A stretch of 64,000 nucleotides of DNA from Diphasiastrum complanatum (Eukaryota; Streptophyta; Lycopodiopsida; Lycopodiales; Lycopodiaceae): NCBI GenBank assembly GCA_029204225.1, contig MU831576.1, positions 95,511-159,510 on the forward strand, in the 5' to 3' direction. The notes beneath the pieces were generated by a model, which worked only from the letters and a program-made list of their open reading frames with translations, was not told where the DNA came from and searched no databases. Each line of letters opens with the position of its first letter. Positions within the stretch are counted from its first letter, which is position 1. The translations under genes and the position numbers were made by a program. Positions 1 to 64,000 of this stretch are shown here, in pieces.

Positions 1-780
1 AACGTCTGGAAGTTCATCATCTACTTCGGTATTGATAGGTTTTATCTATATTCTTGAGACATGATCGGCAAGATAATGTTGTTTACCCTTCCGAACTACA
101 ACTCGAGAATCAAATTCAATCAGTAATAGTACATATTGCATGTCTTGTTGAATAAAGCAATGGATGATGATCTAATTTAGAATGCGAAGTGCAGTGCCAT
201 CAAATAATGTCAAATTTTTTTATTGAAAATATTATAGCCAACGTTTCCCGTTCCGTGGTGGAATAATTATTTTCAAAATCACTAAGTTGTCGAATAGCAA
301 ATCTAATGGGGTGATCCTCTTGTATTCTTCTAGTTGTGTCAAAACTGATCCAATGGTATATTTTGATGCATCAGTATGAATAAAAAACTCTCTTGTCCAA
401 TTTGGAGCTCGTAATATTGTTGTAGAAGCTAAGGCTTTCTTCAATTTTTCAAATGCTTCCAAAGCCTTAGTTGTCCAAATTGGTACAATTGTCAATTTAT
501 ATATAGGCCGTGCTAGATCCACAAAGAAAAAAATACATATTCGATAATAATTCGCATGACCTATAGAAATGTAAACTCCTCAAATTGTTCCTGGTAGAGG
601 TAACTCCACAATAACCTTGATTTTGGAATAATCTGTAGCAAATCCATGTCTTAATATGACATGTCCAAGAACAACTCCATGAGTAACCCAAATCTGGCAC
701 TTTTTTGGATTCAAAGAAATCTTGTACTTGCGACCACATTCAAATACTTTTTTCAAACAATCCGGATGGTTTATATAGGC
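1..780 (-). pseudogene. Ty3/gypsy pol fragment (RT end and RNase H)
   Basis: Remnant of a gypsy polyprotein covering the C-terminal part of RT, the connection and RNase H. Reading leftward, about 780-600 carries the RT thumb segment with an NPKK-type motif in broken frames. From 522 to 232 an open stretch has the gypsy connection/RNase H signature (KALEAFEKLKKAL, then FFIHTDASKYTIGSVL, whose D is an RNase H active-site position). Further left, YSTTERETLA and, near 140-60, KGKQHYLADHVSRI fit the family but in shifted frames. Several frameshifts and stops make it non-functional. It runs off the window edge. The next gypsy piece to the right lies on the opposite strand. Confidence 0.8.
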
Positions 781-1430
781 GCTATGGAATCCAAGATCAT
801 CTCAGCCTATAAATCTTGCTAAACTGGGAGAGATTGAGAAGATTGTTCAAGTTGGAACACAACTTACCTCAGATCGGTTTCAAGCATTGAGAAAGTTGTT
901 AATTAAATATCAAGATTGTTTTGCTTGGACATACAAGAATTTGAAAGGAATTCCTACATCAGTAATTGAGCATACCATTCCCTTGATACCTGATGCAGTG
1001 TCAAAAGTGACAAGATTCTATCATTGTAATCCGAATGTCACAGATCTTATTAAGGAGTTACAAAGGTTACTAGAAGCGGATTTTATTTATGAAATTGAGC
1101 ATACTAAGTGGGTTTTGCCAATTGTTGTCGTTCCTAAGAAAAATGGGAAGATGAGAATTTGTGTGAACCTTAAAGCTTTGAGCATATTCCGTTACCATTT
1201 ATAGAAAACATATTAGATCACCTTGCTAGAGCGAAAGCCCATAGTTTTTTGGATGGATTCAATGGCTATAATCAAGTTAAAATCAACATAAAACAACTTT
1301 TGCAACAAAATGAGGAATATATGCTTATAAAGTTATGCCTTGGACTATGTAATGCACCAAGTTAATTTGAATGGGTTATGCAATTTGGTTTTAAGGAGTA
1401 TTTGCAAAATTTTCTTCCACCCCTATATAT
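780..1430 (+). pseudogene. Ty3/gypsy RT N-terminal fragment
   Basis: The open part, 887-1204, encodes the start of a gypsy RT: KYQDCFAWTYKNLKGIP, then PIVVVPKKNGKMRICVN, the fingers motif of the family. After a frame break near 1200 the homology continues (ENILDHLARAKAHSFLDGF, then GYNQVKINI), which contains the first catalytic-Asp region, in altered form. It stops near 1430, before the second Asp pair. No protease or integrase lies upstream. The fragment is head to head with the minus-strand gypsy piece at 1-780, and the two together roughly cover one RT-RNase H. That suggests one element broken by an inversion. Confidence 0.75.
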
Positions 1431-1700
1431 AGTGGATTTTAGGGCTTTGGCTTCAAATCCTATTGGCCAATCTCCACCTCTCTTATTATTTAAAATTCAA
1501 ATTTTGGAGGGAGCCCTTTTTATTCAGTAACTTGACTAGTAGGCCTTGTGACGTTAAAAGTCCCGCAAAAAGGCCTAAAATCTTTTTATTAACTTTAAAC
1601 TAATCAATTAACTATGTGATCATCTGGTTGGACTTACACACATAGGGTGCCAAATCCCTCTCACTAATTAACTAGGGTTAGGATTGCCTTGAGATCTGCA
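1420..1700. repeat. LTR-like dispersed repeat, copy A
   Basis: This stretch, starting with a TATA-like CCTATATATAGTGGATTTT, is alignable by eye to 7940-8066 plus 14225-14340. Shared blocks include a TATAGTGGATTTTGG-like start, 'cttattatt..aaattttggagggag', 'ttcagtaacttgact' and 'cttacacacatagggtgcca'. In the second locus TE1 interrupts the repeat, so copy A shows the uninterrupted arrangement. The TATA-like start and dispersed nature suggest a fragment of an LTR. No paired LTR was found. Confidence 0.5.
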
Positions 1701-3084
1701 GACCCTCCAACAGTTACGCATGTTGATTTGTAGTAATTTGTTTCTAGAAATGCAATGATTATGTTTTGCATATTGTATGCATAGATTGTAATGTTCTTAA
1801 TGGCAAGTGCCACAATACAACATTGCCATAATACACCAATGGCATAGTACATCATTTCCTCTAGATTGATCTATACAATTATGTATAGCAAGTGCCACTA
1901 TAGAGCGATGCAAATTGAGTATATTAGTAATTGTGAATAAATAAAGGTACAAAAAAAATCATTGTAGTACAGAGAGTGGAATAATTACATGCCAAAACAG
2001 AGCATATGTTTTCCCTAAACTCTATATCCACACATTGTAGTCTTATCACTTACTATGTAATTCGACTCCACTATGATATTTGGTATTAAACAACAATGTA
2101 TACACAATACAATTTAGGTGCTAAATACTAGAAACTCTACTAGAGGACTCCTCAAATCCTTCCTCACTTTCAAATGCTTGCATGTGTTGTATTTCTAAAG
2201 TGTCATCCTTGCCAGCCCCATTTAAATCTTGGCTAGGAACCTACATGGTGCTGGGATCAATATATATGATCTCCAAAAGGATATTGTCCAAAATACAAAT
2301 GCTCTCACACCACGGGGGGATTAAAGTAAATGTCCAAGATGCTTGGCTTTGATAATTCACACCATGTGCCCTTAAGGTTTCCAAAGGCTTGCAAGTGATC
2401 TTTCACATGCTTGTTGTTGTAGTTTTCTCTTGACAAGCAACAAACCACCTCTCCATCACCATCGTAAGGACACATCGTCCATGGTACTTGCATATAGCCC
2501 ATATCTCTTAAGACATAGGGAGGCAACTGTATACCATTGTTGATAACCATTGCAAGCTATTAAAACTCGTCTTTATTAAAAAATATATATTTAACTGAAA
2601 AAGTTTGAAATGCCCTGGGCACTCTTTTTGATCCAACACACTCCATGTTTTTTTGCTTTATATGCAAAATCAAAGCTTTGCAGTTATGAGCAAAATATTT
2701 TTTCAATAGATGTGTGTTGAAATTGCAAAAGTTTGAAATAACCTTGTCGCTCCATTCGATCCAACACACTCCATATTTTTTGAGTTGCAAAAATTTAGAT
2801 TCACGTTGGCGCTCATTGTGATCCAAAATATTCAAAGTTTCTTGCCATGATTTTCAGATCAATAAGACTGTTTTCCTTTGATGTGAACGCTATGAGTAGA
2901 TGGAAATGAACTTTGATGTGCAATACGATTTGCATTTACATTAGAATTTATGTTAGTTAATGGTAGAAAATAGAATCTTGAAGTATGACCCCATGCGTTG
3001 TGGATCCCAACTAGTGAGGTCAAGTCATCGGAGTTGTGCGGGTAGACCAAAAACTCAGTCGAAGTTTTAAAATCTGACAATTTT
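1701..3084. other. Non-coding stretch with no recognised gene
   Basis: No domain recognised. Minus-strand open stretches exist (2305-2550 and 2859-3080). The first has fairly protein-like composition (for example CPYDGDGEVVCCLSRENY), but I cannot place it in a family. Between 2590 and 2830 a motif around GATCCAACACACTCCAT recurs (near 2630 and 2758) with similar flanking sequence, and a weaker third copy follows near 2800, an imperfect local repeat. Confidence 0.4.
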
Positions 3085-3400
3085 CTCTCTCTTACGTGGC
3101 ATTTCTTAGACAGCCCTTTTGGGCATTGGAACTCCTCTAATGCATATAGACCAATAAGAATGTCTCATGCTTCTTTGGAGCTGGAACAATTAGCTACGTG
3201 AGCTATTTATGAATCTTTAAGATTTAGAGATTCGGATGGCAAGAGCTTTGCCATCCTTAGCTACCCAGGCGGTCAGCATGTCAGGTTCAGCTGGCTTGGC
3301 TATTGAAATGTTGACGTATCCCCAAAGTTTTTTTTCTCTGAGTTTTATCTTCATCTTGAACTTCCACATGTGGAAGTCATCACCGTTGGCGAATCGTGTT
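3085..3400 (-). pseudogene. Ty1/copia gag remnant
   Basis: Read on the minus strand from about 3400, the sequence gives DDFHMWKFKMKIKLREKKLW, the start of a copia-type gag (UBN2-like capsid), and then AWVAKDGKALAIRIS, the usual next block. The frame then breaks, but the following bases still resemble the conserved AKEAWD.L..LY segment. No zinc knuckle, protease or later domain follows on this strand. It is a short, decayed capsid fragment, close in motif content to the gag pieces at 21108 and 27065. Confidence 0.55.
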
Positions 3401-3639
3401 TACTAAAGGTAGTGTTGATACGTGCAGTGTTGTGGATCTCATCTCAAGATTTATAGAAAGCAAGATGTCATTAATAGTTGCTCAAATCTAATCATGTATG
3501 TTTATTTGAGCTAAATTTCTAGTTGTTTGTTTCCAATAAGAGCAAATTGTTTCCATCTCCTTAACAATATGCTGAAAACTCATATGTTCTTTTAGCAACA
3601 CCCAACAAAACAGCAATAGTACAAGAAGAATGAAAACAC

Positions 3640-4215
3640 GCTGATAGGGACCTATTTGGACCAGTAGATGATGTTGAGAAAGATGTTCCAACGACCAAAA
3701 AAATCAAGTTCACCTTTCTACACGAGCTTGCAAATATTCCCTTGGAGGAGCTGGAGATGGTGAGAATTTTAAAAATCCCTTCTAGCCTAAAGGTATTGAT
3801 GCTTAAGATATTAGCCACTTCAATCCATGCTCTTTAAACTGTAATCATGTTTCTAGGCCATATATGTCTAGTCAACTCGCTTTATTATTATCCAAGAAGG
3901 ATTGAATATGATTGCTTTCAAATGAAAATGTTGCAGGAAAAGGAAGCTGTACTTCATGCTAGTTCCCAACATCAATATGGTCTAAAGCACTAGGAACTTA
4001 CATTCAATAGACTATTCAAAACATTACTTGTTTAGCTTGAATGTACTACATGCTTGCAAATGTTGGATTTTTTTTAGAAGCTTGGCAAATCATACCTTGT
4101 TATCAAATGCTCATAGCTCTTCAAATAGTTATGTTTGTGTTATTTTGCTTCGATTCTAGGTAATTGTGAAAAATGGTATTGAGCATGGTGATTCCATTAG
4201 GTTCAAGGAGTAATA
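3640..4215 (+). other. Exon-like open pieces of unknown origin
   Basis: Three plus-strand pieces look coding but have stops between them. They are 3648-3835 (containing KKIKFTFLHELANIPLEELE), a piece after TTGCAG near 3933 (EKEAVLHASSQHQYGL), and one after a CTAG near 4160 (VIVKNGIEHGDSIRF) that ends in a stop. The last resembles the C-terminal substrate-binding domain of type-A DnaJ proteins, which carries a similar V.VEKGMQHG.KI.F motif. The AG before two of the pieces would fit exon starts. This could be a decayed host gene or chance; I cannot confirm either. Confidence 0.25.
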
Positions 4216-4285
4216 TTTAGCACTTAGCAGACATGACTCCTATTGTGCATGTATGCTAACAAATTAGTCAAAGAAACTCCAAATT

Positions 4286-4289
<4 letters not shown>

Positions 4290-4341
<52 letters not shown>
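4290..4341. repeat. (GA)n microsatellite
   Basis: About 26 uninterrupted AG/GA dinucleotides. Two (AC)n tracts follow at about 4404-4418 and 4452-4471, making a compound microsatellite cluster within 180 bp. Confidence 0.95.
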
Positions 4342-4344
<3 letters not shown>

Positions 4345-4403
4345 ACATAATGAGCCAAGTAAAGTTATTGGCTGACATTTTAGATACCTTTGATTCAGTT
4401 GAT

Positions 4404-4471
4404 ACACACACACACACATACACTAATAAATATATATAAACACAGAAAAGTGCACACACACACACACACAT
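4404..4471. repeat. Two (AC)n tracts
   Basis: AC-repeat tracts at 4404-4418 and 4452-4471, separated by an AT-rich stretch that includes TATATATA. Confidence 0.85.
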
Positions 4472-4479
4472 TCAATTGT

Positions 4480-6339
4480 ACTTCCAAGGATTGAATCTTG
4501 AAAGGAAAGAGCTTAATGCTAATTAAAAATTCCAACCCTATGTAGTGTTCTGTTTTTTTTTTTCCCTTTTTGGTAGTGTCTCTATATTTTTTGTTCTTGG
4601 TGGTGCAATTATCCTCCGAAGTGGCTCTCGAAGTTCTTGATCATCCTTACTAAAGCATCAGAGATAGAGATTTATTCAAATCCATATTAGTAGACTGTTG
4701 AAATATTAAAAAATCTAGCGAAAGTTGATTGGTGGTAGTTTTTGTGTTGATGCATTAGTCATGAAAAATGTATGGCGTAAGGCTTGGCATAATTGAAGAT
4801 TGAATAGAAAAGATCATAAAGTTGGAGATTTGGTATTTATGATAAGATGAAGTTGTTTACAACATAAGTTCTTATCATGTCAAACATCTTGTTTTTAGGA
4901 GTGCTATTTTTGAAATGTTTAGATAGAGAGTGCTTTAATGCTCTATTTAATGACAGTCAGTTACAAAAGCATTGGCAGCCTAAACTTATTTCTAAATCAG
5001 CACCTTGTTTTTTTCTATCTATTTCATTCTTTACTTTGTTGTTTTCCAATAGTTAATTATCTATTTTCTCTGAAAAACACAATAACTATACATACATATG
5101 TACATATGTATAAAAAAAAAGCATAAAATAAAAAGTTCAAAATAGTTACATTTTGTGAAACAATTTAAAATTAAACATGAAGAGACTAAAAATTACTAGA
5201 ATTGCTATTTTTTAAATAAAATAGTCAAACCAATCTTTGCAAAGTTTACCATTGATTCAAAATAGTACAATCTGCTTAACTTGAGCTTTGCGAGGGTTAG
5301 TTTGCATCATACGTAAGTTTGTTGTGCAATGTCATTATGAACCATCGTCGACCTAGTTGATAGACACAAAACATCAAAATTGACTTGAGAGAGGGCTAAA
5401 ACCATGTGAAGCATGATTATTTATAGTACTTATGTGGGGGTTGTTCTTTGGTGAAGGTTCAACCCTCATCGAAGCTCTAGTTACTTATTGACCCTTCAAG
5501 AAGATTTTGAGATCTTGTTTCATAGTACTCTATATGTTTTGTAGTTTTTTTCCCATAATTGCCAAAGAAGCAATTTGTCTAATATATAAGTTTGAAATTC
5601 GGCTCATTTTCCAAATGCTAGTGAAGCTCATGCACGTACTTTTTATGAATTTTGCTTGAAACTAAAAACCAAAATTTATGCACTTATTACCAACCTTCTG
5701 TATATATACACTCCATCATGTGTAAACAAGTCTAGTCCTTCAAGAATTATTCTAGTTCTACTGACACCAATCCTCAAAACAAAGCTCGTGACTTATGCCT
5801 TCTCAACATGATATTTTGCTGCTCCCTAGCATGGAAAAAGTGGTTTTTCCTTGACCCATTACTCTAAGCAATGGGCATTCATGCGTTTTGTTTATTACTA
5901 CAATAAATTTTTAACTTTGCATGCCCATCAAGCCTCTCTTGCCACCATAGGAATAGTCATAGGGGATCATGCTTCCTCTTCCCATAGGTTAGCCACCCTA
6001 TGTGGACCTCAACATGGATGGAGTGTGGCACTCCTATGGACTACAAGGTTAGTGCACATTAAAATCGACCCATTATACCTTAAACTTTAGGCTTCAAAAC
6101 TCAAATGGATTTTTTGAGATGTCTCAAATCTTTTGTGGAGCAATGCACAGATTCTGCAGATCCAACCATCAAACAATTTGCAACATCTACACATGATTTG
6201 GTGTTTCTAGCAACAATAATAATGAAGTGGGACAATTTTTGGCCTGGTGGCATTCGATCCCAAATTGCCACCATAAAACCTGAACTCTTGATAGTGTTTA
6301 GGTTTTTAGTGAGCATCCATTCTTATGAAAATTAAGAAA
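4480..6339. other. AT-rich non-coding stretch
   Basis: No recognised gene. Short open stretches at 5851-6090 and, on both strands, at 6101-6335 show no domain I know. The region just left of the gypsy RT piece at 6340 may be part of the same old element. Confidence 0.4.
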
Positions 6340-7700
6340 GATGGATTACAAGGGCTTAAATATGGTCTTAAAAATAAATATTCACTTCCAAAGATGGATG
6401 AAGCATGTTTTAGGACATGATTTGGCCTTTACGAGTTTTTGGTCTTACTTTTTGGTTTGATAAATACTCTGCCTACTTTACAAAAACTGATGAACAACCT
6501 ATTTTGTCCCTTCTTGGGAAGATTTTTGATAGTTTCTTTAAGATGACATTTTGATCTATAGTAAAACACTAAAGAAGCATAATGTAAAGCTTCTTCGTAC
6601 TGTCTAAAAAAATTTAAGACAGAGAAGCTTTTTGCTTAGGAATCTAAATGTGAAATTTCTAGAAAAGAATTGCTTTATCTTGGTCGTAAGATGAGTAGTG
6701 ATGGCATCAAAATTGATGAGGAAAATGTAAAAACAATAGTTGAATGGCCTATTCTTCAAACCATATGTGAAATTCATGAGAAAAGGGTAAAGATAAAGTT
6801 GATTGGCCTACTCTTGAAACAATATGTGAAATTAAGCCATTATTGGGATTTATGGTATTCTTGCCAAATTTTATTGAAAATCATTATGGACTATACTATT
6901 GTAGCACTACCGTTAACGATTTTTTGTAAGGCAGTGAAGAAAAAGTGTAATCGTAGAAAAAGTCCACCTACAATTTGGATTGATGAAGTGAATGAGAGTG
7001 AAAATATCAGGCGCTATATTTCTACTACTCCAATTTCATGCATAGTTGATCCTAATAGACAATTTTTGGTAGAAATGGATGTTAACAGTTGCATTTAAAA
7101 GAAAAAAGCTAGATTTTGCTTAGTGTAGATATTCTATCTGTGAGAAAAAAAACTTCTTGCAGTCATTCACATGTTAAAAATCTAGACACATTCCTTAGGC
7201 CATGTGGTTAGAACTTATTCAAGAGTTTAAATTTGACAATAAGCATCATAAAGGTATGTCAAACAGTGTGGCCAATCTCTTGAGTCGGATTGGAAAGGTA
7301 AAGCAGTTATGCTTTTGAGAGATCCAAACAACTCTTAGTCTAAGTTCTATGAATCACCTAAAATCTAATGAATAAATAGAGCATATCAACCAAACTATGG
7401 AAGATATGCTTCAAGAATATCTCTCTCATAGACAGATTGATTTGAAAAAGTCTCCCAATGTTAGAAATTGTTGTATCTTTGAATCCCAAAGGATTCTAAG
7501 GTGTAATGAAATGGTATAAGCTTTCTTCTTATTATAAGGGTCCATATAAGGTTGTAAATAAAATCAACCGGGTTACTTATCAGTAAGATCTTCTAGTAAG
7601 AGTTGGAGCTCATCATGTTTCAAAAAAGGACTTAGCAGAATGGATAATTTGATGAACTAGTTGAGTTAGAGAATCTAACTACCTTTGTACCAGTAGTGCT
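6340..7700 (+). pseudogene. Ty3/gypsy pol remnant (RT to integrase C-terminus)
   Basis: The order of homology is that of a gypsy polyprotein, but the frame is broken many times. Near 6340-6480 are MDYKGLK, then YEFLVLLFGLIN and LPTLQKLMNN. Near 6540 is a degenerate DDILIYSKT, the RT catalytic pair. Around 6660-6750 comes ELLYLGRKMSSDGIKIDEENV followed by VEWP. The short VEWP-type segment occurs twice (about 6740 and 6800), a local duplication. RNase H-like text follows near 7000-7080. Near 7500-7640 a WYKLSSYYKGPYKVV segment matches the integrase C-terminal fold that normally lies before the 3' LTR. No intact integrase core is seen. Confidence 0.65.
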
Positions 7701-7929
7701 TATAGTCATAAAAAATCAAGATGAAAAGAGTCATATCACATAAGTTGTGCTAATCTAAAGTGAAAATCTACAAATGATCAATAACAAACATTGTAATAAA
7801 AATTCTTATCCAATATTATCTTCCTGAGTTAGAAATGTGCAATGGAGGCTTGCCAAGAAATCAATGTATATATTGAGTTTATCTTTCATGGAGGAAGAGA
7901 ACTTTTGATTGAACTTGAGAAATGAAATA

Positions 7930-8066
7930 CAATGTACCATTATTTATAGTGGATTTTGGCGACTTGAACTCTTATTGGTCAATTTATACCTCCCTTATTA
8001 TTTGCATTTGAAAATTGGTGGGAAGTACTTTTATTATTCAATAACTTGACTTTGAGGCCTCTAAAC
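7930..8066. repeat. LTR-like dispersed repeat, copy B left part
   Basis: Matches copy A at 1420-1560 (TATAGTGGATTTTGG, then CTTATTGGTCAATT-like and ATTCAATAACTTGACT). It is cut at 8066 by insertion of TE1 and resumes after 14224. Confidence 0.5.
8062..8066. repeat. TE1 target site duplication, left copy
   Basis: TAAAC directly precedes the TG of the 5' LTR. An identical TAAAC follows the CA of the 3' LTR at 14225-14229. Confidence 0.95.
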
Positions 8067-8748
8067 TGTTAAAAATTCACAATTCTAGCTTGACTAGTTT
8101 TGGTCATATGACTTGTAAATAGTTAGATGGTCATGATGTGGCTTGTCACACGTGCCAAATAGCATAGGATTCCATTCATAAGGATGTTCTCAAGTAGACC
8201 TAAGTGTTAGAACCTTTGGAATGAGTCCAAATTATGCTTAGATACAAGGGAGAAAAAATAGGAGCTATTTTTGGTAATTTTTGCATTGTTGAGGGATCTC
8301 CAAGATTCCAACCCTAACTTGGTAGGGATGAAAGATCCACCAAAATTAGCATTAGGGATAGGTTTAGGGCTACTCATACCTGCCCAAAACCGTGATGGAT
8401 CATGTATATATAGGTGATGATATCTCACCAAAATCAATCAAGCAATTTCATGATTTTTCTCTCATAATGGTGCAATTGCTCTCTATGTTCATAATTGTTT
8501 GAGTACTTGTGATTACTAATGATTATAGGATTGAATGTAGGTCTGGTGTACAGTACTCAGACTGTGGGAGGCCGTACTTTCACACGTGTGAATCCTTCTT
8601 CAAGGATTTGGGCCATTTAGTGAGGTTCAAGCATAGATTTTTGATGGATTTTGATGGTTCAACTTGTGCTAATCTTATGAAATCATAATCTATTGTTTCC
8701 CTCATCATTTCAAGTGTTTTAGGATCCTTATTTGCTGTAATTTTTACA
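8067..8748 (+). repeat. TE1 5' LTR
   Basis: 682 bp, TG...CA. It holds a TATATATA box at 8405-8412, the likely promoter, and a 14-bp palindrome TTCACACGTGTGAA at 8579-8592 containing the CACGTG G-box core. Direct repeat of 13543-14224. Confidence 0.95.
8405..8412 (+). promoter_or_regulatory. TATA box in TE1 5' LTR
   Basis: TATATATA in the middle of the LTR, suitably placed for U3-R transcription start. The 3' LTR copy has TATATACA at the same place. Confidence 0.6.
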
Positions 8749-8760
8749 TGGTATCAGAGC
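8749..8760 (+). other. TE1 primer binding site
   Basis: TGGTATCAGAGC follows the LTR without a gap. It is the standard plant copia primer site, complementary to the 3' end of initiator methionine tRNA. Confidence 0.95.
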
Positions 8761-9559
8761 CTAAAGGCTGAAATGAGCTAAATCCTTGGTTTGCATTCAA
8801 TTTGATCACAATTTTTGATCTAAATCTTGTGTAGATTGGATCTTAGCATCTAGTATTGATTCTAGAACTCAAAGTGAGTCAAATACATTGGAGATTGGTG
8901 TTGTGTGACTTCATTTGCAGGTGTTTAGGTGTCTAAAACCAGAGGCAAAGTTGAATTCAATTCACATTACCAAGATAGCAAGTTTTGCTTGCTCCAAGCA
9001 TTGATTTCTAAGCGAGTTTTGGAGGTGATTTCATAGAGAAGGCTTTCTAGCATTCAAGGAGAGGGAAGATCAGAGTTTTGGGGACTCTTCAAGGCTGTTC
9101 TAAGGTGTAGTAGACACCTCCTAAAGTGATTTAGGTTCAGTCCAACCATTGCTTGACTTATGCACCAAATTAGATCAATTTTTCATCAATTTTGATCATT
9201 TTTTGCTTGTGATTGGATAGTAGATTGTGTTGCATCCTCATTAAGTTCCATTTAGATCTTTTACAAGTGATTTTGGAAGTATATTAGGTTGTTGAAATTC
9301 ACTCTTTATCAGATCATTTGGAAGCTTTAATGTTCTTTATAGAAAGAGGGGCAATTCTACTAGTATTGTCTACTTCAATCAAGCAAGTGCATTGTTTCTA
9401 GTATTCTATGATTTGATTTTGTTAGAGATCATTCTTAGATCTTTATAGGAAGTCTATTACTGATCTTTTCAGGTCCCTAATAAGTGGGATAAGGTAGACC
9501 TTCAATCAAATCAATAGAAGTAACCTTCATTTGTGTCAAGTCCTTGATTAGGAGACTAG
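8761..9559 (+). other. TE1 untranslated leader
   Basis: About 800 bp between the primer site and the gag ATG, without a long open frame. Parts of it are alignable to 47510-48105, the leader of TE9, which shows that the two elements are related. Confidence 0.7.
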
Positions 9560-12500
9560 ATGGCATCTATAAATGCATATCTTTTGGATACTAATGAAAG
9601 GCTCAACAAAACTAACTATTCCATATGGAAAGTTAGAATGGAATCTATCATGATCATGCAAGATCTGATGGAAATTGTAAATGGTAAGGAGGGTGAACCT
9701 ATTCATCCTCAAGAAAAAGCCAAATACATCAAGAGGTGCAATGTTGCACTACATTGCATAAAAATGAATGTTGCAAATGAACTCTTAAGAGAGGTAGGAG
9801 ATTGCACTTCAGCTCAAGATGCTTGGGAGACTTTGCAAAAGGTCTATGAATCCAAGAACCAAACTAGAATGTTAGCTTTGAAGAATCAAATCTATAGAAG
9901 CTATCAAAAGAAAGGAGAGAGTGCACATACTTTTGTCCTAAGAGTAAAGGAATTGAACAAAGAGCTAGCCTTTATAGGTGACCCTATCAAGGATGAAGAG
10001 CTTGTTCAACTCATATTGAATGGACTAAGCTTTGAATTTGACAATTTTGTTCAGGGATATGCAATTATGGGTAAGCTACCCATACTTGAAGAACTCCAAG
10101 GCACACTCATGGCCGAGGAATCAAGAAGGAGCCAAATGCAAGAGAGGATGGATAGGCTTTCCATCCAAGGTGGAGATGACCAAGCTCTCTTCACCAAAGG
10201 TAAAGGCAAGTCCAAAGGCAAAGGATCAACATTCAAGAAGTCTAAAAAGCTTGAGGATCAAGAAGGACCCCCAAAGGCATCTCCATCAACCACCAAAGTC
10301 AAGAAGGACAAATCAAAGGTGAAGTGCTACTATTGTAGCAAGATGGGGCATTATGCCTCGGAATGCTTCAAGAGGAAGCAAGATCAAAGCCAAGCCAACA
10401 TGAGCAAAGAGGAGGAGGAGGAGAGTTCACATGAGGACTCTCTCATGATGTCCATATTTTCTTCAACAAGCTTCAAAGGAGAAGATCCTTGGTGGATTGA
10501 TTCGGGTGCTAGTTCACACATGACTAGTAAAAGGGAGTTTTTCTCTTCTCTCTTATCTTATGATGGACCTATAAAGTCTATCTATACAGCAAATGATGAA
10601 GCTTGTAAGATTGAAGGAGTTGGTAGAATTCCCCTTTGCTTAGGATCTTCCAAAAAGATCAACATAGAAGGTGTTTTGTACATTCCTACAATAACAAAGA
10701 ATCTACTAAGTGTTGGCCAAATGGTAGACAATGGTTTCAATGTTTACTTTGCTTCAAATGAATGTTTCATCAAGAAGAAGGGTAAGATAGTGGCTAAGGG
10801 CACTAGACTTGGCAAACTTTATAAGCTGGATGCATTTGTGGATACTAATGTTGTCATGTTGGCCGAGAAGAGCAAGATATCTACCTTTACTTTATGGCAC
10901 AAAAGACTTGGACATGTCAACTCGGGTTCCATGGAGGCTATGATCAAGGAGGAGTATGCTTTAGGCCTACCAAGGTCTATTGGGAAGGAAGACAAGGTTT
11001 GTGAAGCTTGTGCCTTATCCAAGGCACATAAGAAGGTGTTTCCTAACTCCATCACAAATTCATCTCATCCTCTTGAACTCATACACTCGGATGTGCACAT
11101 TGCTAGCACCAAATCTAATGGAGGTTCATCCATGTTTTTAACCTTCATTGATGACTACTCAAGATATTGTTGGGTGTTCTTACTTTCTTTCAAGTCTCAA
11201 GTATTTGATACTTTTGTAAAGTTCAAGTTGTTTGTGGAAAAGCATCATAATCATAGCATCAAGATTCTTAGAAGTGACAATGGTGGAGAATTCATCTCCA
11301 ATGAGTTCAAGGCCTTTTGTGAGGAGGAAGGGATCAAGAAAGAGACTTCTTGTCCTTACACTCCTCAACAAAATGGAGTTGCTGAAAGAAGGAATAGAAC
11401 ATTATGTGAATGTTCTAAGGCTTTAAGATTAGATGCTTGTTTGCCCAAATCCTTTTGGGGTGAGTCTCTTGTATGTGCAAACTACTTGATGAATAGGGTG
11501 TCTTGCAAAGCAATTGAAGGCAAAACTCCTTATGAGATGTTGTATGGAAAGAAACCCAATCTTAATCACTTGAAAGTTTTTGGGTGTATATGTTATGTGC
11601 ATGTGCCATTGGAAACAAGAACCAAGGAGGATCCATCTTCCACAAGAGGGATCATGCTTGGATATGCAAGCTCAAGCAAGGGCTACAAAGTCTATCTCCC
11701 ATCCTTGAACAAATTTGTTGTTTCAAGGGATGTCATCTTTGATGAACATCATATGCATATGCTTGAAGAAGTCTCAAGTGCTCCAACAATCAAGAAGAAG
11801 ATGGCCGAGGAGCAAGATCTTGGTTTTGAGGAGGAGCTCATGGAGGAGCAAGCACCAAACCCACTTATCACACCAAGGAGATCTTCAAGGGCAAAAGTGG
11901 AGCCATCAAGGCTCACATATCAAGGCAAAGGACAGCAAGTTGAGGTTATCTCATCCACTTCTTATGCTTTATCTAGTTTTGAAGAACCGTCTAATGTTGA
12001 AGATGCATTGAACTCCAAATAATGGTATAAAGCTATGTTGGATGAGTATGATGCCTTGATTGAGAATGAAACTTGGTTGCTTGTTGAGAGACCTCAAAGG
12101 AATGTAATAGGATGCAAGTGGGTCTTCAAGCTTAAGTTGAATGCAAATGGGAGTGTTAACAAACATAAAGCAAGATTAGTTGCAAAAGGTTATGCTCAAG
12201 AGAGAGGGATAGACTATGAGGAAACTTTTGCACCCGTGGCCAAGATGGTCACAATAAGACTAATCATTGCACTTGCATCACATTTTGGATGGATTCTATG
12301 TCAAATGGATGTCTCTAATGCTTTCTTGGATGGTTTTTTGGAAGAGGATATCTATATGGAGCAGCCACAAGGGTTCATCAAGCATGGAATGGAGAACAAA
12401 GTATGCCATCTCCAAAGAAGCATCTATGGCTTGAAGCAAGCCTCAAGATCTTGGAATTCAAGATTACATTGCTATCTTATTTCACTTTCTTTTGTTCAAA

Positions 12501-13528
12501 GTGAATATGATCCCACTCTTTACATTAAGTTTGATGATGTTGGTATTGTACTTTTACTCATTTATGTAGATGACATCATCATTAGTGGAAATAGTGTTGA
12601 TGGTATTGAAAAAATCCAGATAGATCTATCCTTAGAGTTCAAGATGGTAGATCTAGGGTGTCTTCACTTCATCTTAGGCATAGAAGTACTTAGAGGGCCT
12701 GATTTTATCTTTATAAGTCAAGTAAACTATGCTCAAAGTCTTTTGAAGAAGTTTAAGATGGAAGTATGCAAAAGTGTTGACACACCAATGGAGCAAGATG
12801 TAAAAGTGCCAAATGAAGATGATGAAAGATCCTTCATGGACATCACTTTGTTTAGGCAACTTATAGGTTCCTTAATGTGGATCACTATAACTAGACCAAA
12901 TCTTAGCTTTAGTTTATGTAGGTTGAGCCAATCCATGCAAAAGCCATTGAATATCCATTGGAAAAAGGCTAAGAGGATTCTAAGATACATCTCGGGTACA
13001 TTGGATTTTGGGATTCTATATAGAGGAGATGTGATTAACCTTCATGCATTTAGTGATTCAGATTTTGCAGGGGACAAGAGGGATAGGAAATCAACAAGTG
13101 CCTATTCAACTTTCATAGGATAAGGTGTGGTTTCATGGCTTTCAAAAAAGCAAGAAACTATATCTCTATCTTCAATCGAGGCCGAGTACAAAGCTTTGAC
13201 AACCACTACAAAGGAGGTACTTTGGATCAAGAGATTATTGGTGGAACTAAAGATCATGGATTCAGAGGAGGCACCAATCATCTACAATGACAATATATCA
13301 GCCCAACACCTTGCATCTAACCCAATCTTCCATGCAAGATCTAAGCACATTGAGATATGCCATCACTTTGTGAAAGAAATGGTGCAAGCCAAGGAGATTG
13401 CTTTGGAGCATGTTCCAAGCAATGAATGTGTAGCTGATCTACTTACTAAACCACTTCAAAAGACACCTTTTATGAAGTTCAGATCATCACTTGGAGTGAT
13501 TAGTAAAGCAATGATTGAACCAAGCTAG
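9560..13528 (+). pseudogene. TE1 gag-pol polyprotein with two stop codons
   Basis: A single frame of about 1323 codons. The ATG at 9560 starts MASINAYLLDTNERLNKTNY. Gag (UBN2-like capsid) spans about residues 10-200. The zinc knuckle CYYCSKMGHYASEC is at 256-269. The aspartic protease motif WWIDSGASSHM has its catalytic Asp at 314. The integrase has HKRLGH...CEAC zinc-binding residues and the core Asp-Asp-Glu region (HSDVH, SDNGGEF, QNGVAERR). RT has QMDVSNAFL and LLIYVDDIIIS; RNase H has DSDFAGDK and SSIEAEYK. The frame is broken only by TAA at 12020-12022 (between integrase and RT) and TAA at 13121-13123 (inside RNase H); both continue in the same frame. The copy cannot make full polyprotein unless the stops are read through. 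Confidence 0.93.
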
Positions 13529-13529
13529 A

Positions 13530-13542
13530 TAGTGAGGAGGAG
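13530..13542 (+). other. TE1 polypurine tract
   Basis: TAGTGAGGAGGAG immediately before the 3' LTR. It is purine-rich apart from the Ts and suits plus-strand DNA priming. Confidence 0.75.
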
Positions 13543-14224
13543 TGTTAAAAATTCACAATTCTAGCTTGACTAGTTTTGGTCATATGACTTGTAAATAGTT
13601 AGATGGTCATGATGTGGCTTGTCACACGTGCCAAATAGCATAGGATTCCATTCATAAGGATGTTCTCAAGTAGACCTAAGTGTTAGAACCTTTGGAATGA
13701 GTCCAAATTATGCTTAGATACAAGGGAGAAAAAATAGGAGCTATTTTTGGTAATTTTTGCATTGTTGAGGGATCTCCAAGATTCCAACCCTAACTTGGTA
13801 GGGATGAAAGATCCACCAAAATTAGCATTAGGGATAGGTTTAGGGCTACTCATACCTGCCCAAAACCGTGATGGATCATGTATATACAGGTGATGATATC
13901 TCACCAAAATCAATCAAGCAATTTCATGATTTTTCTCTCATAATGGTGCAATTGCTCTCTATGTTCATAATTGTTTGAGTACTTGTGATTACTAATGATT
14001 ATAGGATTGAATGTAGGTCTGGTGTACAGTACTCAGACTGTGGGAGGCCGTACTTTCACACGTGTGAAGCCTTCTTCAAGGATTTGGGCCATTTAGTGAG
14101 GTTCAAGCATAGATTTTTGATGGATTTTGATGGTTCAACTTGTGCTAATCTTATGAAATCATAATCTATTGTTTCCCTCATCATTTCAAGTGTTTTAGGA
14201 TCCTTATTTGCTGTAATTTTTACA
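13543..14224 (+). repeat. TE1 3' LTR
   Basis: 682 bp, same length as the 5' LTR. The differences I see are T to C in the TATA region (13887 area) and T to G near 14066, just after the G-box palindrome (14055-14068). Confidence 0.95.
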
Positions 14225-14229
14225 TAAAC
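14225..14229. repeat. TE1 target site duplication, right copy
   Basis: TAAAC, identical to 8062-8066. Confidence 0.95.
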
Positions 14230-14400
14230 CATTTAATTTTTACAAATGGCTTAAAAGTCTCGTTTACTATTATCTATTAATGAAATAACAATGTGATCAG
14301 TGGATTGAACTTACACACATTGAGTGCCATATCTCTCACACTTAATTCCATAGTTTTGATCAATTGGATTTGTACATGGATGATGTCATGCCATGCCCCA
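14230..14400. repeat. LTR-like dispersed repeat, copy B right part
   Basis: Continues the repeat interrupted at 8066. 'gtggattgaacttacacacattgagtgccat' here parallels 'ggttggacttacacacatagggtgccaa' in copy A (1628-1655). Confidence 0.45.
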
Positions 14401-15229
14401 ACACTCACTAGACTTTGAAAGTCAAAACTTTCAGTATTTCTTTGATATTAGTCTACTTATGCTCATGTATCAATTATGCATACTACTCATCAATATAAAA
14501 GGAGGTAAAAGAACCACACATGATTAATAACAAGAACACGAATATAATCAACATTTTCAATCATAACATACCAACACCTTTCAAAGAAATTACGTTCAAA
14601 AGAGGCTACAAACAAGAATCATCATCTCATAAAAATCAATGTTTGAAATCCTACAATCCATACAACTGGCAATAAAAGTCCGACATCACCTCTTTGGACT
14701 GACTACCAATTCTTGATCAAAATCAAATTTGATCACGATTGAACGTAATGAGAGACTGATCATACTGAATGAAAGATCACTCAACTATTGAGATACTAGC
14801 ATTTCAATATAACACTTTCTTTTATATTCAAGTAGCTTAAATTGTACTCTCATGATACAAAATGTACCTACCTCTGTAATTGCCTCCATATATGTGGCTA
14901 GCTAGGATGGTGCTGCTAAAGGGTGACATGGTACAATTTGCAATACGCATTGGCCGTATGACCAACTCAATGTCCTCTCGAAGTATGACTCTCATTTACA
15001 TCATGATGATGGGGATTCCCATGAATTTTCTCGTAGTAAGAGCAAATATTGAGAAGGGATTTCCATGGGGAATAATGAGACAAGAAATAGCAAAAAAAGT
15101 CACCCAAAAAATGTTCTCTAGATTTCTAATATATGTGCTCAAAAAAATCAGCATAATCTAAGAATAGAACTGAAAACTTGGTTCCCCAGAAAGTGTGAAG
15201 AATGTTGATTTTCAAACACGTGGAGGAAC
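14401..15229. other. Non-coding stretch
   Basis: I recognise no gene or element. A 93-codon plus-strand open stretch at 14880-15161 is rich in Met and Ile and has no domain I know. Confidence 0.4.
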
Positions 15230-15450
15230 GAAGCCTCTAGTTCCTCAGCTGATTCTCACGCTTTGTACACCAACAAGAGCACGACTAAACAGAAGAAGAA
15301 GAAAGGCTCGAAGCAATCAAAGCAAGACCAGAAACCAGCACAGCACAAAGAACAATCGAATCCGCAAACAAAGAAGAAGTTGTTCTGAAGATACTACAAG
15401 AGAAACAACCACGAGATCCAAGACTGTCGGATACTACAAGCCACTACCTT
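15230..15450 (+). pseudogene. Possible retroelement gag tail with broken zinc knuckle
   Basis: A Lys/Gln/Arg-rich linker (TKQKKKKGSKQSKQDQ in one frame) is followed after a stop by RYYKRNNHEIQDC. Its spacing looks like the second half of a retroelement zinc knuckle whose first cysteines are lost. Basic linker plus knuckle is the usual end of gag. No protease follows. The assignment is weak. Confidence 0.35.
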
Positions 15451-16199
15451 TTTCTAAAAAATTATATGTTCACAAAAACGTTGTTGTATATTGCCAAGGC
15501 ATTGCCACAAATTTCTTGAAAAAAAATGTGATGGTCTAAAATTGAATGCAAGATGCTTAGCAGCTATTTTCAAATCCTAGTTGTGCCCTTGGAACTATGG
15601 CATAATGGTTAACATTTCATTTTATTATCTCAATGATTGAACTCTTATTCAAAGTGTGTGCATGATATGACACCAATATAAAAAAATACATGAAATAATT
15701 TTGTGAATGCAAACAAATAGTCTTTATTTAGAAACAAGTCGCGCTAACAGCTCGACGAGCGTGGAGTCTTGTACTATCACGCTCAACCGACAACAAGAGC
15801 AACATTATTAGAGGGTGGCTAACCAATAGATTAGCGTTAAACCTCTCTTGTAATAAGTTGCTAAGCTATCTTGTAATTTCCCCAGATGGGATATGTATAG
15901 GATAGAATGATAGAAGAAAATATACTTCTAGAGGTGTGCAGAAGTAGAGAGCAGTCTTAGCGTTCTGTTAGCATTGTCAGCTATGCATGAAAGTCTGCCA
16001 ATGAGCAAAACATGTGAAGGATTTCAGATCATTGATGATCCAATCCACAAAAAGATCTTGGGATACAAAAGAAGCTACTCTACCAATCTCACCAATGTAG
16101 AAAAATCAGCATCTACACACAAAATGAGATGCAAACTCTGACTATTCCAAATCTACATGCAAATGCTGAAAATTTGATATGCAATCTATAAGCCATGAT
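15451..16199. other. Non-coding stretch
   Basis: No gene recognised. A tRNA-like pair of motifs (box A-like TGGCATAATGG at 15598-15608 and box B-like GATTGAACTCT at 15635-15645) could mark an old tRNA-derived SINE. Box B has mismatches and the spacing is short, so I do not call it. Confidence 0.35.
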
Positions 16200-16202
16200 T
16201 TT

Positions 16203-16590
16203 ATAGGGTGGATCAACATCTGTGTTAGATCCTAGATTGAGATAGCAAGCAACATCCTTTGAACTCCATTTTTTATCATTGGATAGAAGTGAGTGTTCTA
16301 AGGTCTTAGACTTTTCATTTCACACATATTACTGTGTTTGAGTTGAAAGTAAATTCCTAGAGAGTTTATCAGTACTTTGAAACTCATGGGAGAGATAGAT
16401 TTCTTGCTTGCATGTGCTTCTTCTTTTGTGACTGAAGCAAGATCCAAATTCAAGATAGATTGATTTTCTGTATTGAGAATTTGTTCTCACATATGTTGCT
16501 AGATTTCATAGGGTGGATCAACATCTGTGTTAGATCCTAGATTGAGATAGCAAGCAACATCCTTTCACCTCAATTTTTTATCATTAATAG
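16203..16590 (+). repeat. Duplicated leader block of TE2
   Basis: ATAGGGTGGATCAACATC and about 70 following bases at 16203-16290 recur at 16508-16595 with few changes, 305 bp apart. The copy next to gag leads directly into its ATG. Confidence 0.9.
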
Positions 16591-16607
16591 AATTCCTCAC
16601 CAAGAAG

Positions 16608-19600
16608 ATGTCTTCATCTGGTTCACATTTCTTAAAGCACAGTGAGAGATTAACATCTTCCAATTATGCAATGTGGAAGATCAGAATGGAATCATTATTG
16701 ATTCTACAGGATGTAATGGATATTGTGAGTGGAGTTGAAGAAGAACCTGCTGCACCTAATGAAGCTGCAGCATTCCACAAAAGAACCAGAATTGCCCTTC
16801 ATTTTATGAAAATGAATGCTACTAATGAAGTGTTAAGAGAGATCAGATGCACCATTACCAAGGAAGCTTGGGATACTCTAAAAATAGTCTATGAAATAAA
16901 AAATACTTCTAGATTGCTTACACTTAAAAACCAGATATTTCTAAGTTATCAGAGAGTAGATGAAAGTTCTTCATCATATGTCATGAGAGTCAAGAATCTT
17001 CATCAAGGGTTAGCTAGTATTAGTGATGCTCTTAAGAACACTGAACTTGTTCAAGTAGTCCTAAATGAACTTAGAAATGAGTATGAGAATATTGTGCAGA
17101 CTTATTCTGTCAGGGAGGATCTACCATCCTTGGAGACACTGCAAGGTGTTCTCATTGCTGAAGAAAGCAGGCAAGAGAACAAGATGTTGAGGATCAACAG
17201 ACTTTCATTGAAAGATGGTGGAGATGAAAAAGCACTCTTCATCAAAGACAAGTCAAGAGGCAAGGGCAAAGGACAATAACATTTCAAGAAGGACAAAGCC
17301 AAAGAAGGTGGTGAGGATCAGTCCTCACAAGCTGCAACATCCAGTGGCAAGAAGAAGCTGTCAAAGATCAAGTGTTTTTTCTGTGGCAAGAAAGGACACT
17401 ATGCATCAAATTGTTTCAAGAATAAGAACCAATCTAAGCAAGCTAACCTTACTAATGAGGATGAGTGTGAGGGTGTAGAGAGTGAAAGAGAGGATTCATT
17501 AATGATGTCTACTTTTTCATCTTTTCCTTTTAAGAATGAAGAAGTCTGGTGGATAGATAGTGGGGCTAGTTCCCATATGTCTAGTTCTAGAAACTCTTTC
17601 ACTAATCTCATGCCATATCTAGGTGCAAAAAAATCAATCTATACTGCTAATGATGTAGAGTGTAGAATTGAAGGAATAGGTAGTATTCCATTGCATGCAT
17701 CATCATCAAAATCTTTTTGCTTACATGATGTACTTATGTACCTAGATTGACCAAGAATCTCATTAGTGTAGGACAATTGTTTGATAGTGGATTGGATGTC
17801 AAGTTTCAAGTTGACAAGTGTATAATCTCAAGAGAAAATGAAGTTATTGCTAGAGGATCTAGAATTGGTAAGTTGTACAAACTAGATTCTAGGGAGAGTG
17901 CTAACATTTCAGATATTGCTTATAAAACCAAGGTTCTACAGGAGGATCTGTGGCACAAGAGATTAGGTCATCCCAATTTCAAAGCCATGCAATCTATGGT
18001 CAAAGAAGAAAAAGTTGTTGGTCTACCAAAGACACTGTCAAAGGAGCTTCTACCTTGTGAAGCTTGTGTGCTGGCAAATTCACGCAGAAGGTCTTTTCCT
18101 AGATCAAGTATCAAGACAAAGCAACCAATTGAACTTGTACACTTTGATGTTCATTTCTCATCAACTAAGAGCAAAGGAGGAGCCAACTGCTTTGTCTCTT
18201 TTGTAGATGATTATACAAGATATTCTTGGATCTATATGATGTCTTCAAAAGCCATGGTCTATGATGTTTTTCTTACTTTCAAAGCTTATGTAGAGAAGCA
18301 GTTTCCTTTCAAGTTAAAAGCTTTAAGAAGTGATAGTGGAGGAGAATACACTTCCAATAAGTTTAAAGACTTTTGTGAGAGAGAGGGTATTTAAAGAGAT
18401 TTTTCTTGTTCATATACTCCTCAACAAAATGGAGTTGCAAAAGCCGTTAGGCTAGAAGCTTCTCTGCCTAAAGAATCTTGGGGAGAGACAGTTGCATGTG
18501 CAAACCATCTTTGTAATAGGCTTTCAAATCTTGCAATAGGAGGAAAGACACCATTTGAGATGTTGTACAAGAAAAAGCCTAAGGTAGATCATCTTAGGAT
18601 TTTTGGCTGTGTATGCTTTGTGCAAGTGCCTCTAGAAACTAGGAAGAAGGAAGATCCTAGTGCAGTAAAAGGAATTTTTGTAGGATATGCATCCACTAAA
18701 AAATCATACAAGGTTTAGTTGCCCTCTACTGACAAAAAAGTTGTTAGTAGAGATGTGATCTTCCATGAAGATCAGAAGTTTAACTTGGATGATGCACAGA
18801 TCAAGGAGACTCATGTAAGGTCTACAATCATCAATCTTGATGTTGTTCAAGAAGAGGTAAGGCCGAGGCTTGGGGAGAGCAAATTCAAACTACCACAACC
18901 AGAAGATCTACACGAGCAAGATCTGAGCCAAGGAAGCTCACATATGATGAAGAAGTAAGTGGAAGGTGAAATTTTCTATCATGTAATTTTTATATCAGAT
19001 GAAGAGCCTAAGGATGTCCAAGAAGCTTTTCAATCCAAGGAGTGGTTGAAGCAATGAGCCAAGAATTTGAAGCCTTGATATCAAATAACACATGGGAGCT
19101 TGTGGAGCCACCAAACAACATGCATGTGATTGGATGTAAGTGGGTATTCAGAATCAAGTATAATCATGATGGATCTATCAATAAGTATAAAGCAAGACTT
19201 TGTGCCAAAGGCTACTCACAGATCAAAGGTCTTGACTATGAAGACACCTTTGCACCACTTGCAAAGATGGTAACAATTCGAATACTCATCTCTCTTGCAT
19301 GTTTTCACAAATGGAGTATGTTCCAACTTGATGTTTCTAATGCATTTCTCAATGGTTACCTTGAGGAGGAGATTTATATGGAGTAGCCTCCAGGTTTTGT
19401 GAAGGAAAGTCTGTATGGACTGAAATAGACACCAAGGTCTTGGTATGCAAGGAACAATTCCTATCTCATATCACTCGGATTTTGTCTAAGTGAATATGAC
19501 CCTTCTCTGTATTATAAGTTTGTAATTATTCTTCTCATCTATGTAGATGATATCATTCTTTGTGGAAACAATGAGAAGTTAGTTGAAGAAACTAAGCATG

Positions 19601-20177
19601 CACTTGGTACTGAGTGCAAGACTTAGGAGTTCTTCACTATATTCTAGGCCTTGAAATAGATTTTTGGAAAGGTCATGCATTTATAAGCCAAAGTAGATAT
19701 GCACTTTTCATGCTCAGGAAATTCCATATGGAGGACTGTAAAGGCATAGATACACCTATGGAACACACTGTAAAAGTTCCTATTAAAGATGATGAAAAAT
19801 CCTTTGAGGACATCACTTTTTATAGGAGTCTTATTGGCTCACTTATTTGGTTAAAAGTGACTAGGCCTGATCTAAGCTTTTGTGTTCATAAGCTAAGTCA
19901 ACACATGCAGGATCCAAAGTTATATCATTGGAAGTTGGATAAAAGAGTCTTGAGGTATATATCTTCTACCTTGGATTATGGACTTTACTATGAAGGAGAA
20001 GATCTGACTTTGATTGCTTTTTCAGATTCAGATTTTGCAGGGGACAGGTTGGATAGGAAATCCACAAGTGCTTACACTATATTTCTTGGAGGAAATTTGG
20101 TTTCTTGGCTATCAAAGAAGCAGGCAACTATTTCCTTATCATCATGTGAAGCTGAATACAAATCTCTTACAACCACT
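16608..20177 (+). pseudogene. TE2 gag-pol remnant
   Basis: The ATG at 16608 starts gag (SSNYAMWKIRMESLL, UBN2-like). An in-frame TAA at 17277 precedes the zinc knuckle CFFCGKKGHYASNC. The protease motif WWIDSGASSHM follows near 17548. A frameshift near 17735 precedes the integrase (LWHKRLGH; CEACVL; FVDDYTRYSW; RSDSGGEY). A TAA lies at 18392, and a short deletion removes the block after QQNGVA near 18440. RT starts near 19042 (WELVEPP, GCKWVFRIKY, QLDVSNAFLNG), with a TAG at 19384 and a further small deletion. IYVDDIILCGN (the YVDD site) is near 19540. RNase H (SDSDFAGD, SSCEAEYK) is cut at 20177. At least six disabling changes make it inactive. Confidence 0.9.
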
Positions 20178-20782
20178 TGAATATGAAAAAATCTAACTCT
20201 TCACTATGAGAAATGAATGTCAGAAATAATTCTAAGTGTTCAATATGGGAAAAAGAGGCTGCTCTTGGGTAGAGAGAAAAAATCAAGCATAGAAAACTCG
20301 GGTAGAGAGAGAATGAGTCCAAAACACCAAAATCTCTATATTCACAATGTGGCAAAACATGCCCAGCTTTTCCTACATGAGAGAGACTCGAATTCCTACA
20401 GTGGAGCTGCATGGAAAGTCCACTTAACTGAACTAATTCACCTACCATAGATCTACATGTGTAACTACATGCATGTATGTTGCATGTACTGCATGTCAAC
20501 TCATAAAACTGCCTAGACATGTGTAGATCACTGAAACTACTTTGCATGTTGCATGCACTGATTGCATGTGGCTTGCATGCATACAGTAAAACTTTGCATG
20601 CTATCTAAACATCTGCATGTCATCATAATTGAACCTATCTAGCTCAAATCCGAGCTACACTAGAAGGATATGTGCTCAATTCACACTCCTTTTATGTACA
20701 GCATGAATTTTAGTGGAAATCACCATGGACATGACCCCAAACTTGAGATAGGAAGATAATATTTTAATAATCTTCATACTCC
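20178..20782 (-). repeat. TE2 LTR remnant, inverted
   Basis: Read on the minus strand, a purine run ending AAAAAGGAG is followed by TATGAAGATT and about 600 bp with the look of the other LTRs here. In particular the CTCTCTCTACCCGAGTTTT stretch parallels CTCTCTCCACGAGTTTTG in the TE10 LTRs. The far end of the LTR is missing at 20178. Confidence 0.55.
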
Positions 20783-20806
20783 TTTTTAAAATTTATGTTC
20801 CTATCA

Positions 20807-21107
20807 ACATAGACTTTGAAATTAGGCCAAGGTTAGACCTCATCTTCATAAAAACATTCTTGAGTAGAGGTTTGGTGAGAAGATTTGCAACACAATCTGA
20901 AGATGAAACATGCTCCAATGAGATCTCTCTCCCAATGACTTTTTCTCTTACAAAATGATGAGCCACTTCAATATGCTTGCTCCTTGCATGATGGATTATT
21001 TGCAAGAGCCTGAGCAGAAATGTTATCATTCTTGATAATTGGTAAATCTTCATCTGCATAACACTTTAGCTCCAAAAGTAGCCTTTTGATCCATAAAACT
21101 TCCTTTG
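20807..21107 (-). pseudogene. TE2 RNase H C-terminal piece, inverted
   Basis: Minus-strand text KEVLWIKRLLLELKC, then NDNISAQALANNP, and after a frame break HARSKHIEVAHHFVREKV and SDCVANLLTKPL, is the last third of a copia RNase H and the polyprotein end. It starts exactly where the plus-strand TE2 frame stops at 20177. The breakpoint with TE3 is at about 21107. Confidence 0.85.
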
Positions 21108-24100
21108 AAATGAAGAGCATTTTGATGGAGAAAGAGTTATGGGAGATCGTGGTAGGTATTGAAGTCCGGCCAAATACCACTCCAAGTCATATGAGGGCCT
21201 TTGATCAAAAGGGGCTGAGAGCATTGTCCTTGATCAATCTTTTAGTGAAAGACCATGTGATCACTCATATAAGTGATGCCATGATGGCTAGGAGAGCTTG
21301 GGAATCTCTTAGAATGCAATTTCAATCTTACAATCCAGTTCGGGCCATGTTCTTGAAGTCGAGATTGAACGCAATAAGGATGGAAGAAAGTGAATCAGTG
21401 GAATCTTTCGTCACCAGGATAAAGGAGCTAAGAGATCAACTTGTGGCAATTGGAGAACCAATTAGGGACGTTGAATTGGTACATACCACAATGAGCGATG
21501 TTTCAGAAGGGCTATAGATTTTTGTGAGTGGCATTGCTTCGAGGGAGAGGTTGCCTACTTTTGAAGACTTCCACGGAATCATGTTGCAGGAAGAGCAACG
21601 TCACGAAGTGGTGAAGTCAAGGCAAACTCCACAGGAGGATCAAGCCTTGCTTGCTAAAGGCAAGTAGAAAGGATGGAAAAGGATTCCTAAGAAATTCAAG
21701 GATGATGATGACGAGGGAGAGTTGTCATCAAAAAAGAAAAAGAAGAAGAAAGACAAATGTTACTATTGTCACAAACTGGGTCATTGGACACGTGAGTGTT
21801 ACAAGAAGAAAGCGGACATAAAGGCAGGAAAAGTGACTCAACAAGGCAACATTGCCAAAGATGATGGAGAAGATGACGAGACAAGTGTCTTTTCATCGGC
21901 ATTGGCATCCCAAGTTGATGATGGTGCTAGATGGTTCATAGATTCAGGCACCACAAGGCATATGATCGAGAAAAATAATTGGTTTGAGAAATTCTCACCA
22001 ATCCATGATGGGGATAAAGTCACTCAAGCCAATGGGGAGGAATGCCAAATACAGGGTGTGGGCAATGTACCTGTGCAGTTTTTTGATGGTAAAATCAAGA
22101 ACATCCCTAATATGCTTTATGTTCCTGGACTCAAAAAGAGTTTGCTTTTTGTTGGTGTAATGGCAAATCAACATCTTAAGGTTGAACCTGTCAAGGATGG
22201 ATGTCTTATGAGGGATATGAACCACAACTATAAAGTGGTGGCAAAAGGTTATAGAGATAGTAACTGTGGCCTTTATAAACTGGATGCTGCAAAATCAGGA
22301 AAATATGGTTTGGCTATCTCAACAGCATCTCAATCTGAGTTGTGGCACAAAAGACTTGGTCATTTGAACTATGGGAGCTTGAGATTGATGGCAAAGCTGA
22401 AGATGGTAATAGGGTTACCGGCATTGCAGGATGATCATCATACAATATGTGAAGGATGCGTCATGGGAAAGCATCACAGGGAGACATTCAAAAAAGCTGG
22501 AGCTGCAATAGCTAAAAAACCGGTGGTACTCATTCACAGCGACCTGTGCGGCCCAATGAAGACCATGTCGTTGGGGAAAGCATATTATTTTATGACTTTC
22601 ATAGATGATTACTCTAGGAGGACATAGATTTATTTCTTGAAGAAGAAATCTGACGCTTTTGCTCGTTTCAAGGAGTTCAAGACTTTGGTAGAGAACTGAC
22701 TGGATGCACACATTAAAGTGGTAAGATCTAATAGAGGGGGCGAATACAAATCTGATGATTTTGAGGACTTTTGCAAAGAACATGGCATCAAAAGACAATT
22801 CACACAGTCACACATGCCGCATAGTAATGGTGTAGCTGAAAGGAAAAACATGACTATTATGGAGAGTGCACGCTCCATGATGAAGCAAATGGGCTTGGCC
22901 GATTCACTTTGGTCGGAAGCGTGCAATGTGGCAACGTTCTTACAAAATAGGAGCCCTACAATTGCGGTTTCAAATTGAGTGACATTTTGAAGTGTCGAGA
23001 GCCATCAACCTTTGATGAGGCAAAAGTCACAAAGAGTGGCAAAGGAAAATGAAAGAGGAGATAGAATTCATCCACAGGCATGATACATGGGAGTTGGAAA
23101 GAAACCCATTGACAACAAATGGGTGTTTAGAACAAAGTTTCATGTGGATGGCACGATAGCAAAGCATAAGGCACACCTAGTAGTGAAGGGTTATGAGCAA
23201 AGCAAAGGAATTGACTATGAAAAGACATTTGCTCCAGTGGCTAAGTGCACTACGCTACGCCTTTTCATTGCCCTAGCATCTCATTTTGGGTGAAAGATCC
23301 ATCAAATGGATGTGAAGTCCGCAGTTTTGAATGGTGACTTAGAGGAAGAAGTTTACATGGTCCAACCGTAGGGCTTTATGGCAAAAGGGCAAGAACATAA
23401 GGTATGTAAACTACACAAAGCACTTTATGGCCTTAAGCAAGCGCCACACGCATGGTATGGATGCATTGACATTTACTTTCTTTCTCATGGGTTTGTAAGA
23501 ACAAATTCAGATCCAAACCTTTATGTTCTTATAAATGATGATAGCATTGCCTTGATTGTACTTTACGTTGATGATATCATTATCACGGACAATGATGAGA
23601 ACCTCACTCGTTCTATCAAAGCTAACTTATGCAAGCAGTTTGAGATGACAGATTTAGATCTTATGCACTATTGCTTGGATTTCGAAGTATGGCAAACTGG
23701 CAGTGATATCAGGCTATGTCAAAACAAGTATGTGGGCAAGATATTGGAGAGATTTTACATGACAGAGTGCAAACCTTCCATCATCCCTTGTGAAGCTAGT
23801 AAGAAATTATCTCGTATTGATGATAGTGCACATGTTGACGCTACTCTATTTCGTCAGCTAGTTGGGAGTTTGATATATCTTACAACTACACGTCCTGATA
23901 TCTGCTATGTTGTAAGTTTGATTAGCCAATTCATGTCATCACCCACTATGGACCATTGGAAAGCTGCAAAAAGGATTTTGAGGTATGTGAAAGGTACACC
24001 TAACCTTGGCCTAATCTACAAAAGACAAAGTGTTTTACCTAAGTTATAGGGTTATGTTGACGCTGATTGGGCAGGAAGTATAGATAGTCAACAACAGGTT

Positions 24101-24507
24101 ATGCCTTCAATTTTGATAGCGGTTGTTTTTCATGGTCTAGCAAGAAGCAAGATACTATTTCTCTTTCTTCTATAGAAGCCGAATATAAAGCGTTGAGTTC
24201 TACTACCTAGGAAGTTGTTTGGCTACGTAAGTTGTTATGTGAGATTGGCATGAAGCAGGTAAATCCTACTGTTATTTTCTGTGACAGTCAAACTGGAATA
24301 CAATTGGCTAAGAATCTTATCTTTCACGCAAGGACAAAACATATTGAGGTAAAATATCACTTTGTGCTTGAGAAGCTACAATCTGAAGATATAAGTATCG
24401 TACATTGTTCTACGTTATTACAAGTTGTTGATATATTTACGAAAGCTTTAAGTAAAAAAAAGTTTGAGACTTTTAGAGCCAAACTTGGCCTAGATCTGGT
24501 TATGTAA
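21108..24507 (+). pseudogene. TE3 gag-pol remnant
   Basis: Gag begins at MKSILMEKELWEIVVG (start missing) and runs to a TAG at 21515. A basic linker and the zinc knuckle CYYCHKLGHWTREC follow (about 21757). The protease reads WFIDSGTTRHM. Integrase: LWHKRLGHLNYGS, CEGCVMGKHH, HSDLCGP, FIDDYSRR then TAG at 22626; SNRGGEYKS, where the catalytic Asp of the usual SDNGGE is replaced by Asn; HSNGVAERKN. Frame ends at 22976, and the integrase C-terminus is largely deleted. RT restarts near 23100 (NKWVFRTKFHVDG, MDVKSAVLNGDLEEEVYM with stops, LYVDDIIITDN near 23570). RNase H runs to 24507 (CDSQTGIQLAKN). Inactive. Confidence 0.88.
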
Positions 24508-24589
24508 AAAGCCTTTACTTGTAATACTATCATGGAGGTATGTTCCATGAATAGAGTAAACTCTAAAATAAAGAGAGACGTTGATCATT

Positions 24590-24835
24590 GAGGGAGAGAG
24601 TTAAAATAGCAATGATCAACTTATACAGTGCTTTCTTATTTCGACAACACCACGTGTGCTTAGTTCTAGAATTATCGGGCCATCTTTCTTTTATGAGCCC
24701 TTTGAATGCTTTTAAGCAACTTATCTTTGTACTTACTTATCAGTTGAATATACAGTTTGTGGAGAGCAACTCTGTTGTCTTGTCTTGTTGCACTTGACGT
24801 TGTGTTGTGGTGATTGATCCAATCGGGTGTTTAAA
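24590..24835 (+). repeat. TE3 3' LTR-like tail
   Basis: After a purine tract (GAGGGAGAGAG) comes a sequence repeated in TE11 on the opposite strand (59990-60240). Similarity ends near 24838, which should mark the LTR end. The exact LTR start is uncertain because both copies have TTAAAATAGC, not TG, after the tract. Confidence 0.6.
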
Positions 24836-24844
24836 CTGTGTTTC

Positions 24845-26240
24845 TTAATTGAATGAACCAATTAGCTTCCTATAGAGAGTAATGTCCTCGAAGGATCTTT
24901 CATTACCTCTTATAGTTAGCTTTACATGAGACTCCATAGGTGTATCACTAGCTTTTGCGTCTACCATATGAAATCTTTCTAGAATAGAATCAACATACTT
25001 CTCTTGACAAATGAAAGTAGATTGAGAAGATCTAATGACTTCTATTCCCGAAATGTAATGCAAATTACCAAGATCATGCACCTCAAACTCCTTAAGAGCA
25101 CTCTTGATATCCTCCAAAATGTAAAGTTACCAAGATCATGCAATTCAAACTCTTTAAGAGCACTCTTGATATCCTCCACATCTTGATTGTCTCCACCACT
25201 CAAGATGATATCATCCACATAGATTAGATGGTAGCATCATTTCTAGCAGACCTATAATAAAGTGAATGATCATACTCACTCATAACAAAGCCATGAGAGA
25301 GTAAAAAAGTGTTAAGCTTGGCATACCAACTCCTTGGTACTGGCTTAGGGCCATTCAAGCTCTTTTGTAGTAGACACACATGATTTGGCTTTGTTGATGA
25401 AATGTAGCTCTCGGGTTGTTCCGTGTACACATCCTCCTCAAGACCACCATTCAATAATGCATTTGTAATGTCTATTTGCCATAGATCCCATCCATAAAGT
25501 ATATCAAGTGAGATGATGACTCGAATGCTTACCATCTTTTCCATGGGTGCAAAGGTCTCATCATAGTCAATCCCTTGTTGTTGAGCATATGCTTTTGCCA
25601 CTAACCTTGCCTTGTACTTGTTGATAGATCCATCTTGGTTTGTCTTCACCTTGAAGATCAATTTGCATCCAATAGCTTTCTTATCCTTAGGCAACTCCAC
25701 CAATCTTCATGTTCCATTCTTCGTAAGAGCTTGATACTCAAGATCCATTGCTTGGATCCACTCCTCTTCTTTCCTTGCTTCATCTACACTTGTAGGTTCA
25801 TCAAAAGAGGTTAGGAAAGCAACACAATTTCTAGAAACTTCTTGCTTACCCTTTTCATCATATGTGAGCCTTGAAGGTACTTGTATTTTCCTTGATGTTC
25901 TTCTTGGCTTTTGACTTGATGAAGGTCCATCATCATCACCATATAAAGTAGGATCCTTTACATCAACATCGAGAATGTTAGATCCATCCACTCATTTATC
26001 AATCATGCTTAGACACTTTTGGAATGTTCCTCTCATCAAAGATGACATCTCTACCAACAATCACTTTGTTAGTAAAAGGAATGTAAACCTTGTAGGCTTT
26101 ACTCACCTCACTATATCCAACCAAAATACCTCTCCTTGAAGATGGATCCTCCTTGGTCCTATCATCAAGAGTAATATTGACATAGCATGTGCATCCAAAG
26201 GTTCTTAGAAAGTTGACACTCGGCCTCCTCTTGAACCAAG
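24845..26240 (-). pseudogene. TE4: copia RT and integrase C-terminal fragment
   Basis: Minus-strand remnant read from 26240 leftwards. The integrase C-terminal extension has an RTKEDPS-type run, then YKVYIP and RDVIFDE. A linker with PRRTSRKIQVPSRLTY is at about 25880. RT from 25703 has GSINKYKARLVAKAYAQQ, ETFAPMEKM and YGLK replaced by NGPK. The YVDD region near 25230 is damaged by a deletion. The RT C-terminal part ends at 24845 with ITLYRKLIGS. A 66-bp block is tandemly duplicated at 25051-25179, inside the coding region. There is no RNase H and no LTR. TE12 at 62470-63357 is the same family. Confidence 0.85.
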
Positions 26241-26768
26241 TTCAAGGCCTTTTGTGATGAGCATGGGATCAAGAGGGAGTATACAACATCAAGGACCCCA
26301 CAACAAAATGGAGTGGCTGAAAGGAAGAATACGACTTTATGCGAAAGTGCTAAAGCCATGAGGTTAAGTGCTAACCATTTTGGGATCAAGCTTTGTGGTG
26401 TGTCAATTTCTTGTGCAATAGGTGGCCAAGTGCTATTTTGGATGGAAGGACACCTTTTGAGATGCTATTCAAAAGGAGGCTGAGTGTCAATTTTCTAAAA
26501 ACCTTTGGATGCACATGCTGTATCAACATTACTCTTGATGAAAGGACCAAGGAGGATCCATCTTCAAGGAGAGGTATTTTCGTTGGATATAGTGAGGTGA
26601 GTAAAGCCTACAAGGTTTACATTCCTTCTACTAACAAAGTGATTGCTGGTAGAGATGTCATCTTTGATGAGGGAAACATTCCAAAAGTGGCTTCAAGCAT
26701 GATTGATAAAGGTGTGGATGGAGCTAACATTCTTGATGTTGATATAAAGGATCCTACTTTAATAATGT
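25935..26768. repeat. Inverted repeat of a copia integrase segment
   Basis: Arms 25935-26240 and 26470-26768, about 300 bp each and roughly 93% identical by eye, with a 229-bp centre. Both encode the integrase C-terminal extension in opposite directions. Confidence 0.85.
26241..26768 (+). pseudogene. TE4-family integrase fragment, opposite strand
   Basis: Plus-strand integrase core end and C-terminus: AFCDEHGIKREYT, then PQQNGVAERKNTTLCESAKA with the core Glu, and the C-terminal extension FKRRLSVNFLKTFGCTC, YKVYIPSTNKV, RDVIFDE. It ends near 26768. Its last 300 bp (26470-26768) are the inverted copy of 25935-26240, so the integrase segment appears twice, head to head around a 230-bp centre. 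Confidence 0.85.
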
Positions 26769-27064
26769 CATGGTGAAATTCATACTCTGGAAATAACGCT
26801 CCACCTCTTTAAATGCAACTCTAAGATCTATCCCATTATTCAACTTCTCAAGCTCTTCACATTTCCACATCAGACTTTTGTCATAGTCTAATTCACTCCC
26901 GTTAAAGATCCTCAACACACAATCCGAATTTTCTCATTAAGTCTATGCGTGATTTAAGCAGGTCATCCAAACAAGTTTTTGACATTGTCATTGCACTCAA
27001 AATATCTCTTTTAGCCTACGGTTGTAGTTTTGAGCAATTTTGAGATGACGAACATAGGAGCGAG
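26769..27064 (-). other. Unassigned stretch with short minus-strand frame
   Basis: From about 26936 to 26772 the minus strand is open for some 55 codons with protein-like text (VLRIFNGSELDYDKSLMW, then CEELEKLNNGIDLRVAFKE). A stop lies upstream, and I do not recognise the family. It may be the end of an unknown gene or of a retroelement. Confidence 0.3.
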
Positions 27065-27930
27065 AATGGAAAATTGGACGTGATTTCTATCTATGCCATG
27101 TGGAAATTCAAAATGAAAAACATTCCAATAGAGAAGAAATTGTGGGATGTCATCACGGGCGATGAGTGAAGACTGTCAAATGAAGCGGACATCAAAGTGT
27201 TTGACAAGAAGATCAAAAGGGCATTGACCTTTATCAAGTTATCGGTGAAGGGCCAGATCATTACCCACATCAGTGATGTCATTACATCTAGACAACATGG
27301 CATGTACTAAAAGAGCAGTTTGAGACATCAAATTCATCAAGGATTAAGTTTTTGTGGAATAGTGTCCAAATGGAGACAGTAGTGGAATTTCATATCCTTG
27401 TCAGATACTCATGAGCGGGATAGCGTCAAGATAAAGACTACCAACCTTTGATGGACTCATAGGAATCTTGATGCATGAGGAGCAACAACGAGAAATGGTA
27501 AATGCTCATCATCAAAATAATGAAGATCAGGCAGTTGCGGTATGCCAAAAACAAGGAAAGGAAAAGGGCAGGAAGAAGTCTAAGCAGCAGTATGTCAACG
27601 CTCAAGAGGAAGAGGGTTCATCCAGTAAGACAAAGAAGAAAAAAAAATGCCTTTATTGCGGCAAGACGGGCCATTGGAAGAGTGAATGCTGAGAATTGTT
27701 GGTGGAATCAAGCAAGACAAATTCAAAGCATGCATGCAACCTTGTGGACGAAGACGAAGTTGAAAATTCTAGCATATTCATATCAACATTGTCATCGAAC
27801 CAAGAAGATCAAGCTTGCAACATTGATCTAGAAGCTACTAGACACATGACATGCAACAAAGATTGGTTATGTAGCATGAAAGGACTATGGAAGAATCAGA
27901 TCCAAAACATAATTAATGAATCTTAGATCT
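27065..27930 (+). pseudogene. TE5: copia gag-protease remnant
   Basis: Gag begins near 27100 with MWKFKMKNIPIEKKLWDV, related to TE3 gag, and is then broken by stops. An open piece 27468-27692 ends in the zinc knuckle CLYCGKTGHWKSEC. The next piece (27696-27926) is the protease start, but where the family has IDSGATRHM this copy has a run with Leu-Glu in place of the Ser-Gly after Asp (NIDLEATRHMT), so the catalytic triplet is lost. The similarity stops near 27900. No integrase or RT follows. Confidence 0.75.
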
Positions 27931-29219
27931 TTAGCCAATTTGCAGTCAAAATCTAGATTTAGCTACAAGATAGAAATCAACACTTTACACATGCTAGAAT
28001 TGCATAAATCACGAAGATCTGAATCATATGGTACTGTCCATTTCCATACAACAGCAACAACATATTTTCCTTCACACGTGGACAACAACACAAATGACAT
28101 TCTACACACTAGAAATCAAGATATCTTGATAAATACACATGAGATGGACATAGAATCAGAAGAGATGAATTCTTCACATAAAATAAGCTAAATGGATGAA
28201 GTGCATGACATTGTTATACCAAAAAGATGGGATCTCATATATGAATGTTGTTTGGAGTAGCTAAGAAGGGGGATATAATGTCCATGGTGTGGATAAGGAA
28301 TTTAGCTTCGAGGTTCTCAATGTCGCAAGCATGGTTACATTTCAGCCCCTCGATGGTTACATGTACCATCTCTAGTGTGAAGAAGATCTTAAAAGGTTCA
28401 GAGAAATGATATTAAGGGTGGAAGGAGGAATTGTATATAATAAGGTGGCATATTGGGCCCAAACATATAGATCACACAAAGGTGGTTGGGGGGCATATGG
28501 GAGGAACTCATTGTGAGAAAGAGTTTGTGGAAGAGCTATAAGAGAGGTGAATGAGTCTTTCCTTTGGATTCCATAAAGGAAGCTTTTTTATGTTGAAGTA
28601 GAGCATGATATCAATGTTTGTTTTCATGAACAAGGTGATAAGATGAGATGCAGATTTGGAGAACATGAATGTGGAACATATGCCCACCTTTGATCATGCC
28701 ATGTATCATGGGGGAATGTGTCTTTCTTTTGGTAGATCATCTTTAAAAGGGAGGGAGAGTGATGTACCTATATGGAGAATTGAGAGGAAACTGGCTTGTG
28801 TGCGTAAAGGGGCATCTAAGGCATATAGGTAAGTAGCAATAATTGTGGTTCATGGTAGGGAGGAATCTGTGACATGTGATGGTGAGTTATCTATAACATT
28901 TCCTATATATAATGTCAGAGAAGCTTGAACATATAGTGTAGTGGGGGAGATGGACAAGTCAAAGATGTAATGGATGAGATCCAAAGAGCCCATAAGGTAA
29001 TCAACTACATGTTCTCTGTGAGGAAAAATCAGATCACCAAGATCCAATATGTCCCTTTGATCTTTGGTTATGAATGACAACACATCTAGCACCATTGACA
29101 ATGTAGAAATCTAGCATCAACTATACATAAGTGATGTAAACTCAATAAGATCTTGATCAAACATCAAATATATGATAAAATAAATTTGATGTCCATACAA
29201 TAACAGTAAGTTACTATAT
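27931..29219. other. Non-coding stretch, possible LTR start
   Basis: No protein domain recognised. A purine tract AAGAAGGGGGA at 28263-28273 followed by TGTCCATGG (28279) resembles a gypsy-type tract and LTR start, and a TATA-like TGTATATAATAAGG lies near 28434. No matching second LTR is in the window. An 83-codon minus-strand open stretch (28850-29101) has no recognised domain. Confidence 0.35.
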
Positions 29220-29683
29220 TTCACTCGTGTGAATCCAACAAACATATAACAATTGCATTCTACACACAAAACATCAAGATATCAACACTATCGTGCACCA
29301 GTGAGTATGGAACCCCAAAGAGATCTCATGTATAAGCATGAATGAGAGTAGAGAGAGACAATGTATCTCTTCCCATGCTTGTACACTATTTATAGTAGGT
29401 CCATGTCCTATTTGGATGTCCTTCTCTTATCTTATCAACAATAGGAAACTTCTAGATCTATTCCAAACCCTACACAAAAATAGACCAGATTCAATGTATC
29501 AAACATTCAAATTTGAATCTTCCCAAAATCGACCTACTTCCTTTTCCCACACTTTTCAAAAGTGGTAATTCAAATGAACTTAGACTAAAATAACTTCATA
29601 ATGTTTATCTCTAAGTCTCATATGCATATTGGCCTAAATTGCCAAATGAACTAAACATGACTAAACTAGTTGATATTCTCACA
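29220..29683 (-). repeat. LTR-like sequence, minus strand
   Basis: Read on the minus strand, a purine tract (GAAGAGAGAG) is followed by TGTGAGAATATC at 29683. A TATAAATAG box lies at 29394-29386, and near 29230 there is ACACGAGTG, like the G-box-bearing ends of other LTRs here. This looks like the 3' LTR of an element whose interior lies to the right. No second copy is present to confirm its ends. Confidence 0.5.
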
Positions 29684-31280
29684 CTCTCTCTTCAACTAGT
29701 TTTAGCATAGTTTTGACCATAATACTTTGATACAACTTAAGAATGATCTCCATCCTAAGTATAGACCTCCTTCCTATTGTCATCTATCTGAAATCCATCC
29801 ATGCATAAGAGACAATCTGGGTTCAAGCAATTGGAACACAATCAGCTTAGAAGTTATCTAAATTCCAAGTTTATCCATCCTAAGTATAGACCTCCTTTCT
29901 AACAATCTAAAGTAGCTTCCATAATTGATATAGAGAATAGTGTCCAAATTGGATGGTTCACTATTTCTTACATAAATTTTACACGTCAAGATGTAACTAG
30001 AACATGAATAACCAAATAGAATGTAAATGCAATGATTCCTCCATGCTTTCAACTCTGAACTCTCTGGAAAATAACAACAAACAATCAACAAATGTGAGAA
30101 ATCAACAAATGCTTGCAGGTTTCCTCCATCTTTGTCCTTTTTTGATATGTCTCCAACATAAAACTCCATGAATGAGCCTCCATCTCCAACTTGCCATAAG
30201 ATATCATCAAACCTTGAAAATCCATGAGTAAGAGAGTACAACATTTAATATTGCTAATCCATCTCCATATGAATCCATATAGCTAATATGTGGCACTAGT
30301 CCTTCTTCAAGATCCACTTGACACAAGAAAATGACCATATATTCACCAAAAATTGACAATCTCCAAGCATTGTCACGACATATCTCAAACCTTGAGAACT
30401 TATGCATGAATGAGTGATATAATGAACATACATTAGGCTTCATTTCCATCAATCACCATATCTTGACAATTTGCACACATTCACTGAAATCGCTCAAACA
30501 TGAGATAGAACAAGTAAATTAAAATTGAACAACAATTCCTTGTTGTTCCTTTGACCTTACTTGAGTCCTCAAACACCTGCAAAAACATATACATAACATC
30601 TTTTCCAAATGGCTCTCCTTTGATGTTCTTGTCCTCCAAATTGCCACTTCTCCTTTTGTGTTGTTGAAGTCCTTTGAGACCAACCTCTTGATCTTCCTCT
30701 AGACCATCAAATATATGAATATCTTCAGACCTGAACCTATGAAAATAATCCCTCTCAAAAATATGATGTAGATCGAACAAGATCTCATCAATGCTTGATC
30801 TCGACCTTCTTTGTGGAAGGTTAGTGAAAACAATGCCACCATCATAGAGCAAAAGATAGATTCCAAACTTTTCATCCAACATGAAGTAGAGTAGGGGGAG
30901 ATGAGTATCAAACCTAATAAATCCAGCCCTCTTGAGTTCATTAAAAAACCTCAATAAGCTCAACAATAAGATTTCCCTTGCCTTGAAAAAATTGCCTCTC
31001 AATTTGCTACATGTAGTAAGACTTCTCCAACCAACACTTTGCCATCTCGACCATGAGTGAACAATTCACCATAATCATAGAATCATTTGAATTGATGAAG
31101 AGATGTGAGATCCATGCCTTGGATTTTCCAAAGAACCAACTCCTTCACAATACTCCCTCTTGATGATTGAATCATAAGAAGTAGAAAACTCAAAAACATT
31201 AGAAGCCATGAAATCATTAGTACCTTCAACATAAGGATAATTGAAGTAGTCTTTTTTTTCTGCCAGCTCACTATGGCCCA
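29684..31280 (-). other. Unidentified region upstream of the minus-strand LTR
   Basis: The minus strand has several consecutive protein-like open stretches: 31281-31075, 31065-30481, 30452-30207 and 30244-29858. The longest (about 195 codons without an ATG-defined start) contains FFKAREILLLSLLRFFNEL and LPLLYFMLDEKFGIYLLLY, and ends FYLMFERFQ. It is rich in Phe, Leu and Arg, with no motif I know. By position it would be an additional region between pol and the 3' LTR of a minus-strand element, as some plant retrotransposons have. That is inference. A motif ATCCTAAGTATAGACCTCC occurs twice nearby, at about 29752 and 29877. Confidence 0.35.
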
Positions 31281-32090
31281 CTGGCCATTATGATCTACGA
31301 CCTAATTAGTCGTCCTACTATTGGACGTTGTCGCATTTACTTAGTATAAGTAGTTGCTCATACTTCTACATTTTACAAGTATCATAATGGATAATGAAGC
31401 ATAGTTAGCATCTCTCTCAAGCTTTCAAGCTTGAACACTCTTGAGCATTCTAGTTCCGTTCTTTAGAGTTGATTTAGAGTTTGTTATTGCGCTTACTGCT
31501 TATTATCGAATGTGCTTAATTTAGACAGAGGTACAGTTACCTAGAGATAGCTCAGAGCACACAGCTTTGATACGCAATTCCTTTGTGCTCATTTCCATTC
31601 TGATTTGTTTCTTTTACTGAATCAATCTATCTTTTATTGCGTCTGAGTATCATGTCATTATGAATGCTTCTATGTAATTCTTTTGTAATTGAGAATCTCT
31701 TATTATTTGTCTGATAATTCAATGCTTTATGTTTGGCTATACAATCAATTAGTTGCTAGTGATTTCAAAGTTAGTTGCTTTAGATTGAACCTGATTTCTA
31801 TTTCTACTTTTTGTTCAAAATTGATAGGCATAGTCATGCAAAGGAAAGAAGGTTTCTTTCGTCATGCTCGATTAGGTCGTCTACCTACTTCGACATTGTC
31901 GAATTATTTTCTTTCATCTTATCACCTCATTCCAACACTTGTTAGTTGGTAATTTTTGAAAATTTAGTTGCTATAAGATTAGAGCAAGTCTTTAGCTTCA
32001 AGACGAGTGGAACATTAAATGTCAACAATCAATTGACATGGACAAAGTGGCCGAAGTGCCCGAAGTTGTTGATCTAAATGGAATCCTAGT
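31281..32090. other. LTR-like non-coding stretch
   Basis: No gene recognised. A TATAAG at 31345-31350, pyrimidine-rich text around 31400-31650, and a short TGGTAATTTTTG near 31948 where a primer site would be, hint at an LTR and leader on the plus strand. The primer site does not match tRNA-Met well and no partner LTR was found. Confidence 0.3.
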
Positions 32091-32097
32091 ATGCTTT

Positions 32098-32556
32098 CAA
32101 GGATGCAGCCTGAGGTTGCCAACCATCAGGAAGTTGTTCAATAACTGGGCAGCAGCGTGGATTGAAGGTTCAGTGATGGCTTCCAGAAGATAGCCATCAT
32201 TGGTCCAGTGCAAATCGTTGGTGAGGTCAATATACGGCTTGATGGTCTGTTTGGCGTGCTTATGATTGGGTGAGGCCTGTGTGCCAGATGCTATACCTAT
32301 AGCTGCAAGGGTAGCCTCAGTGCGCGCACCTTATGTGTGGCTCCCTGGAAAGTGATATAAAATTTGGATTTCTCTTCCTTCCACGTACTGAAGGCAAGAA
32401 TGATGAATTCCATATTGATGCGACCCGAAAAGGCTTTCTCATGAATACCCATTGCAGTGAGCAGTGGCTCCGCAAGGGTCATCCACTGAGTGACCACGCT
32501 TGTGCTAGGAAGAATCATGATGTCCGCTGCAGATGGGACATCACGATGGATAGTAT
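32098..32556 (-). pseudogene. Unidentified protein fragment, GC-richer than its surroundings
   Basis: The minus strand reads as protein-like text from about 32556 to 32330 (PSAADIMILPSTSVVTQW, then GRINMEFIILAFSTW). After a frame break and stop near 32325 it continues to a TGA at 32098-32100 (TEATLAAIGIASGTQASPN; WTNDGYLLEAITEPSIHAAA). Composition, codon look and the GC of about 50% differ from the AT-rich neighbourhood. It does not resemble copia or gypsy proteins. It abuts a plus-strand copia RT at 32560. Host gene fragment, other mobile element or integrated viral gene are all possible; I cannot name it. Confidence 0.4.
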
Positions 32557-32559
32557 GCA

Positions 32560-33365
32560 GCAGCTTATGACCTCAGGATCCACATTGTGGATGAGAAGAC
32601 AACCTTCTTGCATGGTGAATTAGATGAATAAGTCTACATGGATCAACCCCCAGGATTTATCTCAAATTCACTTCCTGACTATGTATGCAGAATGCATAGA
32701 AGCATCTACGGTCTGAAGCAATCAGCCCGACAATGGTACAAGAAGAAGGATCAGGTCCTGAAATCATTGGGATTCAAGCCTCTGTTGGCTGACTCCAATG
32801 TGTATGTCAGAGTTACAGATGGGCAGATCATCATAGTGGCTGTATATGTAGATGACACTCTGATACTTTACAAGAGCGAGTGGCTAATTTCGGAAGTAAA
32901 GACAGACATCTCGAAACATTTCAAGATAGTGGATCTGGGAGAAGCCAGGTGTTACCTAGGCTTATAAATTGAAAGGGACTATGAGGGAGACAAGTTATAC
33001 TTTCACCAGTCCAGATACACCCAGAAGATCCTAGAAGACTTTGGGATGCTGAACTACAAAGGAGCGAACACTCCAATGCTCGTAGGAACGATGCTAACAA
33101 ATGATGACTGTCCAAAGACTGAGGAAGAAAGAGAACAGATGCAGCTCACTCCCTATAGAAGGCTGATAGGTTCACTGATGTACCTTGCAAACAACACATG
33201 TCTAGTATTCAGAATGAGCCAATTTTGCATGAATCCAAGCTCGACACATTGGAAGATTACGAAACCAATTTTGCAATATTTTCAATTAACAAGGGATTAT
33301 GGCTTGTGTTATTGTCATGGTGCAGGTCTCAGGATACTTTCCTACAGCGATGCTAGCTAGGCATC
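32560..33365 (+). pseudogene. Copia RT-RNase H fragment
   Basis: Starts inside RT with [19 protein letters not shown], then MDQPPGF, SIYGLKQSARQWY, and VAVYVDDTLILYKS with the YVDD active site. The frame is open to a TAA at 32965, resumes with GDKLYFHQSRYTQKILEDFG, and goes on to the RNase H start (LSYSDAS) with a TAG at 33358. The N-terminal RT, gag, protease and integrase are missing. Base composition is GC-richer than TE1-TE3. It meets the minus-strand copia RT piece tail to tail at about 33360. Confidence 0.8.
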
Positions 33366-34375
33366 TCTCAGGGACGAACATAGTCCATAGTCTTTTGTTT
33401 CCTAGAGATATTGTAGTACTCTTTTTGCCAACATCCAATGCAACGATCCTAGGTTCTAATTAAAGTGGCTCAATCTATATATTACAAATGCTATATCAGG
33501 TCTGGTGTTGTCTGCAAGATATAATAATGATCCAATCAGCCTACGATAGGGTGTTTTGGCCATTTGCTTATCTTCCTCGAGAGTCTATGGACAATCTGCC
33601 TTGCTCAGTATTGTTCCAGGTATCATGGGAGTATGCACACCTTTGCATTCGAGCATGTTGAAGTCTTCAATGAGTGTACTTTTGATGGTGAAGATACAAC
33701 TTACCACCTTCAAAGTCACTTTGAATCTGTAAGCCTAGATATATTTTTGTTTCTCCTAGGTCAGCGATCTCAAATATTTCAGAGATGTCTCTTTTGACAT
33801 CTGAAATTAACTTATCTCTTCTTGAGAAGATAAGCGTGTCATCAACATAGACAACTAGAATGATTATTTCATTTTGGACATGCTTGATATAGACATTTGA
33901 TTCAGCAAATAGAGGTTTGAAGCCTAAACGTAGTGCTTCGTCTTTCTTTTTTATACCATTGTCTGGCTATTTGTTTCAGACCATAAATGCTTTTATTCAT
34001 GTGACATCTGTATTCTGGATATTCTTGGCTTACAAAACCAAGCGATTGGTCCATGAATAAGTCTTTTTCCGGTTCTGTGTGCAAGAAAATAGTCTTCTCA
34101 TCCACAATATGGATTTTCATATCATGAGCCACTGCATACGTGAATAACAAGCGAATTGATGTATGTTTGACTACCGGTGAGAAAGTATTAGTGTAGTCGA
34201 TCCCATACTTCTGTGAAAATCCTATAGCAACCAACCTTGCTTTGTATCTGATGTTTTCTCCATCAGGATTTGTTTTGATCTTGTAGATCCACTTGCATTT
34301 GACTGGTTTTCTGCCATCAGGTATTGGTGCAAGCGTCCATACATTGTTCTTATACATGGATGACATTTCATCGAT
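33366..34375 (-). pseudogene. Copia RT fragment, minus strand
   Basis: Minus-strand copia RT from about 34375 leftwards: [93 protein letters not shown]. The frame shifts near 33955 and degraded text continues: VVYVDDTLIFSRR-like sequence near 33855, then IYRLSHFN and KDYGLCSSLRDA near 33370. Gag, protease and integrase are missing because its N-terminal side is fused to a gypsy RT. It is of the same broad lineage as the plus-strand fragment at 32560-33365, but clearly a different copy. Confidence 0.82.
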
Positions 34376-35203
34376 CATTTGTTGGAAAGTCATTGGTGCA
34401 TTGGTCAAACCAAATGGAAGCACCAAAAACTCGTAGTGTCCAAACCGAGTCCAAAAACCCGTCTTAGGTATATCCTGTACCTTAATGTGAATCTGTTGAT
34501 ACCCTGATCTTAGATCTATCTTGGTAAAGTACCTTGCACCACCAAGATAATCTATCAGGTCATCCATTCGTGGTAGTGAATACCTATTCTTAATTGTGAC
34601 TTTGTTCAACTTTTTATAGTCCATGCAAAATCTTATAGTCCCATCCTTCATGGCTACCAGAACCACTGGTGATGCCCAAGGAGAGCTACTAGGTTTAACC
34701 CACCCTTTCGCTAGATACTCACTTAATTGCCTTCGTACCTCAGCCTCTTCCGATACACTCATCCTATAAGGGTGTTGTGTAATCAAAATTGAACCAGGTA
34801 TAAGGTCAATCTTTTGATCTACAGACCTTTCAGGTGGTAAACCTACTAGAAGGTCTAGAAAAACATCATTGAATTTTTGCCTAAGTTCACTATAGGCTGA
34901 AAATTCAATAGTGTTTTGACTAGGTATGTTCATGGCATTAAGTTTAAGAATCTCATCATTGCAAAAAATTAAGTTTTCGTAAAATTTATTGTCTATGTTC
35001 TTTATTAAAGAGTTAAACTCATGCTTAGAGTAAGGTTTAATACTAGTAGCATCAACACTTAATCTAGCACTAATCTTTATTAAAGAACAATCATGCATAA
35101 AAGTTAAAGATTTTTCAACAAAATCAATTTTCAAAGATTTATTCTTATCATAATACCCTTGTTGCCCAAGAACAACATCCACATTTGCCCAAATTAACAG
35201 CAT
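33902..35203 (-). CDS. Chimeric gypsy-copia reverse transcriptase reading frame
   Basis: One ATG-started frame of 433 codons on the minus strand joins two retrotransposon superfamilies. Residues about 1-275 are gypsy: the protease end ([12 protein letters not shown]), then RT with [46 protein letters not shown] (first catalytic Asp) and [17 protein letters not shown]. From about residue 276, at 34370-34380, the text becomes copia RT ([16 protein letters not shown] onwards) without loss of frame. The frame closes before the copia YVDD. The protein would therefore have two RT finger regions and no complete active site, so polymerase activity is unlikely. Whether it is transcribed is unknown. 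An assembly artefact must also be excluded. Confidence 0.75.
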
Positions 35204-36104
35204 GGAATTCTAGTTTTTCAAAATAATCCTGTATGTGCAATGGTACATTAGGAACCACATAATCCATGGGTTCGGAATTTTTCTCACTTTTTTTTATGGG
35301 AAGGTTTAGCATTTGCACCAAATTTGCATTTATAAGATTATGAGTGGATCCCGTGTCAAAAAGTACATTAACAACATGTCCTCCAATTTTACTCTTAATG
35401 CAAATTAAGTCATTAGGTCCATAAAGCATTGAACTAAGAAAACAAATATCCATCTCATTATTTTGAGATATGATACCCTGAGGTTAAGGCTTTGTGTTTG
35501 ACACAATCACATGCAAGGTGACTCTTTCCATTGCACTTGAAGCAAAGATGTTTCTTCGGAGCTTCCGCTAGGTCCTTTATGGCTCCTAGATGATTTTTAG
35601 GGTGGTGTTTGGGTTTCTTAAATTAGGATTGAAAGATGTTTGATTATCCTTTATTTTGTAATGAAAACCCTTCTTTTGCTCATTAGGGTGATAACTCTTA
35701 TGTGGCTTAGGAGTATCATAGAAAAATGTTGCAGCCCTAATAGCATCTTCTAGGGTGTTAGGATGGTTCCTTCTAACTTTCACTTGATATTCCTTAGGTA
35801 AACCATCGATAAACATGAGCATCTGTATCTTTGTAGGTATCTCACTAAAAAGAGGATTAAGATATTCATGGAAATCTTGAATGTATGGATCAAGGCCTTT
35901 AGTCATGGTCAATCCCGAAAGTTTTTGAAAAAGTTGAAAATCATCTAACAAGGGAAGAAAGTATTCCTTGAAAACTAGGCAAAATGCCTCCCATGTTAAT
36001 GGTTGTTTCCCTTTGGTTACTAGGTCCTCCCACCATACTAAGACTTTTCCATCCAGAAACATAGTGGCAGTGGTGAGTTTTTCACTTTCGAAAACATGAA
36101 TCAT
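34375..36104 (-). pseudogene. TE6: Ty3/gypsy gag, protease and RT, minus strand
   Basis: Gag is open from 36104 to 35586 (MFLDGKVLVWWEDLVTKGK, LTWEAFCLVFKEYFLP, FIDGLPKEYQVKV), a retrotransposon gag capsid. The zinc knuckle CFKCNGKSHLACDC is near 35545-35500, after a break. The protease (35453-35148) has VLFDTGSTHNLI, with catalytic Asp. A frameshift near 35200 leads into the RT carried by the chimeric frame. RT ends at about 34375, before its second catalytic Asp pair, where copia sequence takes over. RNase H, integrase and LTRs are not seen. Confidence 0.85.
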
Positions 36105-37290
36105 GGCAAAATACTTATTCCAAACATTAAGCCATGAATTTACTACTGGTAGCCATTATATACTACATGGTTTCGATGATTGGCCAATTTAGATTCAAGG
36201 GCTTGATTCTTCAAATTAGTTTCATGTCAATGTTGGTTTGTTTCTTGAATTTGTTGGTAGAAGAGTGTAGAGCTTGTACCACACATTAAAGTTTAGATAA
36301 ATCAAAGGTAAGATTAAAGGTGGATTGATCCATAGGGTGTCTTGCTTACCAAAAGCTTAAATCCCAAAAAAGTTACAAATTTTTGGATTCAATCACATAA
36401 ATTGACTTAAAACTTATCCAAGCTTTTATTTACATGTTGGGTTCCTCTTTTAGTTTCCATTTTACTCATAATGAACCATTACTAAATTTGATGGCAAATT
36501 TCCATTTTCATTTATCAAATTTTCAAGATGGCTTCATCTATGTTTGTAGCAATGAGGAATGGAGAACTATCCTTTCTTTTGGTAGGAATTGCTAGCAAAT
36601 TCTTTCTCTTTCTTCTTTAATTTCAAAAGTTAAGAAGTGAATGAATCTACAATCCTTTAACCAAAACAATTTTCCCTTTAAAGTACAATCAACTTCCCTT
36701 TACAAAAACCAAAATTTTTGGCCTATTTTTACTAATCCAAGGTTTCAATAGAATAAAAATCATATTTGAAGTTTTCTGAGGTTTTGTGAAGGTCATTGAA
36801 GTGCTGTGAAAATCACTGAAGTTCTGTGAAGAAAGCAAGATTTTAAAATGATGGGTAAACAATTTCCCAACTAATGTAAATCAACTTCCCTTCACAAAAA
36901 CCAGAAATTTTGGCCTATTTTGACTTATCCAAGGTTCAAATAGACTAAAAATCAGATTTGAAGTTTTGTGAAGGTCACTGAAGTTCTGTGAAAGTCACTA
37001 AAGTTCTATGAAAAAATAGAATTTCAAAACAAAGGGTAGCTTTGGCCTAAGATGGGTTGATTCCTCACTGATTTTAGTATGTAAACAAGACCAATCTTCC
37101 AGACTACCTCTATATTTAGTAGCTTCACTTTAGGCACAAACTAAACTTCAAAAATAAAATTTGAAAGTTGAAGTTGGCCTCTTATTGGTTGGGCCCACAG
37201 ATTTGGACAGCCAACAAAAGATCAAACTTCTACTTCTCTACATCAAAATAAGAAATTTTCAACCTCTACTTTCATGAAACACCTCTAGAT
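36105..37290. other. Gypsy leader region with a tandem repeat
   Basis: No gene domain. Immediately upstream of gag on the minus strand, weak gag-like text continues to about 36230. The rest is AT-rich and contains the two-unit repeat described separately. It may hold the gypsy 5' leader or LTR, but no boundary can be set. Confidence 0.4.
36682..37045. repeat. Two-unit tandem repeat of about 194 bp
   Basis: Units begin near 36685 and 36880 with ATCAACTTCCCTT.ACAAAAACC. Each ends with short internal repeats of about 19 bp (GGTCACTGAAGTTCTGTGAA and variants, five or more copies in total). Confidence 0.8.
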
Positions 37291-37702
37291 TCACCTACTT
37301 TTCAACTTGCAAGGGTAGCCCACAAAGATCCCCTTTATTGCTCGAGGATCTAGCTTCTTCCTTCTTGGCATGCTGTCAATTGCAAAACAGAGGCACCCAA
37401 ACGTCCTGAGGTGATTGATATCAAGTTCCTTTCCTGTCCACAATTCTATTGGCGTCTTCCAGGCTAATTTCTCACTGGGAGTTCGATTATGGAGGTAGCC
37501 TGCACATGTTACCGCCTCGACCGAAAAATGCTTTGGAGGGTGCTTCTCATAAAGCATACATCGAACCAGATTTAGCATAATTCTATTCATTCGCTCACTA
37601 ACCCCATTCTGTTGGGGGTTGTAAGGGCATGCAAATTCTCTTCTTATTCCTTCCATCCTACAGAATTCATTGAACTGTCCACTCATGAATTCTCCACCAT
37701 TG
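37291..37702 (-). pseudogene. TE7 integrase C-terminal part
   Basis: Minus-strand copia integrase: NGGEFMSGQFNEFCR, then CPYNPQQNGVSERMNR with the core Glu, AGYLHNRTP, ELDINHLRTFGCLCF and KGIFVGY, ending at 37291. It is the continuation of the integrase at 41149-41636. TE8 separates the two, and roughly 45 residues of the core between them are missing. RT and RNase H of TE7 are not found further left, where TE6 begins. Confidence 0.82.
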
Positions 37703-38487
37703 TGTTGAAATGGAAAAATAATCCATCTTGACTTTAGGCTTGCTACAAATATTGTACCATGCAAGTTTGTTGTTCATAAATGCAAAATGCCAAGTTTGGC
37801 CTAGATAGAACTCGAGCTACATGGATATGTCATATCTAGAATGATGAGTACAACTTGCATATATATTGTAGACATAGAATTAGCATAATTATGCTAGTAG
37901 AAACTCGTGGCAATTCACATGCATTAATTTTAAGTGATCCATAGTGACATGCAAGGCATGCACAAAGTGTAATGGACACATGCATGATGATTTGTACATT
38001 TCTAGTTAGGACACTTGGAAAAAGTTGGTAGAGATTCATGCATGAGAAGTGACAAATGTCACATAGACTCTAGTTTTCACTTTAGAGTCATTAAATGATG
38101 GATGGATGTGGTTATACCTCGAGCTACCTCAAACTCCATAAATATGTGTAGCTCTCCTCATTATTTTTTATGAAGAACCAAAGCTTTGTAGCTATCTCAT
38201 GCCATTTTGGATCCACACAAATTTTGCTTGTTATCTCTCTATCTTTCTCTCTCTAACTCGTGTTGAGGCTAATGCTAATACACTGATATCTTGTACTTTT
38301 GCTCATTAATAATTCATTGCTATCATTTTCTGAAGCTTAGCATGCTAGATTGTGGTTAAGCCATATCTTCTGAACTAGATCTTGTTAATCAATCTAGAAT
38401 CAGGTTATTGTGCTAATCACAAAGCTTAATTAGATCTATCATACTTGTGAATCTTCCCCACACGTGTGAATTCTGGAAATTTTGTCA
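37703..38487 (+). repeat. TE8 5' LTR
   Basis: TGTTGAAATGG...TTTTGTCA. The first 360 bp are repeated at 40789-41148 with roughly 95% identity by eye. CACACGTGTGAA lies near the end (38459-38470). Confidence 0.88.
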
Positions 38488-38499
38488 TGGTATCAATGC
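38488..38499 (+). other. TE8 primer binding site
   Basis: TGGTATCAATGC, two mismatches to the tRNA-Met site TGGTATCAGAGC, immediately after the LTR. Confidence 0.8.
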
Positions 38500-38779
38500 C
38501 AAATTGAGTTTTGCATGCTAACATCTCTGATTGTCAAGAAATTGAGAGTTAAATCAAGCAAAAAAGCAGTTTTGCACTTTTTCTTACCTTTCTCTGAAGT
38601 GTATTTGGATCAAATCAGATTGGAACTAAATTTTCAGACCTGAAAAGTGGTAGTACAGAATTCTGAAATTCCGCACATGTGAAAATCAGAGATTTTCAGT
38701 CCCTTCTATCTCTTTGCTTGTAGATCCAAAGATAGTGGTGTTATAGCTTGATGGAAAGCTTATGATCTGTACTCGAGCA

Positions 38780-40770
38780 TGGTGGAAGTGACAAAGCCCT
38801 CTTTGTCAAAGACAAGCATAAAGGAAGGAGTAAGAACCAGTTCTCTCAAGCATTTAACAAAGACAAAGCCAAAGATCGAGACAAAGATGGTGAAGAGGAT
38901 GATACATCTCATCCCTCTACTTTAAAGACCAAGAAGAAGAAAGTGAAGTGTTTCTTCTGTGGCAAGAAGGGGCACAATTAAAACCAACTCAAGCAAGCTA
39001 ATCTCTCCAAAGAGATTGAAGAAGATTCTGTTGCAAGTGATGGAGAAGGATCACTTATGTTGTCCAGTTTTTCTTTATCACCTTTCAAGAAAGATGGAGC
39101 TTGGTACATAGATAGTGGAGCTTCTTCACATATGTGCTGTTCAAAGGAGTCACTTGACTCAATTATACCTTACAAAGGACTCAAGAGATCTATTTACACT
39201 GCTAATGATCATGAGTGCTCTATAGAAGGGATTGGCAACATTCCATTGAAACTTGCTTCTTCAAAAGTTCTTGCACTTTCAAAATGCTCTTTTCATTCCA
39301 AAACTTACAAAGAACTTAATTAGTGTGGGAAAGTTGCTTGATAATGGTTGTGATGTAAAGTTCAACTCCAATACTTGCTTTATCAAGAAAAATAATGAGA
39401 TCCTAGCTGATGGATCTAGATGTGGTCGAATTATTAAGTTGAATTCTTATGAGAATGCAAATCTTTGTGAAGTTGCTTTGTTATCTAAGGAGGAGTTGTG
39501 GCATAGAAGGTTGGGGCATCCTAACTTTAAATCTATGTCTTCTATGGACAAGAAAGTGAAGGCCATTGGTCTTCCAAAATCTCTTTCCAAAGATTTCAAG
39601 CCTTGTGAGGCTTGTGCTATTGCAAAATCACACAGAAAGCCATATCAGAAGTCTTTCATAAAGACTATTCATCCTTTGGAGCTTATACACTCGGATGTAC
39701 ATTTTTCCTCTTCTAAAAGTATTGGTGGTGCAACATGTTTTGTCACCTTTATTGATGACTTTACTAGATATACTTGGTTGTATCTACTTTCTTCAAAAGC
39801 TATGGTATTTGATCACTTCTTAATCTTTAAAGCTTATGTTGAGAAACAGTTTTCTTCAAAGTTAAAGCTTTAAGATGTGATGGAGGAGGTGAATACATCT
39901 CCAACAAGTTTCATGAATATTGTGAAGGTGAAGGAATAAAGAGAGAGTTTTCTTGTGCTTATTCTCCATCTCAAAATGGAGTTGCTGAGAGGAAAAACGG
40001 ATCTTTATGTGAATGTCCTAGAGCAATTCGAGTTGAAGCTTCTTTGCCTATTGAATATTGGAGTGAAGCTATAAATTGTGCAAACTATTTGTGCAATAGA
40101 TTATCTCATAATGCACTTGCTGGAAAATCACCTTTTGAAGTCTTGTTTAAGAAGAAACCTAAGGTAGATCACCTTAGAGTTTTTTGTTGTACTTGCTTTG
40201 TTCATATGCCCTTGGAAACAAGAAAAGAGATGATCCTAATTCTATTAAAGGATCATGATTGGATATGCATCCAACAAGAAATCTTATAGAATCTATGTTC
40301 CCTCCTCAACTACAATTGAGAGTAGGGACATTATATTCCATGAGGATCAAAAATACATTCTTGAAGAGGCCGAGTTCAAAGATTCTCACAAAGATACTCC
40401 AATCATCACCCTTGAAGACTATCATAGAGAGATAGGGTCGAGAATATAGGAGGAGTCACCTCAAATCTTTTCACCAAGGAGATCTTAAAGAGAAAGATTC
40501 GAGCCTAGGAGGCTTACTTATGAAGATAGAGGCAAGCAAGTGGAAATCAATTCCACTAATTCTGTTTATTTTATTTCACATGAGGAGCCAAAGGATGTAT
40601 ATGATGCACTCAACTCAAATGAATGGTACCTTGCCATGAAGGAGGAATATGATGCTTTGATGACCAACAAGACATGGGAGCTTGTGGTTGCAAGTGGGTT
40701 TTTCGAGTCAAGTATATCAGCATAGAGCCAATCTTGGAGTAATGCCAAGATCCATGTTTAAGTCAATATA
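38780..40770 (+). pseudogene. TE8 gag-pol remnant with internal deletions
   Basis: Starts in the gag tail (GSDKALFVKDKHKG) because the capsid part is deleted. The zinc knuckle CFFCGKKGHN is cut by a stop at about 38980. Protease: WYIDSGASSHM (39100). Frame breaks near 39290. The integrase zinc-binding part (LWHRRLGHPNFKS; CEACAIAKSH) and core (HSDVHFSSSKS, FIDDFTRYTW) are open to 39873. The core end and C-terminus are in other frames (QNGVAERKNGSL, FCCTCFVHMPLETR). RT starts at about 40560 (EEPKDVYDAL, TWELV) and is cut near 40700, joining directly to the last residues of the polyprotein before the 3' LTR. Strongly deleted and inactive. Confidence 0.87.
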
Positions 40771-40788
40771 GATTGTTTTTAGGAGAAA

Positions 40789-41148
40789 TGTTGAAATGGA
40801 AAAATAATCCATCTTGACTTTAGGCTTGCTACAAATATTGTACCATGCAAGTATGTTGTTCGTAAATGCAAAATGCCAAGTTTGGCCTAGATAAAACTCG
40901 AGCTACATGGATATGTCATATCCAGAATGATGAGTACAACTTGCATATAGATTGTAGACATAGAATTAGCAAAATTATGCTAGTAAAAACTCATGGCAAT
41001 TCATATGCATTAATTGTAAGTGATCCATAGTGACATGCAAGGTATGCACAAAGTGTAATGGACACATGCATGATGATTTGTACATTTCTAGTTAGAACTA
41101 GGACACTTGGAAAAAGTTGATAGAGATTCATGCATGAGAAGTGACAAA
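40789..41148 (+). repeat. TE8 truncated 3' LTR
   Basis: Preceded by a purine run TTTTTAGGAGAAA. It matches the first half of the 5' LTR and then switches at 41149 to TE7 integrase. Confidence 0.85.
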
Positions 41149-42751
41149 TCGTCTGTGAAAGTGATGAAATAGTAGGCTCTTCCAATTGAATTAACTTCCA
41201 CTGGTGTGCACATGTCATTGTGTATCAATCTCAATGTCTCCTTTGCCCTTCTTGTAGCTTATCTGACATAGGGTCTTTTTGTCATCTTGCCCTTAAGACA
41301 GGTATCGCAATTTTGGCACAACTCTGCCTTGCTGATAGTGCAGTTCCTTATAAGGCCCTTTTTTGCCAGCTTGCAAAGTTTTTGGTAGGATATGTAACCT
41401 ACCCTCCTGTGCCATACATCATCGTCATCATCTTCTTCGGCTATGAAGAGCTGCTCTGCATCTCCCGCCACACTGTTGCATTTTAGCTTGTAGAGGTTGC
41501 CTACTCGTTCACCTGTGGCAATCGTTGCTCTATCGGTGGTCAGCTCGCATATATCTCTTTCAAATGAAATCCTTATTCCCATCTTGGTGATTTTGCTGAC
41601 TGAGAGTAAGTTTCGTCCTATCGCTGGTGCATACAAAACATTCTTTACGATGCCTCATCCAGCAGGCTACAGCCCGATGGTTAACTCTCCTATGCCAACT
41701 GCCATAACATACGTATTGTTCCCCATGAAGATCTGTGGGTGGATTGAGATCCTCAATCCTGCGGAATATCCTTGCATCATGGGTCATGTGCGAAGTTGCC
41801 CCTGAATCTAGATACCATTGTGTGTCAGGTTCAAATTCGTCATCTGGTGTCTCCTCCTGGTTTCTGTTGGGCTTGGTGGTCGTCTTTACCCCAGCCATGA
41901 GTGACCATTCGTCTATCATGGTGAGCGCACTTTCTCCTGGTTCAACTTCTCCCTCATCAGCCATATTTGTGGCTTCCTTTATCTGCAATCCCTTGACATG
42001 CGCCTTGATTGGGCAATTATTCAAGACACTGTTGTCACAAAGAAAACACTTTCTTTCCCTTTTCTTGAATTCCTTCCTTCCTTTCTTCTGCTTTGTAGGT
42101 GCCCCTTTTACTAAGAGGGCATGCTCTTGTATAGGCTGGGGCCTCACCTTGGAGCGTCTGAGATCAGCTTCAAGTACTCTCCGTATGGCTACTTGAAGGT
42201 TCAGGTCATTCTCTCGTTCTTCTGCAAAATGGCCCTCCATAGATGCGATGAGGGGCTCAAAGAAGGATGGCAACCCTACCACGAACATGCAGGCTAGTTG
42301 CTTTTCCTCATTGACAAATCCCATCGCTGCCAATTTACGAGAAGTTTGTCTGAAACGCTCAGCATAGGTTGCAATTGGTTCACCTTCTCCAGCCTGCATA
42401 CTAGTGAGCTCTCTATGCAAGATTATGCGTGAACCAAGTCCCGTGCCCTGATATAGCTCCTTCAAATGCTCCCACACGCCATTAGGGGTGACCTCATCCT
42501 GGATCTGTGATCCAACGAGACTGCTGAGGGAAAGGCAGATCATAGTATATGCCTACCTGAAACGATCCCTAAAAATATCCTGGCGTTCAGTAATCTCCTG
42601 CAGGCTCACGCTCTGACCCCGTCACAATGTCCCACAGGCCTCGCTCCTTCAGGAGAATCTTCATGCACCACGACCAGTCGCTGTAGTTGTCACCTTCCAA
42701 GCGCTCTAAGCTCTGTGGGTCGAACACCAACTGAGTGGATCTTTGAGCCAT
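41149..42751 (-). pseudogene. TE7 gag, protease and integrase N-terminal part
   Basis: Minus-strand copia polyprotein. Gag starts at the ATG 42751-42749 (MAQRSTQLVFDPQSLERLEG, then WSWCMKILL). After a break it is open from 42543 (capsid text with ELTSMQAGEGEPIATYAERF, FVVGLP). The zinc knuckle is abnormal: CFLCDNSVLNNC. The protease has WYLDSGATSHMTHDA near 41810. After a frame break near 41690 the integrase zinc-binding domain follows (VWHRRVGYISYQKL, with Tyr where the second His usually is; CDTCLKGKM), reaching 41149, where TE8 interrupts. GC content is visibly higher than in TE1-TE4. Confidence 0.85.
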
Positions 42752-42894
42752 CGCTTCCTCTTTGCGGATTTATCTCCTTGTCTTGCTCTTGGATGTCACG
42801 TCTCAGAGATCATGCTTTGTATTGGTCCAAATCTTTCCATGTTCTGATGCTAATGATGCGCAGCGGAAGCAGGCGGTGGGCCCATAACCTTTGT

Positions 42895-43691
42895 TAGCGT
42901 ACATTAACTTCACACCAAGAATCAATCAATCGATTGCACAAGGGAATCACTCACACAAATGATCACAATGCAGAAGAGATAACTTTGATATATTAGATAA
43001 CTTGGAATGCCAGTAATGGCTACACAAAAGAAAAAAAAGGCGTATTCCAAAATGTCTGAGACACATAGACACTTGAGCAGAAGGACGATAGACTACTATA
43101 TCTTTAGAGCAGAAGGACGATAGACTACTATATCTTTAGATTACTCTGTGTGAGTTACATTTTCAGCAATGATATTGATATCTATTTACTCCTTTATGGT
43201 GCGATCAGCCATGTGAGTTACATTTTCAGCAATGCTATTGATATCTATTTACTCCTTTATGGTGCGATCAGCCACTTGAAACCTGTATGAAAGAGGCCCG
43301 GGGGCTAACCAAGTTTTTATGTAATGACTAGCCCTAGGCACGGGACAGAGATGATGATGTGGGCAATCAAAAGGGGCCGTTGACCTGCTCCACTGTTCAA
43401 ATGACTGATCGGACCATAAAGGAGTAAATAGATATCAATAGCATTGCTGAAAATGTAACTCAGACAGAGTAATCTAAAGATATAGCAGTCATATAGCAGT
43501 CTATCGTCCTTCTGCTCAAGTGTCTCAGACATTTTGGAATACGCCTTTTTTTAATTTTCTGTAGCCATTATTGGCATTCCAAGTTATCTAATATATCAGA
43601 GTTATCTGTTTTGCATTGTGATCATTTGTGTGAGTGATCCCTTGTGCAATCGATTGATTGATTCTTGGTGTGAAGTTAATGTACGCTAACA
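42895..43691. repeat. Inverted pair of LTR copies beside TE7
   Basis: The left arm (about 42895-43290), read on the minus strand, ends GTACGCTAACA next to the TE7 leader and is probably TE7's 5' LTR. The right arm (about 43385-43691) is a similar copy on the plus strand ending GTACGCTAACA at 43691. The centre is about 95 bp. The left arm has two internal tandem duplications that the right lacks: 34 bp at 43075-43142 and 63 bp at 43150-43275. Confidence 0.85.
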
Positions 43692-44530
43692 ATAGAAGCG
43701 ATATAGTGGTGTAGATTCTAGAATTTAAGTTTGCGTCTTCCATGAAAGATTTAGTGAGTATTAAATAAAATGGCCTCGCATCTTCGAGAAATCTCTCACA
43801 CGTGAGCTTGGCCCAATCACTTTTTGACACATGGTAAATGGGTAAAACAACACCTATACTCTATAGATTGCCATATGTGGTGCTGAACACCAAGTTGTTT
43901 ACCTTATATTCATGGACTTACTTTTAGAGCATCACTACATGGCCAATGGTGCTCCCTAACTAGTTCACCCCCAAGCCAAGTGAATGAATACAACAGAGGA
44001 GAGAATCTTGGCTCATGAATCTTTGCCCATCCCACACTCTTGGGCCCTCATTGAGCTTGAGAGACACTGCCCTCGAAGTTAAAGCGTGATTAAATCAAAA
44101 TGTCATATAGTTTTGGATTGACACAAGTAAGCTAGGTGGCAAATATGGATTGACCTTCACATCACAAAAACTTTCTCAATATGTAGGCCTATGATACCAC
44201 CCATAAATATCCATGCATGTGTCGAATTGCACGTTACTTTTAACAAAATGTGTATAAAATTAGCTAGAGAAAAAATTCAGTTTTAAGATGGTATTTTAAG
44301 TTTGTGTGGGTGTGGATAACCTGCCAAGAGCAAGTTTTTTAAACAATGGTAATTTCTTGTTAACCCGAAATGGCCTTCAGACTCATCCGACACCCCCAGT
44401 AAATCTTAAAGGCACTGCCCATGCATTTTGTACCTGCAAGCTGCCAATGCGTCACGTGGCATGTGGGCATGAGCATGGACAACAAATGCCCACCAGATTT
44501 TCGGTGGCCCTCATTTATATGGGGACAACT
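43692..44530. other. Intergenic stretch upstream of the GST gene
   Basis: No gene or element recognised. Non-coding, less AT-rich toward the right. Confidence 0.5.
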
Positions 44531-44715
44531 GAAATTTTTTGGCGGTTTTAGATGCATGAGCATGACAGTGTTTGCATCCAAATTTTTGGCGATTCATGAC
44601 ACTCAAGCATGGAAATTTTTGGTGGTTCCTAATGCTCAAGCACTGGCAAGTGCCCGCACTCAAACTTTTGGCGGTTCCAAACACGTGAGCACCAAATTTT
44701 TTGGTGGGCCTCCAA
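44531..44715. repeat. Degenerate tandem repeat upstream of GST
   Basis: Five units start AAA(T/C)TTTTTGGCGGTT or close variants at about 44531, 44580, 44613, 44662 and 44694. They alternate in length near 49, 33, 49 and 32 bp. Each contains a (C/A)A..CTCAAGCA- or GTGAGCA-like block. The array lies 460-650 bp before the GST start codon. Confidence 0.75.
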
Positions 44716-45030
44716 ATTTACGCACACATGCACGCACAAGTTATAATTAATTTAATGCTGTTTTATTATATGTGAAAAATGCGTTAAAAGTGAGAAATGC
44801 GTATGGGATAAGAGGCCACATGTCAATCACATGGTAGAACCAATCACATGTGCTTGGGCAGAAACCTTGCACAAGTTTATGTGAATAAAAACTTAAATTT
44901 TTAGTTAAAAAACCAACGTGTATATGTGATGGAGCGGGGCTCCAAAGGCCCCAAGGGAGACCCACGAGAGACGTGCGGAGTAAGTAATAGAGTGGGTCTG
45001 ACACGATCAACTTCATTCTTTTGTTCAACC

Positions 45031-45038
45031 TATTATAT
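45031..45038 (+). promoter_or_regulatory. Candidate TATA box of the GST gene
   Basis: TATTATAT about 140 bp upstream of the ATG, leaving room for a 5' UTR of about 100-120 bp. It rests on position and sequence only. Confidence 0.4.
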
Positions 45039-45160
45039 CTCCAGTTCAAGCTCGTAGCCTTGCTTCTATCAGTCTGTCAGATCTGTCTTATTGCCTCGGC
45101 TTTCGTTGTTTTGTTTTGATCCTCGTATATCCAACGAACCACGCAGTTTTTAGAATTTGA

Positions 45161-45973
<813 letters not shown>

Positions 45974-46600
45974 GCATACCGCATGTGCTTAGAAGTCAGA
46001 ACAAAGATGAAAGAATGGACGAGAGTAAAAGCGTGCACATAGAGGCAGTTTGTCTTGAATCCTGTCTCGAAGGCTATATTTTCCCTTCGTGTGTAGACAT
46101 TTCTTTTCAATCAATGTATCAATTTTTGAAGTACTTGATCTTGGTTGCACTGCGTCTAATAAGAAAAGGGGACGGGATTAGGGCATTTCTCATTATTTAA
46201 GCTTTTCTTTTTTCCCGGGTGGGGTGGTGAGGTGTTGTATACTGTTTGAGTTGGTCATAGAGCAATGGTCATAATTTAAGCAAAAGATGTAAATTATTGG
46301 CCAACATCCTTGTGTTAGTGTAGATCAATTATTAGGGTAATATTTTCAAAATAGGTTTATTATAAGACGGGAATATAATTCCATAAGAAAACCATATTAA
46401 AAAAATATAATGAATACTATAGAAAACTATAAACATTTCTAAAAAATAATAATATGATCAAAATTTTTGAAAAGAAACATATATTTTAGTTAAAGTTAGG
46501 CTAGCCTATATTTAGGACGTTGTTAGATCTAAGAACGTCTTAATTAGAATAGTAGAACTAAAAAAGTAGAATACTTTTGCTTTTGATAGCATCAAATTTA
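45974..46600. other. GST 3' flank
   Basis: 3' UTR and AT-rich intergenic DNA; no further gene or element recognised. Confidence 0.5.
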
Positions 46601-46975
46601 GAGTTCATATGAAGAAGATATTCAAAGCGGAAGAAAAGAGAATAATATACTGACAGGCCTAATTCCTCTATTCTGGGTCCAAAATCAACATGTTAGAATA
46701 GGGACAACCATGTAAATTTTGGTTGGCTTTATGTATCAGCCCAAACACAGAGTTCATATAAAAAAGATATTCAAAGCGGAAGAAAAGAGAATAATATACT
46801 GACAGGCCTATTCTGGACAAAATCAACATGTCAATATGGACAACCATATAAATTCTGGTTAGCTCTCATAAAACTAAGTGATTTTGCTTTATGTGCCAGC
46901 CAATCAAAGTTCATATAAAGAAGATATTTAAAGTTGAAGAAATAGAAAATAGTGGTAAGAGGTCTAAAATGCTTA
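46601..46975. repeat. Tandem repeat of about 150 bp
   Basis: AGAGTTCATAT(G/A)AA.AAGATATTCAAAG begins units at about 46603, 46750 and 46911. The first two are long and very similar through AAAATCAACATGT and ACAACCAT.TAAATT; the third is partial. A weak fourth block starts near 47085. Confidence 0.85.
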
Positions 46976-47509
46976 ATTAGGGGTCACATTATGAATTTCT
47001 TTTTCAAAACTAATCATACATATAGTCGATGCAAAGAGCTTGAAAAATAGAGCAATATTGATTTGTGTCATTTGAATCTGAGCTCATACTGAAAAGATAT
47101 TTAACTTTAGAGCAAGTTAAGAAATTCTATAAACACCGTAAAAATTCATCTATGTGAAAGGATCTTAAAAAATAATCTCAGTCAAACTGAAACCAAATAT
47201 AGTAATCCATATACTTGATGGAACCATCTTGAAGAGTACTAAAATATATTGTAATCATGACTTTTTGAAATTGAGGTCATTATTTTAATCATTAGGGGAA
47301 ATACGGGCTCAAAATGGGCCATTTAAGAAGTTTGACTATAGAGAAAGAGTAACAAGAGAGAGAAAACTTCTGGCAACATCAATGCTCATTTTTTATGATT
47401 CCGGACCTACCTGCCGCCCAACTTATATGGTTAACATGTAGCCTTTAATTTTCATTATCTCCATTTTTTATCAAACTAAGTGAATAGGAGTTGTAGGATT
47501 TGATCTTGG
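46976..47509. other. Non-coding stretch
   Basis: AT-rich, no gene recognised. Ends where the TE9 leader similarity to TE1 begins. Confidence 0.4.
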
Positions 47510-48105
47510 TTTTTAAGCCTCTAAAACCAAGATCAAGTCACCTGACATTCGATTCAAAGCAAGTTTTCAAGGAGTAGCATTCAAGCAGTGAAGAGTTAGA
47601 AGGATCAACTTTTTGGAGCTGATTTAGGATGTTCTCAGGTGTATGAGAGACCTCCTAAAAGTGATTTAGGTTCAATACAAAGCATTTTGCATTTACTCAT
47701 CATAAAGATCAATTTTTTTGTCAAAATTGTAATCTGTTTAGCTTGTGCTTGGAAAGTAGATTGTTTTGATTCTTATATAAAGGTTCAATCTAATCTTATA
47801 AGAGTGATTTAGAGTGGCATTTACGTGCAATTATATCACTGCTTTTCTCAGGTTGATTGGATCTTTATAAGCCTTGTGAAGTTTAGATCGAGGAGGAGTC
47901 AATTTGGAACATTTTTCTACATCAAGCAAGCTAGTTTTAATTTGTATCTTTTTCAATAGAATTGATTGAGATCAAGATAAAATAGCATCATGTTGAGAAT
48001 TCATTTGTTGATCATTCTCAGGTCCGTAGATAGTGGGATAGATAGTACCTGCATCATTTCTATTGTGTATCCATTCTTAGAGATCAATCTCTTGTTTAGG
48101 GGAGG

Positions 48106-50751
48106 ATGGCATCTATGAATGTTTATCTTTTGGATTCTAGTGATAGGTTGAACAAATCAAACTATTCTATTTGGAAACTAAGAATGGAATCAATCCTTGT
48201 AATGAGATGGGCTTTCTATATGTTGAAGGAGTCTTGTACATTCCTAGCATCACTAAGAATCTACTTAGTGTTGGGCAAATGGTTTATAATGATTTTTGTG
48301 TGGAATTCACATTTAATTATTGTTACATAAAGAAGAAAGACAAGGTTATTGCTAAAGGCACTAGACTTGGAAAGCTTTACAAGTTAGATGCTTTTGTTGA
48401 CACCACTGTTGTGATGCTAGCTGAGGGAGACAAATTGTCAAATTTTGATCTTTGGCACAAAAGACTTGGACACATCAATCCAAGTTCCATGGAGGCTATG
48501 TGCAAGGAGGAGCTTGTTTTAGGCCTTCCAAGGTCCTTAGCAAAGGAGGAAAAGGTTTGTGAAGCTGTGCACTATCCAAGGCACATAAGAAGGCTTTTCC
48601 AAGCTCTATCACAAAAACATCTCATCCTCTTGAACTAATACATTCGGATGTTCACTTTGCTAGCACTAAGTCAAACGGTGGAGCTTCAATTTTTGTAACA
48701 TTCCTAGATGATTTTTCAAGATATTGTTGGGTTTTCTTGCTTTCCTCCAAGGCTCAAGTGTTTGAAATCTTTGTCAAGTTCAAAAAATTTGTTGAGAAGC
48801 ATCATAATCAAAGTATGAAGATCTTTAGAAGTGATAATGGAGGAGAGTATATCTCCAATAAGTTCAAACGTCTTTCTGAGGAAGAGGGAATCAAGAAGGA
48901 GCTATTTGTTCCTACACCCCTCAATAAAATGGGGTGGTCGGGAGGAGAGATAGAACATTATGTGAGTGTTCTAAAGCCTTGAGATTAGATGCATGCTTGC
49001 CAAAGTCATTTTGGGGTGAGTCACTCACTTGTGCCAATTATTTGATCAATAGAGTTTGATGTAAATCTATTGATGGTAAAACTCCTTTCAAAGTTTTGTA
49101 TGGAAGAAAGTCTAACCTCAAGCACTTGAAAGTTTTTGGATGCACTTGTTATGTGCATGGAACCTTTGGAGACAAGGACAAAGGAAGATCCATCATCAAC
49201 AAAGGGGAACATGCTCGGGCACGGCAAATCAAGTAAGGGATACAAGATATGTCTTCCATCCTTGGATAAGTTTGTGGTATCTAGAGATGTAATTTTTGAT
49301 GAATACAAAATTCACAAACTTGATGATGGCTCAACCATCTTAACAATGAAGAGGATAGTGGCCGAGAATCAAGATGATCTTGATTTTGAGGAGGAGCCTA
49401 AGGAGGAGCTTGAACCAAGTCAATCTACCACACCTAGAAGATCATCAAGGGTAAGAATAGAGCCAACAAGGCTGAAATATCAAGGAAAGGGGCAGCAAGC
49501 TGAGGTTAATCCATCCACGTCTTTTTCTATTATGTCAAGTTTTGATGAACCTTCAAAAGTAGAAGATGCTTTGAGTCCAAAAGAATGGTACCAAGCTATG
49601 CTAGATGAATATAATGCTTTGATGGATAATGGCACTTGGATCCTTGTTGATAGACCTTCTAATAATGTGATAGGATGTAAATGGTGTTCAAACTCAAGAT
49701 AAATTCAAATGGAAGCATAAGCAAACACAAAGCAAGGCTAGTTTCCAAGGGATATGCCCAGGTGGAGGGCATATATTATGTGGAGACTTTTGCACCCATG
49801 GTCAAGATGGTCACAATAAGGTTAATTCTTGCCCTTGACTCTCATTTTGAATGGATGTTTTTTCAAATGGATGTGTCAAATGCATTTCTTAATGGATTCT
49901 TGGAAGAAGACATATTCATCGAGCAGCCTCAAGGATTCATCAAGCTTGGGTTGGAGGACAAGGTTTGTCATCTACAAAGGAGCATCTATGGCTTGAAGCA
50001 AGCCTCTAGGTCTTGGAACTCAAGACTACATGATTATATTGTTTCACTCGGTTTCTCTCAAAGTGAATATGATCCTAGATTATATCTTGAGTTTGATAAT
50101 CAAGGTATTGTACTTTTTCTAATCTATGTTGATGACATCATCCTTAGTAGTGATAGTATTGTTAGAATCAAGAGAGTCAAGATAGATCTTTCATTAGAGT
50201 TCAAAATGGTAGATCTAGGTGATCTTCATTATATTTTGGGCATAGAAGTCATTAGAGTATCAATTTTATCATCATTTGTCAAACAAACTATGCTCAAAGT
50301 TTTCTAAAGAAGTTTAAGATGCAAGATTGCAAGTATGTAGAAACTCCTATGGAGCAATATGTAAAAGTGCATAATAAAGATGATGAAAGATCTTGCATGG
50401 ACATCACTTTATATAGACAACTTATAGACTCCTTAATTTGGATTACTATTACTAGGCCTCATCTTAGCTTTAGTGATGTATATTGAGTCAATACATGCAA
50501 GATCCATTGAACATGCCAAAAGGATCATGAGGTACATCTCAGGTACACTAGACTTTGGTATTCTCTATGGAGGAGATGTAACTGACTTGCATGCCTATAG
50601 TGATTCAGATTTTGCAGGTGACAAGAGAAGATCGACAAGTGCATATGCAACTTTCATAGGTGATGGAGTAGTTTCTTGGCTATCAAAAAAACAAGAAACA
50701 ATCTCACTCTCTTCAACCGAGGCCGAGTAAAAGACACTTACTACAACGACC
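48106..50751 (+). pseudogene. TE9 gag-pol remnant, interrupted by TE10
   Basis: The ATG at 48106 gives MASMNVYLLDSSDRLNKSNY, nearly the TE1 start, then at about 48205 jumps to the integrase side of the protease (GVLYIPSITKNLLSVGQMV). Most of gag, the zinc knuckle and the protease active site are deleted. Integrase: LWHKRLGHINPSS, then frame breaks near 48570, HSDVHFAS, RSDNGGEYISNKF, and a damaged region after it at 48900-49140. The linker has TPRRSSRVRIEPTRL. RT, after a frameshift near 49690, has QMDVSNAFLNGFLEED, SIYGLKQASRSW and LIYVDDIILSSD (near 50130). RNase H has SDSDFAGDKRRST and SSTEAE then a stop at 50728. Inactive. Confidence 0.9.
50747..50751. repeat. TE10 target site duplication, left copy
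   Basis: CGACC before the 5' LTR versus CAACC (56720-56724) after the 3' LTR, one mismatch. TE9 RNase H text joins across it. Confidence 0.8.
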
Positions 50752-51364
50752 TGTCAAAATATTGAAAAATCTATCTAATGTTGTGAGTATGGGTCCTAAA
50801 AATGCCAAAGATGAATTGAGCTCTTTTGGCTTAGTAAAGACCCATCTTAGAATAAAATATTCAAGGTAGGTAGAAGTAGAAACTCGAGCTACCATAGGAA
50901 TTGCCATTTGTACTTTACATGCCACATTTAATGCATGAAAAGACTAGGTGGCACAATTAGACATAGTGAGGTGGCTTGAATAAGTCTAGATAGCTTGAGA
51001 GGTGGATCCACAACTCCAATTCAACTCAAAGTAGGAGGAGAGTCCATGGATCTATATATATGTGATGTACTCTCATTGAGAAAATTATGAAATTTGTGTT
51101 TAATGAAAATGTGGAGACAAGCTCTTTGTGCCCTCTCTCTCTCCACGAGTTTTGTACTTCTTATTTTCTCTCTCTAGCCGAGTAGAGGCATTTATGATGC
51201 TTAGTCTTATGTTTTGTTGACAGATCTTGCTTGTAACACAATAATATTGCTTGTATGATCAACTTTCCTATTGACAACCAATGCTATTCTGATCTTTATG
51301 TTGTTAGTGGGCTTAGGAGATCAAAAATACATGTGTTGGGCGTTCCACATGTGTGAATTCAGCA
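50752..51364 (+). repeat. TE10 5' LTR
   Basis: 613 bp, TG...CA, TATATATA at 51053-51060. A diverged G-box copy CACATGTGTGAA lies near the end. Confidence 0.95.
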
Positions 51365-51376
51365 TGGTATCAGAGC
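51365..51376 (+). other. TE10 primer binding site
   Basis: TGGTATCAGAGC directly after the LTR, complementary to initiator tRNA-Met. Confidence 0.95.
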
Positions 51377-52119
51377 CTACCTAAGTTTTACAAGCAAATC
51401 CAATCAAAAAGTTTGCAGATCTGATCAGATTTCAAGCTAGGAACCGTCTAGATTCTACTTTCTAGTTAGTTTGCAGTTTTCTGGTGATTTAGAGCTTCAA
51501 ACCACATTGAATGGGCCAGATCAGGTACTGTACAAAATTTCAGGTGCTGGCACGTGTGAAATCCGCCCATTTTCAGATTGGTGGTTCTCTCTCACCTTAG
51601 ATCCAAATTTCTTGCAAATCAACCCACTAGAAAGCTAGAAATGTTGAGAATTTGATACAATTTGAATCATGACAGTTGGATAAGCCAATCAAAAGTTATA
51701 AGCTTTTGAAGAGTCGTAGGTAGGGCACCTAGACTTGTGGCAAATCGTGTGTACATGTCATTTATTACTTGAATGATCACAAAAGTCATCCAGAAGCTGC
51801 ACAATCTCATCTATATGTGATTTAGACAATTTATAAGTTCTAGGCAAATTGTTTCATACAAATAGATTGTATTTGAGTCAATTTGACATTTTTTGGAATA
51901 TTTCACACGTGTGAAATTCAGAGAACCATAACTTTTGCCATACTTCATCCTTTTTTATGATTCAACTCTTGTTTTAGAGAGATTGTCAAGCTAGTGAAAT
52001 CTATCTCACTGTTTGTTGCTTAGTCATACATAGGATTTGGTTTTGTACCCTTGATTGGTTCCTATAGTGAGAAAATAAGCAATTCTTTCATCCATCTTTT
52101 TTTATTTCCATCATTCTTT
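51377..52119 (+). other. TE10 untranslated leader
   Basis: About 740 bp without a long frame. It contains TTCACACGTGTGAA at 51902-51915 and a GGCACGTGTGAAATCC near 51550. Confidence 0.65.
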
Positions 52120-55100
52120 ATGACTTCAATGGGAGTCTTTCTATTAGAAGCAAGTGAAAGATTGTCAACCTCCAATTACTCAATTTGGAAGGTTAGAATG
52201 GAATCTGTCTTAATACTACAAAATGTGATGGATATTGTACTTGGAATTGAAGAAGAACCACAAATTCCTTAAGAAATTCCAAAGTACAAAAAGAGAGCCA
52301 GGATGGCTCTGCATTATATTAAGATGAATGTCTCAAATGACATCTTAAGAGAAATTGGTGCTTGTACTAATGCCAAAGATGCTTGGGATACTCTCAAGTC
52401 TATCTATGAGGCAAAAAATACTTCTAGATTTCTAACACTAAGAAACCAAATTTTTCAAAGTGTACAGAGAAGTGATGAATGTGCTTCAGCTTAAGTAATG
52501 AGAGTTAAAGACCTCCATAGAGAATTGTCATGCATAGGAGACTCCATCAACCAAAATGAACTTGTTCAAGTCATACTTAATGGGTTAAAGGAGGAATATG
52601 AAAACCTTGTTCAGAGTTATGCCATTAAGGAGGAGCTACCAAGTTTGGAAGCACTCCAAAGTGTGCTCATTTCTGAAGAATCAAGACAAGAGTATAAACT
52701 CTTGAAAATGGAGAGACTGTCTCTCAACATTGATGGTAAAGCTCTCTTTACCAAAGACAAGCACAAGACAAAAAGTAAGAATCAACACCAATCCTCTTCA
52801 AGCAAGAACAATCTTATTTCCAAGGAGAAAGGAGATAAGGATGAGTCCTCTCAAACTTCCACATCCAAGAAGAAGAAGAAGAACATCAAGTGTTTCTTTT
52901 GTGGCAAGAAGGGGCATTATGCCACCAATTGCTTCAAGAAGAAGATTCAATTCAAGCAAGCCAGCATTTCTAATGAAGAGAAGGAAGATGCTCATGCAAG
53001 TGATGGAGAGGGATCTCTTATGGTCTCGAGTTTTTCTTCATCACCTTTCAAGAAGGATGGTTCGTGGTATATCGACAGTGGAGCTTCTTCACATATGTAT
53101 AGCTCCAAGTATTCTTTTTCATCCATGTCACCTTATGAAGCAGCCAAGAAGTCCATCTACACAGCAAATGATCATGAGTGTGCTATTGAAGGCATAGGGA
53201 CCATTCTCTTAAAGCTTTCTTCATCAAAAGTTCTTTCTCTGTCTAATGTACTTTTTGTTCCCAAGTTAACAAAAAATCTTATTAATGTTGGGCAATTGTT
53301 TGATAGTGGACTAGATGTGAATTTCAATGTTGATACATGTACAATCAAGAAGCATGATGAGATCCTTGCATTTGGGTCTAGATATGGTGGAATCTACAAG
53401 CTTGATCCCAAAGAGTATGCTAACTCTTGTGATAGTGCTTTTGCTACTCATATGTCTTTGGAGGAACTATGGCATAGAAGGTTGGGACATCCTAACTATA
53501 ATTCTATGGTGTCCATGGTCAAGAAAGCCAAAGCTATTGGCTTGCCTAATCTTATCTCCAAGAATTTCAAGCCATGTGAGGCTTGTGCCATATCTAAGTC
53601 TCATAAGAAGCCTTTTTCGAAGTCATCTATCAAGACTACACATCCATTGGAGCTCATACACTCGGATGTGCACTTCTCATCTTCAAAGAGCAAGGGTGTT
53701 GCTACTTGCTTTGTAGCTTTCATTGATGATTTCACTAGATTTACTTGGGTATATCTTCTAGCTTCAAAATCTATGGTGTTTGACTATTTCCTAAAGTTCA
53801 AAGCTCTAGTTGAAAAGCAATTTTCTTACAAAATCAAGATTCTTAGAAGTGATGGAGGTGGTGAGTACACTTCCAATAAATTTCATGATTATTGTGAGCT
53901 TGAAGGCATTAAAAGAGAGTTTTCTTGTGCATATACACCATCTCAAAATGGGGTGGCTGAAAGAAAGAACAGAACACTGTGTGAATGTGCCAAAACCATT
54001 AGAATTGAGGCCAAAAGACTTTTGGGGTGAGGCTATCAATTGTTCAAACTATCTTTGCAATAGACTCCCTCATGTTGCACTTGGAGGAAAGTCACCATAT
54101 GAAGCACTCTATTTGAAGAAACCTAAGGTTGAACACCTTAGAGTATTCGAATGCATATGCTTTGTCCATATTCCCTTGGAAATGAGAAAGAAGGATGATC
54201 TTTGTGCAAGCAAAGGAGTAATGGTTGGATATTCATCCAACAAGAAAGCCTATCGAATCTACATGCTCTCTACCTCTAAAGTAATTGATAGTAGAGATGT
54301 AGTTTTTCATGAAGAAGAAAAGTCCAATCTTGGAGGGGCCGAGATCAAGCAACCTCAAAATCTATCACCTATTGTTATTGAAGACAATCAACATATGGAG
54401 GAGTCAAGATTTGAAGATGGAAGTCCTTGGATTTTCACTCCTAGAAGATCCATGAGGGAGAGATCCGAGCCCAAGAGGCTCACTTATGATGACAAAGGAA
54501 AACAAGTGGATCTTGATTCCACTTATGCTTGTTTTGTTTCTCATGAGGAGCCCAAAGATGTTCAAGAAGCCCTCAATACCAAGGAGTGGTATGAGGCCAT
54601 GAAGATTGAATATGATGCCTTGATCACCAACCACACATGGGAGCTAGTGGATCCACCACCTAACATGCATGTCATTGGATGCAAGTGGGTGTTCAAGATC
54701 AAGTACAATCATGATGGCTCCATCAACAAGTACAAGGCAAGATTATGTGCTAAAGGCTTTGCACAAATATATGGCCTTGACTATGAAGAAACCTTTACTC
54801 CTGTAGCAAAGATGGTGACAATAAGAATCATAATCTCTCTTGCCTTATTTTTTAAGTGGAAATCGTTTCAACTTGATGTCTCCAACACTTTTTTGAATGG
54901 CTATCTTGAGGAGGAGATATACATGGAACAGCCTCAAGGATTTATCAAGGATAAATCTAAGGTGTGTTTGCTATTTAGAAGTCTTTATGGCTTAAAGCAA
55001 GCACCTAGATCATGGTATTCAAGACTCAACAACTTTCTACTTTCATTAGGATTTGTGCTTAGTGACTATGATCCTTCTATGTACTTAAAGTTTGATGGTA

Positions 55101-56088
55101 GTAATATTGTCATTCTCCTACTATATGTAGATGACATTATTTTTAGTGGAAGTTGTTTGATGCTAGTTCAAGAAATCAAGGATGCATTAGGAAAAGAATT
55201 TAAAATGCAAGATCTAGGAGAGATCCATTACATTTTAGGCCTTGAGATTGATTTTCATGAAGAGTATGCTTTTATTTGTCAATCTTGATATGTCTTTTCT
55301 ATGTTAAGAAAATTCAATATGCAAAATTGTAAAGGCATAGATACTCCCATGGAGCAACATGTAAAGGATCCTATTAAAGGTGATGAAAGATCCTTCGAGG
55401 ACATCACACTTTATAGGAGTCTTATAGGCTCTTTAATTTGGCTTACTATCACTAGACTGGATTTGAGCTATTGTGTGCACAAATTGAGTCAATTTATGCA
55501 AGATCCCAAGATCCAACACTGGAAGATGGCCAAGAGAGTTCTAAGATATGTATCTTCTACTCAAGATTATGGTTTATTGTACAAGAATGAAGATCTAACC
55601 ATTATTGGCTATTCGGATTCCGATTTTGCAAGTGATAAAATGGATCGAAAGTCCATTAATGCATATACTATCTTTCTTGGAGGCAATCTTGTGTCTTGGC
55701 TTTCAAAGAAGCAAGATACCATATCTCTATCATCTTGTGAGGCCGAGTACAAAGCACTCACTACAACAACTAAAGAGGTGCTTTGGATAAAGAGGTTAAT
55801 CATGGAGCTAAAGTGCATCAAAGAGGATGATCTTCCCTTGATCAAATGTGACAACATATCGGCACAAGCTCTTGTAAACAATCCTATTTTTCATGCAAGA
55901 AGCAAGATATAGAAGTGGCACACCATTTTGTAAGGAAAAATATCATTGGAGATGAAATCAACTTATAACATGTAGACACATCTTCGTGTATTGTTGATCT
56001 TCTCACAAAGCCACTTTGCAAAAGTGCCTTCTCAAAGCATAGGTCTAATCTTGGTCTTATCTCAAGATCAATGCTTGATCCACATTAG
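52120..56088 (+). pseudogene. TE10 gag-pol with stops and frameshifts
   Basis: The ATG at 52120 starts MTSMGVFLLEASERLSTSNY. In-frame stops at 52270 and 52492 break gag. From 52498 the frame is open for 510 codons: zinc knuckle CFFCGKKGHYATNC, protease WYIDSGASSHM, integrase LWHRRLGHPNYNS with CEACAISKSH, HSDVHFSSSKS, FIDDFTRFTW, RSDGGGEYTS (Gly where the usual motif has Asn) and SQNGVAERKN. Near 54010 a small deletion shifts the frame. The new frame runs to 55288: integrase end, linker TPRRSMRERSEPKRL, RT QLDVSNTFLNG and LLLYVDDIIFSGS. A TGA at 55286 precedes the remaining RT and RNase H (SDSDFASDK, SSCEAEYKAL). A last frameshift is near 55905, and there is a stop near 55966. Confidence 0.92.
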
Positions 56089-56096
56089 ATACATTT

Positions 56097-56106
56097 TTAG
56101 GAGGAG
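56097..56106 (+). other. TE10 polypurine tract
   Basis: TTAGGAGGAG immediately before the 3' LTR, similar to the AGGAGGAG of TE1. Confidence 0.75.
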
Positions 56107-56719
56107 TGTCAAAATATTGAAAAATCTATCTAATGTTGTGAGTATGGGTCCTAAAAATGCCAAAGATGAATTGAGCTCTTTTGGCTTAGTAAAGACCCAT
56201 CTTGGAATAAAATATTCAAGGTAAGTAGAAGTAGAAACTTGAGCTACCATGGGAATTGCCATTTGTACTTTACATGCCATATTTAATGCATGGAAAGATT
56301 AGGTGGCACAATTAGACATAGTGAAGTGGCTTGAATAAGTCTAGATAGCTTGAGAGGTGGATCCACAGCTCCAATTCAACTCAAAGTAGGAGGAGAGTCC
56401 ATGGATCTATATATATGTGATGTATTCTCATTGAGAAAATTATGAAATTTGTGTGTAATGCAAATTTGGAGACAAGCTCTTTGTGCCCTCTCTCTCTCCA
56501 CGAGTTTTGTCCTTCTTATTTTCTCTCTCTAGTCGAGTAGAGTCATTTATGATGCTTAGTCTTATGTTTTGTTGACAGATCTTGCTTGTAACACAATAAT
56601 ATTGCTTGTATGATCAACTTTCCTATTGACAACCAATGCTAGTCTGATCTTTATGGTGTTATTGGGCTTAGGAGATCAAAAATACATGTGTTAGGCGTCC
56701 CACACGTGTGAATTTAGCA
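56107..56719 (+). repeat. TE10 3' LTR
   Basis: 613 bp, about 96% identical to the 5' LTR. It carries CACACGTGTGAA near 56701-56712. Confidence 0.95.
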
Positions 56720-57042
56720 CAACCAAGGAAGTGCTTTGGGTAAAGAGACTATTGGTGGAGCTACAGATTATAGATCCAAAGGATGTACCAATAATCGATA
56801 ATGACAACATTTCAGCTCAACATCTTGCATCAAATCCAATTTTCCATGCAAGATCCAAACACACAGAGATTTGTCATAACTTTGTCAAGAAAAAGGTTCA
56901 AGAAAAAGAGATCTCTTTGTAACATGTATCAAGTAGTGAATGTGTGGCTGATGCACTCACTAAACCTCTTCAAAGAGTAGCATTCATAAAGTTAAGAACC
57001 TCTCTTGGAGTGATTAGTAGATCTATGTTAGATCCAAACTAG
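56720..57042 (+). pseudogene. TE9 RNase H C-terminal part
   Basis: Continues the TE9 frame after TE10: KEVLWVKRLLVELQIID, NDNISAQHLASNPIFHARSK, then a stop in the EKEISL region near 56922, SECVADALTKPL and the polyprotein end at a TAG at 57040-57042. The text is close to the TE1 end. Confidence 0.9.
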
Positions 57043-57055
57043 TTGAAAGCAGGAG

Positions 57056-57330
57056 TGTTAAAATTCACAAGCTAGTTTCGACCAATTTTGGTCATATGTA
57101 TTGTAATTGGCAAGGTGGCCATGTAATTGGATGCCACACATGCCAAATAGCATAGGATGCTTTTCCAAAGCTTTATTGTACATGCTACATTGTGATGGCA
57201 CATTTGAAAAGAGACCAAAAATCCAATGAAGAGGATTTTTATCAAACCCAAGTCCTCCCTAGAACACTTAAACTGTCTGTAGAAGAAAGACCTAAAGCAA
57301 AGGCTAAAATATTTCATCCACATATTTTTG
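57056..57330 (+). repeat. TE9 3' LTR, truncated
   Basis: Purine tract GAAAGCAGGAG, then TGTTAAAATTCACAAGCTAG, aligned to the start of the TE1 LTRs (also GGTCATATG and GCCAAATAGCATAGGAT). Similarity fades near 57330, so at least half of the LTR is missing. Confidence 0.8.
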
Positions 57331-57529
57331 TAAGTGTATAAACCAACACCGTTGCGAGTTGAATGGCTAATTTTGCGGTCTAAAGAGAAACTTATGGAAT
57401 ATTCCCTAAAATTCTCTTAAAAATCTTATAAATTTAACATGATTTGAAATATACTATGCGCACGTATAAAACAAATACAAAAATTACTAAAAAGAAAGAC
57501 TTTTGTGCATTTTGAACCCCTTAAAAATT
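57331..57529. other. Non-coding stretch
   Basis: AT-rich; nothing recognised. Confidence 0.4.
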
Positions 57530-59830
57530 CTAAAAATAACATCTTTTTGTATAAATGTTGACACTAAAATTTGATCCTGGCAAAGTAAGATTTAGTATGC
57601 TTAAAATTTTTTGAATGATTGAAATCTTCGTGGAAACATTTAACATAACATGAAAGCACATGTCACTTTGACTTTCATAACCATTAGCATCTCCTGTGAA
57701 CATTGATGAACCATAAGATGTTGAATCCTCCTCTTCACTATTGACAAGAACACCACCATCCTCCAAATGCAGATTGTAGGTTTTTGGCGTAGTTGCTTTT
57801 GAACATGTGTGCCTACTTGGACCAGCAAAAGTTTGTTCAACGGAAGGAGTTGCATGAATTTTTTGTTTTAAAATTATAATGGTTGATTTTCGAAGACGCC
57901 CAGTCCTTGTGAGCTTAAAATCATACACAAGAATATCCACTTCCGCAAGTTGCAACACACGTGTATGTCGGCTATTTTTTTTACTTCCGTTTCTTGGATG
58001 TGCCCTTTTCGGTACGCAACATATCTAATGAGTATTTCCCTCTATAAGCATCAACATGATCTGTTTGAAACCAATGTACAATAATAAAAGTTATTAGATT
58101 TGATATGACATCTCTAGACATAGACAACACCTTGGCAATCCAAAATGGATGTTGCAATAGATCGTCAGATGAAAGTGTTGCAATCAATGAACCTTCTTTC
58201 AAATCTTGTGGATCCCCACACCATGTTTCCTCCATTTGATTTCTTCTTGCCATAGATCTTCTTGAGCCAAGATATATTTCTCTATTCTCGGAACGAGGAA
58301 TGATATATTCTTGAGGCACATGAGGAATGATTGAAATGTCGATATCTTTTGTAGTTGATACATTTGGCCACACAAACTCGGCAGACAAATCATTATGGTC
58401 ATTGTTAATTCTATCCAATATACATTCATGTTTTGCAAAGAAACCATTCCACCAATCACAGCTATCATCACCTGCATATTTCTTTGCTTTGTCGAGAAGA
58501 AGTCTTTGCTCTCATAGACAAACCATATAATTGATCGCTCTATTTTTCTTTTCTGCATCTTTCACAACTCTTTTTTATTTAATAGAGGCATTTGCTTGGT
58601 TGCTTTCATATCGATTTTGGGAATGAATTTTAGAAACTTCAGTCCATCCTTTGGAAGCGATTCTGTTCCAAACGACAATTGTTTTACAAATAAACAAACA
58701 TTGTCATTCTCTAAGGGTATGATTCGGAAACAATGTTGAAAGCTAATATCATTTAGGTGTTCAAAACAAAAATTACTATTTCCACCCTTGGCAAATGACT
58801 TGAAATCAAAGGTTTCTAGCTAAAAGCATGGTTTGGTGGTATGAAAAAAGAACCCATTTTTCATTGTACCTTTTGGTAGTACGTTTCACTTTTTGGGGAT
58901 TTTATTACTTTGAGTCCACATTAAAAATGACATCACTTTTTAGTGGTAAGTCCAATTTCAGCGGAGACAAGTGTTTTCCAATTATATGTTACATGACATA
59001 CTTTTGAGGTATAGTTAAAAAGTCATGGCAAGTCAAATGTATTAGTTAAAAATAGTGTATAATAACACAAAAGTGCATTTCTACACAAAAAAAGTAGTGT
59101 CCACCAAACCATGCTTTAAGCCTTCTCTAAAATGGAGTATAAGCTTCTTCAATGAGAGATATCATTCTAGGAAGAGTAAAAGCATCATGATGGGATAATT
59201 TCTTTGAAAAAATACTAAACATTTGATCTATGTGGTCATGACTATGACCAACCAACAAAAAATTAAGTTTCACCTTTCTAAATATCTTTTTCGCCACCAA
59301 CATATTGAGATATTCTAAAACCATTTGATTTTTATTTTCCCAAGCTATATTGTCCTGTTGTAAATAAAACACAAAGGGCAAGCTTTCGAGACAGGTAGAT
59401 ATCACCTTATGCATAATAGTAACAGTAAGGTTGGGATCATTGTGAGTATTTGGATATGTCAAAAAAGGTTTAGGATGCACACAGACGTTATATATTAAGC
59501 ACCCAACAAGATGCATTTGAATCAATGTATCATTTGTAATCTCTTTTGGAGGTTGAGAAAAATGAGGTAAGTGGTCCATCCCATCAATAACCATCATAAG
59601 ATATTTTTCTGGAGAAGAAAAACATTTTTTTTGATGGTGCATCTGCTGGTGAAGGAATCGTCGACGTCGCTAGCTCTGTTGTGTATATTTCAAAGTGAGT
59701 GAAGGGTGTGGATACAGTTGATTGTCCACCCAATTTTTTAAACATAGAGAGGGCGAAACAAGAGCGCATGAGAATTGAATACTGTAGTAACATGCCTTCT
59801 CTTTCGGATCCAATAACCATTCATCCTGGT
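57530..59830 (-). pseudogene. DUF7869-like gene, broken, with MITE insertion
   Basis: Minus-strand remnant in several frames, not LTR-retrotransposon protein. 59642-59127 reads MVIDGMDHLPHF, FYLQQDNIAWENKNQM and LLVGHSHDHIDQMFS. Together these match, from memory, the signature of plant and protist DUF7869 proteins (an Asp, then a QxDN, then a GHxHxxxD motif), whose acidic residues suggest an RNase H-like, transposase-type fold. After the MITE the text resumes (LETFDFKSFAKGG) and reaches LLQHPFWIAKVLSMSRD and IIVHWF, which fits the usual C-terminal region. A Ser/Glu-rich tail with EEEDSTSYGSSMF follows to 57530. At least three frame breaks are visible. Either introns or decay could explain some gaps. 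A role cannot be assigned. Confidence 0.65.
58824..59116. mobile_element. 293-bp MITE-like element in the DUF7869-like gene
   Basis: Perfect 16-bp terminal inverted repeats AAGCATGGTTTGGTGG ... CCACCAAACCATGCTT, flanked by TAA on both sides (58821-58823 and 59117-59119). There is no coding capacity. A 3-bp T(A/T)A-type duplication suits PIF/Harbinger-type transposition; a TA-duplicating family is an alternative because the flanks also allow TA. It sits where the protein homology is interrupted. Confidence 0.8.
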
Positions 59831-59989
59831 TTGTAAACAATGTTTGTTGGAACAGGCATTAAAAATTTCATTTGCATTTTTTTACATTCATTTATTTTTC
59901 AAATATTATTCCGAATATGAGTGATTAAAATGCATTGGTCTATGTAGGGACCACAACATTATAGTTAAGAAAAACACAATTGAAAACAC

Positions 59990-60240
59990 CTGACCGGATC
60001 AATAACCACAGCACAACGTCAAGTGTAACAAGACCACAGAATTGCTCTCCTCAAACTGTATATTCAACTGACTCGTAAGTACAAAGATAAGTTGCTTAAA
60101 AACACTCAAAGGGATCGTAAAAGAAAGATGGCCCGATAACTCTGGAACTAAGCACACATGGTGCCGTCGAAATAAGAAAGCACTATATAAGTCGATCATT
60201 GCTATTTTAACTCTCTCCCTCAATGATCAACGTCTTTTTT
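59990..60240 (-). repeat. TE11 3' LTR-like tail
   Basis: Repeats 24590-24835 in reverse orientation, about 90% identical by eye, preceded by the same purine tract. Confidence 0.65.
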
Positions 60241-60302
60241 ATTTTAGAGTTTACTCTATTCATGGAACATACCTCCGTGATAGTATTACAAGTAAAGGCT
60301 TT

Positions 60303-62470
60303 TTACATGACTAGGTCTAAGCCAAGTTTGGCTCTAAAAGTTTCAAACTTTTCTTTACTTAAAGCTTTTGTAAATATATCAGCAACTTGTAATAACGTAG
60401 AACAATGTACAATACCTATATCTTCATATTGTAACTTTTCACGCACAAAGTGATATTTTACTTCAATATGTTTTGTCCTTGCGTGAAAGATAGGATTTTT
60501 AGCCAATTGTATTCCACTTTGACTGTCACAAAAAATAACAGTGGGATTTACCTGCTTCATGCCAATCTCACATAACAACTTACGTAGCCAAACAGCTTCT
60601 TGGGTAGCAGAACTCAACGCTTTATATTCGGCTTCTGTGGAAGAAAGAGAAATAGTACTTGCTTCTTGCAAGACCATGAAAAACAACCGTTACCAAAATT
60701 GAAGGCATAACCTATTGTTGACTTTCTATCATCTATACTTCCTGCCCAATCAGCATCAACATAACCTTGCAACTTAGGTAAAACACTTTGTCTTTAGTAG
60801 ATTAGACCAAGGTTAGGTGTACCTTTCACATACCTCAAAATCCTTTTTGCAACTTTCCAATGGTCCATAGTGGGTGATGATATGAATTGGCTAATCAAAC
60901 TTACAGCATAGCAGATAGCAGGACGTGTAGTCATAAGATATATAAAACTTCCAACTAGTTGACGAAATAGTGTAGCATCAACATGTGCACTATCATCAAT
61001 ACGAGATAATTTCTTACCAGCTTCGCAAGCGGTGATGGAAGATTTGCACTCTGTCATGTGAAATCTCTCCAATATCTCGCCACATACTTGTTTTGACATA
61101 ACCTGATATCACTGCTAGTTTGCCATACTTCGACACCCAAGCAATAGTGCATAAGATCTAAATCTGTCATCTCAAATTGCTTGCATAAGTTGGCTTTGAT
61201 AGAACGAGTGAGATTCTCATCATTGCCAGTGATAATGATATCATCAACGTAAAGTAGAATCAAGGCAATGTTGTTGTCATTTATAAGAACATAAAGATTT
61301 GGATCTGAATTTGTTCTTACAAACCCATGAGAAAGAAAGTAACTGTCATTGCGTCCATACCATGCATGTGGCGCTTGCTTAAGGCCATAAAGTGCTTCGT
61401 GTAGTTTACATACCTCTTGCCCTTTTGCCATTAAGCCCTGCGGTTGGACCATGTAAACTTCTTCCTCTAAGTCACCATTCAAAAATGCAGACTTCACATC
61501 TATTTGATGGATCTTCCACCCAAAAATGAGATGCTAAGGCAATGATAAGGCATAGCGTAGTCCACTTAGCCACTGGAGCAAATGTCTCTTCATAGTCAAT
61601 TCCTTTGTTTTGCTCAGAACCCTTCACTACTAGGCGTGCCTTATACTTTGCTATTGTGCCATCCGCATGAAACTTTTCTAAACACCCATTTGTTGTCAAT
61701 GGGTTTCTTTCCAAGTGGTAGATCAACCAACTCCCATGTATCATGGCTTGTGGATGGATTCTATCTCTTCTTCCATTGCCCTTTGCCACTCTTTGTGATC
61801 TTTTGCTTCATCAAAGGTTGATGGCTCTCGACACTTCAAAATGTCAGTCATTAGGGCATAGTTCACATGATAACAATCGGGAGACTTCCTTTCTTGTGTT
61901 GATCTTCTCACTTCACTTTGTGTGCTAGATCCTGTTATGATTTAGCTTTGTGTCCTTCATGATCTTTTCATACCATTCTGGTATCTTTGATTCAGGTGAT
62001 ACACTACGTGGAGAGTATGTATCCCAAGGAGTGTCCAAGTAATGTCTCTTACTTCCAACCGGTTTTCTCCTTTATTGCTCCTATTGGCAAGTACCTCCCC
62101 TAGGCTCTTGAATAGGTGGTGTCTTTTCATACTCGCTCTCTCGACTCTCATCTTCATGTGCATCATCTTGTGGAGCATCTTCTTCATCTTCTTCCTCCAA
62201 AATTGTGAGAAGTCTTTTGATACTTTCACCACTTGCATGGTCTTCATCTTCATACCTATGCGTTCATCAAAGGTCACATCTTTGCTAATGTGAATCTTAT
62301 TTATTACTGGATCAAAACACATATAAGCTTTCGTTCTTTTATCATAATCAACGAAGATACACTTGATTGCTTTGGCATCAAGTTTCTTTTGCTCCTCCTT
62401 TGGCACATGTACATAGGCCTTACATCCAATGACACGAAACTTGTCGATTTTTGGCTTTATTCTAGTAGGT
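60303..62470 (-). pseudogene. TE11 pol remnant
   Basis: From right to left: integrase C-terminal extension (KIDKFRVIGCKAYVHVPKEE, KDVTFDERIG), then an acidic/basic linker in broken frames to 61957. RT spans 61789-60794 in at least three frames: ADGTIAKYKARLVVKG, DYEETFAPVAKWTTL, AFLNGDLEEEVYM, ALYGLKQAPHAWYG, LLYVDDIIITGNDEN and LVGSFIYLMTTRPAI. RNase H spans 60686-60303 with [18 protein letters not shown] and CDSQSGIQLAKNPIFHARTK. It is less damaged than TE3 in RT and keeps the YVDD motif. Frame breaks at about 61490, 61080 and 60790. Confidence 0.88.
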
Positions 62471-63357
62471 TGATTGGTTGTCACAAAAGATGATTGGGCT
62501 CTCTAAAAAATCCAGCAAGTGAAGACCCTTGATCATCCTCTTGATCCATACCATCTCCTTTGTGCAATGTGTTAGAGCTTTGTACTCGGCCTCACTAGAT
62601 GACAATGAAGATAGTAATTGTTTCTTCGACATCCATACCATCTCCTTTGTGCAATGTGTTAGAACTTTGTACTCGGCCTCACTAGATGACAAGAGATAGT
62701 GGCTTGTTTCTTCGACATCTATGATATAGCTCTATCACCTATGAAAATACAATGAGCACTAATGGATTTCCTATCCATTATATCTCCAACACAGTTTGAA
62801 TCTCAAAATCCAAAAAGATTAGGTGATGATCCCTCATACAATATGCCAAAATCTCGAGTTTCCAATGATGTACCTACAAAATTGCTTTTCCTAGTTTCTA
62901 ATGCTCTTCACTAGGATCTTGCATGAATTGACACAATCTTCCAACACAATAGCTTAGATTTGGTCTAGTAATGGTTAGATAGATGAGTGAACCAACTAGC
63001 TTCCTATAGAGAGTAATGTCCTCGAAGGATCTTTCATTACCTCTTATAGTTAGCTTTACATGAGACTCCATAGGTGTATCAATAGCTTTTGCATCTACCA
63101 TATGAAATCTTTCTAGAATAGAGATTAGCATTACTTCTCTTGACAAATGAAAGTACATTGAGAAAATCTAATGACTTCTATTCCCAAAATGTAGTGCAAA
63201 TTACCAAGATCATGCACCTCAAACTCCTTCTTAAGAGCATTCTTGATATCCTCCACATTTAAGATGATATCATCCACATAGATTAGCAAGATGGTAACAT
63301 CATTTCCAGCAAACCTATAATAAAGTGAATGATCATACTCACTCATAACAAAGCCTT
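62470..63357 (-). pseudogene. TE12: copia RT-RNase H fragment of the TE4 family
   Basis: RT begins near 63357 with GFVMSEYDHSLYYRFAG, then LLIYVDDIIL, EFEVHDLGNLHYILGIEV, and after a frame break ILERFHMVDAKAIDTPM and SLIYLTITRPNLSY. RNase H follows near 62750 and ends at about 62470 with FLESPIIFCDNQS. A segment of 29 codons containing SSSEAEYKALTHCTKEMVW is present twice in tandem (62545-62719), in frame. Both ends are abrupt: left against TE11 integrase, right against unrelated sequence. Confidence 0.87.
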
Positions 63358-63559
63358 GTAGCATAATATTCAAGTAGAAGAATTCATTACAATTTGCGCA
63401 AATGAACACTCAATGGTGAGACAAAAATTGCGCTCTAATAAAATTATCATAGTGAGTACAATGGCTTGAAGTAATAACTTCAGCTTGCTGAGCATGATAA
63501 TGCTGGGCTACAGATGACTTTGATTGAAAGAGAAATTCAAAAATTAACACTTACATAGC
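63358..63559. other. Non-coding stretch
   Basis: No gene recognised. Confidence 0.4.
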
Positions 63560-63665
63560 TTGTTTCAGCTTCATAGGAACGAAAGACATGTGCTGACATC
63601 TTCACCAAAGCTCTGGACAAAGGACCTCTTTGAGAGACAAAGGAACAGTCTCAGGATCATAAAGC
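63560..63665 (+). pseudogene. Copia RNase H C-terminal fragment
   Basis: A plus-strand run near 63585 reads CADIFTKALDKGP and then ERQRNSLRIIKL, the end of a copia polyprotein (family form ADIFTKAL). The rest of the element is not in the window, and the frame around it is broken. Confidence 0.55.
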
Positions 63666-63734
63666 TATCATGCTTTGAGAGGGAGCTGAAGAAACATATC
63701 GTTTCTAATTACAAATGCTTTGCTAGCTTTCAGC

Positions 63735-63960
63735 CCTCTGCCTGACAAAAATATTTCGCGAACATGAAAGTCACGATGCCATGAAAGTTTCGCGATACAC
63801 CTGCGGGAAGACACGAAGCCACGAAAGATTCGCGAACGAGAATCTTTTGCATGCCTACACGACGAAAGTCAGACGACGGGGACGAAACCAATGATGCGAC
63901 ACAAGAAATGTCGCGAAACCCGTTTTGCCCTCACGCTCCAAAGAGTACTAGCAATATCAT
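63735..63960. repeat. CpG-rich block with recurring TTCGCGA motifs
   Basis: (T/A)TTCGCGA occurs near 63752, 63787 and 63827, and GTCGCGAAA near 63911. CACGA(T/A)GCCA..AAAG-like units lie between them. It follows the copia RNase H end, so it may be the LTR start of that element. Confidence 0.55.
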
Positions 63961-64000
63961 GCCAGAATACCCAGAAGTACAAAATATGATCTGATGGCAT

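Follow-up and report, generated by a model that had tools for sequence, protein, structure and literature searches.

How a single open reading frame can pass from the reverse transcriptase (RT) of a Ty3/gypsy retrotransposon into that of a Ty1/copia element is the question raised by a 64,000-nucleotide stretch of the genome of Diphasiastrum complanatum (hereafter, the window). An earlier note on this sequence offered two sources for such a frame, template switching between co-packaged RNAs and recombination inside old elements, and it is the latter that fits the anatomy of the locus. With a probability of roughly 0.87, the frame represents a chance in-phase fusion within a mosaic of dead LTR retrotransposons, formed by illegitimate recombination after integration.

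The frame (33902-35209) lies on the minus strand and joins the N-terminal part of a gypsy RT to the N-terminal part of a copia RT. From stop to stop it comprises 435 amino acids (33905-35209), with its stop codon at 33902-33904; its existence had been correctly recognized, at 33902-35203 and with no strand given, and the plus strand of that interval carries many stops. Pfam detects RVT_1 at residues 188-288 (E 3.3e-16) followed by RVT_2 at residues 288-421 (E 3.3e-37), confirming that gypsy leads into copia without a stop. The protease that had been counted as part of the frame does not belong to it: the Pfam protease match (35148-35483) is in a different frame, so that the 435-codon frame starts downstream of the protease core. 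Near both of its ends, single-base indels are present with respect to relatives. Thirteen stop-to-stop frames in the window reach 200 amino acids or more, of which this one ranks fourth in length, and when the frame itself was taken as the starting sequence it stayed open in 13% of 4,000 trials after 52 random substitutions, and in 2% after 104. Its openness is thus mildly lucky, though the frame was chosen for being open.

Both partners can be assigned to a superfamily by domain order. The window gypsy copy displays gag, protease, and an RVT_1-type RT, in this order, while in its relative L060 (loci are numbered with the prefix L) RVT_1 precedes SH3_Tf2-1 and Chromo domains; the stretch L060:4787-5089, which has no Pfam match, is read here as integrase. 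The window copy is hence classed as a Ty3/gypsy element of the chromodomain type, its chromodomain end being taken from relatives. The copia fragment carries an RVT_2-type RT, and its relative L009 presents an integrase (rve) upstream of RVT_2 as well as LTR-like repeats, which assigns the fragment to Ty1/copia.

The position of the join was defined by the best one-sided matches, which place the last copia base at 34372 and the first gypsy base at 34374, inside the predicted interval of 34370-34380. An 81-bp query of window DNA across this point was searched against the whole genome (1.74 Gb, 5,176 contigs) and 40 matches were scored; since only the best candidates are scored, the counts are lower bounds, and decayed dispersed copies may escape. 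Three of the 40 matches span the join and 37 are one-sided: 20 copia matches stop at 34372, 15 extend 7-15 bases beyond it at 89-94% identity, and two gypsy matches start at 34374. A whole-genome search on the scale of ~300 bp, as the earlier note had proposed, was performed with a 301-bp query, and was again spanned by 3 of 40 scored matches, all on collinear contigs and none dispersed, the other 37 lying on the copia side.

In coding sense, the letters of the window across the join are CAACAAATGATCGATGAAATG. The corresponding letters in gypsy relatives are CAACAAATGATGAACGATTTG or variants of it, and in all of the 22 loci displayed the gypsy sequence continues past the join, with L029-L031 diverging ~25 bases further on. 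In copia relatives they are CAAGCAATGGAGGATGAAATG or variants of it, at 16 distinct loci, L032-L047 (L032 is contained in L009); this alignment excludes L002 and L003, which are duplicates of the window, L051, which is a gypsy copy, and L048-L050, which are at least one base too short for the anchor. The sequence common to both sides of the join amounts to a few bases at most. Neither an LTR end nor a visible target duplication is present at the join, which links internal sequence to internal sequence and does not bear out nested insertions with a target duplication, the explanation named in the earlier note as the one that would undo a chimera.

The join is present in three contigs: C58, which holds the window, C585, and C1306 (159,510, 87,157, and 65,826 bases, respectively). 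Over the 81 bp, C585 is 99% and C1306 98% identical to the window. C585:19500-29499 corresponds to window positions 39439-29446 at 99.87%, and additional C585 pieces align with window positions 58903-50926 (99.2%) and 29445-21447 (99.8%) and with C58:70510-64575 (99.8%). Similarly, C1306:53500-63499 corresponds to window 39659-35060 (99.8%) and 34630-29238 (99.7%), with further pieces matching 47647-39660 (99.7%) and 29237-26925 (98.3%); C1306:1-8000 is unmatched, which would follow from a position beyond the end of C58. The flanks of the three contigs are therefore collinear and 98.2-99.9% identical in pieces sampled across tens of kilobases, and this collinearity in all comparable pieces indicates that the contigs represent alleles or segmental duplicates and not transposed copies. 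C1306 is without ~429 bp of the gypsy part inside the frame, a stretch that is present in L060, and its frame is reduced to 242 amino acids. Among the 40 scored matches, no junction copy was found in unrelated flanks.

The pieces that surround the join form a mosaic. The copia partner, here termed copia A, is an internal RT fragment of ~996 bp on the minus strand (33377-34372) with an LTR at neither end. Of 40 scored matches at its second edge, 33376/33377, three continue across, on the three contigs already named, and the other 37 cover the copia A side only, from 33377. There it abuts, tail to tail, copia C (32554-33376, plus strand), which contains RT and the start of RNase H, the latter by homology to L009 and our own reading, Pfam being silent on 32968-33360. 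On the other side of the join, the gypsy 5' half (34374-37267, minus strand) includes, at its 5' end, an LTR or leader with homology to L061, and then gag, protease, and the N-terminal part of RT. Adjoining the gypsy 5' end, across the unassigned positions 37268-37290, is an integrase-region fragment of another copia, E/B (37291-37702, minus strand), the upstream part of which lies at 41147-41892 on the same strand; in the relative L067 the two parts are ~120 bp apart. Between E and B lies copia D (37703-41149, plus strand), bounded by 361-bp direct repeats (37703-38063 and 40789-41149) that are ~97% identical (the value of 96.7% compares C585's copy of one with the window's other) and are probably the LTRs of an internally deleted element that inserted into copia E/B.

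The missing parts of both partners were sought by blastn, and neither the rest of copia A, as represented by L009, nor the gypsy 3' half was found in the 64-kb window. Gypsy protein matches at 1.0-1.4 kb (~29% identity) and at 6.4-7.6 kb (39-51%; 67% at the DNA level) belong to other gypsy elements and not to the missing 3' half. Had copia A been the RT that belongs downstream in copia E/B, the locus would reduce to one gypsy insertion and one deletion; this possibility was rejected on the basis of four relatives, L067-L070: L067 has E and B joined and no copia RT resembling A; in L069, a 73% relative of E/B with homology to integrase, RT, and RNase H, the RT is unmatched to copia A by blastn; and L068 and L070 have no RT matching copia A. 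L067 (G000 C14:48950500-48954500) also presents, after its E/B relative, a gypsy RT stretch (71% identical to window 34567-34374) and gypsy integrase-like homology. Elsewhere in the window, a long inverted repeat pair in pieces (23134-24783 and 60028-61676) is 90-95% complementary over a separation of ~35-38 kb, and 300-bp direct repeats that are 100% identical (8067-8366 and 13543-13842, 5.5 kb apart) surround an 820-codon frame (9560-12019), in what looks like a young LTR element.

Does the fused frame behave as a gene? The YxDD-type motif is the catalytic motif of reverse transcriptases, and no [YF]xDD occurs in any of the 435 residues of the frame; the copia YVDD is located in a separate frame (33667-33966), due to an indel near 33950 in copia A. 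Substitutions at the three codon positions number 26/20/25, 27/20/27, 26/14/28, and 21/21/22 in the gypsy half (against L060, L061, L062, and L010, respectively) and 15/8/10 in the copia half (against L009), with no clear third-position excess in either, in a test that is weakened by the decay of the relatives themselves. Nonsynonymous to synonymous counts for the gypsy half are 53:18, 56:18, 48:20, and 48:16 against the same four relatives, with a neutral expectation of 2.7, and 23:10 for the copia half, where the ratio of 2.3 is slightly under the neutral 2.8 on few counts. Substitutions in the fused frame thus look neutral, and selection is unsupported by a test that decayed relatives make weak; the frame appears to lack both marks of a functional reverse transcriptase, YxDD and purifying selection. 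No sign of mobility or of selective retention of the fusion was seen, and the idea of the chimera as a mobile element finds no support in the absence of dispersed copies among 40 scored matches, the missing YxDD, and the near-neutral substitutions.

The frequency with which related gypsy copies are broken and joined to copia sequence was surveyed at 25 loci that carry this gypsy RT, 20 fetched for the survey (3-kb stretches) in addition to L010, L011, L060, L061, and L062 (7.5-9 kb); with six pairs being nearly identical, the loci count as 19 groups, which are top matches to the window gypsy and not a random sample. In L060 coordinates, the window junction falls at 3319 and the RVT_1 stretch at ~3039-3515. 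Homology to L060 breaks inside this stretch in 5 of the 19 groups: at 3290 (L090), 3293 (L076), 3359 (L062, with an extra 35-bp match to ~3420), 3385 (L072/L074), and 3412 (L079, with a later piece). In most other groups it ends at 3611-3959, where some ends may be L060 indels and not truncations. Copia protein homology is present within the surveyed stretch in 6 of the 19 groups, three in sense (L062, L010/L011, and L090) and three in antisense (L072/L074, L079, and L080/L081).

One of these, L062 (G000 C7:40021500-40030500), harbors at L062:3699-4067 a second direct in-frame fusion, of gypsy RT into a copia integrase region, and past one stop the copia reading runs on through RT into RNase H. 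Its junction is spanned by 1 of 40 scored matches, and the fusion is independent of that in the window. L010 and L011 were considered as dispersed copies of the chimera and rejected, as their gypsy RT leads into another copia, from which it is separated by a repeated, LTR-like piece of 98 bp. It is of note that the pairs L010/L011, L072/L074, L073/L075, L080/L081, L082/L083, and L084/L085 are mosaics of 3-7.5 kb that are 98.3-99.9% identical on different contigs (C19:42.68 Mb and C8:14.50 Mb, for example); L073/L075 and other pairs lie partly on small contigs, and the pairs represent either dispersed segmental duplication or unmerged haplotypes.

Template switching between co-packaged gypsy and copia RNAs, with integration of the chimeric cDNA and subsequent decay, would generate a join that is same-sense, internal-to-internal, and in frame, as is observed, and L062 provides a second direct gypsy-to-copia join in sense and in frame within a small sample. 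By our reckoning, about 1 in 6 joins between coding sequences would be in sense and in phase, so that the window and L062 together lend template switching slight, though not zero, weight. In the available part of PMC1950507, complex LTR insertions in Triticeae are explained in this manner; like the present locus they fuse the sequences of two elements, but they possess outer LTRs and 5-bp target site duplications (TSDs), none of which is seen here. Copia A instead stops at 33377, where it meets a copia fragment in inverted orientation, without an LTR; no LTR pair bounding the chimera is seen, and no dispersed copies occur among the scored matches, all of which leaves this explanation, although it was one of the two originally proposed, unsupported and improbable. 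A broader version, in which gypsy and copia RNAs occasionally recombined during reverse transcription and both the window and L062 are independent in-frame cDNAs, later truncated into relics, is very improbable.

Simple nested insertion at the join, be it of copia into the gypsy RT or of gypsy into copia, draws on the likelihood of nesting nearby, where copia D sits between the parts of copia E/B and the gypsy adjoins the latter. The join itself, however, is internal on both sides and without an LTR end, the other gypsy half was not found on its far side, and blastn gave no match between copia A and the RT in L069, a relative of E/B, making such an insertion highly unlikely. Least likely of all is an assembly artefact or a chimeric read: although the three junction contigs are short, and no chromosome-sized contig with the join is among the scored matches, three separate contigs carry it, and the SNPs and the ~429-bp deletion that distinguish them make an assembly slip unlikely.

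In the preferred account, illegitimate recombination after integration, a chromodomain-type gypsy would have come to sit inside a copia, within the integrase region of the latter, and the 3' half of the gypsy would have been lost afterwards. The broken end of the gypsy RT would then have been joined to the ~996-bp piece from inside the RT of an unrelated copia by illegitimate repair, putatively end joining that may have involved copied filler DNA, and this piece would itself have been joined to the inverted copia fragment. Both pieces being coding and, by chance, in the same sense and phase, the frame stayed open, and the locus is now found on three contigs, which represent alleles or segmental duplicates. 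We infer the sequence of these steps, the pathway of repair, and the nesting of the gypsy at its 5' end; the arrangement itself has the features of an illegitimate-recombination mosaic: internal breakpoints, little homology, mixed orientations, and a join that is limited to one locus with its duplicates.

Plant LTR elements are commonly truncated and nested, and their mosaics have been attributed to illegitimate recombination, according to the available part of PMC11899658. The present locus resembles these in its deletion derivatives, in the juxtaposition of pieces from several families, in breakpoints that are internal, and in a join at one locus and its duplicates, and differs in that two coding pieces are joined in phase into a 435-codon frame. 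Filler DNA has been found where double-strand breaks were repaired in plants (PMC7156093, available part); little homology at the join and an internal fragment without LTR ends are shared features, whereas the piece here measures ~996 bp and its templated copying is putative. Among the titles and abstract openings listed in a full-text literature search, none describes an in-frame gypsy-copia RT fusion, which does not imply its absence from print.

Were the window and L062 relics of recombination during reverse transcription, they would show that elements of different LTR superfamilies can recombine as they replicate. Where a genome is rich in repeats, a long frame that crosses two superfamilies is not on its own evidence of a chimeric element, and what discriminates is how the fragment ends on its far side, what flanks the other copies, and whether the catalytic motif is there.
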